This document shows positions 1-46,231 of a DNA stretch of 46,231 nucleotides, one piece after another. How positions within the stretch are numbered: position 1 is the stretch's first letter; the number at the start of each line of letters is the position of its first letter. A model generated the notes under the pieces. The model made no database searches. It was not told the DNA's origin and saw nothing but the letters and a program-made list of their open reading frames with translations. The stretch covers positions 1 to 46,231 of the forward strand of contig JAGVZM010000011.1 in assembly GCA_018302545.1 (NCBI GenBank). Reading direction: 5' to 3'. This DNA comes from Candidatus Woesearchaeota archaeon (lineage in GTDB: Archaea; Nanobdellota; Nanobdellia; SCGC-AAA011-G17; GW2011-AR18). Position numbers and translations under genes: made by a program.

Positions 1-2
1 CT

Positions 3-992
3 GTCCTTACTTTTTTATTATTTATATTAATTTTAATTTATTATAATTTATCTTCTTTCTACATTATTTTGTTCTCTTTTTTTGCTTTTATTTCTTACTC
101 AATTTTTTCAGTATTTGATGGTTTTTTTAAAGGAAATAAAAAAATGCATCTATCCTCAATTTTTCAGGCTACAACAGGTATAACAAGATTTTTTTTATTA
201 ATTATTTTGTTTTATTTATTAGGTTTTAAGACTATTAACTCTATTTTAATTTCTTTTTTATTTAGTTTTATATTCCCATTTTTATCTAGTTTACCTTTTA
301 TTTATAAAAAAATTAAGCTTAATAAAAAGTATTTTAATTTGAAATTGATTAAAAAGATCTATAAGTTGTCTTTTTTTTTAGTTATATCAGACTTAGTTTA
401 TCTATGCATCGCTCTTATCCCTAGATTAATCTTATCTTTTAAGGATCTAAGTCTAGTTGCATATTATGATATAGGTTTAATATTATATGGACTATTTTTA
501 CTAATTGTTAATAATGTTACAATTCCTCTAATTCCAATGATTTCAAGAATCAATACTGTGAAAAATAGAGATTTTAGTTTCTTATACAAATTTATTAATA
601 TAAATTATTTTATAGGTTTAGTTTTTGTTTATTCTATAGTTGTGATTTTATTTATTACAACAAAATTAGATTATTATATAATATTTTATGTTTTTGGGGA
701 TAAATATGTCCCTTCAATTAATATATTTCGTATAATCATCTTCTTTTTACCTGCCCAAGCTTACTTTGCTATTTATAGTGGTATTTTACAAGGCCTTGGA
801 ATGACTAAACAACTTTTTAAATCTTCTATTTATGCGCTGTTGATTAGTTTTTTGGTTTATATTATTTTTATGAATTATGGGGTTGGTGGTTTGACTTTTG
901 CTTATGGATTTAACATTTTAATTTTTACATGCTTATTAAATTATGAGATAAATAAATTCCTTAAAGAAAATATTTCCATAAACTCTAATTAA
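3..992 (+). CDS. Polysaccharide flippase-like membrane protein, 5'-truncated by window edge
   Basis: The frame is open to the left edge of the window, so the true start lies outside. A TTG at 69 is only the first start-like codon. What is visible is a very hydrophobic protein with about nine predicted membrane segments and short basic loops. The pattern, including a mid-protein FxGxKYVPSINIFR-like stretch and a GxLQGLGMTKQ stretch near the end, fits the C-terminal two thirds of the MATE/MOP polysaccharide exporter (Wzx-like) family, which moves lipid-linked sugars across the membrane. The surface-polysaccharide genes that follow support this. The family call is inferred from layout and short motifs only. 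Confidence 0.65.
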   Translation, partial: VLTFLLFILILIYYNLSSFYIILFSFFAFISYSIFSVFDGFFKGNKKMHLSSIFQATTGITRFFLLIILFYLLGFKTINSILISFLFSFIFPFLSSLPFIYKKIKLNKKYFNLKLIKKIYKLSFFLVISDLVYLCIALIPRLILSFKDLSLVAYYDIGLILYGLFLLIVNNVTIPLIPMISRINTVKNRDFSFLYKFININYFIGLVFVYSIVVILFITTKLDYYIIFYVFGDKYVPSINIFRIIIFFLPAQAYFAIYSGILQGLGMTKQLFKSSIYALLISFLVYIIFMNYGVGGLTFAYGFNILIFTCLLNYEINKFLKENISINSN

Positions 993-1008
993 TTTTTATT
1001 GTTTGTGT

Positions 1009-1020
1009 CCTATTAATAGG
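1009..1020. repeat. 12-bp perfect palindrome between convergent genes
   Basis: The sequence cctattaatagg is its own reverse complement. It lies in the 89-bp gap between two convergent genes, with T-rich tracts on both sides. It may be part of a bidirectional termination region, but archaeal termination depends mainly on U tracts, so the role is uncertain. Confidence 0.3.
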
Positions 1021-1081
1021 CCTTGGAAAAAGTCCTTTTTTGTATTACTAATCCTAATTTATTTCATTAAATTTTAAAGAT

Positions 1082-2308
1082 TTATAATTTGTAAATCCTG
1101 AAATTTTTACTATTAAATATTTGCTCATAGTCAGGCAAGGTAGAATTATTTTGATATAGTCTTTTATAATTTAATAAATAAACGCTATCTATAAGAACAT
1201 AGTTTATATTTTCTTTTTTTAGACAAATAACATCTCCTTTTTCGAAACAACTAATTAAGTTAGTTTTCCAATCTATTAAAGGTTGATTTGTTCTTTCATC
1301 TGACCAAATAGGGCCGAGGTAATTTGTATTATAAAAAATGAAAATTATCTTATTATTTGTGTGTGGTTTTACAAAAGAGGGTAATTTACCAAGATATAGT
1401 ATTTTTGTATCATCTTGAATAAGAGCCATTCCTTGTTTTAGGTTTTCATATTCCTTATACTCAAGGTAAAATTCATAATGTTGAGGACCGGCAATTCCAC
1501 TATATAATGGGTTAGAAGGAGAGAATCTACCTATAACTCCAATGTTATTATATGAAGATATTAATATAAATGAGAGTATTAGAATTCCAAATATATGTTT
1601 ATATTTAATTTTATTTTTGATATAAAAAAGGCCCTCTATGATGATTACAGATAATGGTATTATTAAGAATATTAAGATTCTGTATAAGAAGTTGCTGAAA
1701 AAATTTGCTTGGAATATTATAAAACTTAATATTTGATCTACAAAACCAAATGAAGCTAATATAATAGAACATAGTAATATTATTAGTACTTCTTTATTCA
1801 AATTCAGATCTTTTTTAATTAAATTTAATATTAAAACAAAAATAACAAAAATTGTTATTAAAATATCTATACTTACTAATAAAAGGGATTTTACTTCTTT
1901 TGTGTATAAAAATAAGAATAAACTAATTATACAAATCAAGGAAAATATTTTATTGTTAATATTAAATTTATATTTTTCTAATTTTTTTAATATTATATAA
2001 AATATTATTGATGCTAATCCTAAAATAAGTATTGATTTCCATAAGCCAATTAATGTAAAATTTGCAATTAATGGTAATGAAAATAATGAACCAAGAAAAA
2101 GTCCAATTAGTAGTTTCCACCTTTCATCACCAACTAACCAAAAAAATACTGAAAACATTAAGAAATAAGCTACAAATAAAGTTAAAGAAGATCTATGAGT
2201 TATTAATATTGTAGTAGTCATAATAGTTATTGTGGTAATATTCCCAAAATTTGGTTTTTTAAATAATATAATATGTTGTTGCATTTGTTGCAACCAATAT
2301 AAATGCAA
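1082..2308 (-). CDS. GT-C-like membrane protein, C-terminal part of a frameshifted gene
   Basis: About ten hydrophobic segments are followed by a soluble C-terminal domain of roughly 130 residues that ends with a motif like PDYEQIFNSKNFRIYKL. This layout is typical of archaeal membrane glycosyltransferases of the GT-C/GT39 type and matches the gene at 11343-12776. The first about 15 residues of the open frame do not look real. Homologous-looking protein begins near 2272, where the upstream reading frame (2259-2894) stops. I read the two as one gene of about 600 codons split by a +1 shift. Either the gene is broken or the assembly has an indel. Confidence 0.55.
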   Translation of the reverse strand: MHLYWLQQMQQHIILFKKPNFGNITTITIMTTTILITHRSSLTLFVAYFLMFSVFFWLVGDERWKLLIGLFLGSLFSLPLIANFTLIGLWKSILILGLASIIFYIILKKLEKYKFNINNKIFSLICIISLFLFLYTKEVKSLLLVSIDILITIFVIFVLILNLIKKDLNLNKEVLIILLCSIILASFGFVDQILSFIIFQANFFSNFLYRILIFLIIPLSVIIIEGLFYIKNKIKYKHIFGILILSFILISSYNNIGVIGRFSPSNPLYSGIAGPQHYEFYLEYKEYENLKQGMALIQDDTKILYLGKLPSFVKPHTNNKIIFIFYNTNYLGPIWSDERTNQPLIDWKTNLISCFEKGDVICLKKENINYVLIDSVYLLNYKRLYQNNSTLPDYEQIFNSKNFRIYKL

Positions 2309-2894
2309 TTAATGATTTCTCTTTTTTATTTACTAACCTACTTATTATTAAATAAGATAATAATAAGAATATAATATAAAACAACATAGGCCCGAATCTT
2401 GATAAATAATATAGATCTATTCCTGTAGCTTTGTGGATCGTTAAATAAGGAACTAGGTTACCCATTGGGGACCATATTCCTGGAGATGGATCAAACCATT
2501 CTCTCTCAGTTACAAGTTTATTGTGTTCTGATTGATATTTAATCCATCCATAAAAATCAATTGCATCAATTTGAGGCAGCATTTGCGATCTTAAGGGTGT
2601 TAACCAGAGCATAACTAAAACACTATTCAAAATTATCAAAAATATTAATAATGTATATAACCATTTTTTTGGTTTAATAAAATAAAATACTAATAAGAGA
2701 AAAAGCACTAATATAAATGATGCTTCTATGATTGCGATTTCTGAATAACAATTTTCTATTTTATATACTTCTACTTTTTCAGGTGTGAAACAAGCTTCAT
2801 TCAGTTGGTTTCTTAACAATAAAAAATTAAATATTAGAATTACTAATATAACAAAACTCCAGATAACCCATTTTTTAACATTATTTTTTTCCAT
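2259..2894 (-). CDS. GT-C-like membrane protein, N-terminal part of a frameshifted gene
   Basis: The ATG at 2894 lies 1 nt after the TAA of the upstream gene. It is preferred over a TTG at 2906, which would overlap that gene. The product starts with a membrane segment. After further membrane segments it has an extracellular-looking loop with ID-F-Y-GWIKYQSEH and a WSPMGN-PYL stretch, as found between TM1 and TM2 of GT-C glycosyltransferases. The frame then stops at a TAA at 2259-2261 inside an A-rich run (T run 2255-2260 on the plus strand). The protein continues in another frame (see 1082-2308). Confidence 0.5.
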   Translation of the reverse strand: MEKNNVKKWVIWSFVILVILIFNFLLLRNQLNEACFTPEKVEVYKIENCYSEIAIIEASFILVLFLLLVFYFIKPKKWLYTLLIFLIILNSVLVMLWLTPLRSQMLPQIDAIDFYGWIKYQSEHNKLVTEREWFDPSPGIWSPMGNLVPYLTIHKATGIDLYYLSRFGPMLFYIIFLLLSYLIISRLVNKKEKSLIAFILVATNATTYYII

Positions 2895-2895
2895 T

Positions 2896-3393
2896 TTATG
2901 AGGCAATTATAGAAATTGTCTTTGTATTATATGGTACATTTCTATGAAGGTAATCAAAAAATACAATAAATTTTATCTCATAATTTCCGGGTTCATTATT
3001 GAAATTTAATAATATCTCATCTTCCAGATAGTTCATAAAAACTAAGTTTTTAAGATTATTTTTTTTATATTTTTCTCCATAAAACCAAGATTTAGTCCCA
3101 TCTTCCTTAATAGTTTGAACAGCAATAAACGGTTTAGACATTATCAACCTATCTGTATTGGTTATTTTTAATTTAATTTTAATTGATTCATTTGCATTTA
3201 CTTGATCTAGATCTATGCCTTCTATGGAATATTTTATCTTTTCATCTTTTATAAAACCTATAGGATTTAACTTAAATGTCTGGGGAACATCCCTAACATG
3301 TAAATAATCATAAGCACTCAATAGAACTATTAACATAATTAATATAGCTAAGGATTTAAGATAAAGATTACTAAAAAATTTATTCTCTTGCAT
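2896..3393 (-). CDS. Membrane-anchored extracellular beta-domain protein, unknown
   Basis: This 165-residue protein has one N-terminal membrane anchor (about residues 12-28) and then an outside domain rich in alternating hydrophobic strands. Features such as NANESIKIKLKITN and EPGNYEIKFIVFFD look like an Ig-like or CARDB-like fold of archaeal surface proteins. It is first in a minus-strand pair with the frameshifted GT-C gene, which starts 1 nt after its stop. It may assist that glycosyltransferase at the surface. The fold is inferred from strand pattern only. Confidence 0.55.
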   Translation of the reverse strand: MQENKFFSNLYLKSLAILIMLIVLLSAYDYLHVRDVPQTFKLNPIGFIKDEKIKYSIEGIDLDQVNANESIKIKLKITNTDRLIMSKPFIAVQTIKEDGTKSWFYGEKYKKNNLKNLVFMNYLEDEILLNFNNEPGNYEIKFIVFFDYLHRNVPYNTKTISIIAS

Positions 3394-3479
3394 ATAAATT
3401 CAACAACTGGGCTTTTTAAAAGTATTTCTATTTTGAAGCTTGTAATCTAAAATATAGAAACATTATTAAATATTTTAAT

Positions 3480-4853
3480 ATGGGCCATATAATGCAATGG
3501 ATCATTGAGAAACTTAGATCTTTAATAAAAAAGGAAATTTTATGGGGCATAATAATTCTAGTGATTCTTTTTATAACCTTAGCTTTATTACAATATACTC
3601 CAGAGCAATACTCTAAAGAATATAAAATTGTTCCTGGATATGATTTACTTGGTGACTTTTATTTTTCTGATCTTAAAGAGAACAATCTAATCTTAAAAGA
3701 TGATTCGAGTATTAGAATAATAAATCAGAGTTCCTTCATTTTAAATTTAGAATCAAACAAAGATATATCTAAGGCTAAATTTGAATTTAATATTGAGAGC
3801 GATAGTGATATTTATTTTAAATCTTGGGATGATAATAATAAAAGAGATTATTGGGTTAAACTTAATCATAAACCTTTACATAATTACGCTAAAGTTGGAG
3901 AATTTGGAGATATAGAAGTCTATGCTAAAAAGAGTTATATAAATAGTAATTTCTTTATTCCAAAAGATGCAAATAATATTTATCAATGGCTTGATATGAA
4001 TGTTCAGGAAGGTACAACTATAACAGATTATAATCAACAATTGGATTGGAGTTTATTCTTGAACAACCTTACAGACATAAATAATTCTGAAAATTTATTA
4101 GATTATTCATTTAGGTTTAATCATAATTTTTATGTTATGTTGAATGATGGTTTAAAATTAAGAGTCTTAAAAACAGATACTAATGAATATTATGGGGAAG
4201 ACATATTAAATATAAGGCTTGAAAGTTTAAATCAAAGTTTGATTTGGGAATCTATTTTAGGTGATGATGGGATAATAGAAATTAGTAAGAAGATTAACCC
4301 TCAAAATGAGATAATTGGTGATGCTAATATAAAAACTGGAATTTATATATTAAGATTTATTAGTGAATCAAGTAGTGATCTTTTATACTCTTTTTCTATA
4401 AATACAGATAAAATTGTTGTAGTAGACAATTATTTTGCGATTGATAAAAATGAGATATACATTAAATCTTATGAATTCAACAACAAATTTAAAGCAAAAA
4501 TAATTCATGATTATTCTAAACAAAATTTGCTAATAAATAAAGAGACAGTTATAATAAATGAAACTTCAAAGTATTATAACTTTAGTTTAGATAATGGTGA
4601 GAATCTTATAAAAATCCCTAAAGGAAATATTAAAATAAGCGGTTTTAATTTTGCTAGTTTTTCTAAAGATCAATATTTTGAACCTTATAAGTATATAAGA
4701 AGCGATGAGGGAGATATTTTAATAAAGCCTAAATATAACATAGTTAAATTTAATAAAGAGATTGAAGATGATTTTATTTATCAAATTCAATTTAAAGCTT
4801 CGGAACCATATTTAATTAAATTTTATAATGGAACAATTATTGTAAACAAATGA
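3480..4853 (+). CDS. Single-pass surface protein, unknown
   Basis: This 457-residue protein has an N-terminal membrane anchor (about residues 19-37) followed by a long hydrophilic, Asn/Asp/Lys-rich, beta-strand-rich ectodomain. No enzymatic motif is visible. Its stop overlaps the start of the next small membrane protein (4850), and that one overlaps the LamG-like gene, so the three form one transcription unit. A surface or glycosylation-related role is likely from context. Confidence 0.6.
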   Translation: MGHIMQWIIEKLRSLIKKEILWGIIILVILFITLALLQYTPEQYSKEYKIVPGYDLLGDFYFSDLKENNLILKDDSSIRIINQSSFILNLESNKDISKAKFEFNIESDSDIYFKSWDDNNKRDYWVKLNHKPLHNYAKVGEFGDIEVYAKKSYINSNFFIPKDANNIYQWLDMNVQEGTTITDYNQQLDWSLFLNNLTDINNSENLLDYSFRFNHNFYVMLNDGLKLRVLKTDTNEYYGEDILNIRLESLNQSLIWESILGDDGIIEISKKINPQNEIIGDANIKTGIYILRFISESSSDLLYSFSINTDKIVVVDNYFAIDKNEIYIKSYEFNNKFKAKIIHDYSKQNLLINKETVIINETSKYYNFSLDNGENLIKIPKGNIKISGFNFASFSKDQYFEPYKYIRSDEGDILIKPKYNIVKFNKEIEDDFIYQIQFKASEPYLIKFYNGTIIVNK

Positions 4854-5083
4854 TAGATAAATACAAAGTTAAGGATATGTTTAGAAAGAATATATGGATA
4901 ATCCATTCTTCTTTTAAATATTTACTAGCTGCTTATTTAGTTTTTTTATTATTAAACAAAATTAAAGTCATAATTTATTGGAAAAACTTAAATTATTTAT
5001 TAATAATCATCGTTTTTTTAGGAATTTTGTCCTTAATAACTTGGAATTTTGTTGAAGTAGAAAATAAAAATGATCAAATCTAA
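4850..5083 (+). CDS. Small two-segment membrane protein
   Basis: This 77-residue protein has two hydrophobic segments (about residues 20-38 and 48-66) and a charged tail. Its start overlaps the end of the upstream surface protein (ATGATAG arrangement) and its end overlaps the downstream LamG-like gene. This tight coupling supports it as a real gene. No family is recognised. Confidence 0.5.
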   Translation: MIDKYKVKDMFRKNIWIIHSSFKYLLAAYLVFLLLNKIKVIIYWKNLNYLLIIIVFLGILSLITWNFVEVENKNDQI

Positions 5084-5891
5084 ATTATTTGAAATTGCTA
5101 AGAATTATGGTTTAGTTATATTAATTTTAATATTTTTTTTTATTATAATTATAAATCAGTTTCAAATTTATAACATTAAAGAAGATTTAACACTTTTAAT
5201 TGAGAATTCAAAAGAAAGTTTTACTATTTCTGAAGCTAGTTTAGTTGCATACTGGCCTTTTGATCATAATTCTACTAAAGATAAAGTTGGAAATAGTGAT
5301 ATAATAAACCATGGTGCCCAATATAATTATAATGGTAAAATTGGTGGGGCTTATTATTTTGATGGTTTTGAGAATTATCTAGAAGTTCCTAAAGGTTTTC
5401 CTATTTTTAATATTGATAGGGGGGCTGTTAGTTTTTTGGTTTATCCAGAATTAAGTATCCTGCCTGAGGGACATACAAATGGCCCTATAATTCATTATAG
5501 AAATGGTGGTTGTTGTAATGATTTTTTAATTATTAGATTAGAGAAAGCTGCAGAGGGAGATTATATTGCATTATATGCAGAGGTTAATGATTCAATAACA
5601 TTAAGAGTTAAAACTAAATACCCTGTTGTTAAAGAATACTCCTGGAATTATATTGTGATAAATCAAGATGGAAAAGGAGTAAAAATTTATGTTAATGGTG
5701 AAGAAAAAGAGATTGAAGGTATGAATTCTGGTGATTGGTTTGCAAGCCATTATCCAGGAGACCATGATTTTTCTATTGGAGAAAGAGGTAGTTGGGGAAA
5801 TAATTTTAAAGGAAAATTAGATGAATTAAAGATTTGGAATAGAACTTTAAGTGAGGTGGAGATTAAATCATTTATAAATCAAATAAGATAA
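5070..5891 (+). CDS. Membrane-anchored LamG/concanavalin-like domain protein
   Basis: After an N-terminal anchor (about residues 12-30), residues 60-270 show the laminin-G/concanavalin-A-like lectin pattern: SLVAYWPFDHNSTKD, then GGAYYFDGFENYLEVP, then W-Y-VI-DGKGVKIYVNGE, then a closing GKLDELKIWNRTLSEVEI. This last stretch is highly typical of the LamG_3 family. Such domains bind sugars or proteins outside the cell. The gene overlaps the preceding small membrane protein by 14 nt and probably belongs to a surface-assembly operon with 3480-5083. Confidence 0.8.
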   Translation: MIKSKLFEIAKNYGLVILILIFFFIIIINQFQIYNIKEDLTLLIENSKESFTISEASLVAYWPFDHNSTKDKVGNSDIINHGAQYNYNGKIGGAYYFDGFENYLEVPKGFPIFNIDRGAVSFLVYPELSILPEGHTNGPIIHYRNGGCCNDFLIIRLEKAAEGDYIALYAEVNDSITLRVKTKYPVVKEYSWNYIVINQDGKGVKIYVNGEEKEIEGMNSGDWFASHYPGDHDFSIGERGSWGNNFKGKLDELKIWNRTLSEVEIKSFINQIR

Positions 5892-5922
5892 AGTATTTAA
5901 ATTAATTAAGTTTTTTCAATTT

Positions 5923-6378
5923 ATGAAATTAGATAATTTTAAGATAAAGCCAATTTTAAAATATTTAATTCCTTGTTTAATTATATTCATTGCATTAATA
6001 TTAGTTTTAGATTATTATTTGAAATATAGTTTCTTTCAAAGTCTTAGAATAATTTTTGGTTTAATTTATGTTTTATTTGTCCCTGGTTTTGTTTTTGTTA
6101 GATTATTCCTTTCTAAAGAAAACAATTTAGATTGGTTTGAAATCTTTGGCTTGAGTATAGGATTAAGTATTGTTTTTGTAATTTTGTCAATGAGTGTAAG
6201 TAATTTAATATTAAAAATACCTATAACAACATTAAATAGTCTTTTAATTATTCTTGTTACAGTTTTAATATTTGTACTAATAAAAAAATATCAAAAACAA
6301 ATATCTCATTTTATTGGAGTGTTTAATGAATCAGTTGTTAGATTTTATTATAAAGAAGATAAAAATAAAAAGATTTAA
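5923..6378 (+). CDS. DUF1616-like membrane protein
   Basis: This 151-residue protein has four hydrophobic segments. The stretch GLIYVLFVPGFVFVRLF followed by an acidic loop and EIFGLSIGLSIV matches the signature of archaeal DUF1616 membrane proteins (PG in the second helix, then LD-E-R-GLS-GLS). These proteins often neighbour surface-glycan genes. The full family usually has an extracellular C-terminal domain, so this is the short, membrane-only form. Confidence 0.55.
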   Translation: MKLDNFKIKPILKYLIPCLIIFIALILVLDYYLKYSFFQSLRIIFGLIYVLFVPGFVFVRLFLSKENNLDWFEIFGLSIGLSIVFVILSMSVSNLILKIPITTLNSLLIILVTVLIFVLIKKYQKQISHFIGVFNESVVRFYYKEDKNKKI

Positions 6379-6427
6379 ATAGTAAAAGCAAATATAAAAA
6401 GATATAAAAGATACATGAGTGATTTTA

Positions 6428-7378
6428 ATGAATTTTAAGGGAAGAAAAGAAGGGGTCTTAAGTATTATTCTTACAGTTTTGATTATATCTATTTTAATAC
6501 TCTCAAGTCCTGCAAGTGCTATTGATGTTACAATTTCAAATGTGAGCGATACAACTCCAACTGCAGGTGATGCAGTTACTTGGCAAATTACAGTTGCTTT
6601 GACACATGAAGGAGAAGCTCTTGATATAAGTAATGGTACTCAAGCTAATTTTACAGTAGTTCTTGGAAGTGAAGGAAATTGTACTTATTCAATGGCAGGA
6701 GATCAATTATCAAGTTCTAATAGTGTTTGTGGAAATTTAACTTTAAGTAAAGTTGAAAGTATAACAAATACATATAATGAAGGTTATAATTTTGGTTATG
6801 GTTTTACAAGTGAGGGTGCTTCAAGTAGGACAAATGTATCTTTTGGATTTGGTTATGGATACGGATATGATATTGGCATAGACCCAAATAATCAAATGAC
6901 TTTTAATGTTACATATAATACAACTGGTTTAAGTGCTGGAGATTATGAAGTGGATGTATTTGTGACACATGATCAAAATTCAGTTAGTTCTGATTTCTGG
7001 AGTACAGATTCTTCAGATACAACCTTAACAGTTAGTGCTGCAAGTAGTACAACTACAACAAGTTCGACAACATCTTCAGGAAGTACAACAAATAGAGGTG
7101 CTCCTCCTAAACAAATAATAGAAACTAATGCTTATGAACCAGGTAGTCCAGATTCGGCTAATGCGGGTAGAGGCCAAACAACAGGTCAGGAAGAAGGTTA
7201 TGAAGGTTTAGAAGGTGGACAAGGAGTAATAGGTAAGGATCAAGATATTAGTAGGACCGGAGGATTATTTGGAACTACAATGGGTACTACTTTAGGAATG
7301 TTATTAGTATTGTTAGTTATTTTAGTAGCAGTAGGTTATATTTATTGGAAAAAGAAAGGACAGAACTTTAAGTTCTGA
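6428..7378 (+). CDS. S-layer-like secreted protein with C-terminal membrane anchor
   Basis: The ATG at 6428 follows a gtgat Shine-Dalgarno-like motif and is preferred over a GTG at 6419. A signal segment ends near the ASA motif. The mature part is rich in Ser, Thr, Asn and Gly, with many N-x-S/T sites, a Gly/Tyr-rich stretch (FGFGYGYGYD), and a Thr/Ser linker before a C-terminal membrane helix ending in YWKKKG. This is the layout of an abundant, N-glycosylated surface or S-layer-type protein in small archaea. Low-complexity composition unlike its neighbours also fits a structural surface protein. The specific function is inferred. Confidence 0.65.
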   Translation: MNFKGRKEGVLSIILTVLIISILILSSPASAIDVTISNVSDTTPTAGDAVTWQITVALTHEGEALDISNGTQANFTVVLGSEGNCTYSMAGDQLSSSNSVCGNLTLSKVESITNTYNEGYNFGYGFTSEGASSRTNVSFGFGYGYGYDIGIDPNNQMTFNVTYNTTGLSAGDYEVDVFVTHDQNSVSSDFWSTDSSDTTLTVSAASSTTTTSSTTSSGSTTNRGAPPKQIIETNAYEPGSPDSANAGRGQTTGQEEGYEGLEGGQGVIGKDQDISRTGGLFGTTMGTTLGMLLVLLVILVAVGYIYWKKKGQNFKF

Positions 7379-7399
7379 TTCTTACTTTTAAACCAAAAA

Positions 7400-7407
7400 T
7401 TATATAA
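7400..7407 (+). promoter_or_regulatory. TATA box of the proteasome beta gene
   Basis: The sequence ttatataa after an A-rich BRE-like stretch lies about 47 nt before the psmB ATG, which leaves a short leader containing a gtga Shine-Dalgarno-like motif. Confidence 0.5.
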
Positions 7408-7453
7408 ATGATTAGAGGATAACATATTAGAGGATTGATTCTGAGTGAATATC

Positions 7454-8098
7454 ATGAGTGAACAAAAAATACAAAAAACAGGAACTACAACTTTAGGTTT
7501 AGTTTGTAAAGATGGAATTGTATTGGCTGCAGATAAAAAAGTTACATTAGGTGGAATGTTAGTTTCAAATAAAAAATTTGATAAAGTTCTTATCTTAAAT
7601 GAAGATTTAGCTATCACAATTGCAGGTTCTGTTTCTGATATACAATTAATTGTTAAATTGATCAGAGCACAAATTAAGATTGATGAGTTAAGAAGAGGTA
7701 AGAAGATAAAAGTTAAAGAAGCTGCTAATTTATTAGCAAATTTGGTTTATAATAATTCAAGAAAGTTTAGTGCTATACCTGGGGTTACTGGTTTCTTATT
7801 AGGTGGAAGAGATGAAGAAGGAGTTTATTTATATGAGTTGGGTATGGATGGAAGTTTAATGAAATCAGAAGATTATACTTGTGATGGTTCTGGAATGATG
7901 TATGCAATAGGAGTATTGGAAGCAAATTATCAAGAAAAGATGAGTATAGAAGAAGGTATAAAAGTTGCTGTAAAGGCAATAAGTGCTTCTACTCAAAGAG
8001 ATACTGCAAGCGGTTGTGGTGTTGATGTAGTTACTATCACAAAGGATGGAACTAAAAAAGTTTTAACTAAATTAATAGATACAAAGTTAACAATTTAA
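7454..8098 (+). CDS. psmB: Proteasome beta subunit
   Basis: This is the catalytic subunit of the archaeal 20S proteasome, an N-terminal nucleophile threonine protease. A short propeptide ends in a Gly and is followed by TTTLGLVCKDG, so Thr1 is exposed after self-cleavage. The mature chain has Asp17 in LAADKKVT and a Lys at about 34 (family Lys33, one residue offset), plus the SGCGVDVVTI end typical of the family. The ATG at 7454 gives a 10-residue propeptide; a GTG at 7445 would add three residues. It sits just upstream of aCPSF1, the termination nuclease, and may be cotranscribed with it. Confidence 0.95.
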   Translation: MSEQKIQKTGTTTLGLVCKDGIVLAADKKVTLGGMLVSNKKFDKVLILNEDLAITIAGSVSDIQLIVKLIRAQIKIDELRRGKKIKVKEAANLLANLVYNNSRKFSAIPGVTGFLLGGRDEEGVYLYELGMDGSLMKSEDYTCDGSGMMYAIGVLEANYQEKMSIEEGIKVAVKAISASTQRDTASGCGVDVVTITKDGTKKVLTKLIDTKLTI

Positions 8099-8122
8099 TT
8101 ATATATTCTAAACATATAGAAA

Positions 8123-10027
8123 ATGGTAAAAATATTAGATGAAGTAATGAAAGCATTGCCTGGAGATGCAGATATAGCAGATGCTGTTTTTGAAGGAGCA
8201 AATATAGTCTTGTATACTAAGAATAAAGAATTCTTTTTAGATAATAAAGGGGCTATAAAACAAATAGTGGATGATATTAAAAAAAGAGTTGAATTAAGAG
8301 CTGATCCTTCTATGTTATTAGATATGGAAGAAACTAAAAAGATAGTTGAGGAAACTATGCCTGATGAGGTTGAAAAACCAAATGTGATATTTGATCCTCA
8401 AAGAAGTAGGGTTATTATAGAATCTAATAAACCTGGTTTAGCTATAGGTAAAGGAGGAGATTTATTAAAAGAAATAAAGAAAAAGACTTTATGGACTCCT
8501 ATTGTTAGAAGAATACCTCCTATGAGGTCACAATTAATAGAGAATATTAGACAAGTTTTATATGACTTTAGTGATTATAGAAAGAAATTTTTACATAAGA
8601 TAGGTAAGAGAATCTATGAAGGTTGGACTAAGGAAAAAAGAGATGAATGGGTTAGAATAACTTGTTTAGGAAGTGCTAGAGAAGTAGGAAGAAGCTGTTT
8701 TTTAATTCAAACTCCGGAAAGTAAAGTGCTTTTAGATTGTGGATTTAATGTTGCGGCTCCAAGAGAATATGCTTTTCCTTATTTAGATGCACCAGAGTTT
8801 AATATTCAAGAATTGGATGCAGTTATACTTTGTCATAGTCATATTGATCATGTTGGGGCTTTACCATTTTTATATAAGATGGGTTTTAGAGGAGCTACAT
8901 ATTGTACAGCTCCTTGTAGGGATATAAGTGCCCTAATGTGTTTAGATCTAGTAGAAATCGCTGCAAAAGAGGGGAATGAATCTTTATACTCTATGAATGA
9001 TGTTAAGGAATTTGTTAAACATACTGTTTGTTTAGACTATGGAGAAGTATCAGATATAACTCCTGATATTAGATTAACACTTTATAATGCAGGACATACT
9101 TTAGGAAGTGCATTAGCTCATTTACATATAGGCAATGGTTTACATAACTTCGTCTATACTTCAGATTTTAATTATGAGACAAGTAATTTGCTAGGAAGTG
9201 CTAATACTAAATTTCCTAGAGCTGAAAGCGTTATGATGGAAAGCACTTATGGTACTAAAAGTGATACTAGTCCTACAAGAAAGGAAAGTGAAGATGAATT
9301 AATTAGGATAATTGAAGAGGTTGTTAAAAGAAAAGGTAAAATTTTAATGCCAGTTTTAGGGGTAGGTAGAAGTCAAGAGATAATGTTAATAATTGAGAGA
9401 ATAATGAGAGAAGGAAAAATTCCTGAGATGCCTGTTTATGTTCAAGGCATGGTATGGGATGTTACTGCCATTCATACTGCTTATCCAGATTATTTAAGCC
9501 CTAGAGTTAAGAAAGATATATTCCAAAGAGATCATAATCCATTTTTAAGCCCCATATTTAAAAAAGTTGTTAGTCAAAAAGAAATGCAAGAAGTTAAGGA
9601 TGCTAAAGGGCCATATATAGTAATGGCAACTTCTGGAATGCTCCAGGGTGGACCAGCTTTAGAATATTTCAAACATTTTGCTGAAAATCCAAAGAATGCA
9701 TTAATATTAACTTGTTATCAAGGTGTTGGAAGTTATGGTAGAAGAATACAAGATGGAGAAAAAGAGATGACTTTTATGGCTGGCGGAAGTAAGAAAACTG
9801 AAGCTGTTAAAGTTTTAATGGAAGTTTATACTATTTCTGGATTTTCTGGACATAGTAATTTTAAACAGTTGGTTAGTTGGGTTGGTAATTTAGAACCTAG
9901 GCCTAGAAAAGTTATTACTGTTCATGGAGACTATTCTAGATGTATAGAATTAGCTAGTGTTATATACCAGAAATATAGGATAGAGACTGTTGCTCCTAAG
10001 AATTTAGAGACTATTAGATTAAGATAG
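8123..10027 (+). CDS. fttA: aCPSF1/FttA, KH-domain beta-CASP transcription termination ribonuclease
   Basis: This 634-residue protein has N-terminal KH domains (about residues 1-145, with IGKGG at 108-112), then a metallo-beta-lactamase/beta-CASP nuclease core. The zinc ligands HSHIDH are at 238-243, with later GHTLGSA, a TSDF stretch, ATSGML, and a final HGD motif. In archaea this enzyme cleaves nascent RNA at U-rich sites and ends transcription. The length and domain order match the family fully. Its last codons overlap the end of a convergent gene by 9 nt. Confidence 0.95.
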   Translation: MVKILDEVMKALPGDADIADAVFEGANIVLYTKNKEFFLDNKGAIKQIVDDIKKRVELRADPSMLLDMEETKKIVEETMPDEVEKPNVIFDPQRSRVIIESNKPGLAIGKGGDLLKEIKKKTLWTPIVRRIPPMRSQLIENIRQVLYDFSDYRKKFLHKIGKRIYEGWTKEKRDEWVRITCLGSAREVGRSCFLIQTPESKVLLDCGFNVAAPREYAFPYLDAPEFNIQELDAVILCHSHIDHVGALPFLYKMGFRGATYCTAPCRDISALMCLDLVEIAAKEGNESLYSMNDVKEFVKHTVCLDYGEVSDITPDIRLTLYNAGHTLGSALAHLHIGNGLHNFVYTSDFNYETSNLLGSANTKFPRAESVMMESTYGTKSDTSPTRKESEDELIRIIEEVVKRKGKILMPVLGVGRSQEIMLIIERIMREGKIPEMPVYVQGMVWDVTAIHTAYPDYLSPRVKKDIFQRDHNPFLSPIFKKVVSQKEMQEVKDAKGPYIVMATSGMLQGGPALEYFKHFAENPKNALILTCYQGVGSYGRRIQDGEKEMTFMAGGSKKTEAVKVLMEVYTISGFSGHSNFKQLVSWVGNLEPRPRKVITVHGDYSRCIELASVIYQKYRIETVAPKNLETIRLR

Positions 10028-10969
10028 TTCTATTAATTTTTTAGCTAATTTTTCACTATCATGCCTTAGAATATCTGTTTCATTTATGAAATCTCCAATT
10101 ATCAAATTTACTTTCATCTTATCTAATTCTTTATCTATTTCTACTTGAGATGCTCTTTCTAGATTATATTTTTCTAACAACTCTTTTGAAGCCTTTTTAT
10201 TATTTATTATAAAATAATCTATAATATTCTTTCCTAAATAATCTTCTAGAGTTTTTATAAAATCTGATGCTTTCAAATCGTTAGTTTCTCCATTTTTTGT
10301 CATTATATTACAAATATAAACTTTCTTTGCTTTACTTTGTTTTATTGCTTCTATTGTACCTTCTACTATTAAATTAGGGATTAAGGAGGTAAATAAATCT
10401 CCTGGACCTATAACAATTAAGTCTGCACTTAATATAGCGTCTACTGCATCTCCTAATATTTTTGTAGATTTATCTAAAAAAATTCTTTTTATTTTCAAAA
10501 TTGGATTATGTTTGGGTATGTCTATATTATTCTCTCCAATTATAATTGTGCCATCTTCTAATTCTGCACATAAATTTGCTTGATCTATTGTTATTGGAAG
10601 GACTTTTCCTTTTATATGGAATAATTTAGATGTTTCTTTTATAGCTTCTAATTCACTACCTGTTATATCTTTTAAAGCAGTTAATAATAAATTACCAAAA
10701 TTGTGGCCTTTCAAACCATTTCCTTTTGAAAACCGATAATTAAATAGTTCTCTAAGCATCTTTGTATTTGAATAATCTGAAGATAAAGCTAGAATACCTC
10801 TTCTTACATCTCCAGGAGGCAAATATCCAAATTCATCTCTTAATAATCCAGAAGATCCACCAGAATCAAACATAGTAAAGATTCCAGTTAAATTACTTGT
10901 GTATTTTTTTAATCCTTTTAATACTTGATAAGTTCCAGATCCTCCCCCAATTACAACAATATTTTTCAT
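10019..10969 (-). CDS. YvcK/CofD-like protein
   Basis: This 316-residue protein has the N-terminal nucleotide-binding signature VIGGGSGTYQVLKGL, then MFDSGGSSGLLRDEFGYLPPGDVRR and GHNFGNLLLTAL, which are hallmarks of the YvcK/CofD superfamily. Bacterial YvcK binds UDP-sugars and affects cell-wall metabolism. CofD makes coenzyme F420. The motifs here fit the YvcK branch better (GGSGTY, no clear CofD signature). The archaeal role is unknown. The gene is convergent with fttA and overlaps its end by 9 nt. Confidence 0.85.
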   Translation of the reverse strand: MKNIVVIGGGSGTYQVLKGLKKYTSNLTGIFTMFDSGGSSGLLRDEFGYLPPGDVRRGILALSSDYSNTKMLRELFNYRFSKGNGLKGHNFGNLLLTALKDITGSELEAIKETSKLFHIKGKVLPITIDQANLCAELEDGTIIIGENNIDIPKHNPILKIKRIFLDKSTKILGDAVDAILSADLIVIGPGDLFTSLIPNLIVEGTIEAIKQSKAKKVYICNIMTKNGETNDLKASDFIKTLEDYLGKNIIDYFIINNKKASKELLEKYNLERASQVEIDKELDKMKVNLIIGDFINETDILRHDSEKLAKKLIELS

Positions 10970-11018
10970 AAAGGTGGAGAAGTTGTAGAATTTAATATAA
11001 CTTCGCTATATATAACTA

Positions 11019-11303
11019 TTAAATTAATTTTTTCTGGCCTGAAGCTATTTTAGAAATAACGTCTGACATATCTCTATAATCCATTACTCTACCTCCCCCT
11101 ACTGTTTGAGCTGGTTTTTGAGCTACTTGTGGCTGAGAATTTTGAGTTAGATGTGTTGTTCCTGGTTGAACTTGCGGTTGAGGTTTTTGTGTTTGATTGG
11201 TTAAACCTTCTCTTTTATTAATCAAATCTTGAAGCGCAGAAACTAATCTCTTTAGATCTTCTACACTCTCTTTTTCTGTATCAAAAGAAATTTTAACTTC
11301 CAT
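11019..11303 (-). CDS. Small Gln/Pro-rich protein, unknown
   Basis: This 94-residue protein has an N-terminal helical segment that looks like a coiled coil (EKESVEDLKRLVSALQDLI), a Gln/Pro/Thr-rich flexible middle, and a charged end MDYRDMSDVISKIASGQKK. No family is recognised. The helix-linker-helix arrangement suggests an adaptor. It lies 49 nt upstream of the YvcK-like gene on the same strand and could be transcribed with it. Confidence 0.55.
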   Translation of the reverse strand: MEVKISFDTEKESVEDLKRLVSALQDLINKREGLTNQTQKPQPQVQPGTTHLTQNSQPQVAQKPAQTVGGGRVMDYRDMSDVISKIASGQKKLI

Positions 11304-11342
11304 GAATTAGATGAATATTAATTATTTAAAAATGTTTTTATT

Positions 11343-12776
11343 TTAATTTTTAGATGTGTTTAGTGGATTATATTTATAGATTATTAAGTCTTCTTCTCTA
11401 TAAAATATTGTGAAATTTGTAGAATTTACAAAGGTTTGTGTATATAAATACTTGAATTCTGAATGGTTTTGGAAGAATTTATCTATACAATTTATATCTC
11501 TTAACACAAAACACTTTCCTACTTCGTCGAAGTATAATACTTTTCCTATATGTCCTGGAGATATTTGAACTGGTTTTAGATTATAATATGGTAAAACATA
11601 GGATTGTAAATGATTAGCTGTTAAGTATTCATTTGGATATAATTTCCCAAAATTGATTAAAAATGCATGTTCTTCTTCATCTACGTAGACTAAATCTGTC
11701 TTTCTTTGTTCTAAGTTTACACTTATTGATATGGGTAATAAAATTAATATTGAAATTATTAGGATAATATTGAATTTTTTTATAAATCTCAATTTCTTGA
11801 ATTTTGATAATAATGCTTCTATCTGCCTTATAATGCTATATAAACCATATGAGACAAATAAAGGTGTTAATAAAAAGATATAATACATAACTCTTCTATA
11901 TCTTATTAATACTCCCTTTCCTAAAATTGAATATGAAAGAATTTCTAATGCTAGGATTAAAATTAAAGGGATTAATAATTTTCTTGCTCGATTTTCTTTT
12001 TTTAAAATAAAATATATTCCCAATGTAAAAAAAGGGATAAAAATATAGGTTAATAATTTATTAAAATTAAAAAAGGGTGGTATCATTGAAAATAATATTA
12101 GATTAAACAAATTTTGGTTAATGATATATAATGGAATGGTGATTATCAATAATATCAATCCAATTATTCCCATGACTAACATTAACCAGTATTTATCCCA
12201 ATATTTCTTATTAAATAATAAATAGATAAATAAACCTAATAATGTAAATATTATTGTGTTTGTATGAGTTAAACCTAAAGTGATGAATGTTAATAATAAT
12301 AGAATCCATTTTTCTTTTAACAAGAATATTACGAATAATAAAAATAAAATGGATCCGTAGACTAAAGGAACTAAATAAGCTGGTCCAAGCATAGTTATAT
12401 CTGTTAGCAACAGGGTTGTGAATATAGTAGTCGTTACTGCTATTTTTTCATTATTAAATAATTCTTTAGACAATATATAAAATAATAAAGATAAGATTAT
12501 AAAATTTATAATTCTTAATAAATAGTCTAAATTTATTAGATCTATATTTGTTATTGAAGCAATTGTTGAAATTAGTAGAAAAGTTCCTGGTGGATAATTT
12601 AATCTCTCATTTGTAAATGGTTCTGTAAAATTTGTTGTTTTTGACTTTATTAAATGATCAGCTTCACTTATTACTATCCAAGAGTCTACATGCCTGGGCA
12701 TTAGGTGTGAAATTGGGTACAAAAAAAAAGCTGATATTAAAACTAAAATTAATAATATTTTAAAGTTAAACTTCAT
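11343..12776 (-). CDS. GT-C-fold membrane glycosyltransferase-like protein
   Basis: This 477-residue protein has about ten membrane segments. An acidic HVDSWIVISEADHL loop follows TM1, as in GT-C enzymes where Asp residues bind metal and lipid-phosphate sugar. A NYPPGTFLL motif is followed by a C-terminal soluble domain. It is likely a dolichol- or polyprenyl-phosphate-sugar-dependent glycosyltransferase of GT39-like type. It has the same overall plan as the frameshifted gene at 1082-2894. It is transcribed away from the sugar-nucleotide genes at 12884 onward. Confidence 0.65.
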   Translation of the reverse strand: MKFNFKILLILVLISAFFLYPISHLMPRHVDSWIVISEADHLIKSKTTNFTEPFTNERLNYPPGTFLLISTIASITNIDLINLDYLLRIINFIILSLLFYILSKELFNNEKIAVTTTIFTTLLLTDITMLGPAYLVPLVYGSILFLLFVIFLLKEKWILLLLTFITLGLTHTNTIIFTLLGLFIYLLFNKKYWDKYWLMLVMGIIGLILLIITIPLYIINQNLFNLILFSMIPPFFNFNKLLTYIFIPFFTLGIYFILKKENRARKLLIPLILILALEILSYSILGKGVLIRYRRVMYYIFLLTPLFVSYGLYSIIRQIEALLSKFKKLRFIKKFNIILIISILILLPISISVNLEQRKTDLVYVDEEEHAFLINFGKLYPNEYLTANHLQSYVLPYYNLKPVQISPGHIGKVLYFDEVGKCFVLRDINCIDKFFQNHSEFKYLYTQTFVNSTNFTIFYREEDLIIYKYNPLNTSKN

Positions 12777-12883
12777 TATTTAAAGGAATTTGTGTTGCTT
12801 AAATAAGTTATGAATTGATTATCAATTGAAATCTATTTGATAAAATATAAATTAATATAAAGATCTTATACGAACTTTTTATT

Positions 12884-13801
12884 ATGAGGATTGGTTTAAT
12901 TGGATGTGGTAGATGGGGGAAAAATCATGCAAAACATTTATCAGAATTAGCTTGTGATTTTGTTGGAATAGCGGATCCTGATACTAAAACAAGAGAAGTT
13001 GCGGATCAACATAAGGTTGCTTATTTTCAAGATCCTGGAGCTTTAGTTGATAAGATAGATTCTTGTGTTGTTGTTGCTCCCACTAATTTACATTATATGA
13101 TAGTTAAAGATGCTTTATCTAAAGGAAAACATGTTTTTGTTGAAAAACCTGCTGCAGAAACACCTGAAGAAATTTCTGATTTAATTGGATTGGCTTCTGA
13201 GAGAAATTTAGTTTTAAACACTGGATATTTATTTAGATTTAATCCTGCAGTTAAGGAGTTAAAAAAGAGATTACAGGAAGCAGGACAGATAAGATATATT
13301 GAGGCTAAAAATGTACATGAAAGGGAAGCAAGAAGGGATTCTGGGGTTATAATAAATTTAGGAGTGCATCCGTTAGATACTTTATTATTCTTAACAGAAG
13401 AAAGACCTTATGGTTTAGTCTGTATGACTACTGGAAGTCCTGGTGTTGAAAAGGCTGCTATTTTAACATTAAATTATGGTTCTTATATTGCTATTGTGGA
13501 AACTGCTTGTGAAGCGCATGGTTTAGTTGAAAAAGGAATAAAAGTTGTTGGTGAATATGCTACATTTGAAGTTGATTTCTTAGAACAAACATTAACCAAA
13601 TATGTGCAAGGTTCTCAACCATATACTTGGAGTCCTAAAGAAAAAGAAGATTTATTAAGGATTGAACTTCAGAATTTTTTGGATTGTTGTAGTTCTGGAA
13701 ATTTAAGAAATATTGGAAGAGAAGATTTGATTACTGCAAAAATATGTGATTATGCTTTGCAATCTGCAAGACAAAGAAAATGGGTTAGTATATATGAGTA
13801 A
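12884..13801 (+). CDS. Gfo/Idh/MocA-family NAD-dependent sugar oxidoreductase (WbpB-like)
   Basis: This 305-residue protein has an N-terminal Rossmann motif GLIGCGRWGKNH and the catalytic EKP triplet at 87-89, both defining for Gfo/Idh/MocA oxidoreductases. It is slightly shorter than usual. It is followed at once, with overlapping ends, by a left-handed beta-helix acyltransferase and then the remains of a DegT aminotransferase. That trio is the order of WbpB, WbpD and WbpE, which turn UDP-GlcNAc-uronate into UDP-2,3-diacetamido sugar acid. The family is certain. The pathway is inferred from context. Confidence 0.85.
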   Translation: MRIGLIGCGRWGKNHAKHLSELACDFVGIADPDTKTREVADQHKVAYFQDPGALVDKIDSCVVVAPTNLHYMIVKDALSKGKHVFVEKPAAETPEEISDLIGLASERNLVLNTGYLFRFNPAVKELKKRLQEAGQIRYIEAKNVHEREARRDSGVIINLGVHPLDTLLFLTEERPYGLVCMTTGSPGVEKAAILTLNYGSYIAIVETACEAHGLVEKGIKVVGEYATFEVDFLEQTLTKYVQGSQPYTWSPKEKEDLLRIELQNFLDCCSSGNLRNIGREDLITAKICDYALQSARQRKWVSIYE

Positions 13802-14570
13802 GCAAATTTTGTTGGATGTTGAATTAAGAAATTATTTTAATGATTTTGGGAAGAATTGTGTTATTTATCCTGGCGTTGAAGTTGGTGAAGGTGTTTCTCT
13901 AGGCCATTTTGTTTTAATTTATAATAACGTTAAAATAGGAGACAATGTTAGAATTTCTGATAGGGTAACTTTGGGGGAAAACCCAAAAGAAGGATTGGAA
14001 ACAAAAATAGGAGAATGTACTAGAATATTTAGCGGTGCTACTATACAATCTGGAACAATAATTGGTAAGAATTTTACTATGGGTAGTAATGCTGTTATTA
14101 GAACTAATTCAATTGTTGGAGATGATGTTATTTTAGGTTTAGGTTCAGAGATAGGGGCAAATGTTAAAATAGGAAGCGATGTTAAAATGAATTCTCATGT
14201 TTTTGTTCCTGATTACACTGAAGTTGGAGATCATACTTATTTAGGTCCCTATGTTGTTGTAACCAACACATTGCATCCGCGATGCCCTAAAGTTTGGGAG
14301 TGTATACCAAAAACAGGAGTGAAAATTAGAGATTATGCTATTGTTGGTGCTGGATCATTATTAATGCCAGAAATTGAAATAGGTGAACATGCTATTGTTG
14401 GTGCTGGATCTGTTGTTATAAAAAGCATTGAACCTTATTCTATTGTAGTTGGTAATCCTGCAAAAAAGATAAAGGATGTTAGAGATATAAAATGTCCTGA
14501 GAGGATTGCATTAATAGAAGAAAACCCTTATGATGCAAGATTAATTGAATTACGTATGAGAGGTAAATAA
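13794..14570 (+). CDS. Left-handed beta-helix acyltransferase (WbpD-like)
   Basis: The ATG at 13794 overlaps the end of the oxidoreductase gene by 8 nt, as expected for coupled genes. An in-frame ATG at 13746 would overlap by 56 nt and is unlikely. The product is built of hexapeptide repeats (V-x-I-G-D-x and similar) through residues 20-200, with a TLHPRCPKVWECIPK loop and a closing IVVGNPAKKIKD, typical of sugar N-acyltransferases. It probably acetylates a 3-amino sugar nucleotide. The enzyme that would make the amino sugar is the broken gene directly downstream. Confidence 0.85.
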   Translation: MSKQILLDVELRNYFNDFGKNCVIYPGVEVGEGVSLGHFVLIYNNVKIGDNVRISDRVTLGENPKEGLETKIGECTRIFSGATIQSGTIIGKNFTMGSNAVIRTNSIVGDDVILGLGSEIGANVKIGSDVKMNSHVFVPDYTEVGDHTYLGPYVVVTNTLHPRCPKVWECIPKTGVKIRDYAIVGAGSLLMPEIEIGEHAIVGAGSVVIKSIEPYSIVVGNPAKKIKDVRDIKCPERIALIEENPYDARLIELRMRGK

Positions 14571-14571
14571 A

Positions 14572-14780
14572 ATGCAAATCCCTTTTCTAGATTTAAAATG
14601 GCAATTTGGATCCTATAAGTAGAGAGTGTTAAAAGCTTTAAAATTTTAGGACATAGAAAAGGAGATTTTTCAGAATCTGAAAGGGCTTCTAAAGAAGTTT
14701 TATCATTACCTATAGGGCCTCATTTAGAGGAGGAACAAATTAGACAGATTTCAGATAAAATAAAAGAATTTTATAGTTAA
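14572..14780 (+). pseudogene. Remnant of a DegT/WbpE-type aminotransferase
   Basis: Starting 1 nt after the acyltransferase stop, an ATG frame reads MQIPFLDLKWQFGS, the usual start of DegT/DnrJ/EryC1 aminotransferases, then ends at TAG 14620-14622. From about 14649 a second frame reads GHRKGDFSESERASKEVLSL and continues with a proline-rich turn and an EEEQIRQISDKIKEF helix to TAA 14778-14780, the typical C-terminus of that family. About 300 central residues, including the PLP lysine, are missing. This is a gene with a large internal deletion, probably once the third enzyme of a WbpB-WbpD-WbpE-like pathway. Confidence 0.8.
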
Positions 14781-14811
14781 TTTTAAATATTAGTTAATAT
14801 AAAATAAAAAT

Positions 14812-15252
14812 ATGAAAAAGAGTTTATTTATAATTTCATTTTTTATTCTAATATTGAGTTCTTTTGCTTATGCTGATGAATTTAATTACACTCAAATGTT
14901 AAATGATTTACAAGGAATTAGAAGTCAGGCTAATAATAATTTAGCTAATGTTCCTGGAATTGTTTTTACAATTATTGGTGATGTGAATGTCAATATACAT
15001 TTAGATGCACCAAGTAGAGATATAGACTTAATATTAGTTTTAGAAGATGAAATTATTACTAGATTAGAAGAAGGTTCATTAAGTGATCCTGATTTAGAGA
15101 TTGGTGTTGAAGAAGCAGATTTAGTAAATATTAGAGATGCTCCTGATGCTTTAGCAGAGATTAGAAGACAAATAAATGATGATGAGATTTCTTTAACACC
15201 TCATGGTTTCTTTATGAGACTTAGGATAGTTGCTTTGAGAGCTTGGGCTTAG
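14812..15252 (+). CDS. Secreted protein with SCP2-like domain (tentative)
   Basis: This 146-residue protein has a clear signal peptide ending near AYA. The mature part has a short helix, two strands (GIVFTIIGDVNVNIHL), then VLEDEIITRLEEGSLSDPDLEIGVEE, then LTPHGFFMRLRIVALRAW. The strand-strand-helix pattern and the DPDLEI stretch recall SCP-2-type lipid-binding domains in archaea. It sits just after the aminotransferase remnant, with no sign of coupling. The domain call is tentative. Confidence 0.5.
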   Translation: MKKSLFIISFFILILSSFAYADEFNYTQMLNDLQGIRSQANNNLANVPGIVFTIIGDVNVNIHLDAPSRDIDLILVLEDEIITRLEEGSLSDPDLEIGVEEADLVNIRDAPDALAEIRRQINDDEISLTPHGFFMRLRIVALRAWA

Positions 15253-15286
15253 TTAATTTTAAATAAGTATTTAGTTTCCTATTATT

Positions 15287-15829
15287 ATGGATCTGAAAGG
15301 AAAAAAAGCATTATTTATTGTTGCTTCTAGGGGTTTTAGGGATGAGGAATTAATAGAACCTAAAAGTATCTTAGAAAGTTATGGAGCTAAATGTATTATT
15401 GCTAATGAAACTGGAAGAGAAAGTGTTGGGATGTTAGGAAAGGTTGTAGATGCTTCTATGACACTAGATAAAGTAGATGTTAATGATTATGATGCTATAA
15501 TATTTGTTGGTGGTTCTGGTAGTACTGTTTACTTTACTAATGAAAAAGCTATTTCAATAGTTAAACAAGCTAAAATAAAAGGTAAGGTTGTTGCAGCAAT
15601 ATGTTTGGCTACCGGATTATTAGCTAAAGCAGGAATTGTTAAGGATAAAACAGTTACTGGGTGGTCTCCTGAGGCAGAAGAATTATTAGTTGATGCAGGC
15701 GGCAAATATACAGGAGAGAGTGTTGAAGTTTCTGGAAGGATGGTAACTGGATATGGGCCTAAATCAGCTAAAGAATTTGGAGAAAAGATAGCAAGATTAT
15801 TAACAAAAGGTAATGCTGAAGAAGATTAG
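15287..15829 (+). CDS. DJ-1/PfpI-family protein
   Basis: This 180-residue protein is full length for the family. Its start, GKKALFIVASRGFRDEELIEP, includes the conserved acidic residue near 19-21, and its nucleophile elbow AAICLATGLLAKAG places Cys106. The usual elbow reads AICHG, so the His after the Cys is replaced by Leu. PfpI-type proteins in archaea are peptidases, deglycases or chaperones. The changed elbow makes peptidase activity less certain. Confidence 0.88.
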   Translation: MDLKGKKALFIVASRGFRDEELIEPKSILESYGAKCIIANETGRESVGMLGKVVDASMTLDKVDVNDYDAIIFVGGSGSTVYFTNEKAISIVKQAKIKGKVVAAICLATGLLAKAGIVKDKTVTGWSPEAEELLVDAGGKYTGESVEVSGRMVTGYGPKSAKEFGEKIARLLTKGNAEED

Positions 15830-15869
15830 AATTAATAATCTTTATAATTAGTATTTACTATAATTTTAT

Positions 15870-16172
15870 ATGCCTTTTACACCTTTTCATTTAGGAATTA
15901 GTGGATTAATCTCAGTTATATTTAGAAAATTAGACTGGTTGTTAATTCTTGTGGGAAGTGTTATTTTAGATTTTTGGCCTTTTTTAGTTGTTGTTTTTTC
16001 ATTGCCTTATAATTTACATGATTTTTCTCATTCTTTTTTAATTGCAATTATAGTTTCTATTATTTTAGCAATTGTTAGATTTAATTTAAATTTTCTAGAT
16101 AAAAAGTCTTTTAAAAATTTATTTTTTAGTTCAATTATTGGAATATTTTTATTAAATTATTTAGAACTTTAG
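15870..16172 (+). CDS. YdjM-like membrane hydrolase, C-terminally truncated
   Basis: The start MPFTPFHLGISGLISVI and the LHDFSHSFLIAI segment are diagnostic of a family of archaeal membrane proteins related to YdjM-type metal-dependent hydrolases. Full members continue with a further His/Asp motif helix (GxxxHxxLDSxxY). Here the frame ends just where that should start, and its last 38 bases overlap the 3' end of the MazF-like toxin gene coming from the other strand. The gene was probably cut when the toxin-antitoxin module landed. It may be non-functional. Confidence 0.6.
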   Translation: MPFTPFHLGISGLISVIFRKLDWLLILVGSVILDFWPFLVVVFSLPYNLHDFSHSFLIAIIVSIILAIVRFNLNFLDKKSFKNLFFSSIIGIFLLNYLEL

Positions 16173-16482
16173 AGAAGGTTGTTTCTTTTATTTTCCCAAT
16201 ATTTTTAAGTAATAAACCCTTATTTATTTTTGCAATATTTTCTATTTTTATGGCACATTTATTATATAATTCTCCATTTTCTAAATCGTTATTTGTAATA
16301 TTTAGCTTATATCTTCCTTCTATTGTATTAGATGTTAAAGAGCAAACTAGAACATCTTCAGATCTTAAATTAAAATCATTTTTTGATAATATTAATACAG
16401 GTCTTACTTTGCTACCTTTTAAATTGGAGAATGGAAAGGGCACTAAAAATAAATCCCTTTGATTTATAGATACTTGCTCCAT
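16135..16482 (-). CDS. MazF/PemK-family toxin endoribonuclease
   Basis: This 115-residue protein has the family start RDLFLVPFPFSNLKGSKVRPVLILS with the conserved Arg-Pro, then VLVCSLTSN and a final small helix. Members cut mRNA at short sites. It overlaps the upstream AbrB-type antitoxin by 19 nt, the usual order for these pairs (antitoxin first). Its tail overlaps the end of the truncated YdjM-like gene. Confidence 0.88.
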   Translation of the reverse strand: MEQVSINQRDLFLVPFPFSNLKGSKVRPVLILSKNDFNLRSEDVLVCSLTSNTIEGRYKLNITNNDLENGELYNKCAIKIENIAKINKGLLLKNIGKIKETTFSKVLNNLIKIFQ

Positions 16483-16733
16483 ATCTTATCCTCCTCTTCA
16501 TTATCCCAATCTTTTGTTAAACTTTGTTCAGCTAATATTAGCCAACCTAATTTTTCTTTTTCTTGTTCACTTTCTTCTAAATTTTTTACAAAGTCTTCTT
16601 CTTTTTCAAGTATTAACTTTCCTTCTTTCTCTATAAGGACTAAATTTGTTCCTTCATGAATATCAAGATGTTTTCTAATTTTTTCAGGTATTACAATTTG
16701 TCCCCTTGAAGATACTTTTATTGTCTCGATCAT
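16464..16733 (-). CDS. AbrB/MazE-family antitoxin
   Basis: This 89-residue protein starts IKVSSRGQIVIPEKIRKHL, the swapped-hairpin DNA-binding motif of the SpoVT/AbrB/MazE family. An acidic C-terminal tail would bind and block the toxin. It precedes the MazF-like gene and overlaps it. An inverted repeat in front of it (16745-16758) is a candidate self-binding site. Confidence 0.88.
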   Translation of the reverse strand: MIETIKVSSRGQIVIPEKIRKHLDIHEGTNLVLIEKEGKLILEKEEDFVKNLEESEQEKEKLGWLILAEQSLTKDWDNEEEDKIWSKYL

Positions 16734-16744
16734 TGTAAGTATAG

Positions 16745-16758
16745 TAAGATTATTCTTA
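16745..16758 (-). promoter_or_regulatory. Inverted repeat in the MazE/MazF promoter
   Basis: The arms taaga and tctta flank a 4-nt centre. The repeat lies 12-25 nt before the antitoxin ATG, beside a TATA-like minus-strand stretch at about 16757-16766. Its position over the presumed transcription start suits autoregulation by the AbrB-type antitoxin. Confidence 0.4.
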
Positions 16759-16831
16759 TTTATAAACCTTATGATGTTTTATTTGAAAAATTTTCGGAAA
16801 ATATATAATTTTAATTAATATTTTAAAATTT

Positions 16832-17551
16832 ATGGAAATATTAGAAAATGTTGAAACTTTGGATTTAGGAGTTTATATTAAAAATTATAAAACTTGGGTT
16901 ATTTCAGATTTACATTTAGGTTATGAAGAAAGTTTGAATAAAAGAGGAGTTTTAATTCCTAGAACGCAATTTAATGAAATTTATTCTAGAATTGAAAAAG
17001 TTTTGAAATCTAATGAAATAGAAGTTATTGTTATTACAGGGGATTTGAAGCATGAATTTGGAGCAATACATAGCACAGAGTGGGATAATATTATCTCTAT
17101 TATAAATTTATTTTTAAAATATGCTAAAAAGTTAGTTTTAATTAAAGGAAATCATGATGTCACTTTACCATTTATAACTAAGAAAAAAAACATAGATCTT
17201 TTACCTTATTACAAATTTGGATATTTTATTTGTTTGCATGGGGATGAAATTATAGATGAGATTAAAAATAGTAAACTTATAATTATGGGACATGAACATC
17301 CTGCAATAGGTTTAAAAGAAAAAGCTAAATATGAGGTATTTAAGTGTTTTTTAGTTGGTAAATTTAGAAATAATACTTTAATTGTTTTACCTTCTTTTAA
17401 TAATTTAACAATAGGAACTGATGTTTTAAGACAAAAACTATTAAGCCCATTTTTACAAGATAATTTAAGAAATTTTTCTGCTTTTATTGTTGAAGATAAT
17501 AAGGTCTTAGATTTTGGAAAATTAAAAAATTTGACAAATGATATAAACTAG
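16832..17551 (+). CDS. Calcineurin-like metallophosphoesterase
   Basis: This 239-residue protein has all metal-site motifs in order: ISDLHLGYEESL, VITGDLKHEFG, IKGNHDVTLPF, LHGDE, and MGHEHPAIGL. The DLHLG...RG-LIP spacing matches the archaeal and DNA-ligase-associated phosphoesterase subfamily, thought to act on nucleic acids or nucleotides. A real substrate cannot be read from the sequence. The ATG at 16832 follows an AT-rich leader. Confidence 0.88.
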   Translation: MEILENVETLDLGVYIKNYKTWVISDLHLGYEESLNKRGVLIPRTQFNEIYSRIEKVLKSNEIEVIVITGDLKHEFGAIHSTEWDNIISIINLFLKYAKKLVLIKGNHDVTLPFITKKKNIDLLPYYKFGYFICLHGDEIIDEIKNSKLIIMGHEHPAIGLKEKAKYEVFKCFLVGKFRNNTLIVLPSFNNLTIGTDVLRQKLLSPFLQDNLRNFSAFIVEDNKVLDFGKLKNLTNDIN

Positions 17552-17569
17552 CTTTCTTTATAGTATTTT

Positions 17570-17992
17570 ATGGTAAGAGGGGTAGTTAGGCATTTAGGAA
17601 AGGTAAAGGAAGTTAGATGGCTAGTTCCTGGTTGGGTGTGGTACCAGTATTATAAGGTTCATAAAGATAAGGGTTATAAAAAACATAAAGCTCTGTTAAA
17701 GGGAGCAAAAGCTGAGGCTTTAAGAGTTGCGGTTACAGCTTCATTTCCTGTTCCAGGAAGTTATGAATTAACTACTGCTGGTTTAGCTTATGTTAAAAAT
17801 AAAATTGAAAAAGGAGATATTTATGACTTTAATATTAAAGATATTAAATCTGTTATTCCTATTATGAGAAAAAATAAGTTTGCTGTTAGAAAACCCCATA
17901 AAAAAAATAAGATTATTAGTGTCAAAGAAAAAGCTAGAGAGAAAATTCAAAAATATACAGGTAGAATATTTAGAAAAAATAAGAAATATTGA
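17570..17992 (+). CDS. Basic protein of unknown function
   Basis: This 140-residue, Lys-rich protein (strongly basic, especially its last 40 residues) begins 18 nt after the phosphoesterase gene. A central segment EALRVAVTASFPVPGSYELTTAGLAYVKNK looks amphipathic or membrane-associated. No family is recognised. The basic tail suggests binding to nucleic acid or membrane lipids. Confidence 0.5.
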   Translation: MVRGVVRHLGKVKEVRWLVPGWVWYQYYKVHKDKGYKKHKALLKGAKAEALRVAVTASFPVPGSYELTTAGLAYVKNKIEKGDIYDFNIKDIKSVIPIMRKNKFAVRKPHKKNKIISVKEKAREKIQKYTGRIFRKNKKY

Positions 17993-18000
17993 ATATTACT

Positions 18001-18043
18001 ATTGGGGGTTTGTAAATCGAATCAATTTGAAATTAGAATATTT
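18001..18043 (+). repeat. Copy A of a 43-bp diverged repeat (coding remnant?)
   Basis: This stretch matches 18982-19024 at 35 of 43 positions. Read in the same frame, both copies encode W-x-F-x-N-R-I-N-L-x-L-E-Y, and half of the codons that differ are synonymous. This indicates remnants of one protein family. Copy A lies just after the stop of the gene ending at 17992, in a frame that closes at 18077. Confidence 0.5.
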
Positions 18044-18083
18044 AGAAAGAAAATATTATAAATTAGATTTATCTTAGAGATTT

Positions 18084-18452
18084 ATGAATTTAAAACAAAA
18101 ATTAAGTTATTTTTCTATTGCTTTGGTTATTACATTTATAAGTTTAAGAATTTATTTGTTAATTTTTCCTTTTAGTAATCTAAATATTGGAAATTATAAT
18201 CTACATCATTTGTATACTGGTGCTTTTTTGTTGGTTATTATTTTTATTTTATTATTATTTGATATCATAAATAAGTATACTTTAATATTAGGAGGGATAT
18301 TTAGTGCATTTATTTTAGATGAACTTGTTTATTTGATTTTTACAGATGGAAGTGATTTAAGTTATTTGACACCTATTTCTTTTTATGGAGGATTAATTTT
18401 TGTATTTTTAGTTTTATTATTTATAATTATTTTGTATTATTTTAAGAAATGA
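18084..18452 (+). CDS. Four-helix membrane protein, unknown
   Basis: This 122-residue protein has four predicted membrane helices and the conserved-looking segments NLHHLYTGAFLL and LDELVYLIFTDGSDLSYLTPISF. The His pair, Asp and Glu sit at membrane edges and could bind a metal. Similar short proteins recur in archaea, but I know of no assigned function. Confidence 0.6.
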   Translation: MNLKQKLSYFSIALVITFISLRIYLLIFPFSNLNIGNYNLHHLYTGAFLLVIIFILLLFDIINKYTLILGGIFSAFILDELVYLIFTDGSDLSYLTPISFYGGLIFVFLVLLFIIILYYFKK

Positions 18453-18494
18453 ATTAAATCTTTAGTGGCCCCCTAGGCAAAATCTTAAGAAAGA

Positions 18495-18503
18495 TTTATA
18501 TAT
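18495..18503 (+). promoter_or_regulatory. TATA box of the 18526 lipoprotein gene
   Basis: A strong tttatatat box, preceded by the BRE-like aagaaaga, lies about 25-30 nt before the ATG at 18526, so transcription probably starts at or next to the start codon. Confidence 0.6.
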
Positions 18504-18525
18504 ACCTCTTTATTAGATTATTTAT

Positions 18526-18927
18526 ATGAGAAAGGGTGTAATTGTAGTTTTATTCATTCTCTCAATAAATATATTACTTACTTCATGCACAGATCAAGAA
18601 TTTACTGAAGCCTTATGTCATGATACTTCTGAAGATTCTGCTTTTGTTAAAATATGGTGTAAGATGCAAAACAACTCACCTAATTCACAAAATGATGAAG
18701 AAGAAAAAGATTATGGATGTATAGATTATGATGGAGGATTAGATTATTATAGAGCATCATATACTATAAGTGGTAGAGATGCTTATAGATCTGATGATTA
18801 TTGTAATGATGCAACCCTTATAATTGAATCTTATTGTGGTTCTGATAATGGAAAAATATATTATAGAACAACCTCATTTACTTGTCCGAACGGTTGTGAA
18901 TTAGGTGCTTGTAGAAATAATACATAA
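18526..18927 (+). CDS. Cys-rich small lipoprotein
   Basis: This 133-residue protein has a signal peptide with a lipobox-like LLTSC. The mature part is acidic, with paired Cys residues (CHD, WC, GCIDYDGG, YCNDA, SYC, FTCPNGCELGAC) that could form disulfides. The end motif CPNGCELGACRN resembles repeats found in secreted proteins of Pacearchaeota-type genomes. It is probably leaderless (TATA at 18495). Confidence 0.6.
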   Translation: MRKGVIVVLFILSINILLTSCTDQEFTEALCHDTSEDSAFVKIWCKMQNNSPNSQNDEEEKDYGCIDYDGGLDYYRASYTISGRDAYRSDDYCNDATLIIESYCGSDNGKIYYRTTSFTCPNGCELGACRNNT

Positions 18928-18981
18928 AATATTTTTTATATATAAATTATTTATTTAGAGTAAATTTAGGAAATATTAATG

Positions 18982-19024
18982 ATTGGGCATTTGGAAATAG
19001 AATTAATTTAATATTGGAATATTT
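18982..19024 (+). repeat. Copy B of a 43-bp diverged repeat (coding remnant?)
   Basis: This is the partner of 18001-18043. Its frame reads GNINDWAFGNRINLILEYF and stops at 19026-19028. It sits in the gap between the lipoprotein gene and the 3' end of the LAGLIDADG endonuclease gene. Confidence 0.5.
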
Positions 19025-19042
19025 CTAATAATTTTTTTAGTA

Positions 19043-20551
19043 TTAGGTAGTTATTATCTCTGGTACTTTCATTTTTGTTGTAATAATATGCCACTGCTTT
19101 TTTCTCTTTTTATTGTTATTTCCTACTAGATGTTTAAACCCCAAATGAGTTAAATCATTTTCTTTTCTTATTCTTTTAATTGTTGTACTACTTATTCCAA
19201 ACTCGCCCATAATTTTTGAATACTTTATTTCTGGATTATCTTTATAAATCTGAATTATTCTTTTTTCTATTTCTTCTGGAATTTTCCTACTTGCGCCCAT
19301 TCCTCGTTTTCCGTAATATTTATGATAAGCTCTAAAGCCAATTTGTTTTGAAACATTAAATTGTTTTGCAATTTCTTCAATTTTTATCTTAGGATTATTT
19401 TTAGCAAGATCTGCGATTTGTTTTCTTAATTCTTCTTGTATTTTAACTACTCTTTTTCCCAGATTATTTTCTTTCAGCACTCTTTGTACTTTTAGTCTTC
19501 CTAATTTTATTTTTTCAGAAATTTCTTTTGTATTTGTGATTCCGGAATTGTAAATTTCTATTATTTTGTCTTCCACTTCTTTTGGAGTTTTGTGCCAGAC
19601 AGGTTTTTTACCTGTGAAGTAATTTGTTTCTTCTTTAATTCCAGGATATTTTTGCATCATATATAAGAATTTTTTATATTTAACTTGATGTAGTGTCATT
19701 AAACGCTGTTTTAGAAGTTGGACTAAATTGTGACGTTGGGAAATTAGTGTTTCACTATAATTATTATAAATTTTCAATTCTATGTGTAATATAGCCATAC
19801 ATTTTCGATAAATTTCTCTCTCAAGCACATTAGAATCAGAAATATGGACTGAATAATGTCCATTTTCTCTTTCATTACTAACACACCCTTCACCTGCTAT
19901 AAGCCCACTCATAAATGATCGAATGTTATCTTTAGATTCATATAATAAAACATTATAAGTAATCGAATAAATAAATTTCTTAATTATTTGGCTTAATAAG
20001 TTCTTCTTAATTTCAATTATTAATGTGCCGTAATAATTTCTTTTTAGTCTTGTATGTTCAACATTCGTGTAAGTTACTTTTTTTGGATATGATTCTTCTA
20101 ATTTTATAGTTGTTTCTTTTATCCAATAATCAATCACTTTATTTTCAATTTCTTTTTTAACTAAACTGTCAGAAGGTTCTTTTGAATTGACTTTAATTGA
20201 CCATTTCCACTCTTCTTTCTTTATCTCTAGCCATTTATCAAACCATTTGAATACTTTATTAATTAACCGAGGTTCTGAATTTGCGAAATTTAAAGATCCA
20301 TTTTGAGTTTTTCCCATCTCCGCTTGTAACAAACCTAAAACTTCGAAAGTCTCTTGGTTCTTAAAAATAAACCTTGGAATTGTTAAACTATGTTCTTGTT
20401 GAGAATTATTAGAATGTTTGGAGATGTAAGAAAGAGAGATATATTTTTCATCTGCTTTAAAAAATAGTTCGTATTTATTCCCATTCTCCCCAGCAACGAT
20501 CTCCTTAGGAAGATAATCAAGTAAATCAAAATAATCACATTTCTTTTCCAT
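19043..20551 (-). CDS. Stand-alone LAGLIDADG homing endonuclease-like protein with C-terminal HTH array
   Basis: This 502-residue protein has two LAGLIDADG helices, at about 69-80 (FEVLGLLQAEMG) and 213-225 (FMSGLIAGEGCVS). The acidic catalytic positions are retained (E in the first, E in the second). The spacing suits a single-chain double-motif endonuclease. Residues 330-490 hold several helix-turn-helix-like segments with repeated I-E-I-Y-x-x-N-P and IKRI/RV-KENDL patterns, which would add DNA specificity. No intein splice motifs are present and the gene is free-standing, just downstream of uS9. This suggests invasion of the ribosomal gene cluster. Confidence 0.8.
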   Translation of the reverse strand: MEKKCDYFDLLDYLPKEIVAGENGNKYELFFKADEKYISLSYISKHSNNSQQEHSLTIPRFIFKNQETFEVLGLLQAEMGKTQNGSLNFANSEPRLINKVFKWFDKWLEIKKEEWKWSIKVNSKEPSDSLVKKEIENKVIDYWIKETTIKLEESYPKKVTYTNVEHTRLKRNYYGTLIIEIKKNLLSQIIKKFIYSITYNVLLYESKDNIRSFMSGLIAGEGCVSNERENGHYSVHISDSNVLEREIYRKCMAILHIELKIYNNYSETLISQRHNLVQLLKQRLMTLHQVKYKKFLYMMQKYPGIKEETNYFTGKKPVWHKTPKEVEDKIIEIYNSGITNTKEISEKIKLGRLKVQRVLKENNLGKRVVKIQEELRKQIADLAKNNPKIKIEEIAKQFNVSKQIGFRAYHKYYGKRGMGASRKIPEEIEKRIIQIYKDNPEIKYSKIMGEFGISSTTIKRIRKENDLTHLGFKHLVGNNNKKRKKQWHIITTKMKVPEIITT

Positions 20552-20650
20552 ATATAATTTTAGGTTATTTTATTTATAAATTCTGCGCGCGTAACTCTTG
20601 TCGTGTCGTCCACCATAGAAATTTAATATATATTTTACGAAATATATTTT

Positions 20651-21055
20651 CTATCTATAGCTTTTCTGACGGGCAGCACGTGCTCTAGAATCGTTTGGTT
20701 TTCTCTGTTCACGCTGACGTACATCCCAAATTAAAAGATGCCTATCATAATCTAAGAATGTTTTTTTCAATTTTTTATTAAAGTCTACTAATGCCCTTGC
20801 AATTGCAGATCTTGCTGCTTCAGTTTGACCTTGAACTCCGCCACCTGAAACTTTAACATCTATATCAACATTTTCCCAGGTATCACCTGATAAAAGCAAT
20901 GGTTCCATTAAACGCATTCTAAGAATTTCTGTTTTAATAGTATTTAGATTTTGACTATTTATTCTTACAATCCCTTTTCCTGGTGTAAGTGTAGCTCTTG
21001 CTACAGCATATTTTCTTTTACCTGTTGTTTGTATTGCTTTAGATTTAGTTGCCAA
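20651..21055 (-). CDS. rps9: Ribosomal protein uS9
   Basis: This 134-residue protein is full length for archaeal uS9, with GKRKYAVARATLTPGKGIVRIN, the GGGVQGQTEAARSAIARAL helix and the basic RAARQKSYR end that reaches the P-site tRNA. No ATG exists near the beginning. The start is a TTG at 21055, 1 nt after the uL13 stop, so the two are coupled. uL13-uS9 is the ancestral archaeal order. Confidence 0.95.
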   Translation of the reverse strand: MATKSKAIQTTGKRKYAVARATLTPGKGIVRINSQNLNTIKTEILRMRLMEPLLLSGDTWENVDIDVKVSGGGVQGQTEAARSAIARALVDFNKKLKKTFLDYDRHLLIWDVRQREQRKPNDSRARAARQKSYR

Positions 21056-21056
21056 T

Positions 21057-21476
21057 TTATGCTACTCCTTTATGATAAGCTCTTGATATATCATTAACTG
21101 TTATGAACTTTAATGTATTTAATTTTGTGTAACTAGCCTCTTTTATTGTTTCTATTTTTTGATTTTGATATTTATCGGGAATACCTGTGAAACATTTTAC
21201 CCTTTTGAATGCCTTGCTTCCTCTTTCTTGTCTATATGGAAGCATTCCCCTTATAGTTCTTCTTACTAATTTGTCTGGTGTTTTTTGAAGAAATGGACCT
21301 TTATAAGGGCCTCCTAAATCATTTATTTCTTTAAATTCATTTAATATAGAAGTTTTATTTCCAGTTATTATTGCTTTTTCACAATTAACTATTATTACAG
21401 GATTACCCTCTAATGCTTGCTTAGCTGCATAAGTTGCCAGTCTTCCTAAAATCAAGTTTTCAGCATTTATTATCAT
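21057..21476 (-). CDS. rpl13: Ribosomal protein uL13
   Basis: This 139-residue protein begins IINAENLILGRLATYAAKQAL and contains VNCEKAIITGNK, the GPFLQKTPDKLVRRTIRGMLP core and the YRQERGSKAFKRVKCF segment, all diagnostic of archaeal uL13. It is followed directly by uS9. Upstream lies a divergent zinc-finger gene with a shared intergenic region of about 100 bp. Confidence 0.95.
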   Translation of the reverse strand: MIINAENLILGRLATYAAKQALEGNPVIIVNCEKAIITGNKTSILNEFKEINDLGGPYKGPFLQKTPDKLVRRTIRGMLPYRQERGSKAFKRVKCFTGIPDKYQNQKIETIKEASYTKLNTLKFITVNDISRAYHKGVA

Positions 21477-21580
21477 AAGGATTTGAGGATCTGAGGGGTT
21501 TTTAAAGTTTTTGGGTGATTTTGTTATTACTTTTTAGTTTTTGGACTTCTTTTTATAAGATTATTTGTTTTATTGTTTTT

Positions 21581-21892
21581 ATGGTCAGAAATTCTTATGG
21601 CTCAACAAAGATGGCTCGTTGTCCTATATGCAGTAAAAATGCAATTACTAAAAATAAATTGGGTATTAATGTTTGTAAAGAACATGCAAATTTTGATTTT
21701 CCAGACCTTAAATGTACTTGCAAAGAGGTTATGGATTTAAGAGAGGGTAAATATGGTCCTTTCTGTATATGCAGTAGGTGTGGGATTATGAATTTAAGAA
21801 AGGCTTTAGAAATTAATAAATTAAATCTTATTCAAAATGATAAAAAAGAAATTATTGTAGATTCTAAAAATGCACATTTATTTGGATTGTAA
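21581..21892 (+). CDS. Small zinc-ribbon protein
   Basis: The ATG at 21581 lies about 28 nt after a TATA-like ttataaga (about 21553), so a leaderless start there is preferred. Upstream ATG frames add only hydrophobic, low-quality sequence. The product, about 103 residues, has CPICSKN, a later KCTCKE and YGPFCICSRCG, so at least six Cys in pairs that could bind one or two zincs. The last part resembles the topoisomerase-type C4 zinc finger (LREGKYGPFxxCS). A nucleic-acid role is inferred. Confidence 0.6.
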   Translation: MVRNSYGSTKMARCPICSKNAITKNKLGINVCKEHANFDFPDLKCTCKEVMDLREGKYGPFCICSRCGIMNLRKALEINKLNLIQNDKKEIIVDSKNAHLFGL

Positions 21893-21932
21893 ATCAAATC
21901 ATAGATTAAATTTCAAAGATATATTATTAGAT

Positions 21933-23297
21933 TTATTCTTTGCCTTCTAATTTTCCTTTTTTTCCAGCTTCTCTTGGTTCTTCTATTACTTCATTTCTTT
22001 CATTTAAAGTTTCAGGATTAGCTTCCACTACCTCTTGATTAACATCTCTATCACCTATAAATACTTCCATTGCAACTGGTGTTCCACCAGGAATGCTAAG
22101 TCTGTTATTGTATAAAGCTACACCTCCCTCTATTGAAGAGTCTATTTCAATAACTCCAAGAGTATTGGTCAAGAAATACAAGAAATTTTCTCCTACAGCA
22201 AGATCAGTAGGTGAAGAATGTGTACCTAACCCTATTGTGTGTCTTAAAGATAATGGTCTTGCTAAAAAGTGAGGATTTGTTACAAAAAACGTAATTTGAT
22301 TAGCTGTTCCTCGGGATATAAATACAAGTTCATTACCTTCTACAGTCGTATAAACTATATCCTCAGGAGAATCTCCTATAAGTGTAGCAGTTCTACTAGA
22401 GTGTAGTTGATCAACAGTAAATTGTTGTGAATTTGCAAGGTTTCTATATTGTCCATTATTTAACCTTAAATAATTTCCATTTTGGGTAATATCCCAAACC
22501 AAACCATCAATTTTGCTTGCATAATAGACTTTACCTAAAGGCCCTAAACCTATCCTTCCAGGAGATGGTCCAAATCTTGATGGAGGATATGGAACTATAT
22601 TACGATAACGCGGATCAGTAGTACCTCCAGAAATAACAGTATTTAAATTTGGAGAACCAATATTTCTAGTATTAGCAGTTATAGTTTCACCCTCTTCATC
22701 TATTAAGTATAAAGTGTTTTGAGACAAATACAGTTCTTTAGCTCCTCCTGTAGGCAATACAACTTGAACTCTATCAGATGTATCAATATTTATTCTGTCA
22801 AAGCCTTGTTGTGTTGTAACATATATATATTGAGAATCTGCTTTGATATCTCTTGGATGTGGGGAACCTCTAGTAATAGTAATTAAGTTATTTAGACTAC
22901 AGTCTTCTGTGTTAATAACACTAATAGTATTGTCTTCAGAATTAGTAATATAGACCTTTGTACCATCAGGACTAACAGCTAGTCTTTTAGAATCTCTACC
23001 TAAATTAGCTTGACAAATTAATAGATCATTGTGGATTAGATTATTTCCTGCACGAACTTCAGAATCTAATAATAAGCCATTATATATAAATAATTCACCA
23101 TTTCTATTTATTCCATTATTTACAAGTACGTATATTTCCTTAACATGCTCTTTATTACCATCTGATACCAGACCTGGCTCACCAGCTTCCCTATCCTCTA
23201 ATTTATCAGAAACTTTTTCTTTAACACAGCCAATTGTAAAAATTAATCCTAATAACAAGATAGAAACAAAAACAATCAACACCTTTTTGTTAAGCAT
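21933..23297 (-). CDS. Beta-propeller lipoprotein (YVTN/NHL-type)
   Basis: This 454-residue protein has a signal peptide with an IGC lipobox. The body has repeated propeller blades, the clearest being KRLAVSPDGTKVYITNSEDN followed by TISVIN, which is the YVTN signature. Later blades read DIKADSQYIYVTTQQGFDRI, DLAVGENFLYFLTN and GPLGKVYYASKIDGLVWDI. The C-terminal 40 residues are acidic and Lys/Glu-rich. It is probably a surface binding protein. It separates uL13/uS9 from eL18 on the minus strand. Confidence 0.75.
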   Translation of the reverse strand: MLNKKVLIVFVSILLLGLIFTIGCVKEKVSDKLEDREAGEPGLVSDGNKEHVKEIYVLVNNGINRNGELFIYNGLLLDSEVRAGNNLIHNDLLICQANLGRDSKRLAVSPDGTKVYITNSEDNTISVINTEDCSLNNLITITRGSPHPRDIKADSQYIYVTTQQGFDRINIDTSDRVQVVLPTGGAKELYLSQNTLYLIDEEGETITANTRNIGSPNLNTVISGGTTDPRYRNIVPYPPSRFGPSPGRIGLGPLGKVYYASKIDGLVWDITQNGNYLRLNNGQYRNLANSQQFTVDQLHSSRTATLIGDSPEDIVYTTVEGNELVFISRGTANQITFFVTNPHFLARPLSLRHTIGLGTHSSPTDLAVGENFLYFLTNTLGVIEIDSSIEGGVALYNNRLSIPGGTPVAMEVFIGDRDVNQEVVEANPETLNERNEVIEEPREAGKKGKLEGKE

Positions 23298-23373
23298 AAA
23301 AAGGTCAAACTAGTAAGTAATAACTTAATCTTGTGATCAGTAATCTTATAAAATTTTGTATTATTTTCTGATT

Positions 23374-23835
23374 ATGAATAGAAAACTAATATTTTATAGA
23401 AGAGATGGTTATGGTCCATTAAAACCTATTAAGGAAATTGAAGTTTCTATTGGACAAGCTGCATTGTTTCCTTATGGCAAGGGTAATAGTATTGAGACAG
23501 AAAAGAGTCTTATTTTTGGTTTTATTTCAGAAGTTAAACCATCTACAAGAAGAACTAGAAATCATAAGACAAGTCAAACCCATACAATTAATAGAGAAGG
23601 AGAATTATTAGTTCTTTGTCCTAAACTGACTTTGAAATCTGCTGTTGAGTTTAGAGGGATTTCTTTACCAGATTACTCTGCTTTAAACAAAAGAGAAGTT
23701 GGTTATTTTACAACACATATAGATCCAGATAGATTATTTATTGGTTCAAATCATGAAATTGCAGATAGATTAATACAACCAGATTTAGAAAAATATTTTG
23801 GAATTTATGCAAGAGACATAAGAAACATGAAATAA
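23374..23835 (+). CDS. Protein of unknown function
   Basis: The ATG at 23374 lies about 25 nt after a ttataaaa box and is preferred over a TTG at 23356. The protein, about 153 residues, is soluble and moderately basic. It has an Arg/Thr-rich stretch KPSTRRTRNHKTSQTH in the middle and an acidic end. No family is recognised. Confidence 0.5.
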   Translation: MNRKLIFYRRDGYGPLKPIKEIEVSIGQAALFPYGKGNSIETEKSLIFGFISEVKPSTRRTRNHKTSQTHTINREGELLVLCPKLTLKSAVEFRGISLPDYSALNKREVGYFTTHIDPDRLFIGSNHEIADRLIQPDLEKYFGIYARDIRNMK

Positions 23836-23964
23836 ATAGTTTTCATTTATAATCTGCGAATTTTTGAGCTAGAAGACCTAATTTCGCTTTTTTAAGCACT
23901 TGAGCAAAGCATAAAACAGGATATTCGTAAAAGATGAGAGGAATTCGTAAGATTTTTAGAAAGT

Positions 23965-23972
23965 TTTATATA
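23965..23972 (+). promoter_or_regulatory. TATA box of the MNT/HEPN operon
   Basis: The box tttatata is preceded by a purine-rich BRE-like tagaaag and lies about 27-34 nt before the ATG at 23999. Confidence 0.6.
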
Positions 23973-23981
23973 TCAATTATG

Positions 23982-23993
23982 GATAATATTATC
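23982..23993 (+). promoter_or_regulatory. 12-bp perfect palindrome at the MNT/HEPN transcription start
   Basis: The sequence gataatattatc equals its reverse complement. It sits between the TATA box and the start codon, where a bound repressor would block initiation. The encoded MNT protein has an N-terminal winged helix that could bind it. Confidence 0.45.
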
Positions 23994-23998
23994 TAAAA

Positions 23999-24571
23999 AT
24001 GGATAACACACTAAAAATTATAGATTACTTGGGAAAACACGTTGGAGAAATTTATACCATGCATGAATTAAGTAGATTATTGAATATTCCTTATGCTTCT
24101 TTTTACCGAACAATCCAACAAATGGAAGACATCTTAATTATAAAAAACATTGGAAAGTCAAAAACAATAGCCCTTAATTTCCAAAATCCTATAATCAAAT
24201 CACATTTAATTATTGCTTCTGATGAAAGAAAAAAAGAATTCTTAAAGAAACACCTCATTATTAAAAAAATAAATGAAGAATTGGATACTCAAGAGATTGT
24301 TCTTATTTTTGGAAGTTATGCGAAAGGAAAAGAAACCGAGAAGAGCGATATAGATTTTTTATTAATAAATAAAGATGGAAAAAAGACTTTATCTTTCTCA
24401 AAATACGAATTTTTATTCAAAAAGAAAATCAATCCAATCTTTATTAGTATTAAAGAATTCAAAGAAATGCTAAAAACAGAGGAAGAAAATGTGGGAAGAC
24501 AAGCATTAAAAGAACATATACTTCTTAGTAATCCGGAACAATTTTGGGAGTGTGTCCTAAATGCCTTTTGA
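23999..24571 (+). CDS. MNT-type nucleotidyltransferase with N-terminal winged helix
   Basis: Residues 1-65 look like a winged helix (EIYTMHELSRLLNIPYASFYRTIQQM). Residues 95-160 form a minimal nucleotidyltransferase domain with GSYAKGKETEKSDIDF (GS at 105-106, Asp117 and Asp119). Such proteins are the antitoxin side of MNT/HEPN pairs; some inactivate the HEPN toxin by AMPylation. The gene overlaps the HEPN gene by 11 nt, consistent with a single module. Confidence 0.85.
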   Translation: MDNTLKIIDYLGKHVGEIYTMHELSRLLNIPYASFYRTIQQMEDILIIKNIGKSKTIALNFQNPIIKSHLIIASDERKKEFLKKHLIIKKINEELDTQEIVLIFGSYAKGKETEKSDIDFLLINKDGKKTLSFSKYEFLFKKKINPIFISIKEFKEMLKTEEENVGRQALKEHILLSNPEQFWECVLNAF

Positions 24572-25082
24572 CAAGAAAACCTATGAGCAATTATTTAGAG
24601 AATGTATAACAGATAAAAGAATAAAGAAATCTCAAGAATTATTTAAGATCAAATTGTTCTTGCAGAAAGGAGAAAACAGTTTGCTCATAGCTAAAAGCAT
24701 GAAAGAAAAGAAACCAAGTAAATATGAATCAGCTAAAATTTATTTGGATTATTGGGCGATTACAATTTCTTATTATTCAATGCTCTATGCTGCAAAAGCA
24801 GCAATTCTTTCAAAAGGCTATGAAGTTTCTGACCACGATGCCGCACAAATCGCACTAGGGCATTTGTTAGTTCCAGATGGATTAGAAAAAGAAGATTTGG
24901 AGATTCTTAATCAGGCTCATAAAATATTTGAGGAGGAATATATCCATTATTTTGAAGATGCAAAAAAGGAAAGCCACATTGTAAGATACTCAGCAATTAA
25001 AAGTTATACTAAAAGAAGATTAGATGAAATTTTTGAGAATGCGAGAAAATTTGTGGCAAAAATTACATTAATGTTACAATAA
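24561..25082 (+). CDS. HEPN-domain protein, partner of the MNT protein
   Basis: This 173-residue all-helical protein has the family's central helices (LDYWAITISYYSMLYAAKAAILSKGYEVSDHDAAQIALGHLL). HEPN toxins are RNases that use an R-x4-6-H motif. I see no Arg at the usual place, only SDHDAAQIALGH, so catalysis may be altered or carried by other residues. It overlaps the MNT gene and ends near the eL18 gene, which points the other way. Confidence 0.75.
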   Translation: MPFDKKTYEQLFRECITDKRIKKSQELFKIKLFLQKGENSLLIAKSMKEKKPSKYESAKIYLDYWAITISYYSMLYAAKAAILSKGYEVSDHDAAQIALGHLLVPDGLEKEDLEILNQAHKIFEEEYIHYFEDAKKESHIVRYSAIKSYTKRRLDEIFENARKFVAKITLMLQ

Positions 25083-25202
25083 GTGTTCTTTTAAAATTTG
25101 TAGACGTATTTCTTTTTTGCAGATCAAACATTTTTTCATAGAATGAAATAGGAAGATAATATAAATATTTCTTGCTATTGTCTTTTTAACTTAAATAGAA
25201 GT

Positions 25203-25565
25203 TTATCCTAGAATTCTAACTTTCTTTCCTTTTGGGTTAGTATTCATTAATTCTCTAATTGAAATAGCTTTTCCTGTTTTGTTTATTTTTTCTTTTGCAC
25301 TTTCTGAGAATTTATAAGAAGCTACTGTGATCTTCTTTGTTAATTCACCTTCAGATAGCACTTTTCCTGGAACTATTGCTATTTCTCCTTCTTTTGTATA
25401 TTTATCTATTTTGTAAACATTAACGTCTCTTCTTTGTCTAGTTGATTTTTCTAGATCATTAGCTACTCTTTTCCATAATGGAACATTTTCTTTAGTTCCT
25501 AGGCTTTTTAAATCTGCTATTAACTTTTTTAAAGCTAAATTTGTTGGACCTGTTCTTTTTGCCAT
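25203..25565 (-). CDS. rpl18e: Ribosomal protein eL18
   Basis: This 120-residue protein is specific to archaea and eukaryotes. It has the family core LWKRVANDLEKSTRQRRDVNVYKIDKY, then EIAIVPGKVLSEGELTKKITVASYKFSESA and the end GKKVRILG. In many archaea it lies between rpoD/tRNA-Leu and uL13-uS9. Here the same order is kept but all neighbours are separated by insertions. The length and C-terminus are normal. Confidence 0.95.
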   Translation of the reverse strand: MAKRTGPTNLALKKLIADLKSLGTKENVPLWKRVANDLEKSTRQRRDVNVYKIDKYTKEGEIAIVPGKVLSEGELTKKITVASYKFSESAKEKINKTGKAISIRELMNTNPKGKKVRILG

Positions 25566-25636
25566 AACTTTTGAGAAATGGATTTGTTTTTAAATGTTTT
25601 GGGTAGATTTTTAAACTTTATTTTAATTAATTTTTT

Positions 25637-25996
25637 ATGAAAAATAAAGGTTTAGTTGATATGGTGCAAGATAATCCTTATCAAAGTCCTAGAGTAAACT
25701 GTATTGAAGAGCCTGAATTAGTAATATCTCCGAGAGCTAAAACCTTAAGTATATTAACTGGATATTTTGGAGGTTTGATGTCAATGGGGTTAACTTTTAC
25801 TCCTTTATATTTTATTGGTTCCTCTACTAAAGTGCAAGACTTTTTAGAAAATTATCCTTCTTTAGAAGATATTATGACTAAGTTAACTACTCCTTTTGGA
25901 GCTTTTGTTTTGGGTTCTGTGAGTGGTCTTATAATTGGTTCTGTGATTACTAAATATTCGGAGAGATATTTTGCTAGAAAAGAAGCTTTGGAATAA
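25637..25996 (+). CDS. Two-helix membrane protein, unknown
   Basis: This 119-residue protein has a soluble N-terminus with DNPYQSPRVNC, then hydrophobic segments at about 42-62 and 86-108 and a basic end. The last gene of the flanking minus-strand group (rhomboid) converges with it. No family is recognised. Similar DNPY-type small membrane proteins occur in DPANN genomes. Confidence 0.5.
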   Translation: MKNKGLVDMVQDNPYQSPRVNCIEEPELVISPRAKTLSILTGYFGGLMSMGLTFTPLYFIGSSTKVQDFLENYPSLEDIMTKLTTPFGAFVLGSVSGLIIGSVITKYSERYFARKEALE

Positions 25997-25998
25997 TA

Positions 25999-26613
25999 TT
26001 ATTTCATATATCTTTTTTCCCATTCTTGAATATTCTTCTCATTTAGGTCTTTTTCTTTAGTTTTTTGTTCTTTTTTGATTTTAGTTCTTAAAATTAAACC
26101 GAATAATACTCCTACTAATATTCCTGCTAAATGGGCTATATTAGCTACATTACTTGGTGCGAAAACCCCCAATAAATCAATAATTGCATATAGAATTGCT
26201 GCTACAAACATAGGCATTGGTAAACCATAAACCCAGATAGTCATTTTGGGTTTTAGTAATGCTAACGATCCTATAATTCCGAATATTGCTCCTGATGCTC
26301 CTAAAACTGCAGGGTAAAATGGAATAGAACTTATACTTGCAAATATTCCTGCTGAGAAATATAAATATAAAAATCTTTTAGATCCTATTTCATTTTCTAA
26401 TATCAAACCAAAAATTGCTAATGAAACCATGTTAAATAATAAATGTACTAAAGATCCATGCAAGAACATAGAAGTTATTATTGTGTAAGGTTGCTGCAAA
26501 ACTAAAGAAGAGGTTAATTTAAAAAGTTGAGTTATTATTGGAAAGATTTTTTGTAAAATAAAAAATATAACACAAATTGCTATTATGTATAAAGAATAAT
26601 ATTTGTTTTTCAT
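25999..26613 (-). CDS. Rhomboid-family intramembrane serine protease
   Basis: This 204-residue protein has six membrane helices. The catalytic Ser107 lies in LGASGAIFG and His161 in ANIAHLAG. The oxyanion-side HGSLVHLLFN (His57, Asn61) precedes them, so all active-site residues are present. It is the compact six-helix prokaryotic form. It should cleave single-pass membrane substrates, of which this region encodes several candidates. Confidence 0.93.
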   Translation of the reverse strand: MKNKYYSLYIIAICVIFFILQKIFPIITQLFKLTSSLVLQQPYTIITSMFLHGSLVHLLFNMVSLAIFGLILENEIGSKRFLYLYFSAGIFASISSIPFYPAVLGASGAIFGIIGSLALLKPKMTIWVYGLPMPMFVAAILYAIIDLLGVFAPSNVANIAHLAGILVGVLFGLILRTKIKKEQKTKEKDLNEKNIQEWEKRYMK

Positions 26614-26718
26614 CTAGATTATATTATTCTTCTTCTTTTTAATTTTATTGATGGAAAAATCTTATAAAACCAGGTTTAATACTGTTATTAATCATCTTTA
26701 ATGTAATATAATATAAAT

Positions 26719-27483
26719 TTAAGCAGCAATTCCTAAATCATTCTCAAGAGAAACACCGACATTATTTATAACTCCACCACTAACTGAAATAACTGCATTT
26801 GCAGGTATTTTTAATCCAACACCTACATTTCCATTAATATCCATACCTATCTTTACATCTGTTATTATTTCTCCGCCAGATATTTCAATATCTTCTTCAT
26901 TTTTCACATTAACTTGTGCTTGTGATCTAGTTTCTAGATCGATAACAGGGGCTAATACATATTCGTCTTCTTTTGTTGTGTGCAAGGATTCATCTAAAAG
27001 AACATCAAAATTTGCTGTTGATGTAAATCCTTCTTCAACAACTAATTGTCCATTTAGGATCATTTTATTAGATGGTAAAGTTGCTTTATGCGAACCTTGT
27101 GAATCTACAACTATAACCTCAGATATTTCGAGTTCCATCTTATTATATGTTCCCTCTTCTAATTCTGCATTTGCAAGTAAAGCATTTTTTGAATTTGCTT
27201 TTAATTTTAATAAATCGTAAATTTTTGAATTTGTTGAAACTGTTGTCCATCCTTTTGATTCAGAATGAATTTTAATTGAATCTACTTTCATTTCTACCTT
27301 AGAGACTGTGCCCATTTCAGTAGCCGCATCTGTTATTGTAAAAACAGCTCTACCTTTGTCTGTAGATTTCGAATTTGTATTCTGATTAGGAGAATTATTA
27401 TCTGTTGAAACATTTACTTTATTTTCACAAGCAAAAATAAATAAGATCATTAAAATTAATAATATTGTTATGATCTTTTTCAT
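26719..27483 (-). CDS. DUF4382-type lipoprotein
   Basis: This 254-residue protein has a signal peptide with a FAC lipobox followed by a Ser/Asn-rich linker. The region GRAVFTITDAATEMGTVSKVEMKVDSIKIHSESKGW, then a YDLLKLKANSKNALLANAELEEGTYNKMELEI stretch, fits the DUF4382 pattern of prokaryotic surface proteins. The last 60 residues are Gly/Val-rich and may form an extra beta repeat. It is an extracellular anchor protein of unknown role. Confidence 0.75.
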   Translation of the reverse strand: MKKIITILLILMILFIFACENKVNVSTDNNSPNQNTNSKSTDKGRAVFTITDAATEMGTVSKVEMKVDSIKIHSESKGWTTVSTNSKIYDLLKLKANSKNALLANAELEEGTYNKMELEISEVIVVDSQGSHKATLPSNKMILNGQLVVEEGFTSTANFDVLLDESLHTTKEDEYVLAPVIDLETRSQAQVNVKNEEDIEISGGEIITDVKIGMDINGNVGVGLKIPANAVISVSGGVINNVGVSLENDLGIAA

Positions 27484-27591
27484 ATAACTATATATTCTTT
27501 CCTATATTATAAATGTTTTTTATATAAAGTATATATTAAACTTCCATTTTTTCTCTAAATGGTTCATTTAATAGATTTTGCGGAAATTAAA

Positions 27592-27708
27592 TGCGGGGAG
27601 TAGGATAGCCGTATCATAAATTTTTGAAACTTTTTGATTTTCGAACCTACGAAGGCCTAAGCCATATGATCCTTAGTCATACCCATTTGGCCACTCTGGA
27701 ATCCCCGC
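27592..27708 (-). tRNA. tRNA-Leu (anticodon AAG) with a T-loop intron
   Basis: Read from 27708 down, the sequence forms a 7-bp acceptor stem (GCGGGGA with TCCCCGC), discriminator A, D arm CCA/TGG, anticodon stem TATGA/TCATA with loop CTAAGGA (anticodon AAG), a long variable arm with GGC/GCC stem, and T stem GTAGG/CCTAC. The T loop is interrupted by about 34 nt. Without the insertion it reads TTCGAAT and the tRNA is 83 nt long. The long variable arm, A73 and loop indicate leucine. CCA is not encoded. It lies between rpoD and eL18, as in many archaea. The AAG anticodon is rare in archaea, where GAG is normal. Confidence 0.85.
27606..27639 (-). other. Probable 34-nt non-canonical tRNA intron in the T loop
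   Basis: Removing these bases restores TTCGAAT. A relaxed bulge-helix-bulge can be drawn: outer helix GTAGG/CCTAC (the T stem), a short central helix TCG with CGG (one U-G pair), an AAA bulge at the 5' cut, a bulge with TAT at the 3' cut, and an inner helix ATCA/TGAT. Archaeal splicing endonuclease recognises such structures. Exact cut sites are ambiguous by one base. Confidence 0.7.
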
Positions 27709-27741
27709 TTAACCTTAAGTAATTATTTTTTATTATTAAAA

Positions 27742-28434
27742 CTATCTATATCCAATTTCCTTTTTTATTATTTTAGAAATTTCTTTTTCATAACAAAAGA
27801 AGCTATGACCCATTTTCTTAATTAAATATTCTTTATATTTACTAGAAACATTTCTAATTACAAAATGATCTTTTTCTCCAGATATAAAAATAACTTTATC
27901 TTTTATCTTATCTAAATTTTCTAAATTGTCTTTCATGAAAACATTGTTAACAGAACTCATTTCTGAATGATTTGTGTGTTTAAAGTAATCTTTAAAAGAG
28001 TCAAAATATTTGTAGTTGAAAATAAAGAAAAATGGATATAAAATATACTTCCAGATAATTTTTGTATGACATAACATTCTAGAAAATAAACTATCTCTAA
28101 TAAATATACCACTAAACCAGTGATTTTTAACTTTTTCTTTATCCATTGGATAATTAATTAAAAATACTTTTCTGATTTTATTATTTAATGCAAATTCTTT
28201 AGCTAGAATAGCACCCATAGAATGTCCAACAATATAATCTATTTTTTTATCATTTAATTTCTCTTTAATAAATTTTAAGAATAAATCAACATTATAAATT
28301 ACTTCTGGCTTTTTTTCATTACCATATCCAATTAAGTCAAAAGATATACAGTTGTAACCTTTTAATTCTTTTATCAAATATTTAAAATTATTTCTACTTC
28401 CAGCAGAACCATGTAGGAATAATATTTTTTTCAC
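27742..28434 (-). CDS. Alpha/beta hydrolase
   Basis: This 230-residue protein opens with ILFLHGSAGSRNNF (oxyanion HG), has the nucleophile elbow VGHSMGAILAKEF with Ser, a later GEKDHFVIR supplying the Asp, and the closing His in KMGHSFF. All triad residues are present. It is a small soluble esterase- or lipase-like enzyme of unknown substrate. It is inserted between rpoD and tRNA-Leu on the same strand. Confidence 0.85.
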   Translation of the reverse strand: MKKILFLHGSAGSRNNFKYLIKELKGYNCISFDLIGYGNEKKPEVIYNVDLFLKFIKEKLNDKKIDYIVGHSMGAILAKEFALNNKIRKVFLINYPMDKEKVKNHWFSGIFIRDSLFSRMLCHTKIIWKYILYPFFFIFNYKYFDSFKDYFKHTNHSEMSSVNNVFMKDNLENLDKIKDKVIFISGEKDHFVIRNVSSKYKEYLIKKMGHSFFCYEKEISKIIKKEIGYR

Positions 28435-28459
28435 TTAGGATATAAAAATAAATTAACTT

Positions 28460-29233
28460 TTAAGCTTTGCTTAATTGTGTATAGAATTCATCCATCTTTT
28501 GATCAAGTACATCTAAAGATGTTAAAAATATTTCTTCTGGATTTAATTTACCCCATGACTCTATTGTAACTATAAAATCTTTTTCTGAATTTGTAACCTT
28601 TATTTCATGTTCTTCACATGTTTGTTCGTATGATTCATTCCATTTTGTATAATCTGTAACTTCTAGTGAAGTTCCTTTTTCTCTTAATAGATCATTACAT
28701 GCTTTTATGCAATCTTTTAATTTTGTTTTTTTAGTTATATCAAACTCTGGGACTCCTCTATAAAAAGCTAAACAAGGTGAGAATTTAGCGTGATCTTTTG
28801 CTTTTCCTAAACCTGCTACAGCTTCGAACTCTAACTCTTGACCTTTTAATAATTTTATGATAGGTATTTTATCATAAACTGATTTCACTTTAGGATCTTG
28901 GAATTTTAAATCAGAAGCGTAAACTGTAATTGGACCCTCTGCTTTTAATGTTGCAGAAACTTGACATTTTGCACAACCATTTCCTTTACATGAACATGAT
29001 TCTTGTAATTCATATGATTTTAGATCAGTTGTTAATGGCAATAATCCCAATCTATGTGCTATAAATTCATCATAAACTGCTGAGGTATTCTTAGTAAAAG
29101 TCACTTTTTTTATAGCTAAAGTTGGAACTTCAGAAATCATTATTCTTCTTAAAGTATTTACAAATACAGGATCTGTACCTTTTATAAGGAAAATTAACTT
29201 ATTATCTTGTTTATTTATTAGTTTGATGTCCAT
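28460..29233 (-). CDS. rpoD: DNA-directed RNA polymerase subunit D (Rpo3)
   Basis: This 257-residue protein begins with the family's dimerisation domain (FVNTLRRIMISEVPTLAI, then FIAHRLGLLPLTTD). A zinc site CSCKGNGCAKC (Cys80, 82, 87, 90) matches the Rpb3/RpoD zinc loop. The region 150-207 keeps several Cys (C154, C175, C179, C206), which may be the remains of, or an altered form of, the Fe-S domain found in some RpoD proteins. It assembles with subunit L as the alpha-like platform of RNA polymerase. Confidence 0.95.
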   Translation of the reverse strand: MDIKLINKQDNKLIFLIKGTDPVFVNTLRRIMISEVPTLAIKKVTFTKNTSAVYDEFIAHRLGLLPLTTDLKSYELQESCSCKGNGCAKCQVSATLKAEGPITVYASDLKFQDPKVKSVYDKIPIIKLLKGQELEFEAVAGLGKAKDHAKFSPCLAFYRGVPEFDITKKTKLKDCIKACNDLLREKGTSLEVTDYTKWNESYEQTCEEHEIKVTNSEKDFIVTIESWGKLNPEEIFLTSLDVLDQKMDEFYTQLSKA

Positions 29234-29352
29234 TTTTAAAGTGAAGATATAATTTTGTGGACTTGTAGGGTTTAAAAAGGTTTTTGTTTTTATGAAAATA
29301 CCTTTCTAGAAATATATTATAAAAAATTGGAAATGCTTTGTTTTAAGTTAAG

Positions 29353-29360
29353 TTTATATA
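29353..29360 (+). promoter_or_regulatory. TATA box of the 29382 GNAT gene
   Basis: The sequence tttatata, preceded by a purine-containing BRE-like taag, lies about 22-29 nt before the ATG at 29382, which suggests a leaderless mRNA. Confidence 0.6.
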
Positions 29361-29381
29361 GTCCTTTTTTGTGATTTTCAC

Positions 29382-29852
29382 ATGAATAGGTCTGAGATAG
29401 TTGCTTTAATGATAGCTAAAGAGCTTGAAAGATTTGATCATCCTTCTATAAATAAAGATTCAACAAATGTTAAATTATCAAGAAATAAAGAAAATCCAGA
29501 TAAATGTGAATTAGAAGTAAGGTTGTATGATAAAGAGGGGGCATATGTATTAGAAGATCATGGTATGGAACCTTATTATGTTGTTCCTGGTCTATTATTT
29601 AGCGTAAGTGAAAAAGGCTCAAAGGTTTGTATAGAAAGAGTTTATGTTAAACCTGAATATAGGGGAAATGATTTAGGAACAGAAGTTGTAAGATGTTTTG
29701 AATTAGCTGCTACTTTAGCAAGAGCTAGAGTTATTTGTTTAGATGCAGACCTAGAAACTAAAGCAGGAGATTATTGGAAAACTAAACATGGTTTTGCTTA
29801 TAGAGAAGACACTAATCCAAATTATATGGAAAAAGATTTAATATTAAATTAG
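29382..29852 (+). CDS. GNAT-family N-acetyltransferase
   Basis: This 156-residue protein has the acetyl-CoA motif A: IERVYVKPEYRGNDLGTEVVRCFE (R-x-x-G-x-G/D-L-G type), then WKTKHGFAYRED as motif B. The substrate is unknown. It is convergent with a second, unrelated-looking GNAT gene whose stop lies 5 nt away. Confidence 0.85.
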   Translation: MNRSEIVALMIAKELERFDHPSINKDSTNVKLSRNKENPDKCELEVRLYDKEGAYVLEDHGMEPYYVVPGLLFSVSEKGSKVCIERVYVKPEYRGNDLGTEVVRCFELAATLARARVICLDADLETKAGDYWKTKHGFAYREDTNPNYMEKDLILN

Positions 29853-29856
29853 AACT

Positions 29857-30360
29857 TTATCTTTTAAGAGCTTGTTCTCCCTTTTCTGAAATGGGAAGAG
29901 CATAAACTAAAGAATTTTCATTTAGATTATTTACATAATTAAAACCTAATCTTTCATAAAGTCTTATTGCTTTTGTATTTGTTTTAGAAACTGTTAAAGC
30001 AACTATATCTGCTTTATCTTTTTGTTCCTCAATATAATGCTGTATTAACTGAGTTCCTAATCCTTTTCCTTTATTATTAGCTAAAACCCATAATAGGTCT
30101 GCTATTTTTAAATTTCCATCTTGATGTACAACTCCTTCTAAGATTGCTTCTAAATCTCCAGATTCTGATAAAACAATATCAACACTTTTAGCTGGATCTT
30201 TTATTATTCCTCTAAAGTATTCTGGAGTTCTTTTTTGTTTATGTCCTTTAAGTTCTTCAGGAGAATAATGTTCAGCTAATTTATCAAGTTCTGATCTATA
30301 AAATTCTGATAATCTATCATAATCTACTTCTAATTCGTTAGTTAATTTTTGTATTTTCAT
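29857..30360 (-). CDS. GNAT-family N-acetyltransferase, last gene of four-gene operon
   Basis: This 167-residue protein has KIADLLWVLANNKGKGLGTQLIQHY (motif A) and TNTKAIRLYERLGF (motif B), both standard for the family. Its ATG overlaps the TGA of the upstream gene (ATGA), so translation is coupled. As the end of a four-gene unit (methyltransferase, hydrolase, ART-like, GNAT) it may modify the same small molecule, peptide or protein target. Confidence 0.85.
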   Translation of the reverse strand: MKIQKLTNELEVDYDRLSEFYRSELDKLAEHYSPEELKGHKQKRTPEYFRGIIKDPAKSVDIVLSESGDLEAILEGVVHQDGNLKIADLLWVLANNKGKGLGTQLIQHYIEEQKDKADIVALTVSKTNTKAIRLYERLGFNYVNNLNENSLVYALPISEKGEQALKR

Positions 30361-31124
30361 TTATCTAAATCACTAAGAGGATATACAGAAGCCAGATATT
30401 TTCCTCTTACTTTTTCTTCATACTCTCCCACTCTATTAACTGGAACTAATAAAACTTGAAGTCCTAAATTTAAGTCTATATTTCCCTCCCCTTTTATTCC
30501 TTCAGAACCACAATCTACAAATTTATAACCTAAATTTTCTAAGGCAGGTTTATGAACACCTATTATTGCTCTTTGGTCCGGATCTTTTGGAGTATAATTT
30601 GAAGACTGAATTGGGTGTGCTGAAAAAAATACAGCAAATGCATGACCAAAAATTTTTCTGTCTTCTTCTGTTAACTCAATTCCAATTCTTTCAAGTGCTT
30701 CTATAGTGAGATATTTAGGACCTCTTGGTTCATAGGCATCTCCTAAATCTCTTTTAATTTCTCCCCAAACTAATTCTCCTTTTCTATGTAAGTCTCCGCC
30801 AGTTCTTAACATTCTTGTTTCAAGAATTAAATCTAAAGCTTGAATGCTGGTTCCATGATAAATATGATGTGATTGATGTTGAAATCTTCTTTCACCTACT
30901 GCTGAAATACAAATATTTTTACCACTAAAATATCCAAAATCCAATCCTCCTTGATCTATTTCTCTTAAAGGTTTTTTATATGGCATTTCTAATCGATCTG
31001 AAAATGGATGATCAAACCTATCTTCTCCTAAATGAAATTTAAGATATTTATCGCCTTCCCTGTATTTTTCTATAGCTTCCATTAATTTTTTTAGATCTAT
31101 ATGTGAATTACTATCATCTACCAT
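30357..31124 (-). CDS. ART-like (HGT-motif) protein, tentative
   Basis: This 255-residue soluble protein has IYHGTSIQALDLILETRMLRTGG at 88-110. H-G-T-S plus a following helix ending in a hydrophobic L-R-G is the first strand and helix of ADP-ribosyltransferase-fold enzymes (RNA 2'-phosphotransferase, DarT, PARP-like). A second candidate strand VFFSAHPIQSSNY (165-177) could supply the aromatic or Ser residue. A third, GNIDLNLGLQVLLVPV, ends the core, but no clear catalytic Glu is visible. It starts directly after the hydrolase stop and overlaps the GNAT gene. Enzymatic activity is inferred. Confidence 0.5.
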   Translation of the reverse strand: MVDDSNSHIDLKKLMEAIEKYREGDKYLKFHLGEDRFDHPFSDRLEMPYKKPLREIDQGGLDFGYFSGKNICISAVGERRFQHQSHHIYHGTSIQALDLILETRMLRTGGDLHRKGELVWGEIKRDLGDAYEPRGPKYLTIEALERIGIELTEEDRKIFGHAFAVFFSAHPIQSSNYTPKDPDQRAIIGVHKPALENLGYKFVDCGSEGIKGEGNIDLNLGLQVLLVPVNRVGEYEEKVRGKYLASVYPLSDLDK

Positions 31125-32102
31125 TTAAGCAACCTTCCTTAAAGTTTCTTGCCTATAATTTTCGATTCTATCAACTAAACTTCTTACTTGTTCATAAGAT
31201 CCAGTTCCAAATCTATGACCAGAATCTAATCTGAAAATATTATCTTCATCAGCAATTAAACTAGCAATTTCTTCTTGATCTTCTGGACCGCATATTTTGT
31301 CTTCAGTGGTTATTACAACTAAAGGTTCTATAGCAATAAATTTACCATTTTCATCAAAATGTTTTTTGATTCTTCCCAAAGTATCATATTGCAAGAATTC
31401 TTTTCCACTTCTTAAATGAACCCAAGGATCAGCAGCCCATAATTTATTGTCTATTGTTTCATTTTTACCATCATGTAATTCTTGTGCTTGTAATGGATAT
31501 AATGGAGAAGGCGGTAACCATTCTGGTGCATCTTGTAACATTTCAAATAAAGTTAGCCATTTTGGAGAATATCTTCCTAATTCTCCGAATCTTCTTTCTT
31601 GATCATTATTAATTCCAGATCTATTAATCAAACAATGTTTTGCATCTCTTACTGGAGATACAATAACTAATTTTGTTCCTTCTGGAAGTTTTCTTCCTTC
31701 ATAATAACCTGTTAAAACTGCTTCGATTGCTGGAATTGAAGTTAGACTATGAGCAACAATTAAAGGAGATTTTCCTGTAAAATAATCTAAACCTGCATCT
31801 AACTGGACTCTTAAACCTGTATTTGTATAAAGTCTTCTTTTGAACATTCCACCAGAAACTGCTGGATTATAAGACACTATAGATTCTCCTTCAAACATTG
31901 CTGGAGTAGCACCATTATAATTTGTTCTTCTTAATACCTCATAATCTGTTTCTGATTCTATATTTAATCTTTCTTTTGGAGGAACAACATTCATTCCTGC
32001 TAAGAATAAAGTTTTTTTATTAGAATCCCCATTACTATAAGATTCGTAAACTACACCATTTTTGGATTTACTTAAGTTATGTTTTGTTTTTATTTTTGGC
32101 AT
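31125..32102 (-). CDS. Alpha/beta hydrolase-like protein
   Basis: This 325-residue protein has the fold's first strand KKTLFLAGM, a nucleophile elbow IVAHSLTSIPA (Ser119, with Ala and Thr in place of the usual Gly residues), a candidate Asp in VVITTEDKICG (Asp268) and His in LDSGHRFG (His296). The triad is complete though the elbow is unusual. The gene starts on the overlap TAATG with the methyltransferase gene. Substrate unknown. Confidence 0.65.
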   Translation of the reverse strand: MPKIKTKHNLSKSKNGVVYESYSNGDSNKKTLFLAGMNVVPPKERLNIESETDYEVLRRTNYNGATPAMFEGESIVSYNPAVSGGMFKRRLYTNTGLRVQLDAGLDYFTGKSPLIVAHSLTSIPAIEAVLTGYYEGRKLPEGTKLVIVSPVRDAKHCLINRSGINNDQERRFGELGRYSPKWLTLFEMLQDAPEWLPPSPLYPLQAQELHDGKNETIDNKLWAADPWVHLRSGKEFLQYDTLGRIKKHFDENGKFIAIEPLVVITTEDKICGPEDQEEIASLIADEDNIFRLDSGHRFGTGSYEQVRSLVDRIENYRQETLRKVA

Positions 32103-32818
32103 TATTTTGCTTTCCTATATAGAGAGTTAGTAATTCCCTTTGCAGGAGCATAATAAAAACCCCCTACTTTTAAGAGATCGTATGCTATTCTGGGAGCTCC
32201 ATAAAACCCATCACTCTCTAAATGAGCTTGAGTAACAAGATCCAAATCTTTTCCAGCAATATCTGCAATGCTTCTTGAAGCCCCACTATTTCCAAAATCT
32301 ACGTGTATATGGACGGATTCAGAATCCATTTTTAGTTCTTTAGAAGGAATGAAATCCGCAGTGTATACTTCCGCACCTAATCTTTTTGCGATTCTAGCAA
32401 ATAGAGGATACTCTCCACATCCTAGATCTATTAATTTTATGCCTTCTAAAACTCTAGTTTTAACTAATTCTTTAGCTTGCTCTCTAGTGATTTTTTTAAT
32501 TGCTCCCTTTTTTCCTAAATTTTCTTCTAATATTTTCTCTACTAAGGGATTATTTGATAAAGATAAAGCAAAGCCTAGTTGTAATCCTTGACAAGGTGTA
32601 TTATGATATGTACCTTCTCCTATCATTATTCCATTTGTATAATCTGAAAAAGAACTTAAATTATCTCCACTAACTAAACAAGATAAATCTGTTGAATGTT
32701 GGTCTAACCTTTCTGGACTTAGTTTGCCTTCTTGAATAAGCTTATTATTTTCAGCTATATCTGATCTTGAGTTTCTTCTTACTAAATTTAATTGGTATGC
32801 TGCGATTGCCATATTCAT
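32102..32818 (-). CDS. Class I SAM-dependent methyltransferase
   Basis: This 238-residue protein has motif I IKLIDLGCGEYPLFARIAKRLG and motif II EVYTADFIPS, then VHIHVDFGNSG, all in order for a Rossmann methyltransferase. The N-terminal about 100 residues are helical and may shape the substrate pocket. It is the first gene of the four-gene operon running to 29857. A minus-strand TATA-like tttatatat (about 32833-32842) lies before it. The methylated substrate is not known. Confidence 0.8.
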   Translation of the reverse strand: MNMAIAAYQLNLVRRNSRSDIAENNKLIQEGKLSPERLDQHSTDLSCLVSGDNLSSFSDYTNGIMIGEGTYHNTPCQGLQLGFALSLSNNPLVEKILEENLGKKGAIKKITREQAKELVKTRVLEGIKLIDLGCGEYPLFARIAKRLGAEVYTADFIPSKELKMDSESVHIHVDFGNSGASRSIADIAGKDLDLVTQAHLESDGFYGAPRIAYDLLKVGGFYYAPAKGITNSLYRKAK

Positions 32819-32886
32819 AATAAATATAACAAATATATAAAACTTACCAAATATTACTACTAAATAGTAACTAATTTACCGAAAAG

Positions 32887-32894
32887 TATATAAA
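32887..32894 (+). promoter_or_regulatory. TATA box of the 32935 gene
   Basis: The sequence tatataaa with an upstream purine-rich gaaaag lies about 41-48 nt before the ATG. The leader contains a gaggt Shine-Dalgarno-like site. The divergent methyltransferase promoter shares this region. Confidence 0.6.
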
Positions 32895-32934
32895 GGATGA
32901 GATCAGTGATTTTGTAGAGGTAAAATCAACAAAA

Positions 32935-34761
32935 ATGCAAAATACGGGAAATTATCAACCACAGGCATTTAATGTGCCGCAATTACCAAAAGAGGCTCAA
33001 GAAAAGCTAGATGCTATGAAGTCTAAATTAGATAAATTTACTAAAGCAGTTACTAAAGAAAGTAAAGATATTATGGGTATATGTTTATTACCTCCTACTA
33101 AAATTCATCCTGAAGATAATTTACCAGAAAGTGAAGTTGAAAAATTAAAAAAAAGAATTAATGTTCTTATTATTATAGATGTTGAAACTAAAAAAGAATG
33201 GGCAAAATTAAGGGATAATGTTATTCAAAAATCAGTTAAAAAAGCTAATGAGATTGATGAAAATCTTTTTGTTACAGTAATGGATATTGCTGAAATAAGA
33301 GAGAATTGTTTTGATGCTAAATATGAAGTTTTAGAGATGATTGCTAGTGGAGCAAGTTTATATGATCCTAAAGATTTTTTAGCTGCAACAAAAATTTCTG
33401 AAGTTCATAAAAATATGGTTCTTAAGAAGTTTGATAAGTATATAGTTAGTTATATTGCAGTTGGTAGTTTATTTAGGGGAGATGCTAAGAGTAATGATAT
33501 TGACGTTTCTATTGTTATAGATGATACTGATGTTAAGAAGATGACTAGGGCTGAATTAAAAGATAAGCTTTCAGCTATAATTAGAGGTATGGGTTATGAT
33601 GCTTCTCAATTAACTGGAGTTAAGAAAGCATTCCACATTCAAACTTATATTTTAACAGATTTCTGGGATGCAATTAAAGATGCAAATCCAGTAATTTATA
33701 CTTTCTTAAGAGATGGTGTTCCAATTTATGATAGAGGCGTATTCATGCCTTGGAAATTACTACTTAAAATGGGAAGGATAAAACCAAGCCCTGAAGCCAT
33801 AGACTTACAGATGGATGTTGGTGAAAGATTAATACAAAGAACTAAAGGAAAAATGATTGGTATAATGGGAGATGATTTGTATTATGCAATTTTAAATCCT
33901 GCACAAGCAGCTTTGATGTTGTATGGAATAGCACCTCCTACTCCAAAAGAGACAATACAACTAATGGAAGATGTATTTGTTAAGAAAGAGAAGTTATTAG
34001 AGAAGAAATATGTTGATATTTTAAGTAAAATTAGAAAATATTACAAAGATATAGAACATGGTACAATTAAAGAAGTCAAAGGAAAAGATATAGATGAATT
34101 ATTAGGAGATGCTGAAGATTACATTAAAAGAATTAAAAAATTATTTGATGAAATACAAGATAGAAGAGATAAAGATAGTATAGACGAAATGTATACTAAT
34201 TGTATGGATGTTGTTGCTGATGCTTTAAAAGTTAATGAAATTGAAGTTAAAGAAAAATCTAAATTGGTTAGTACTTTCAAGAAAGAGTTAGTTGATGATA
34301 AGAAAGTATTTCCAAAACAATATATTGATACTTTGAAGCTAGTTATTGATACTAAGAATGGTGCTAAAACTAAGAAATTAACTTGGCCAGAATTAGAAAA
34401 GATTAGAAGAGAAGTTAGAGGATTTATTAAAGGAGTTATTGAGTATGTTCAGAGAAAGAGAGGTTATGAATTAGAGAGAGCTAAAGTTAAGTTTAAGTAT
34501 GGAGAAAAATATGGAGAAGCAATTTTACTAGATAAAATTGTTTATGTAATAAATGATGTTGATGCTCAAGACAAAGAAGTAAATAAGGCTACTCTTAATA
34601 AAGATGGTGGCTTTGGAACACTTGCAAAATCTAGTTTAGAAGAATTTGAAAAAGATATTATGAAGATAACTGTTCCAAATAAGGTTTTCATTAAAGAAAA
34701 AACTTTTGAAAGCTTGAAAGGGTTATTTGGAAATGATATAGAGATATTGGTGAATTACTGA
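32935..34761 (+). CDS. Large nucleotidyltransferase-domain protein
   Basis: This 608-residue protein has a central nucleotidyltransferase core at about 170-200: SYIAVGSLFRGDAKSNDIDVSIVID, with Gly-Ser and Asp188/Asp190 (pol beta-type). Its C-terminal half (about 270-500) is helical, with segments like LKMGRIKPSPEAIDLQMDVGERL and coiled-coil-like Lys/Glu-rich stretches that may form a HEPN-like or substrate-binding module. It is a conserved-looking DPANN-type protein. It is followed 30 nt later by an unrelated acidic protein. Substrate (RNA, protein or nucleotide) is unknown. Confidence 0.7.
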   Translation: MQNTGNYQPQAFNVPQLPKEAQEKLDAMKSKLDKFTKAVTKESKDIMGICLLPPTKIHPEDNLPESEVEKLKKRINVLIIIDVETKKEWAKLRDNVIQKSVKKANEIDENLFVTVMDIAEIRENCFDAKYEVLEMIASGASLYDPKDFLAATKISEVHKNMVLKKFDKYIVSYIAVGSLFRGDAKSNDIDVSIVIDDTDVKKMTRAELKDKLSAIIRGMGYDASQLTGVKKAFHIQTYILTDFWDAIKDANPVIYTFLRDGVPIYDRGVFMPWKLLLKMGRIKPSPEAIDLQMDVGERLIQRTKGKMIGIMGDDLYYAILNPAQAALMLYGIAPPTPKETIQLMEDVFVKKEKLLEKKYVDILSKIRKYYKDIEHGTIKEVKGKDIDELLGDAEDYIKRIKKLFDEIQDRRDKDSIDEMYTNCMDVVADALKVNEIEVKEKSKLVSTFKKELVDDKKVFPKQYIDTLKLVIDTKNGAKTKKLTWPELEKIRREVRGFIKGVIEYVQRKRGYELERAKVKFKYGEKYGEAILLDKIVYVINDVDAQDKEVNKATLNKDGGFGTLAKSSLEEFEKDIMKITVPNKVFIKEKTFESLKGLFGNDIEILVNY

Positions 34762-34791
34762 GGTGAAAAATATACTTGAGGTAATTGAAAA

Positions 34792-35682
34792 ATGACAGAC
34801 GACAAGAAAAGAAAGAAATTTGATGTTGATGCAATAAGAGATGAGCTATTAAGATTAGATATGGAAGAAGCTGAGAGAGATCCTGCACCAATTGATGCTG
34901 AGACTTTAGCAAGATTTAAGGAAGGTTTTGGAGATAAATTTTTAGAGAAATATGGTTATGAATTTGGAAGTCCAAAACATAAAGCACCAGCTGATAAACC
35001 TCTTAAAGATCTAAAACACCCTGACTATTTTTTCTCTCGAATTGAGGATCTTAAAGAAAGAAAATCTTTAGAGAATAATCCAAAGACAGGTAGAGTTTTT
35101 CCAAGACGTGAAGATCCAAGAGAGATAAAACCTATACAGCAGTTCTTAATTTTAAAAGATCGAAGAGAGATTAATAATGGAAATTTAAATCCTTATCCAA
35201 GACGTGAAGATCCATTAGATATAGAAAGAGATTTTAGGAGATTTGAAAAAATCGAAGAGTATGGTGCTTTTTTGGATAAAAGAATACCTTCTGATAAAGA
35301 TCCTCTTTCTTTTGATCTTGGTAAGATTAGATTATGGGGTGGTCTTGTTGATAAAATAAATAGATATGTGAGAGATCAAAGAAACCCTCCTTCAGTTAAT
35401 GCAGTTTTATTAGGTACTTTTGGCGGAAGATTACCTGTTCCAGCATTAGATTATGGGCTTGATTTTGGATTTGGAGATGAAGTTGAGGTAAATGTAACTA
35501 GAATTATGTTAAGTCAACCAAATCCTTACCAAATATTATTAAAATCTTTAGGAAGAGAGGATTATAACTCTTTTATAATAAAGGATCGAAGTTTAGATGT
35601 AAGCATTATTAGGGATGACTCTGATAAGTTTATTAGTTTAATTAATTTTGATAATGGGCCTAAAAATAAACCTGGCAAATAG
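34792..35682 (+). CDS. Hydrophilic protein with repeated PRREDP motif, unknown
   Basis: This 296-residue protein is very rich in charged residues in its first 160 residues. The stretch PRREDP occurs twice, at about 104-109 and 136-141, encoded by an identical 18-nt sequence 96 bases apart (35101 and 35197). The C-terminal 120 residues are more ordered, with VNAVLLGTFGGRLPVPALDYG. No family is recognised. It follows the nucleotidyltransferase gene closely and may be cotranscribed. Confidence 0.55.
   Translation: MTDDKKRKKFDVDAIRDELLRLDMEEAERDPAPIDAETLARFKEGFGDKFLEKYGYEFGSPKHKAPADKPLKDLKHPDYFFSRIEDLKERKSLENNPKTGRVFPRREDPREIKPIQQFLILKDRREINNGNLNPYPRREDPLDIERDFRRFEKIEEYGAFLDKRIPSDKDPLSFDLGKIRLWGGLVDKINRYVRDQRNPPSVNAVLLGTFGGRLPVPALDYGLDFGFGDEVEVNVTRIMLSQPNPYQILLKSLGREDYNSFIIKDRSLDVSIIRDDSDKFISLINFDNGPKNKPGK
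35101..35118 (+). repeat. 18-nt in-gene repeat, first copy
   Basis: The sequence ccaagacgtgaagatcca recurs without change at 35197-35214, in the same reading frame, and encodes PRREDP. Confidence 0.7.
35197..35214 (+). repeat. 18-nt in-gene repeat, second copy
   Basis: Identical to 35101-35118, exactly 32 codons downstream. It points to duplication of a short linear motif. Confidence 0.7.
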
Positions 35683-35724
35683 TTTTTGAGTTAATTTTTT
35701 AAGAGTTTCTTTATTTTGTTTTTT

Positions 35725-36303
35725 ATGAATTCAAATCAAGAATCTTTAGAGGGTTTAGTTCTAGATGGAATTTTAGATAGCTTAGATTTATGTGATAGGG
35801 CCTTTGCTTCAGGAGAGTTAGATAATAATTCTTGGGAGACAGTTAGAGATTATGTTAATATGATGTCAAATGCAGTATCTTGTAGAAGTTCTGCTCCTTC
35901 ACTTTTTCAAGAATTAAGAACAGGTTGTTATAATTTTTTAGATTTTTATAAAAGAGAAATGAAGATTGAAAGGGTTACTATTAATAGTAAAATTAAGAAA
36001 GCCACTAGTGTTCTAAGTGTTATTGCTCTTTTACATGGGGGTTGCATGGGATTAAGGGCTGTAGAAACAAAAATAGAAACTTTCTTTTATTTTGCAGGAG
36101 TTAATTTCCTTGCTTCAGCATGCTTATATGGAGCTTCAAAAGTTTTTGAATATTTTGATAGACCTAATTATAATAAATTAATTCAAGATTTAGATACTGT
36201 TCAAAATAGAATGGATAAAATAAGGGATAACCCTGATATTTTTAAAGAAGTACTCTCTAAATATTCAGAGCAAATAAAAGTAAAAATACCCCATATTAGA
36301 TAA
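35725..36303 (+). CDS. Two-helix membrane protein, unknown
   Basis: The ATG at 35725 is preferred over a TTG nine bases upstream. The product, about 192 residues, has a helical N-terminal half (with LDLCDRAFASGELDNNSWETV) and two adjoining hydrophobic segments in the middle (about 95-140), then a charged coiled-coil-like end. It could anchor a cytoplasmic helical domain to the membrane. Its stop abuts the stop of the convergent gene at 36304. No family is recognised. Confidence 0.5.
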   Translation: MNSNQESLEGLVLDGILDSLDLCDRAFASGELDNNSWETVRDYVNMMSNAVSCRSSAPSLFQELRTGCYNFLDFYKREMKIERVTINSKIKKATSVLSVIALLHGGCMGLRAVETKIETFFYFAGVNFLASACLYGASKVFEYFDRPNYNKLIQDLDTVQNRMDKIRDNPDIFKEVLSKYSEQIKVKIPHIR

Positions 36304-37521
36304 TTATTCTTTTTGTTTTATTCCTAATTTGTAAACTTTTAAACCATCTTTCGGTTTATCAATTTCTTCAATTGTTAGAATATCTCCTGATTTCAATGAA
36401 GGATGTGCTGCAAACCAAGGCCTCATTCCTGCAGTGGCATATTCTCCTCCTAATGGATCTCCATGATTAGGATTTCCTCTTCCACCAGTCATATGGGTTC
36501 TTATAGGACCTAAATCAGTTTCAAAGTAAAAGGGTATCTTATAACCTGGAAGTTTTGTTCTATCAGATTTTGGTACAGCTATTAAATTAAATTTCTTCCA
36601 CCTTGGTTCTTTGCTAGAGGCAGAATCTCTAAGTTCAATTTCTAAATATCTTTTTTGTATCTCTGTTGGTTCTCTATGAGATTCTACTTCTCTTTCTAAT
36701 TCTGATTTTCTTATTTCTGATACAGGCTTTGTATATACTGGTTTCTTAAAGTGACTTGTTATATCTACAACATTAAAGTTAACATACATATCTTCTAACA
36801 TTCCTTCTGTTCCTTCTAATATCTTACTTCTTATTAGTTCTGGGACCTCATCTAATGAAGTTGTTTTGTATTCTGATTTTAGTTTGCTTGATTTTACTTG
36901 TATTACAGCAAATTCTTCACCATAAGTGGCTTCTTCTACATCCTCTACAATTCCACTTACAATAATATGTACTGTTTCATACATTGCCTCCATAGGTGTT
37001 GATGCATCTGTATGCTTTTTATCTGGATGGACAGCTACAATCACTTGATAAGTATCTCCACCATTATTTTCATATTGTTTTATTACACAACCTGTTTCAA
37101 CTATCTTTGTTAATCCGTTAAATTCTCTTAAATTTTGTTTAGCTTTTCTTCCCGTATCTTCTATTCTTTCTCTTATTGTGTCTGGTATTCCTGCTTTTTC
37201 AGCATCTGATTTTGATTCATAATTTCTCTCAAACCATCTAGCTTCCTTTGCAGATTCTAAGAATTTAGTTTGCCTCTTAGGGGGAAGATTATCTATATCA
37301 TTATATCTCTTTTCTAATAAATTTCTCCATACTGTTAGATGTGTTAATAAAACTCCTCTTTCTTCTTCTATTCTTTGATTTTCTAATCTATCTAATTCCT
37401 CAGCAGCTTTTCTCATTGCATCTAAAGATGATGCTTGTTGTTCTGTAATTGTAGTTCTAACTAGTTCTAGATTATCTTCTAAAGTTAATTTATTATCATA
37501 TAGTTTAGAGATTTGTGTCAT
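36304..37521 (-). CDS. Coiled-coil protein with C-terminal beta domain, last gene of the helicase/ATPase island
   Basis: This 405-residue protein has a long helical N-terminus (residues 5-60 and 100-135), a middle domain with VIKQYENNGGDTYQVIVAVHP, and a distinct C-terminal domain (about 320-400). The latter contains IPFYFETDLGPIRTH, GDPLGGEYATAGMRPWF and HPSLKSGDILTIEEI. The SGDxLxIEEI plus Tyr end resembles the EcoRII-N/B3-like DNA-binding fold, which is only a tentative call. It is 61 bp behind the previous gene with its own promoter, whose AT-rich palindrome is shared with the first gene of the island. Confidence 0.6.
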   Translation of the reverse strand: MTQISKLYDNKLTLEDNLELVRTTITEQQASSLDAMRKAAEELDRLENQRIEEERGVLLTHLTVWRNLLEKRYNDIDNLPPKRQTKFLESAKEARWFERNYESKSDAEKAGIPDTIRERIEDTGRKAKQNLREFNGLTKIVETGCVIKQYENNGGDTYQVIVAVHPDKKHTDASTPMEAMYETVHIIVSGIVEDVEEATYGEEFAVIQVKSSKLKSEYKTTSLDEVPELIRSKILEGTEGMLEDMYVNFNVVDITSHFKKPVYTKPVSEIRKSELEREVESHREPTEIQKRYLEIELRDSASSKEPRWKKFNLIAVPKSDRTKLPGYKIPFYFETDLGPIRTHMTGGRGNPNHGDPLGGEYATAGMRPWFAAHPSLKSGDILTIEEIDKPKDGLKVYKLGIKQKE

Positions 37522-37556
37522 AAAGAAGAAAATCAGTTCTTATAGTTAATTTTTTT

Positions 37557-37573
37557 ACATATATCATATATGT
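37557..37573 (-). promoter_or_regulatory. AT-rich palindrome in the promoter of the 37521 gene
   Basis: The sequence acatatatcatatatgt has 8-bp perfect arms around one base, 36-52 nt before the ATG. The minus strand here reads ATATATGATATATGTAAAA. The same pattern stands before the first gene of the island at 45257-45272. It probably combines a TATA box and an operator. Confidence 0.5.
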
Positions 37574-37581
37574 TATATATA

Positions 37582-38430
37582 TTAGCTCAACAAATATTCT
37601 TCAGCTGCCTTTTTTAATAATTCTACAGTTCTAGGATCTAAATTATTATTTGCTAATGTTGATCTTATTTCTTCTAATCTCTCTTTTGTTTCAGGATTTG
37701 CCTTTTCTAATAAATATAATTCAAAATCTGAATGTTTATCTTTTGCATCTGTATACCAATTAATATAATGCTTCATTAAGAACCTTGTTCCTAGACCTTT
37801 TTCTAAAGTTATCGGACTATATGTTCTAAAAAATTCTCCTAATGTTGTTGAGTTTTCTCTATTATGTTCATAATGTCTAATATATGCTTGCAAACCATCT
37901 TCAATTGAATAATCTCTTGGAGCATTTTCTCCCCTTTCTATTAATGTTCCTATTAACCTTCTTGATAATATTGTTGGTAGAAAACTTGATACAAATTCTA
38001 AGAAAGTTGTTCCTTCATCTTGAGCTTTTTCTAAATAAATAGTTATATACTTTTGTAATGATCTTGACGATTCATTTATTCTCCTTGTTCTTGGATTAAA
38101 TCTTTCAAAAAAACCTATAAAAGATATTGATGATCCGTTCCTTTTTCTATAATGTTTTATATATTCACTTGCAATTTGGGGAAAGGCTCTGTATAAGTGT
38201 GCCCTATCATAAAAGTCTTTTACTCTGTTTTTTTGTGGTTCTCCTAAATCTTTTGTCTCTTCTTGAACTAATCTTATGTTTCTATTTGATGATAATCCTC
38301 CTCTGAAATAATCTGGATTTTTTTCAAATAATTTTAATAGCATTCTTTGTTCTATTTCTGATAAATATTCTAGCTCTGCTAAAAGTTCTTTTGGTACTTC
38401 TTTAATTAAATCTTCAAGCTGCATTTTCAT
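37582..38430 (-). CDS. Helical protein of unknown function
   Basis: The ATG at 38430 (MKMQLEDLI) overlaps the end of the helicase gene by 17 nt and is preferred over a start at 38448. The protein, about 282 residues, is nearly all helix. It shows repeated patterns such as ERFNPRTRRINE with LEKAQDEGTTFLEFVSSFLP, and later ASEYIKHYRKRN and AYIRHYEHNRENSTTLGEFFRTYSP with MKHYINWYTDAK, which suggest an internal about 70-residue repeat (YIxHYxxxxxx-S-xxFFxxF). No catalytic residues are visible. It is probably a structural or DNA-binding partner of the helicase. Confidence 0.6.
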   Translation of the reverse strand: MKMQLEDLIKEVPKELLAELEYLSEIEQRMLLKLFEKNPDYFRGGLSSNRNIRLVQEETKDLGEPQKNRVKDFYDRAHLYRAFPQIASEYIKHYRKRNGSSISFIGFFERFNPRTRRINESSRSLQKYITIYLEKAQDEGTTFLEFVSSFLPTILSRRLIGTLIERGENAPRDYSIEDGLQAYIRHYEHNRENSTTLGEFFRTYSPITLEKGLGTRFLMKHYINWYTDAKDKHSDFELYLLEKANPETKERLEEIRSTLANNNLDPRTVELLKKAAEEYLLS

Positions 38431-40987
38431 AATAACCTTCGATAACACTATCTACTGAGTATAATATTCCTGATTCTTCTTTCGCGAATTCTGTACATAA
38501 CTCTCTTTTGGGAATTGATTTCTTGGCAGCTATTCTTTTTCCTTTTAATTTTCCAGCAAATTTAGTTTCTTTCTTATAGTAAATTGATAAGGCATTTGGA
38601 TTATTTTGATAATCTATAATATCTTCTTTTTTTCTTAATACTGCAACATATGCTCCTCTAAATCTTGCTTTTTTTGGATCTTTTTGATAACTAGAATTAC
38701 CATTCAATTCTTCACATTTAGTTACAGTATAGTTTCCAGACATTAATGTATTTTCAAACCCATATTCTTCCAAGGCTCCTACAAATTTATCAAAACTTGA
38801 TTTTGTTGCATGATTGGGAATTGTTACAATCCAATATCCTCCAACATCTAAGATTCTATTTGTTTCTAATACTGCATCTTCCACTTCTCTTTCTAATATT
38901 TTTGCACCATCTGATTTTCTTTCTCCTTGTGATTGATATTGTAATGCATAAGAACAGACAGCTATTTTTTGGCTTTTAGATGGTAATGCTGTATCTTGTA
39001 TTCTTCTTTTTAAAGTTTCAATTGGAATTCCTAATTTTTTACATTCTTCAATTCCTAAAGCTAACATTGTTTCAGAAATATCTATAGCAATTGTTTTTCT
39101 CTTGGTTTTTCTTCCTAAATATGCTGCACCTGAACCTTGATCTACTATTTGTTCTATAGTTCCTTCATGTCTTTCTATTCCTGATATTATTTGATCAAGT
39201 AATCTTATTGTATGAGCAGAGGCTGTATATTCCCAATTAGTATTATATAATCTTACAAATAAATCCCAAATTTCCTTTTTCTGTAATTTCTCTAAATAAT
39301 CTATACCTCTTCCATTCCATGATCTAGCAATTCTTATTGCTGTTTGGAATGGTGTATCTGTGGGTAATAGATTTACTAAATTTGTATAAATTGCTAGGTT
39401 TACTGCTTCCTCATTTCCATCTTCTAGAGAATCTACTATTCTTTCTAGTTCTGTTAAAGATTCTCCACGTAATGCTTTTTCACCTATTAACTTTTTTATA
39501 TCAGCTTTTTGATAACGATTTTTATCTAAAGTGCCTCCTGTAAACTTTTCTGGCTCTGGAACAGCTATATCATATTCTTTAGCTAATTCTGGAAGCATAT
39601 CTCTCATTCTTCTTTCTAATTCTGGAGAATGACAAACCATATCTACAATTTCTACAGTTCCTCTTTGTCCTATCCTATCTGTTCTTCCTATTTTTTGTAT
39701 TCTTCCACCAGGAGTTATAGATGGATCTAGGCTTATTTGAATAACATCGATTGGATTTGTTTTTGGGTCTGTTGTTAGAGGAATTCCTTCAGAACCTGTT
39801 CCTTCTGTTACTATGGCTACCCTTACATTTCCATATCTGAATCTTTCAGCTCTTGCTTTTGTGTCTTTTGTGTCCCCATCTATTCTTACAGCCCCATACC
39901 TCGAGAATCTTCCTTTTGAGAATTCTTCTTCTAAATGTCTTGTTACCCCTTGTTTTAATTCTGTGAATATAACAACTTGTTTTCCTGTAGAAACTGCTTG
40001 ATAAGTTAGATCTTTTACTCTTTGCATCTTTTGTTTTATTAATATTCTTCTTAATTCCCAGTCTCTTGTTAATGTTGAGGAAGGATCGTCTTCTTGGCAA
40101 GCCCATGTTTTAATATATTTATCAATTGATCTTTCATCTAAAGATACTAACTCTACTCTTTCAACAACATTAGGCAAGGGGAATATTTGCGCTAATTCAT
40201 CTCTTGTTAATCTAAATAGATAATTTCCTAGTATCCTTCTTACTGCATCAATATCTTTTTCATAATCAAACATCTTCGGATGTCTAACTACATTCGGTTC
40301 TAGGATATGTAAAAGTGTTCCAATATCATCAAGGTGATTATATATAGGAGTGGCAGTCATAACTATCTTATATGCATCTGTAGTTAACTCGTTGAATAAT
40401 TTACTTAATGTCTTGGCTCTATTTGCAGAAAAATTTTTAGCTCTATGTGCTTCATCTGCTGTAACAACATCAAAGTGCCTGCCTTTTCTAGATTCTAATT
40501 CTTTAATTGCCCTATAGTATATATTCTCTTCAGGATCTTTTGTTTGAGAAAATTTGTCATCTGCAATTACTACAAAATCATGAGATTTATCTAATTCCCC
40601 TAATCTTGAAGGTGAATCTAGAATTAATACTTCCTGGTCTGGTTTGCCTAAGAGACGCGCTGATTCATTAATTTTTTCTGGTGTCCAAGCCATATCTGTT
40701 ACTCTTTTTGGGGCAACTATCAAACACCTTGATTTTCTTCCTTGGTCTCTTTCAATTAAATTATCTAATAATAATTTTATAACTAATGGAATTGATGATT
40801 TACCTGCTCCTGTGTGATCTCCAACTAAAATTTTTCTTTTTTCTAAGGCAGATCTTATTCTAAAATATTGGTGCAAAGCAGGATACATTCCTGTTTCAGT
40901 TACAGCAGCGAATCTAGCCCAATCTTCTATAATAGACTCTAGATCATCTAAAGCTTCATGTTTAATATCTTGTATTGCTAAGCTCAT
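38414..40987 (-). CDS. SNF2-type helicase fused to a SAM-dependent methyltransferase
   Basis: This 857-residue protein has both ATPase halves. Walker A GDHTGAGKSS is at 56-65, DEAH at 178-181, TAT in TATPIYNHLDD at 211-213, and motif VI QKIGRTDRIGQRG at 431-443 with its two Arg fingers. This is the SNF2/strawberry-notch-like superfamily 2 set. Residues 610-730 form a separate methyltransferase: motif I VDQGSGAA (615-622), motif II AIDIS (634-638), motif IV CSYALQY (678-684) and a GGYWIVTIPN strand. It lacks an N/DPPY catalytic motif, so DNA-amino methylation is not evident. It is the largest gene of the island, transcribed 2 nt after 40990-41598. Confidence 0.9.
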   Translation of the reverse strand: MSLAIQDIKHEALDDLESIIEDWARFAAVTETGMYPALHQYFRIRSALEKRKILVGDHTGAGKSSIPLVIKLLLDNLIERDQGRKSRCLIVAPKRVTDMAWTPEKINESARLLGKPDQEVLILDSPSRLGELDKSHDFVVIADDKFSQTKDPEENIYYRAIKELESRKGRHFDVVTADEAHRAKNFSANRAKTLSKLFNELTTDAYKIVMTATPIYNHLDDIGTLLHILEPNVVRHPKMFDYEKDIDAVRRILGNYLFRLTRDELAQIFPLPNVVERVELVSLDERSIDKYIKTWACQEDDPSSTLTRDWELRRILIKQKMQRVKDLTYQAVSTGKQVVIFTELKQGVTRHLEEEFSKGRFSRYGAVRIDGDTKDTKARAERFRYGNVRVAIVTEGTGSEGIPLTTDPKTNPIDVIQISLDPSITPGGRIQKIGRTDRIGQRGTVEIVDMVCHSPELERRMRDMLPELAKEYDIAVPEPEKFTGGTLDKNRYQKADIKKLIGEKALRGESLTELERIVDSLEDGNEEAVNLAIYTNLVNLLPTDTPFQTAIRIARSWNGRGIDYLEKLQKKEIWDLFVRLYNTNWEYTASAHTIRLLDQIISGIERHEGTIEQIVDQGSGAAYLGRKTKRKTIAIDISETMLALGIEECKKLGIPIETLKRRIQDTALPSKSQKIAVCSYALQYQSQGERKSDGAKILEREVEDAVLETNRILDVGGYWIVTIPNHATKSSFDKFVGALEEYGFENTLMSGNYTVTKCEELNGNSSYQKDPKKARFRGAYVAVLRKKEDIIDYQNNPNALSIYYKKETKFAGKLKGKRIAAKKSIPKRELCTEFAKEESGILYSVDSVIEGYYENAA

Positions 40988-40989
40988 TT

Positions 40990-41598
40990 CTAATAACCAA
41001 CCTTCTCCCTTTCTGAATAAATAATACTCCTAGCTTCTTGAGGAGTTCTTGCTAATTGCAATCTTCTCATATACGATTTTATAACTCGGTCTAGGATAAT
41101 TGCTTTAATAGCATCTCCGTCTGATCTTAATTTATTTGCTTCGTCATTTAGATGTGTTGCAACAAGTGCTCTAGCTTCAGGATCTAAAAGTTCATCATAA
41201 TTTTCTATTCCAGATCCTGTTGGCATTGAAACTATTCCTAAGTTCAATCTTGGAATCAATCTTGGAAGAGAATTTTCTATATATCCCTCAGGTATATCGG
41301 GAATGTAACCATGAAGTAATTTTGCTTTTTCTGTATGGGTTATTCCTAAAGCTAAAGTTTTTTCAGCAATTTCTCTTAAATTTCCTTCTGTTAATCTTTG
41401 TTCTAAACTGTCTATATCTACTTCTGTTATTAAAGAAGGATCTTGTGATTTTAATTTCATTAACACTTCATCAGGAAGATGTTGCATTAAGTATAATTCT
41501 ATAGAAATTTTTGCCTTTTTTGCTGATGATTTTAAAACTAAGTAAAGGTTAGGATACTCCTTTCTTATATATTCTGTAAGTTTCTTTCTATCTTCCAT
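40990..41598 (-). CDS. Helical protein of unknown function
   Basis: This 202-residue, mostly helical protein lies between the GHKL ATPase gene (16 nt upstream) and the helicase gene (2 nt downstream). The N-terminus resembles a charged helix-turn-helix-like bundle (EYIRKEYPNLYLVLKSSAKKAK). The middle has GYIPDIPEGYIENSLPRLIPRL. No family is recognised. Tight packing argues for a role as an adaptor in the same complex. Confidence 0.6.
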   Translation of the reverse strand: MEDRKKLTEYIRKEYPNLYLVLKSSAKKAKISIELYLMQHLPDEVLMKLKSQDPSLITEVDIDSLEQRLTEGNLREIAEKTLALGITHTEKAKLLHGYIPDIPEGYIENSLPRLIPRLNLGIVSMPTGSGIENYDELLDPEARALVATHLNDEANKLRSDGDAIKAIILDRVIKSYMRRLQLARTPQEARSIIYSEREKVGY

Positions 41599-41614
41599 GA
41601 TAATCTATATATTT

Positions 41615-43252
41615 TCACTTTTTCTTTCTAGCAGTTGAAAATTGCCCAAATGTTGATACTAGCTCTGTTGCTCTTGCTCCAATATTTTCTATATAACTTT
41701 CACTTGTTTCTCCTCTTTTTCTTGTCCAGTTTTCCATGTCTAAATGTGAGATTGCTAATGCGAATTGCATTCCCCAATATCTAAATGCTCGATCTGGATC
41801 TTCAGATTTTAGAACTTCAATTTTATATCTTTGATGAGTTGTATTAAACCATGCTGTTCCTGTATCTACATCTATTTTGTAACTTAGATGTGATTCATCT
41901 GGAGGAAAACTATCTACGACAAAAGAGTAATTTAGATTTTTTCCAACTATAGGGTCACCTGTGTTTTTGTCTCCATTCTCTCCTCCACAAATAGGCGGCT
42001 TTTTTCCCCCACCATTTCCTCCACTTCCAGGTTTTGGATTAGATGTAGGTCTTGGGCCCCTTGGAGTATATCCTGTAGGAGGCACAAATGGGCATGACTT
42101 ATATGCCATTCTTATTGCTTCTAATGAGTCTCTATAGATTCTTGTTTCTTGAGATGTGGAATTTGATTTATGGATAGATAATACTTCTTCCAGTTTTGCT
42201 GAAGTCTCTTTTTCTATTGGTGTTGTTACTCTTTCTCTTAAAGTTGACAATCTTCTTCCTTTAGCATCTACAATTCCGTCTCTAGTTGGTGTTAATTCTA
42301 AAAAATTTACATTAATATATCCTGTTAAATGTGGAGAATTCCAAGGTTTTATACCTAATTTTTCTAGATCAGTTAAATTACAAACTTCTACATCTTGATT
42401 GTGTAATCTAACTTTAGGATTATTTGATGTTGGATCTATAAATAAATAGATTTCGTATTCTGCATTTATTCCATTAGGATTTAATTCTGTTGGTGGATAG
42501 TGTACTCCTAAACTTTCTAAATTTTTATTTACTGATTCTATAACTACACATCCCATATAATCTGGAAGTTCTACTGGTGCTAAAGTTGTATGTCCTAAAC
42601 CATTAGATAAAGTTCCGACTAATATTCTTGTTTTAATTCCATCTCTTCTTATTCTTGGTTCAAATATCCTTCCTATCTCTCTTCTTATATTTGAGGGAGA
42701 TAAACTTGATTTTAGAGTTCCGGGTTCTATTCCTGATATTATGACTCTTGTTCCATAATCAAAACTAGGCCCAGGTATACTATTTGGATCTAGATCTATT
42801 CCATATCTTGGTTCTTCTCCAGAACACATTTGTAAAGCATTGTATGTTCTCTCTTCAATATTTCTAGAAGCGACAATTAATCTATCCCCAAAAGTTCTAA
42901 ATGCTTGCATTCCAAATGCTTTATTTCCAATTAGGTGTTTTAATCCTGGTAACTGTCTTTTTTTAGAAGAACCTATGTTTCTTGTTAATCCTATTAGAGA
43001 TTCTTGAGTTATTCCCCTTCCATTATCTGTTATTATTATATTTCCTTTTTGTGTATCCAATAATATTTGTATCTCTAATTTTTCTTGACTATATTCTGTT
43101 GCTGCATCTAATGAATTTGCAACATATTCTTTTAATGCTTTTATTTTTGAAGGAAATGCTCCAACTTGATCTATTACAAATCCTTCATCACCTATAGACC
43201 ATGACCCTTTTCTAGATAGTCTTGATGCTAATTCTTCAATTGAAGCTGTCAT
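41615..43252 (-). CDS. GHKL/Bergerat-fold ATPase (MutL/HSP90/TopoVIB-like)
   Basis: This 545-residue protein has the N-box at about 42-50 (EYVANSLDA), G1 DNGRGI at 76-81, and the lid/G2 IGNKAFGMQAFRTFGD at 108-123, so all ATP-binding motifs are present. A transducer-like domain follows (FDYGTRVIISGIEPGTL, then ...RREIGRIFEPRIRR). After a Gly/Pro linker (about 390-440) comes a C-terminal domain with YKIDVDTGTAWFN and FRYWGMQFALAISHL. There is no histidine-kinase or MutL endonuclease motif. ATP-driven closing on DNA is the expected behaviour. It is the third gene of the island. Confidence 0.88.
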   Translation of the reverse strand: MTASIEELASRLSRKGSWSIGDEGFVIDQVGAFPSKIKALKEYVANSLDAATEYSQEKLEIQILLDTQKGNIIITDNGRGITQESLIGLTRNIGSSKKRQLPGLKHLIGNKAFGMQAFRTFGDRLIVASRNIEERTYNALQMCSGEEPRYGIDLDPNSIPGPSFDYGTRVIISGIEPGTLKSSLSPSNIRREIGRIFEPRIRRDGIKTRILVGTLSNGLGHTTLAPVELPDYMGCVVIESVNKNLESLGVHYPPTELNPNGINAEYEIYLFIDPTSNNPKVRLHNQDVEVCNLTDLEKLGIKPWNSPHLTGYINVNFLELTPTRDGIVDAKGRRLSTLRERVTTPIEKETSAKLEEVLSIHKSNSTSQETRIYRDSLEAIRMAYKSCPFVPPTGYTPRGPRPTSNPKPGSGGNGGGKKPPICGGENGDKNTGDPIVGKNLNYSFVVDSFPPDESHLSYKIDVDTGTAWFNTTHQRYKIEVLKSEDPDRAFRYWGMQFALAISHLDMENWTRKRGETSESYIENIGARATELVSTFGQFSTARKKK

Positions 43253-43253
43253 T

Positions 43254-44183
43254 TTATTTTCTTACTCCTTGAGGCAAATAACCATCTCTATTGAATTCCA
43301 TCCAACTTTCCAAATTCTCTCTACCTTTCCCTAATGCAAGAATTAAACCTGCTCCATAACCTGAATCTTGTGGGGCTATTAAATCTGATAATGTTCTCAT
43401 TGTCTCCGGATCTCTTCTTATACTAACTGATAAATCTAAGAAGGCATAGAAAAAAAGGGCTGTTAATTGGGCTCTTTTTTCTAAAGGTATTACTTCTGGA
43501 TCTAGTAAAACTTTAGATAGAACCTCTGGAGCATATCTCTCTGGAACTATTGAACCAATAGCATCTAGCCCTTCTAAATAAACATTTCTTAGTCTTTGTA
43601 AACCTAAATTTGTTTGATCAATATTACTTAATTTGCTCTCTCCGTTTAGTTTAGTAGGTTTTTCTTTAGTAATTTCTGTATAACTCTCTCTAGGATCTAT
43701 GAAACAATCCAATTCTGTTAAATCTAATAACGAGATTCTTCTCTCTATAGGATACGAACTTAATTGATATAAAATTGAATTTAAACTTCCTTGTGGAATC
43801 TTTGTTTTTTTAGCTATTAATTTGGGAGTTCTCAGATCTTTATCTTCAGCCATCCATGCTCTTAATTTTTTTTGCCAACCTTCAGCACCATAAGGTATTT
43901 TGTCTTTTAATATTCCTGCTATTTCAATTCTTGTTGCTTCTAGTTCTGGAGAAAAACATTCTAAACCAGATGCTGAAAATAATATTCTTCTTACTTCTCC
44001 TTCTGGAAATGAACCTCCCTCTCTTAAATATCTTCTATATCCCTCTCTATTTAATCCATATCCTTTAGCTACTTCTCTATAATTTCTATCACCATTCCAT
44101 TCATTTAAATTCTCTTTCCAAGTTCTGATTTTTTTCACTGTTCCTTGTGGTGCATTTATTAGGCATCTTTCCATTTTTGTCAT
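43254..44183 (-). CDS. HTH-like protein of unknown function
   Basis: This 309-residue protein has two candidate helix-turn-helix repeats near the N-terminus (YREVAKGYGLNREGYRRYLREG and, after about 80 residues, TPKLIAKKTKIPQGSLNSILYQL). They may recognise DNA or act as an internal duplication. The C-terminal part is helical. Its ATG overlaps the stop of the first gene (ATGA), so the two are translated together. Confidence 0.65.
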   Translation of the reverse strand: MTKMERCLINAPQGTVKKIRTWKENLNEWNGDRNYREVAKGYGLNREGYRRYLREGGSFPEGEVRRILFSASGLECFSPELEATRIEIAGILKDKIPYGAEGWQKKLRAWMAEDKDLRTPKLIAKKTKIPQGSLNSILYQLSSYPIERRISLLDLTELDCFIDPRESYTEITKEKPTKLNGESKLSNIDQTNLGLQRLRNVYLEGLDAIGSIVPERYAPEVLSKVLLDPEVIPLEKRAQLTALFFYAFLDLSVSIRRDPETMRTLSDLIAPQDSGYGAGLILALGKGRENLESWMEFNRDGYLPQGVRK

Positions 44184-45217
44184 TGAATAATTTCTCCTTG
44201 TCTAATATCACTAAAACCAATAAATTTACATCTTGGTTTAAAACTTTCAGCGTAAGCATTAGCAAATCTATACAATCTTTCTCCTGTAACTAATAATCTT
44301 GCATTTTTCAATTCTCTTTCTGAGAGATCTAATACTTTAGGATCTATAGAATCAGGTGAGACACACAATTGTCCTTTGTAATGATGACTGTACATTGTCT
44401 TTGGACTTATACCAAGAATGCCTGCTACTTCTTTTACAGTCATAATAGTTTTTGGATTTATTTCTGGCAATCCTATCTCTTCAGATAAAAGCTGGGCCTT
44501 TCTTTCTAAATATGAAGTTGAATCATAAACTCTTAGATCTAGATTTAACCTTCTTAATTCTCTAGATTTTGATATTTCCTCTAATGTAGAGTATACTACT
44601 GCTGGTTTCTCTTCTAAAACTAAATAAACTATATCATCTTCTGATTCTTCTTTTAATTTTCCTACTTGTTTTAATCTATCTTTTATTAAATTATAAACCC
44701 TATTTGTTAAGTTGTTTTCTCCATCCAAATTATGAGTAGTATATATAGGTAGGCCTACACACAAATGGCCTGCTTTTTCGTGTATCACTAAATTTATTTC
44801 TTCAGTTTTTCTTAATGAATCATCTTCTAAAGAATCAAGTTTTTGTTTGTGTTCATCATGTAGTTTTTGATGAGTTAATCTAACTAATTCTGGATCTTTA
44901 TCATCTAAATTTGTTAAGTAATCTTCTTCATACCATCTAACTAACTCTACTGAAGTAAAATAAGAGTCTACATCAGACAATTTGGCAATTTTGTCTGCTC
45001 TTGCTTTTAGTCTTGAAGCTGAATTTTTTAAAGCTTCTTGTATTATCTCCCTTAAATCTTTTATTCTAGAACTATCTACCTCATTTGCTTTTCTCAGATG
45101 TTCTTGTGCTTGATTTAATTCAAGTTCTATAGAAGGCCTATAATGGGCTTCCAATTTAGAAAATATTCCTTCTAAACTCATACTCTGATCAAATCTTATT
45201 CTTGATAGTACTGACAT
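44180..45217 (-). CDS. Regulator-like protein with C-terminal MerR/excisionase-type HTH
   Basis: This 345-residue protein has a helical, coiled-coil-like N-terminal half (about 20-140). Near residues 140-165 lies an HEKAGHLCVGLP stretch. Residues 258-283 (MTVKEVAGILGISPKTMYSHHYKGQL) form a typical excisionase/MerR helix-turn-helix. It is first in the island, preceded by the AT-rich near-palindrome at 45257, and may control its own operon and the 37521 gene. Confidence 0.65.
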   Translation of the reverse strand: MSVLSRIRFDQSMSLEGIFSKLEAHYRPSIELELNQAQEHLRKANEVDSSRIKDLREIIQEALKNSASRLKARADKIAKLSDVDSYFTSVELVRWYEEDYLTNLDDKDPELVRLTHQKLHDEHKQKLDSLEDDSLRKTEEINLVIHEKAGHLCVGLPIYTTHNLDGENNLTNRVYNLIKDRLKQVGKLKEESEDDIVYLVLEEKPAVVYSTLEEISKSRELRRLNLDLRVYDSTSYLERKAQLLSEEIGLPEINPKTIMTVKEVAGILGISPKTMYSHHYKGQLCVSPDSIDPKVLDLSERELKNARLLVTGERLYRFANAYAESFKPRCKFIGFSDIRQGEIIQ

Positions 45218-45256
45218 GTTATATTTTGTTTAGAAAATAGTTTATTTGAATATTTT

Positions 45257-45272
45257 ACATATACCGTATATA
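45257..45272 (-). promoter_or_regulatory. AT-rich near-palindrome in the promoter of the helicase/ATPase island
   Basis: The plus strand reads acatataccgtatata. The minus strand, TATATACGGTATATGTAAAA, matches the promoter at 37557-37573 over about 20 positions and sits at the same distance from its gene (40-55 nt). It is probably a TATA element plus operator. Confidence 0.5.
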
Positions 45273-45390
45273 TTCATGTGACATCCTCTCACAACTTAAA
45301 TGATTATGATTTTCTTGCTTAAGTTTTCATAAACTGAAAATTTTATTTTTTTAGATGGATTTAAAACTTTTTTGTTTTATGGTGTATATA

Positions 45391-45399
45391 TTATATATA
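45391..45399 (+). promoter_or_regulatory. TATA box of the 45436 HAD-like gene
   Basis: An AT-only ttatatata lies 37-45 nt before the preferred ATG. A start at 45355 would put the box inside the gene, which supports the downstream start. Confidence 0.45.
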
Positions 45400-45435
45400 G
45401 CGAATTTAATTAAAAACAGGATTAATAAAATATTT

Positions 45436-46110
45436 ATGACAAAAGCAATAATTAGTGATGGTGGAGATATCTTATTTACTAGTAAAGATAAAGAAGTTTT
45501 GTATAGTTTTCTTTCTAAATATATTCCTAATTTAACTTTTGGAGCTTTTAGAACTGGTTTCAAACCTTATAGATCTAAATCAAATGAGGTTAAAGGATAC
45601 AGTGTTGATGATGCAGTTAGAGATTACATTTTTGAAAATGATTTCAATGGAGGTATATTTGATGAATATATGATCTCAAGAGAAAGAATGGATGTTTTGC
45701 AACATAAAAATAGAGTTGTTAGAGAAGGAGTTAAAGAAACTTTAGAAGAATTAAAACATAGGGGAGTATATTTTATTGTTGCTACAGATGCATCTTTACC
45801 TGGACGTATTTTAAGGCCACAATTGGTACCCTTAGGTTTAAGCGGACTTGTTTATGATATTGTTTCTTCTACTGATGTTGGAGCTCAAAAACCAAATCCT
45901 AAATTTTTTAATCGTGTTCTAAGAGCTAATGATTTAAAAAGAGATGAGGTATTTTTTGTTGGACATGATGAAGATGAATTAAGAGGAGCTTATGAACAAG
46001 GATTTGAGGTTGTTGCTTTAAATTATGATCCAAAAGAAGATTTAAGTTTTATTTCTGAGGATCATAAAGTAGAAAAGTTTCCTCAAATTTTAAAATTTGT
46101 TAAGACTTAG
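45436..46110 (+). CDS. HAD-superfamily hydrolase-like protein
   Basis: The ATG at 45436 gives MTKAIISDGGDIL. An upstream in-frame ATG at 45355 would add a 27-residue hydrophobic stretch over the TATA box. The protein, about 224 residues, has motif I as SDGGDIL (nucleophile Asp, but Gly in place of the second Asp), motif II with VATDAS, motif III AQKPNPKFFNRVL (Lys) and motif IV FFVGHDEDELRGA. This is a class I HAD with an altered motif I, so it may be a weak or non-phosphatase member. Confidence 0.8.
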   Translation: MTKAIISDGGDILFTSKDKEVLYSFLSKYIPNLTFGAFRTGFKPYRSKSNEVKGYSVDDAVRDYIFENDFNGGIFDEYMISRERMDVLQHKNRVVREGVKETLEELKHRGVYFIVATDASLPGRILRPQLVPLGLSGLVYDIVSSTDVGAQKPNPKFFNRVLRANDLKRDEVFFVGHDEDELRGAYEQGFEVVALNYDPKEDLSFISEDHKVEKFPQILKFVKT

Positions 46111-46115
46111 AAAGA

Positions 46116-46123
46116 TTTATATA
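46116..46123 (+). promoter_or_regulatory. TATA box of the last, partial gene
   Basis: The sequence tttatata, preceded by agaaaga, lies about 25-32 nt before ATG 46148. An imperfect inverted repeat cact-gtat-agtg (46126-46137) follows it. Confidence 0.6.
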
Positions 46124-46147
46124 TTCACTGTATAGTGGTAATATGAC

Positions 46148-46231
46148 ATGTCTAAACAGATAGATATAAGAGATTTAAAGAGAATTCTAGGTAGTAGAGG
46201 CTATAATAAATTTATAACTGGAATATTAGAA
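46148..46231 (+). CDS. Unknown protein, 3'-truncated by window edge
   Basis: Only 28 residues are visible, starting MSKQIDIRDLKRILGSRGYN. The ATG at 46148 fits the TATA box at 46116; an ATG at 46143 closes early in another frame. The sequence is basic and helical. No family can be called. Confidence 0.55.
   Translation, partial: MSKQIDIRDLKRILGSRGYNKFITGILE

Follow-up and report, generated by a model that had tools for sequence, protein, structure and literature searches.

A cluster of seven genes in a very small, symbiont-like archaeon of the Candidatus Woesearchaeota encodes two predicted ATP-driven machines surrounded by DNA-reading folds, and no nuclease is detectable among its products. 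We tentatively read it, at slightly below an even chance, as a two-module, reader-directed, nuclease-free system of small archaea for DNA conflict or for DNA modification and remodeling.

Gene organization and genomic context

The window, the whole 46,231-nucleotide contig that was analyzed, comes from a 1.16-Mb genome in 30 contigs. Its relatives are Woesearchaeota-like DPANN archaea. Reading of its open reading frames gave seven ORFs (A1–A7), all on the minus strand and spanning 36304–45217, exactly as an earlier sequence-only reading had described them. That reading also held that the first six genes overlap or nearly touch, and the A1–A6 junctions indeed range from a 35-bp overlap to a 16-bp gap (A1/A2, 4-bp overlap; A2/A3, 1-bp gap; A3/A4, 16-bp gap; A4/A5, 2-bp gap; A5/A6, 35-bp overlap), the 60-bp gap between A6 and A7 being the widest in the cluster. 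The base composition of the cluster is not clearly distinct from that of the rest of the window, and its flanks are ordinary chromosome genes. Toxin–antitoxin-like pairs, read by eye, are the sole defense-type neighbors. Within the cluster, nothing was recognized as an integrase, replication or structural gene.

Five proteins (A1, A2, A4, A6 and A7) belong to no confident Pfam family. PADLOC, NCBIfam and PHROGs returned only partial helicase, GHKL and HTH similarities, and the matches to models with curated cut-offs score far under those cut-offs. No nuclease domain was found in A1–A7 with Pfam, PADLOC or NCBIfam, in line with the earlier remark that none is evident, nor was one found in the scanned neighbors at sister loci, where HNH_repeat is a DNA-binding repeat. 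Sequence comparison argues that the cluster is not a chance arrangement, because A2–A5 and A7 have homologs elsewhere and several gene orders recur.

A 21-bp near-palindrome occurs on the same strand upstream of A1 and A7 only. The copy located 36 bp upstream of A1 (45253..45273, minus strand; ATATATACGGTATATGTAAAA) is the candidate operator or promoter of the cluster, and the second copy lies 32 bp upstream of A7 (37553..37573, minus strand; ACATATATGATATATGTAAAA). The aligned A1 and A7 upstream regions score above 99.5% of shuffles. No third site with fewer than three mismatches is present in the 1.16-Mb genome, a count that says merely this, since the pattern was built from its two sites. 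The element ties both cluster ends into one unit and suggests a single regulator for both transcripts, possibly A1.

The HTH–GHKL module

A1 (44180–45217, minus strand; 345 aa) is composed of an N-terminal coiled-coil predicted by eye, a small alpha/beta segment and a MerR/Xis-type HTH at residues ~258–305. The HTH proposed for this protein was seen, matches excisionase/MerR entries in phrog families and has a relative in a 194-aa protein at locus L057 (E 1.9e-5), although its HTH_17 score of 22 bits falls under the cut-off of 27. The alpha/beta segment resembles the MerR protein of L019 and a 704-aa protein of L102 above motif-matched background; a leave-one-out HMM test of the same likeness failed. 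A1 is a candidate DNA-reading adaptor or regulator.

A2 (43254–44183, minus strand; 309 aa) has two HTH units, recognized by eye, and a helical end. Its relatives are HTH proteins, as expected from the earlier assignment: it matches a 192-aa partner at L016 (phmmer, 8.2e-8) and a family of seven partners (hhalign probability 96%, E 1.4e-9). An A2-type HTH partner lies directly upstream of the GHKL gene in L013–L019, L102 and L103, and A2 is a constant partner of that gene.

The product of A3 (41615–43252, minus strand; 545 aa) is a GHKL ATPase, as had been recognized, with a HATPase_c_3 match (Pfam, 1.6e-11) and GHKL ATP-binding motifs (DNGRGI, GNKAFGMQA and a conserved E/N box). About 400 columns of its structural model can be aligned with the ATPase modules of Hsp90 and SMCHD1 (Foldseek, E 2e-13 to 1e-10), and the predicted middle domain resembles that of Hsp90/SMCHD1 in a model of moderate to low confidence (pLDDT 59), low in the putative C-terminal S5-fold region. 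SMCHD1 is a chromatin-silencing protein of eukaryotes. The genes at L019 run from a MerR protein through an extra protein and the HTH partner to GHKL, recapitulating A1-A2-A3 of the window, and L102 contains a similar run. Locus L014 has the HTH–GHKL pair immediately upstream of gyrBA, and in L015 the pair is close to gyrBA. An LDYxG partner of the GHKL module was tried as a methyltransferase in a PDB profile search, with a best E of ~1.

The SNF2–methyltransferase module

A4 (40990–41598, minus strand; 202 aa) is a helical partner of the SNF2–methyltransferase. An A4 homolog is fused onto the N-terminus of that enzyme in L046 (E 2.1e-12), and the A4 C-terminus resembles three paralogs adjoining it in L047 (hhalign score 29.8, 0 of 60 backgrounds). 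Homology of A4 to the upstream genes of all sister loci was rejected, as it holds for L046 and L047 only.

A5 (38414–40987, minus strand; 857 aa) is the fusion of SNF2 helicase and methyltransferase that had been read from the sequence (Pfam SNF2, 4.2e-13; Methyltransf_25/11, 1.2e-6), that is, a SNF2 helicase-like ATPase joined to a class I SAM methyltransferase. Its SNF2 motifs (Walker A GAGKS, DEAH and QKIGRTDRIG) and its SAM motifs are intact. The helicase core is similar to the phage helicase family phrog_62 (3.4e-36), and the methyltransferase part is nearest to UbiE-like and protein O-methyltransferases, with LahSB as the top PDB match. The DPPY-type motif [DNS]PP[YFWH] is absent from all 14 sequences of the SNF2–methyltransferase family, and the PC motif is absent from the last 400 residues of A5; a DNA adenine or cytosine methylase is therefore not supported. 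On sequence grounds, the domain is a UbiE-like class I enzyme for which DNA base methylation is not indicated, and its substrate may be other than DNA because the DNA-methylase motifs are absent. On this point the earlier proposal of ATP-driven DNA recognition, remodeling and modification is corrected.

A6 (37582–38448, minus strand; 288 aa) is helical, with no confident match in any library scanned and no detectable relative; its comparison with the gene after the SNF2–methyltransferase elsewhere was not significant (hhalign probability 1.8%). A7 (36304–37521, minus strand; 405 aa) has a helical or coiled N-terminus, an alpha/beta middle and a B3-like DNA-binding C-terminal domain (~290–405). 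Homologs of A7 follow or adjoin the SNF2–methyltransferase in L047 (1.9e-8) and L054 (8.6e-5). In a Foldseek search its model hit three B3 domains ahead of all else, 5os9, 4ldv and 4ldy (prob 1.00, 0.91 and 0.44), with E 0.013 at best; the model itself is of low overall quality (pLDDT 47; ~40–74 over most of the C-terminus). The B3-like end suggested earlier is supported at the level of this predicted fold. When the alpha/beta segments of A1, A7 and the first genes of sister loci were compared by pairwise profile scores, 9 of 78 pairs reached at least 17, versus 0.9% in motif-matched background. A leave-one-out HMM for a common domain failed, and such a domain is tentative only because the segments were picked by eye.

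Distribution and modularity

The idea of one fixed seven-gene set has to be given up. Two modules, A1-A2-A3 and A4-A5-A6-A7, describe the cluster best; they are apart in most genomes and side by side solely in the window and in a distant locus, L046 of genome G125; G002 has both on separate contigs. Relatives of A3 (the HTH–GHKL family) were found in 10 of 103 genomes from the order; the genomes sampled from the same family have none. Among 371 genomes of the phylum, a profile of the C-terminal half of A5 detected 14 SNF2–methyltransferase loci, distributed over 13 genomes and each scoring above 158 bits in an ORF of 785–1148 aa, with ordinary methyltransferases and everything else below 65 bits. 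Relatives of the second module are present in L046, L047 and L054, and G033 has two different SNF2–methyltransferase loci. A profile search of genome contigs returned two already known loci and no others. The distribution check that the sequence-only reading had called for thus gave a patchy, not universal, pattern, by which a universal housekeeping cluster is rejected.

Co-occurrence, also proposed as a check, points the same way. In a same-sized 371-genome draw, the GHKL profile found 8 genomes at 150 bits or more, and both families are present in three genomes (the window's, G002 and G125) against an expectation of ~0.3 (given 8 and 13 of 371), a comparison that rests on three genomes including the index case and on a GHKL profile that included sequences from all three. 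Relatives with the same architecture are absent from IMG/VR contigs, phage records and plasmids; phages share similarity to the helicase core alone, and a viral, phage or plasmid origin was rejected on this basis. Between G176 and G049, which belong to different families, island proteins are ~50% identical and a core protein 60%, a degree of divergence that gives no hint of a very recent transfer. The HTH partner plus GHKL ATPase (A2-A3) and the SNF2–methyltransferase (A5) are named by no curated library and are, judged by sequence, real and divergent families.

Swapped readers at sister loci

At most sister loci, folds recognizable as binding DNA or DNA bases accompany the motor: HTH arrays, HNH repeats, AAG-like (alkyladenine-glycosylase-like) proteins or B3 domains. 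The SNF2–methyltransferase is accompanied by tandem-HTH proteins and an AAG-like protein in L053 and L090, and by HNH-repeat proteins in L056. Six loci have a long protein (coiled-coil by eye) or helical partners, with a divergent AAG-like protein in most. AAG-like genes are found near 9 of the 14 SNF2–methyltransferase loci. In a scan of 236 genomes the divergent AAG-like clade had six strong members, five of them at such loci; the sixth, at L127, is paired with an HTH-array protein and has no SNF2–methyltransferase. The L127 pair adjoins a gene that looks, by eye, like a transposase. The window genome has no AAG-like gene. Human AAG uses the second glutamate in ETEAY for catalysis. In the island AAG-like copies this glutamate is replaced and the following aromatic is mostly kept, and these proteins look like base-binding, non-cutting readers. 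The HTH arrays vary in repeat number, and the reader domains show the rapid divergence and swapping seen in conflict systems.

Comparison with known systems

The nearest described system is the SWI2/SNF2 type of MORC/paraMORC restriction operon. Operons combining MORC/paraMORC with SWI2/SNF2 helicases, B3 (VP1/RAV) proteins and methylases have been published (Iyer, Abhiman and Aravind 2008, PMC2292703). Those of the SWI2/SNF2 type often, not always, contain a nuclease (HNH, EcoRII-like, Vsr or RE fold); a DNA cytosine or adenine methylase is frequent but not universal, and VP1/RAV (B3) is present in some (PMC2292703). The cluster shares with them a GHKL ATPase that may have an S5-like domain, a SNF2 helicase (A5) and a methyltransferase within one predicted operon, a B3 (VP1/RAV)-type protein (the A7 C-terminus, in a low-confidence model) and a sporadic distribution, and the GHKL ATP-binding motifs of the MORC family are present in A3. 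Unlike those operons, the cluster has no detected nuclease, its methyltransferase is fused to the SNF2 protein and is not of the DNA-base type, and it adds an HTH partner, a MerR adaptor, A4 and A6. The MORC motif of the S5 domain, GhXhhpXXRhl, was found in neither A3 nor 10 relatives. Since neither this motif nor a nuclease nor a DNA-type methylase was found, the cluster is not filed as a MORC/paraMORC member, although by analogy it may work like such an operon. The claim that the set is undescribed is supported, no strong system match having been obtained with PADLOC, NCBIfam or Pfam; the MORC/paraMORC-SNF2 operons are a close published precedent that the earlier reading did not name.

Other systems are more distant, and DISARM and Hma do have different members, as had been stated. 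DISARM (DrmD) likewise has a SNF2-like helicase and a methyltransferase in one system, but the cluster scores 46 and 34 bits against DrmD models (cut-offs 950 and 610) and does not match DrmA/B/C. Hma consists of a helicase, an m5C methyltransferase (HmaB) and an ATPase (PMC8565338), the same three activities together, whereas A5 lacks the PC motif and no Hma model was matched. Similarity to Dpd is confined to the SNF2 helicase of DpdE (41 bits, cut-off 500), with no match to any other Dpd protein. None of MAD1–MAD8 of MADS (methylation-associated defense) is above cut-off (MAD1 HTH, 16 bits versus 80; mad2 and mad8, only weak domain-level matches). The SNF2 core of phrog_62 is similar to A5, but the match is limited to the helicase core and leaves the methyltransferase part uncovered. 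The PADLOC scan, which had been suggested as a check, matched no named system.

Proposed function and alternative explanations

From these features we infer how complexes might form, choose a target, act on a substrate and affect the cell. The readers A1 (MerR-like), A2 (double HTH) and A7 (B3-like) would load two ATP-driven machines onto particular DNA. A3 would serve as a GHKL clamp, similar in kind to Hsp90/SMCHD1/MORC, that closes on DNA or changes its shape; A5 would act as a SNF2 translocase carrying its methyltransferase along DNA, and A4 would hold A5 to its readers. Foreign or mobile DNA is the most likely target, and it would be marked, remodeled or silenced, not cleaved. The likeliest purpose is perhaps defense against mobile DNA or its silencing, which we would put just short of evens.

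This reading is preferred because both families are patchily distributed and meet in more genomes than expected; because L046 has the modules side by side with A4 fused to A5; because A7-like B3 proteins accompany the SNF2–methyltransferase in L047 and L054 and most sister loci join the motor to DNA- or base-binding folds; because the motor motifs are intact and A1 and A7 have a common upstream element; and because a conflict role has been inferred for the published MORC/paraMORC-SNF2-B3-methylase operons. Against it, PADLOC gave no defense system and there is no direct link to defense; the small number of genomes (three) in which the modules meet, the missing DNA-methylase motifs of A5, the low confidence of the A3 and A7 models and an A6 that has no explanation also count against it.

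It is unlikely that the cluster is instead a restriction–modification-like system with a nuclease hidden in A6 (or in A4 or A1), and so a cutting DPANN form of the MORC/paraMORC restriction operons. SWI2/SNF2-type MORC operons often have HNH or EcoRII-like nucleases together with B3 proteins (PMC2292703), and A6 has no assignable fold; yet no nuclease domain is present in A1–A7 or the scanned sister-locus neighbors, the A5 methyltransferase is not of the self-protecting DNA type and A6 has no relative in sister loci. The patchy spread, the excisionase/MerR-like HTH of A1, the phrog_62 similarity of the A5 helicase and the L127 pair next to a transposase read by eye would all fit a module for the maintenance or propagation of a mobile element (partition, anti-restriction or replication aid) that is now chromosome-resident. 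We consider this rather improbable, given a cluster without a recognized integrase, replication or structural gene, with ordinary chromosome genes on its flanks and with no relative on IMG/VR contigs or plasmids, phages sharing helicase-part similarity only.

A chromosomal regulatory or nucleoid-remodeling system, with RNA or a DNA-bound protein as the substrate of its methyltransferase, seems distinctly improbable: most relatives lack the cluster, which is thus not housekeeping, and the readers diverge and swap fast, as in conflict systems, even though the SMCHD1/MORC-like GHKL and SNF2 remodeling logic, the protein or small-molecule kind of methyltransferase (LahSB) and the HTH–GHKL pairs upstream of or near gyrBA (L014 and L015) would suit it. 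That two unrelated accessory operons are chance neighbors with no joint function is hardly credible, since the separation of the modules in most genomes is countered by the tight A3/A4/A5 junctions, their adjacency in L046, their joint presence in G002 and the element common to A1 and A7.

Implications

It is possible, if on balance doubtful, that the cluster represents an undescribed nuclease-free DNA-targeting class, in which a SNF2–methyltransferase with swappable readers (B3, MerR, tandem-HTH arrays, HNH-repeat proteins and an AAG fold without the catalytic glutamate), GHKL-coupled in one branch, would be an archaeal machine for epigenetic silencing or marking. There is a real chance that the reader-swapping SNF2–methyltransferase family deserves its own class. 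Target recognition lends itself to direct tests, given that the readers are swapped and include arrays of HTH repeats and a base-binding fold lacking the catalytic residue. CRISPR-Cas and restriction–modification are underrepresented in DPANN archaea (2026 survey, PMC12988326). If true, a patchily distributed system with two DNA-driven ATPases, a methyltransferase, variable readers and no detected cutter would mean a different handling of foreign DNA, and it would link prokaryotic conflict systems to the silencing logic of eukaryotic SMCHD1/MORC and SNF2.

Genes Neighboring the GHKL Module

Genes encoding gyrB and gyrA lie downstream of the HTH–GHKL pair in two related archaeal loci (L014:3843-10529 and L015:8657-16967). 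A protein family carrying YLGLEG...NLDYxG motifs, possibly a degenerate Rossmann methyltransferase, is found near the GHKL module at L019:10737-12125 and L102:5884-7998, and also in L013, L014, L015, L016, and L017; a PDB profile search with it gave only E ~1. In the window, a HAD hydrolase (45436-46110) adjoins the MerR-type gene A1; a homolog (1.7e-37) occurs at L102:9881-10564, where module 1 is ~2 kb away.

Close to the cluster, the window encodes a nucleotidyltransferase-like protein of 608 aa (32935-34761). Homologs of this gene start 66 bp past the SNF2–methyltransferase locus L054 and lie ~4 kb from the GHKL module of L019; this recurrence may reflect an integration hot spot or chance. 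The window also contains a pair resembling the MNT nucleotidyltransferase/HEPN toxin–antitoxin (23999-25082), which is closely similar (E ~1e-71 to 1e-81) to a pair adjoining the GHKL module of L017, and a second toxin–antitoxin-like pair that by eye resembles MazF/PemK (16135-16733).

Proteins Accompanying the SNF2–Methyltransferase

Proteins with an alkyladenine-glycosylase fold, but lacking the second glutamate of the ETEAY motif (the catalytic residue in human AAG), are encoded near 9 of the 14 SNF2–methyltransferase loci (L048:11919-12569, L049:9624-10247, L050:1220-1864, L051:2318-3097, L052:7018-7668, L053:7389-7844, L055:6123-6941, L056:3224-3769, and L090:1593-2096) and in L127 (9350-9853), which has no SNF2–methyltransferase. 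L048 also carries a copy with canonical ETEAY (12556-13107). The SNF2–methyltransferase locus of G002 encodes a 438-aa protein bearing a HEAMGH metal-protease-like motif (L054:7243-8559). In L056, four paralogous proteins in a row (4808-8048) precede the SNF2–methyltransferase, some of which match HNH_repeat (homing-endonuclease-associated repeats).

Tandem HTH units followed by a shared C-terminal domain characterize three proteins (L090:2115-3812, L053:5985-7367, and L127:8465-9334). The number of units, counted by eye, differs clearly between genomes (~7, ~5, and ~2, respectively), and by analogy these proteins resemble a modular DNA-reading array.
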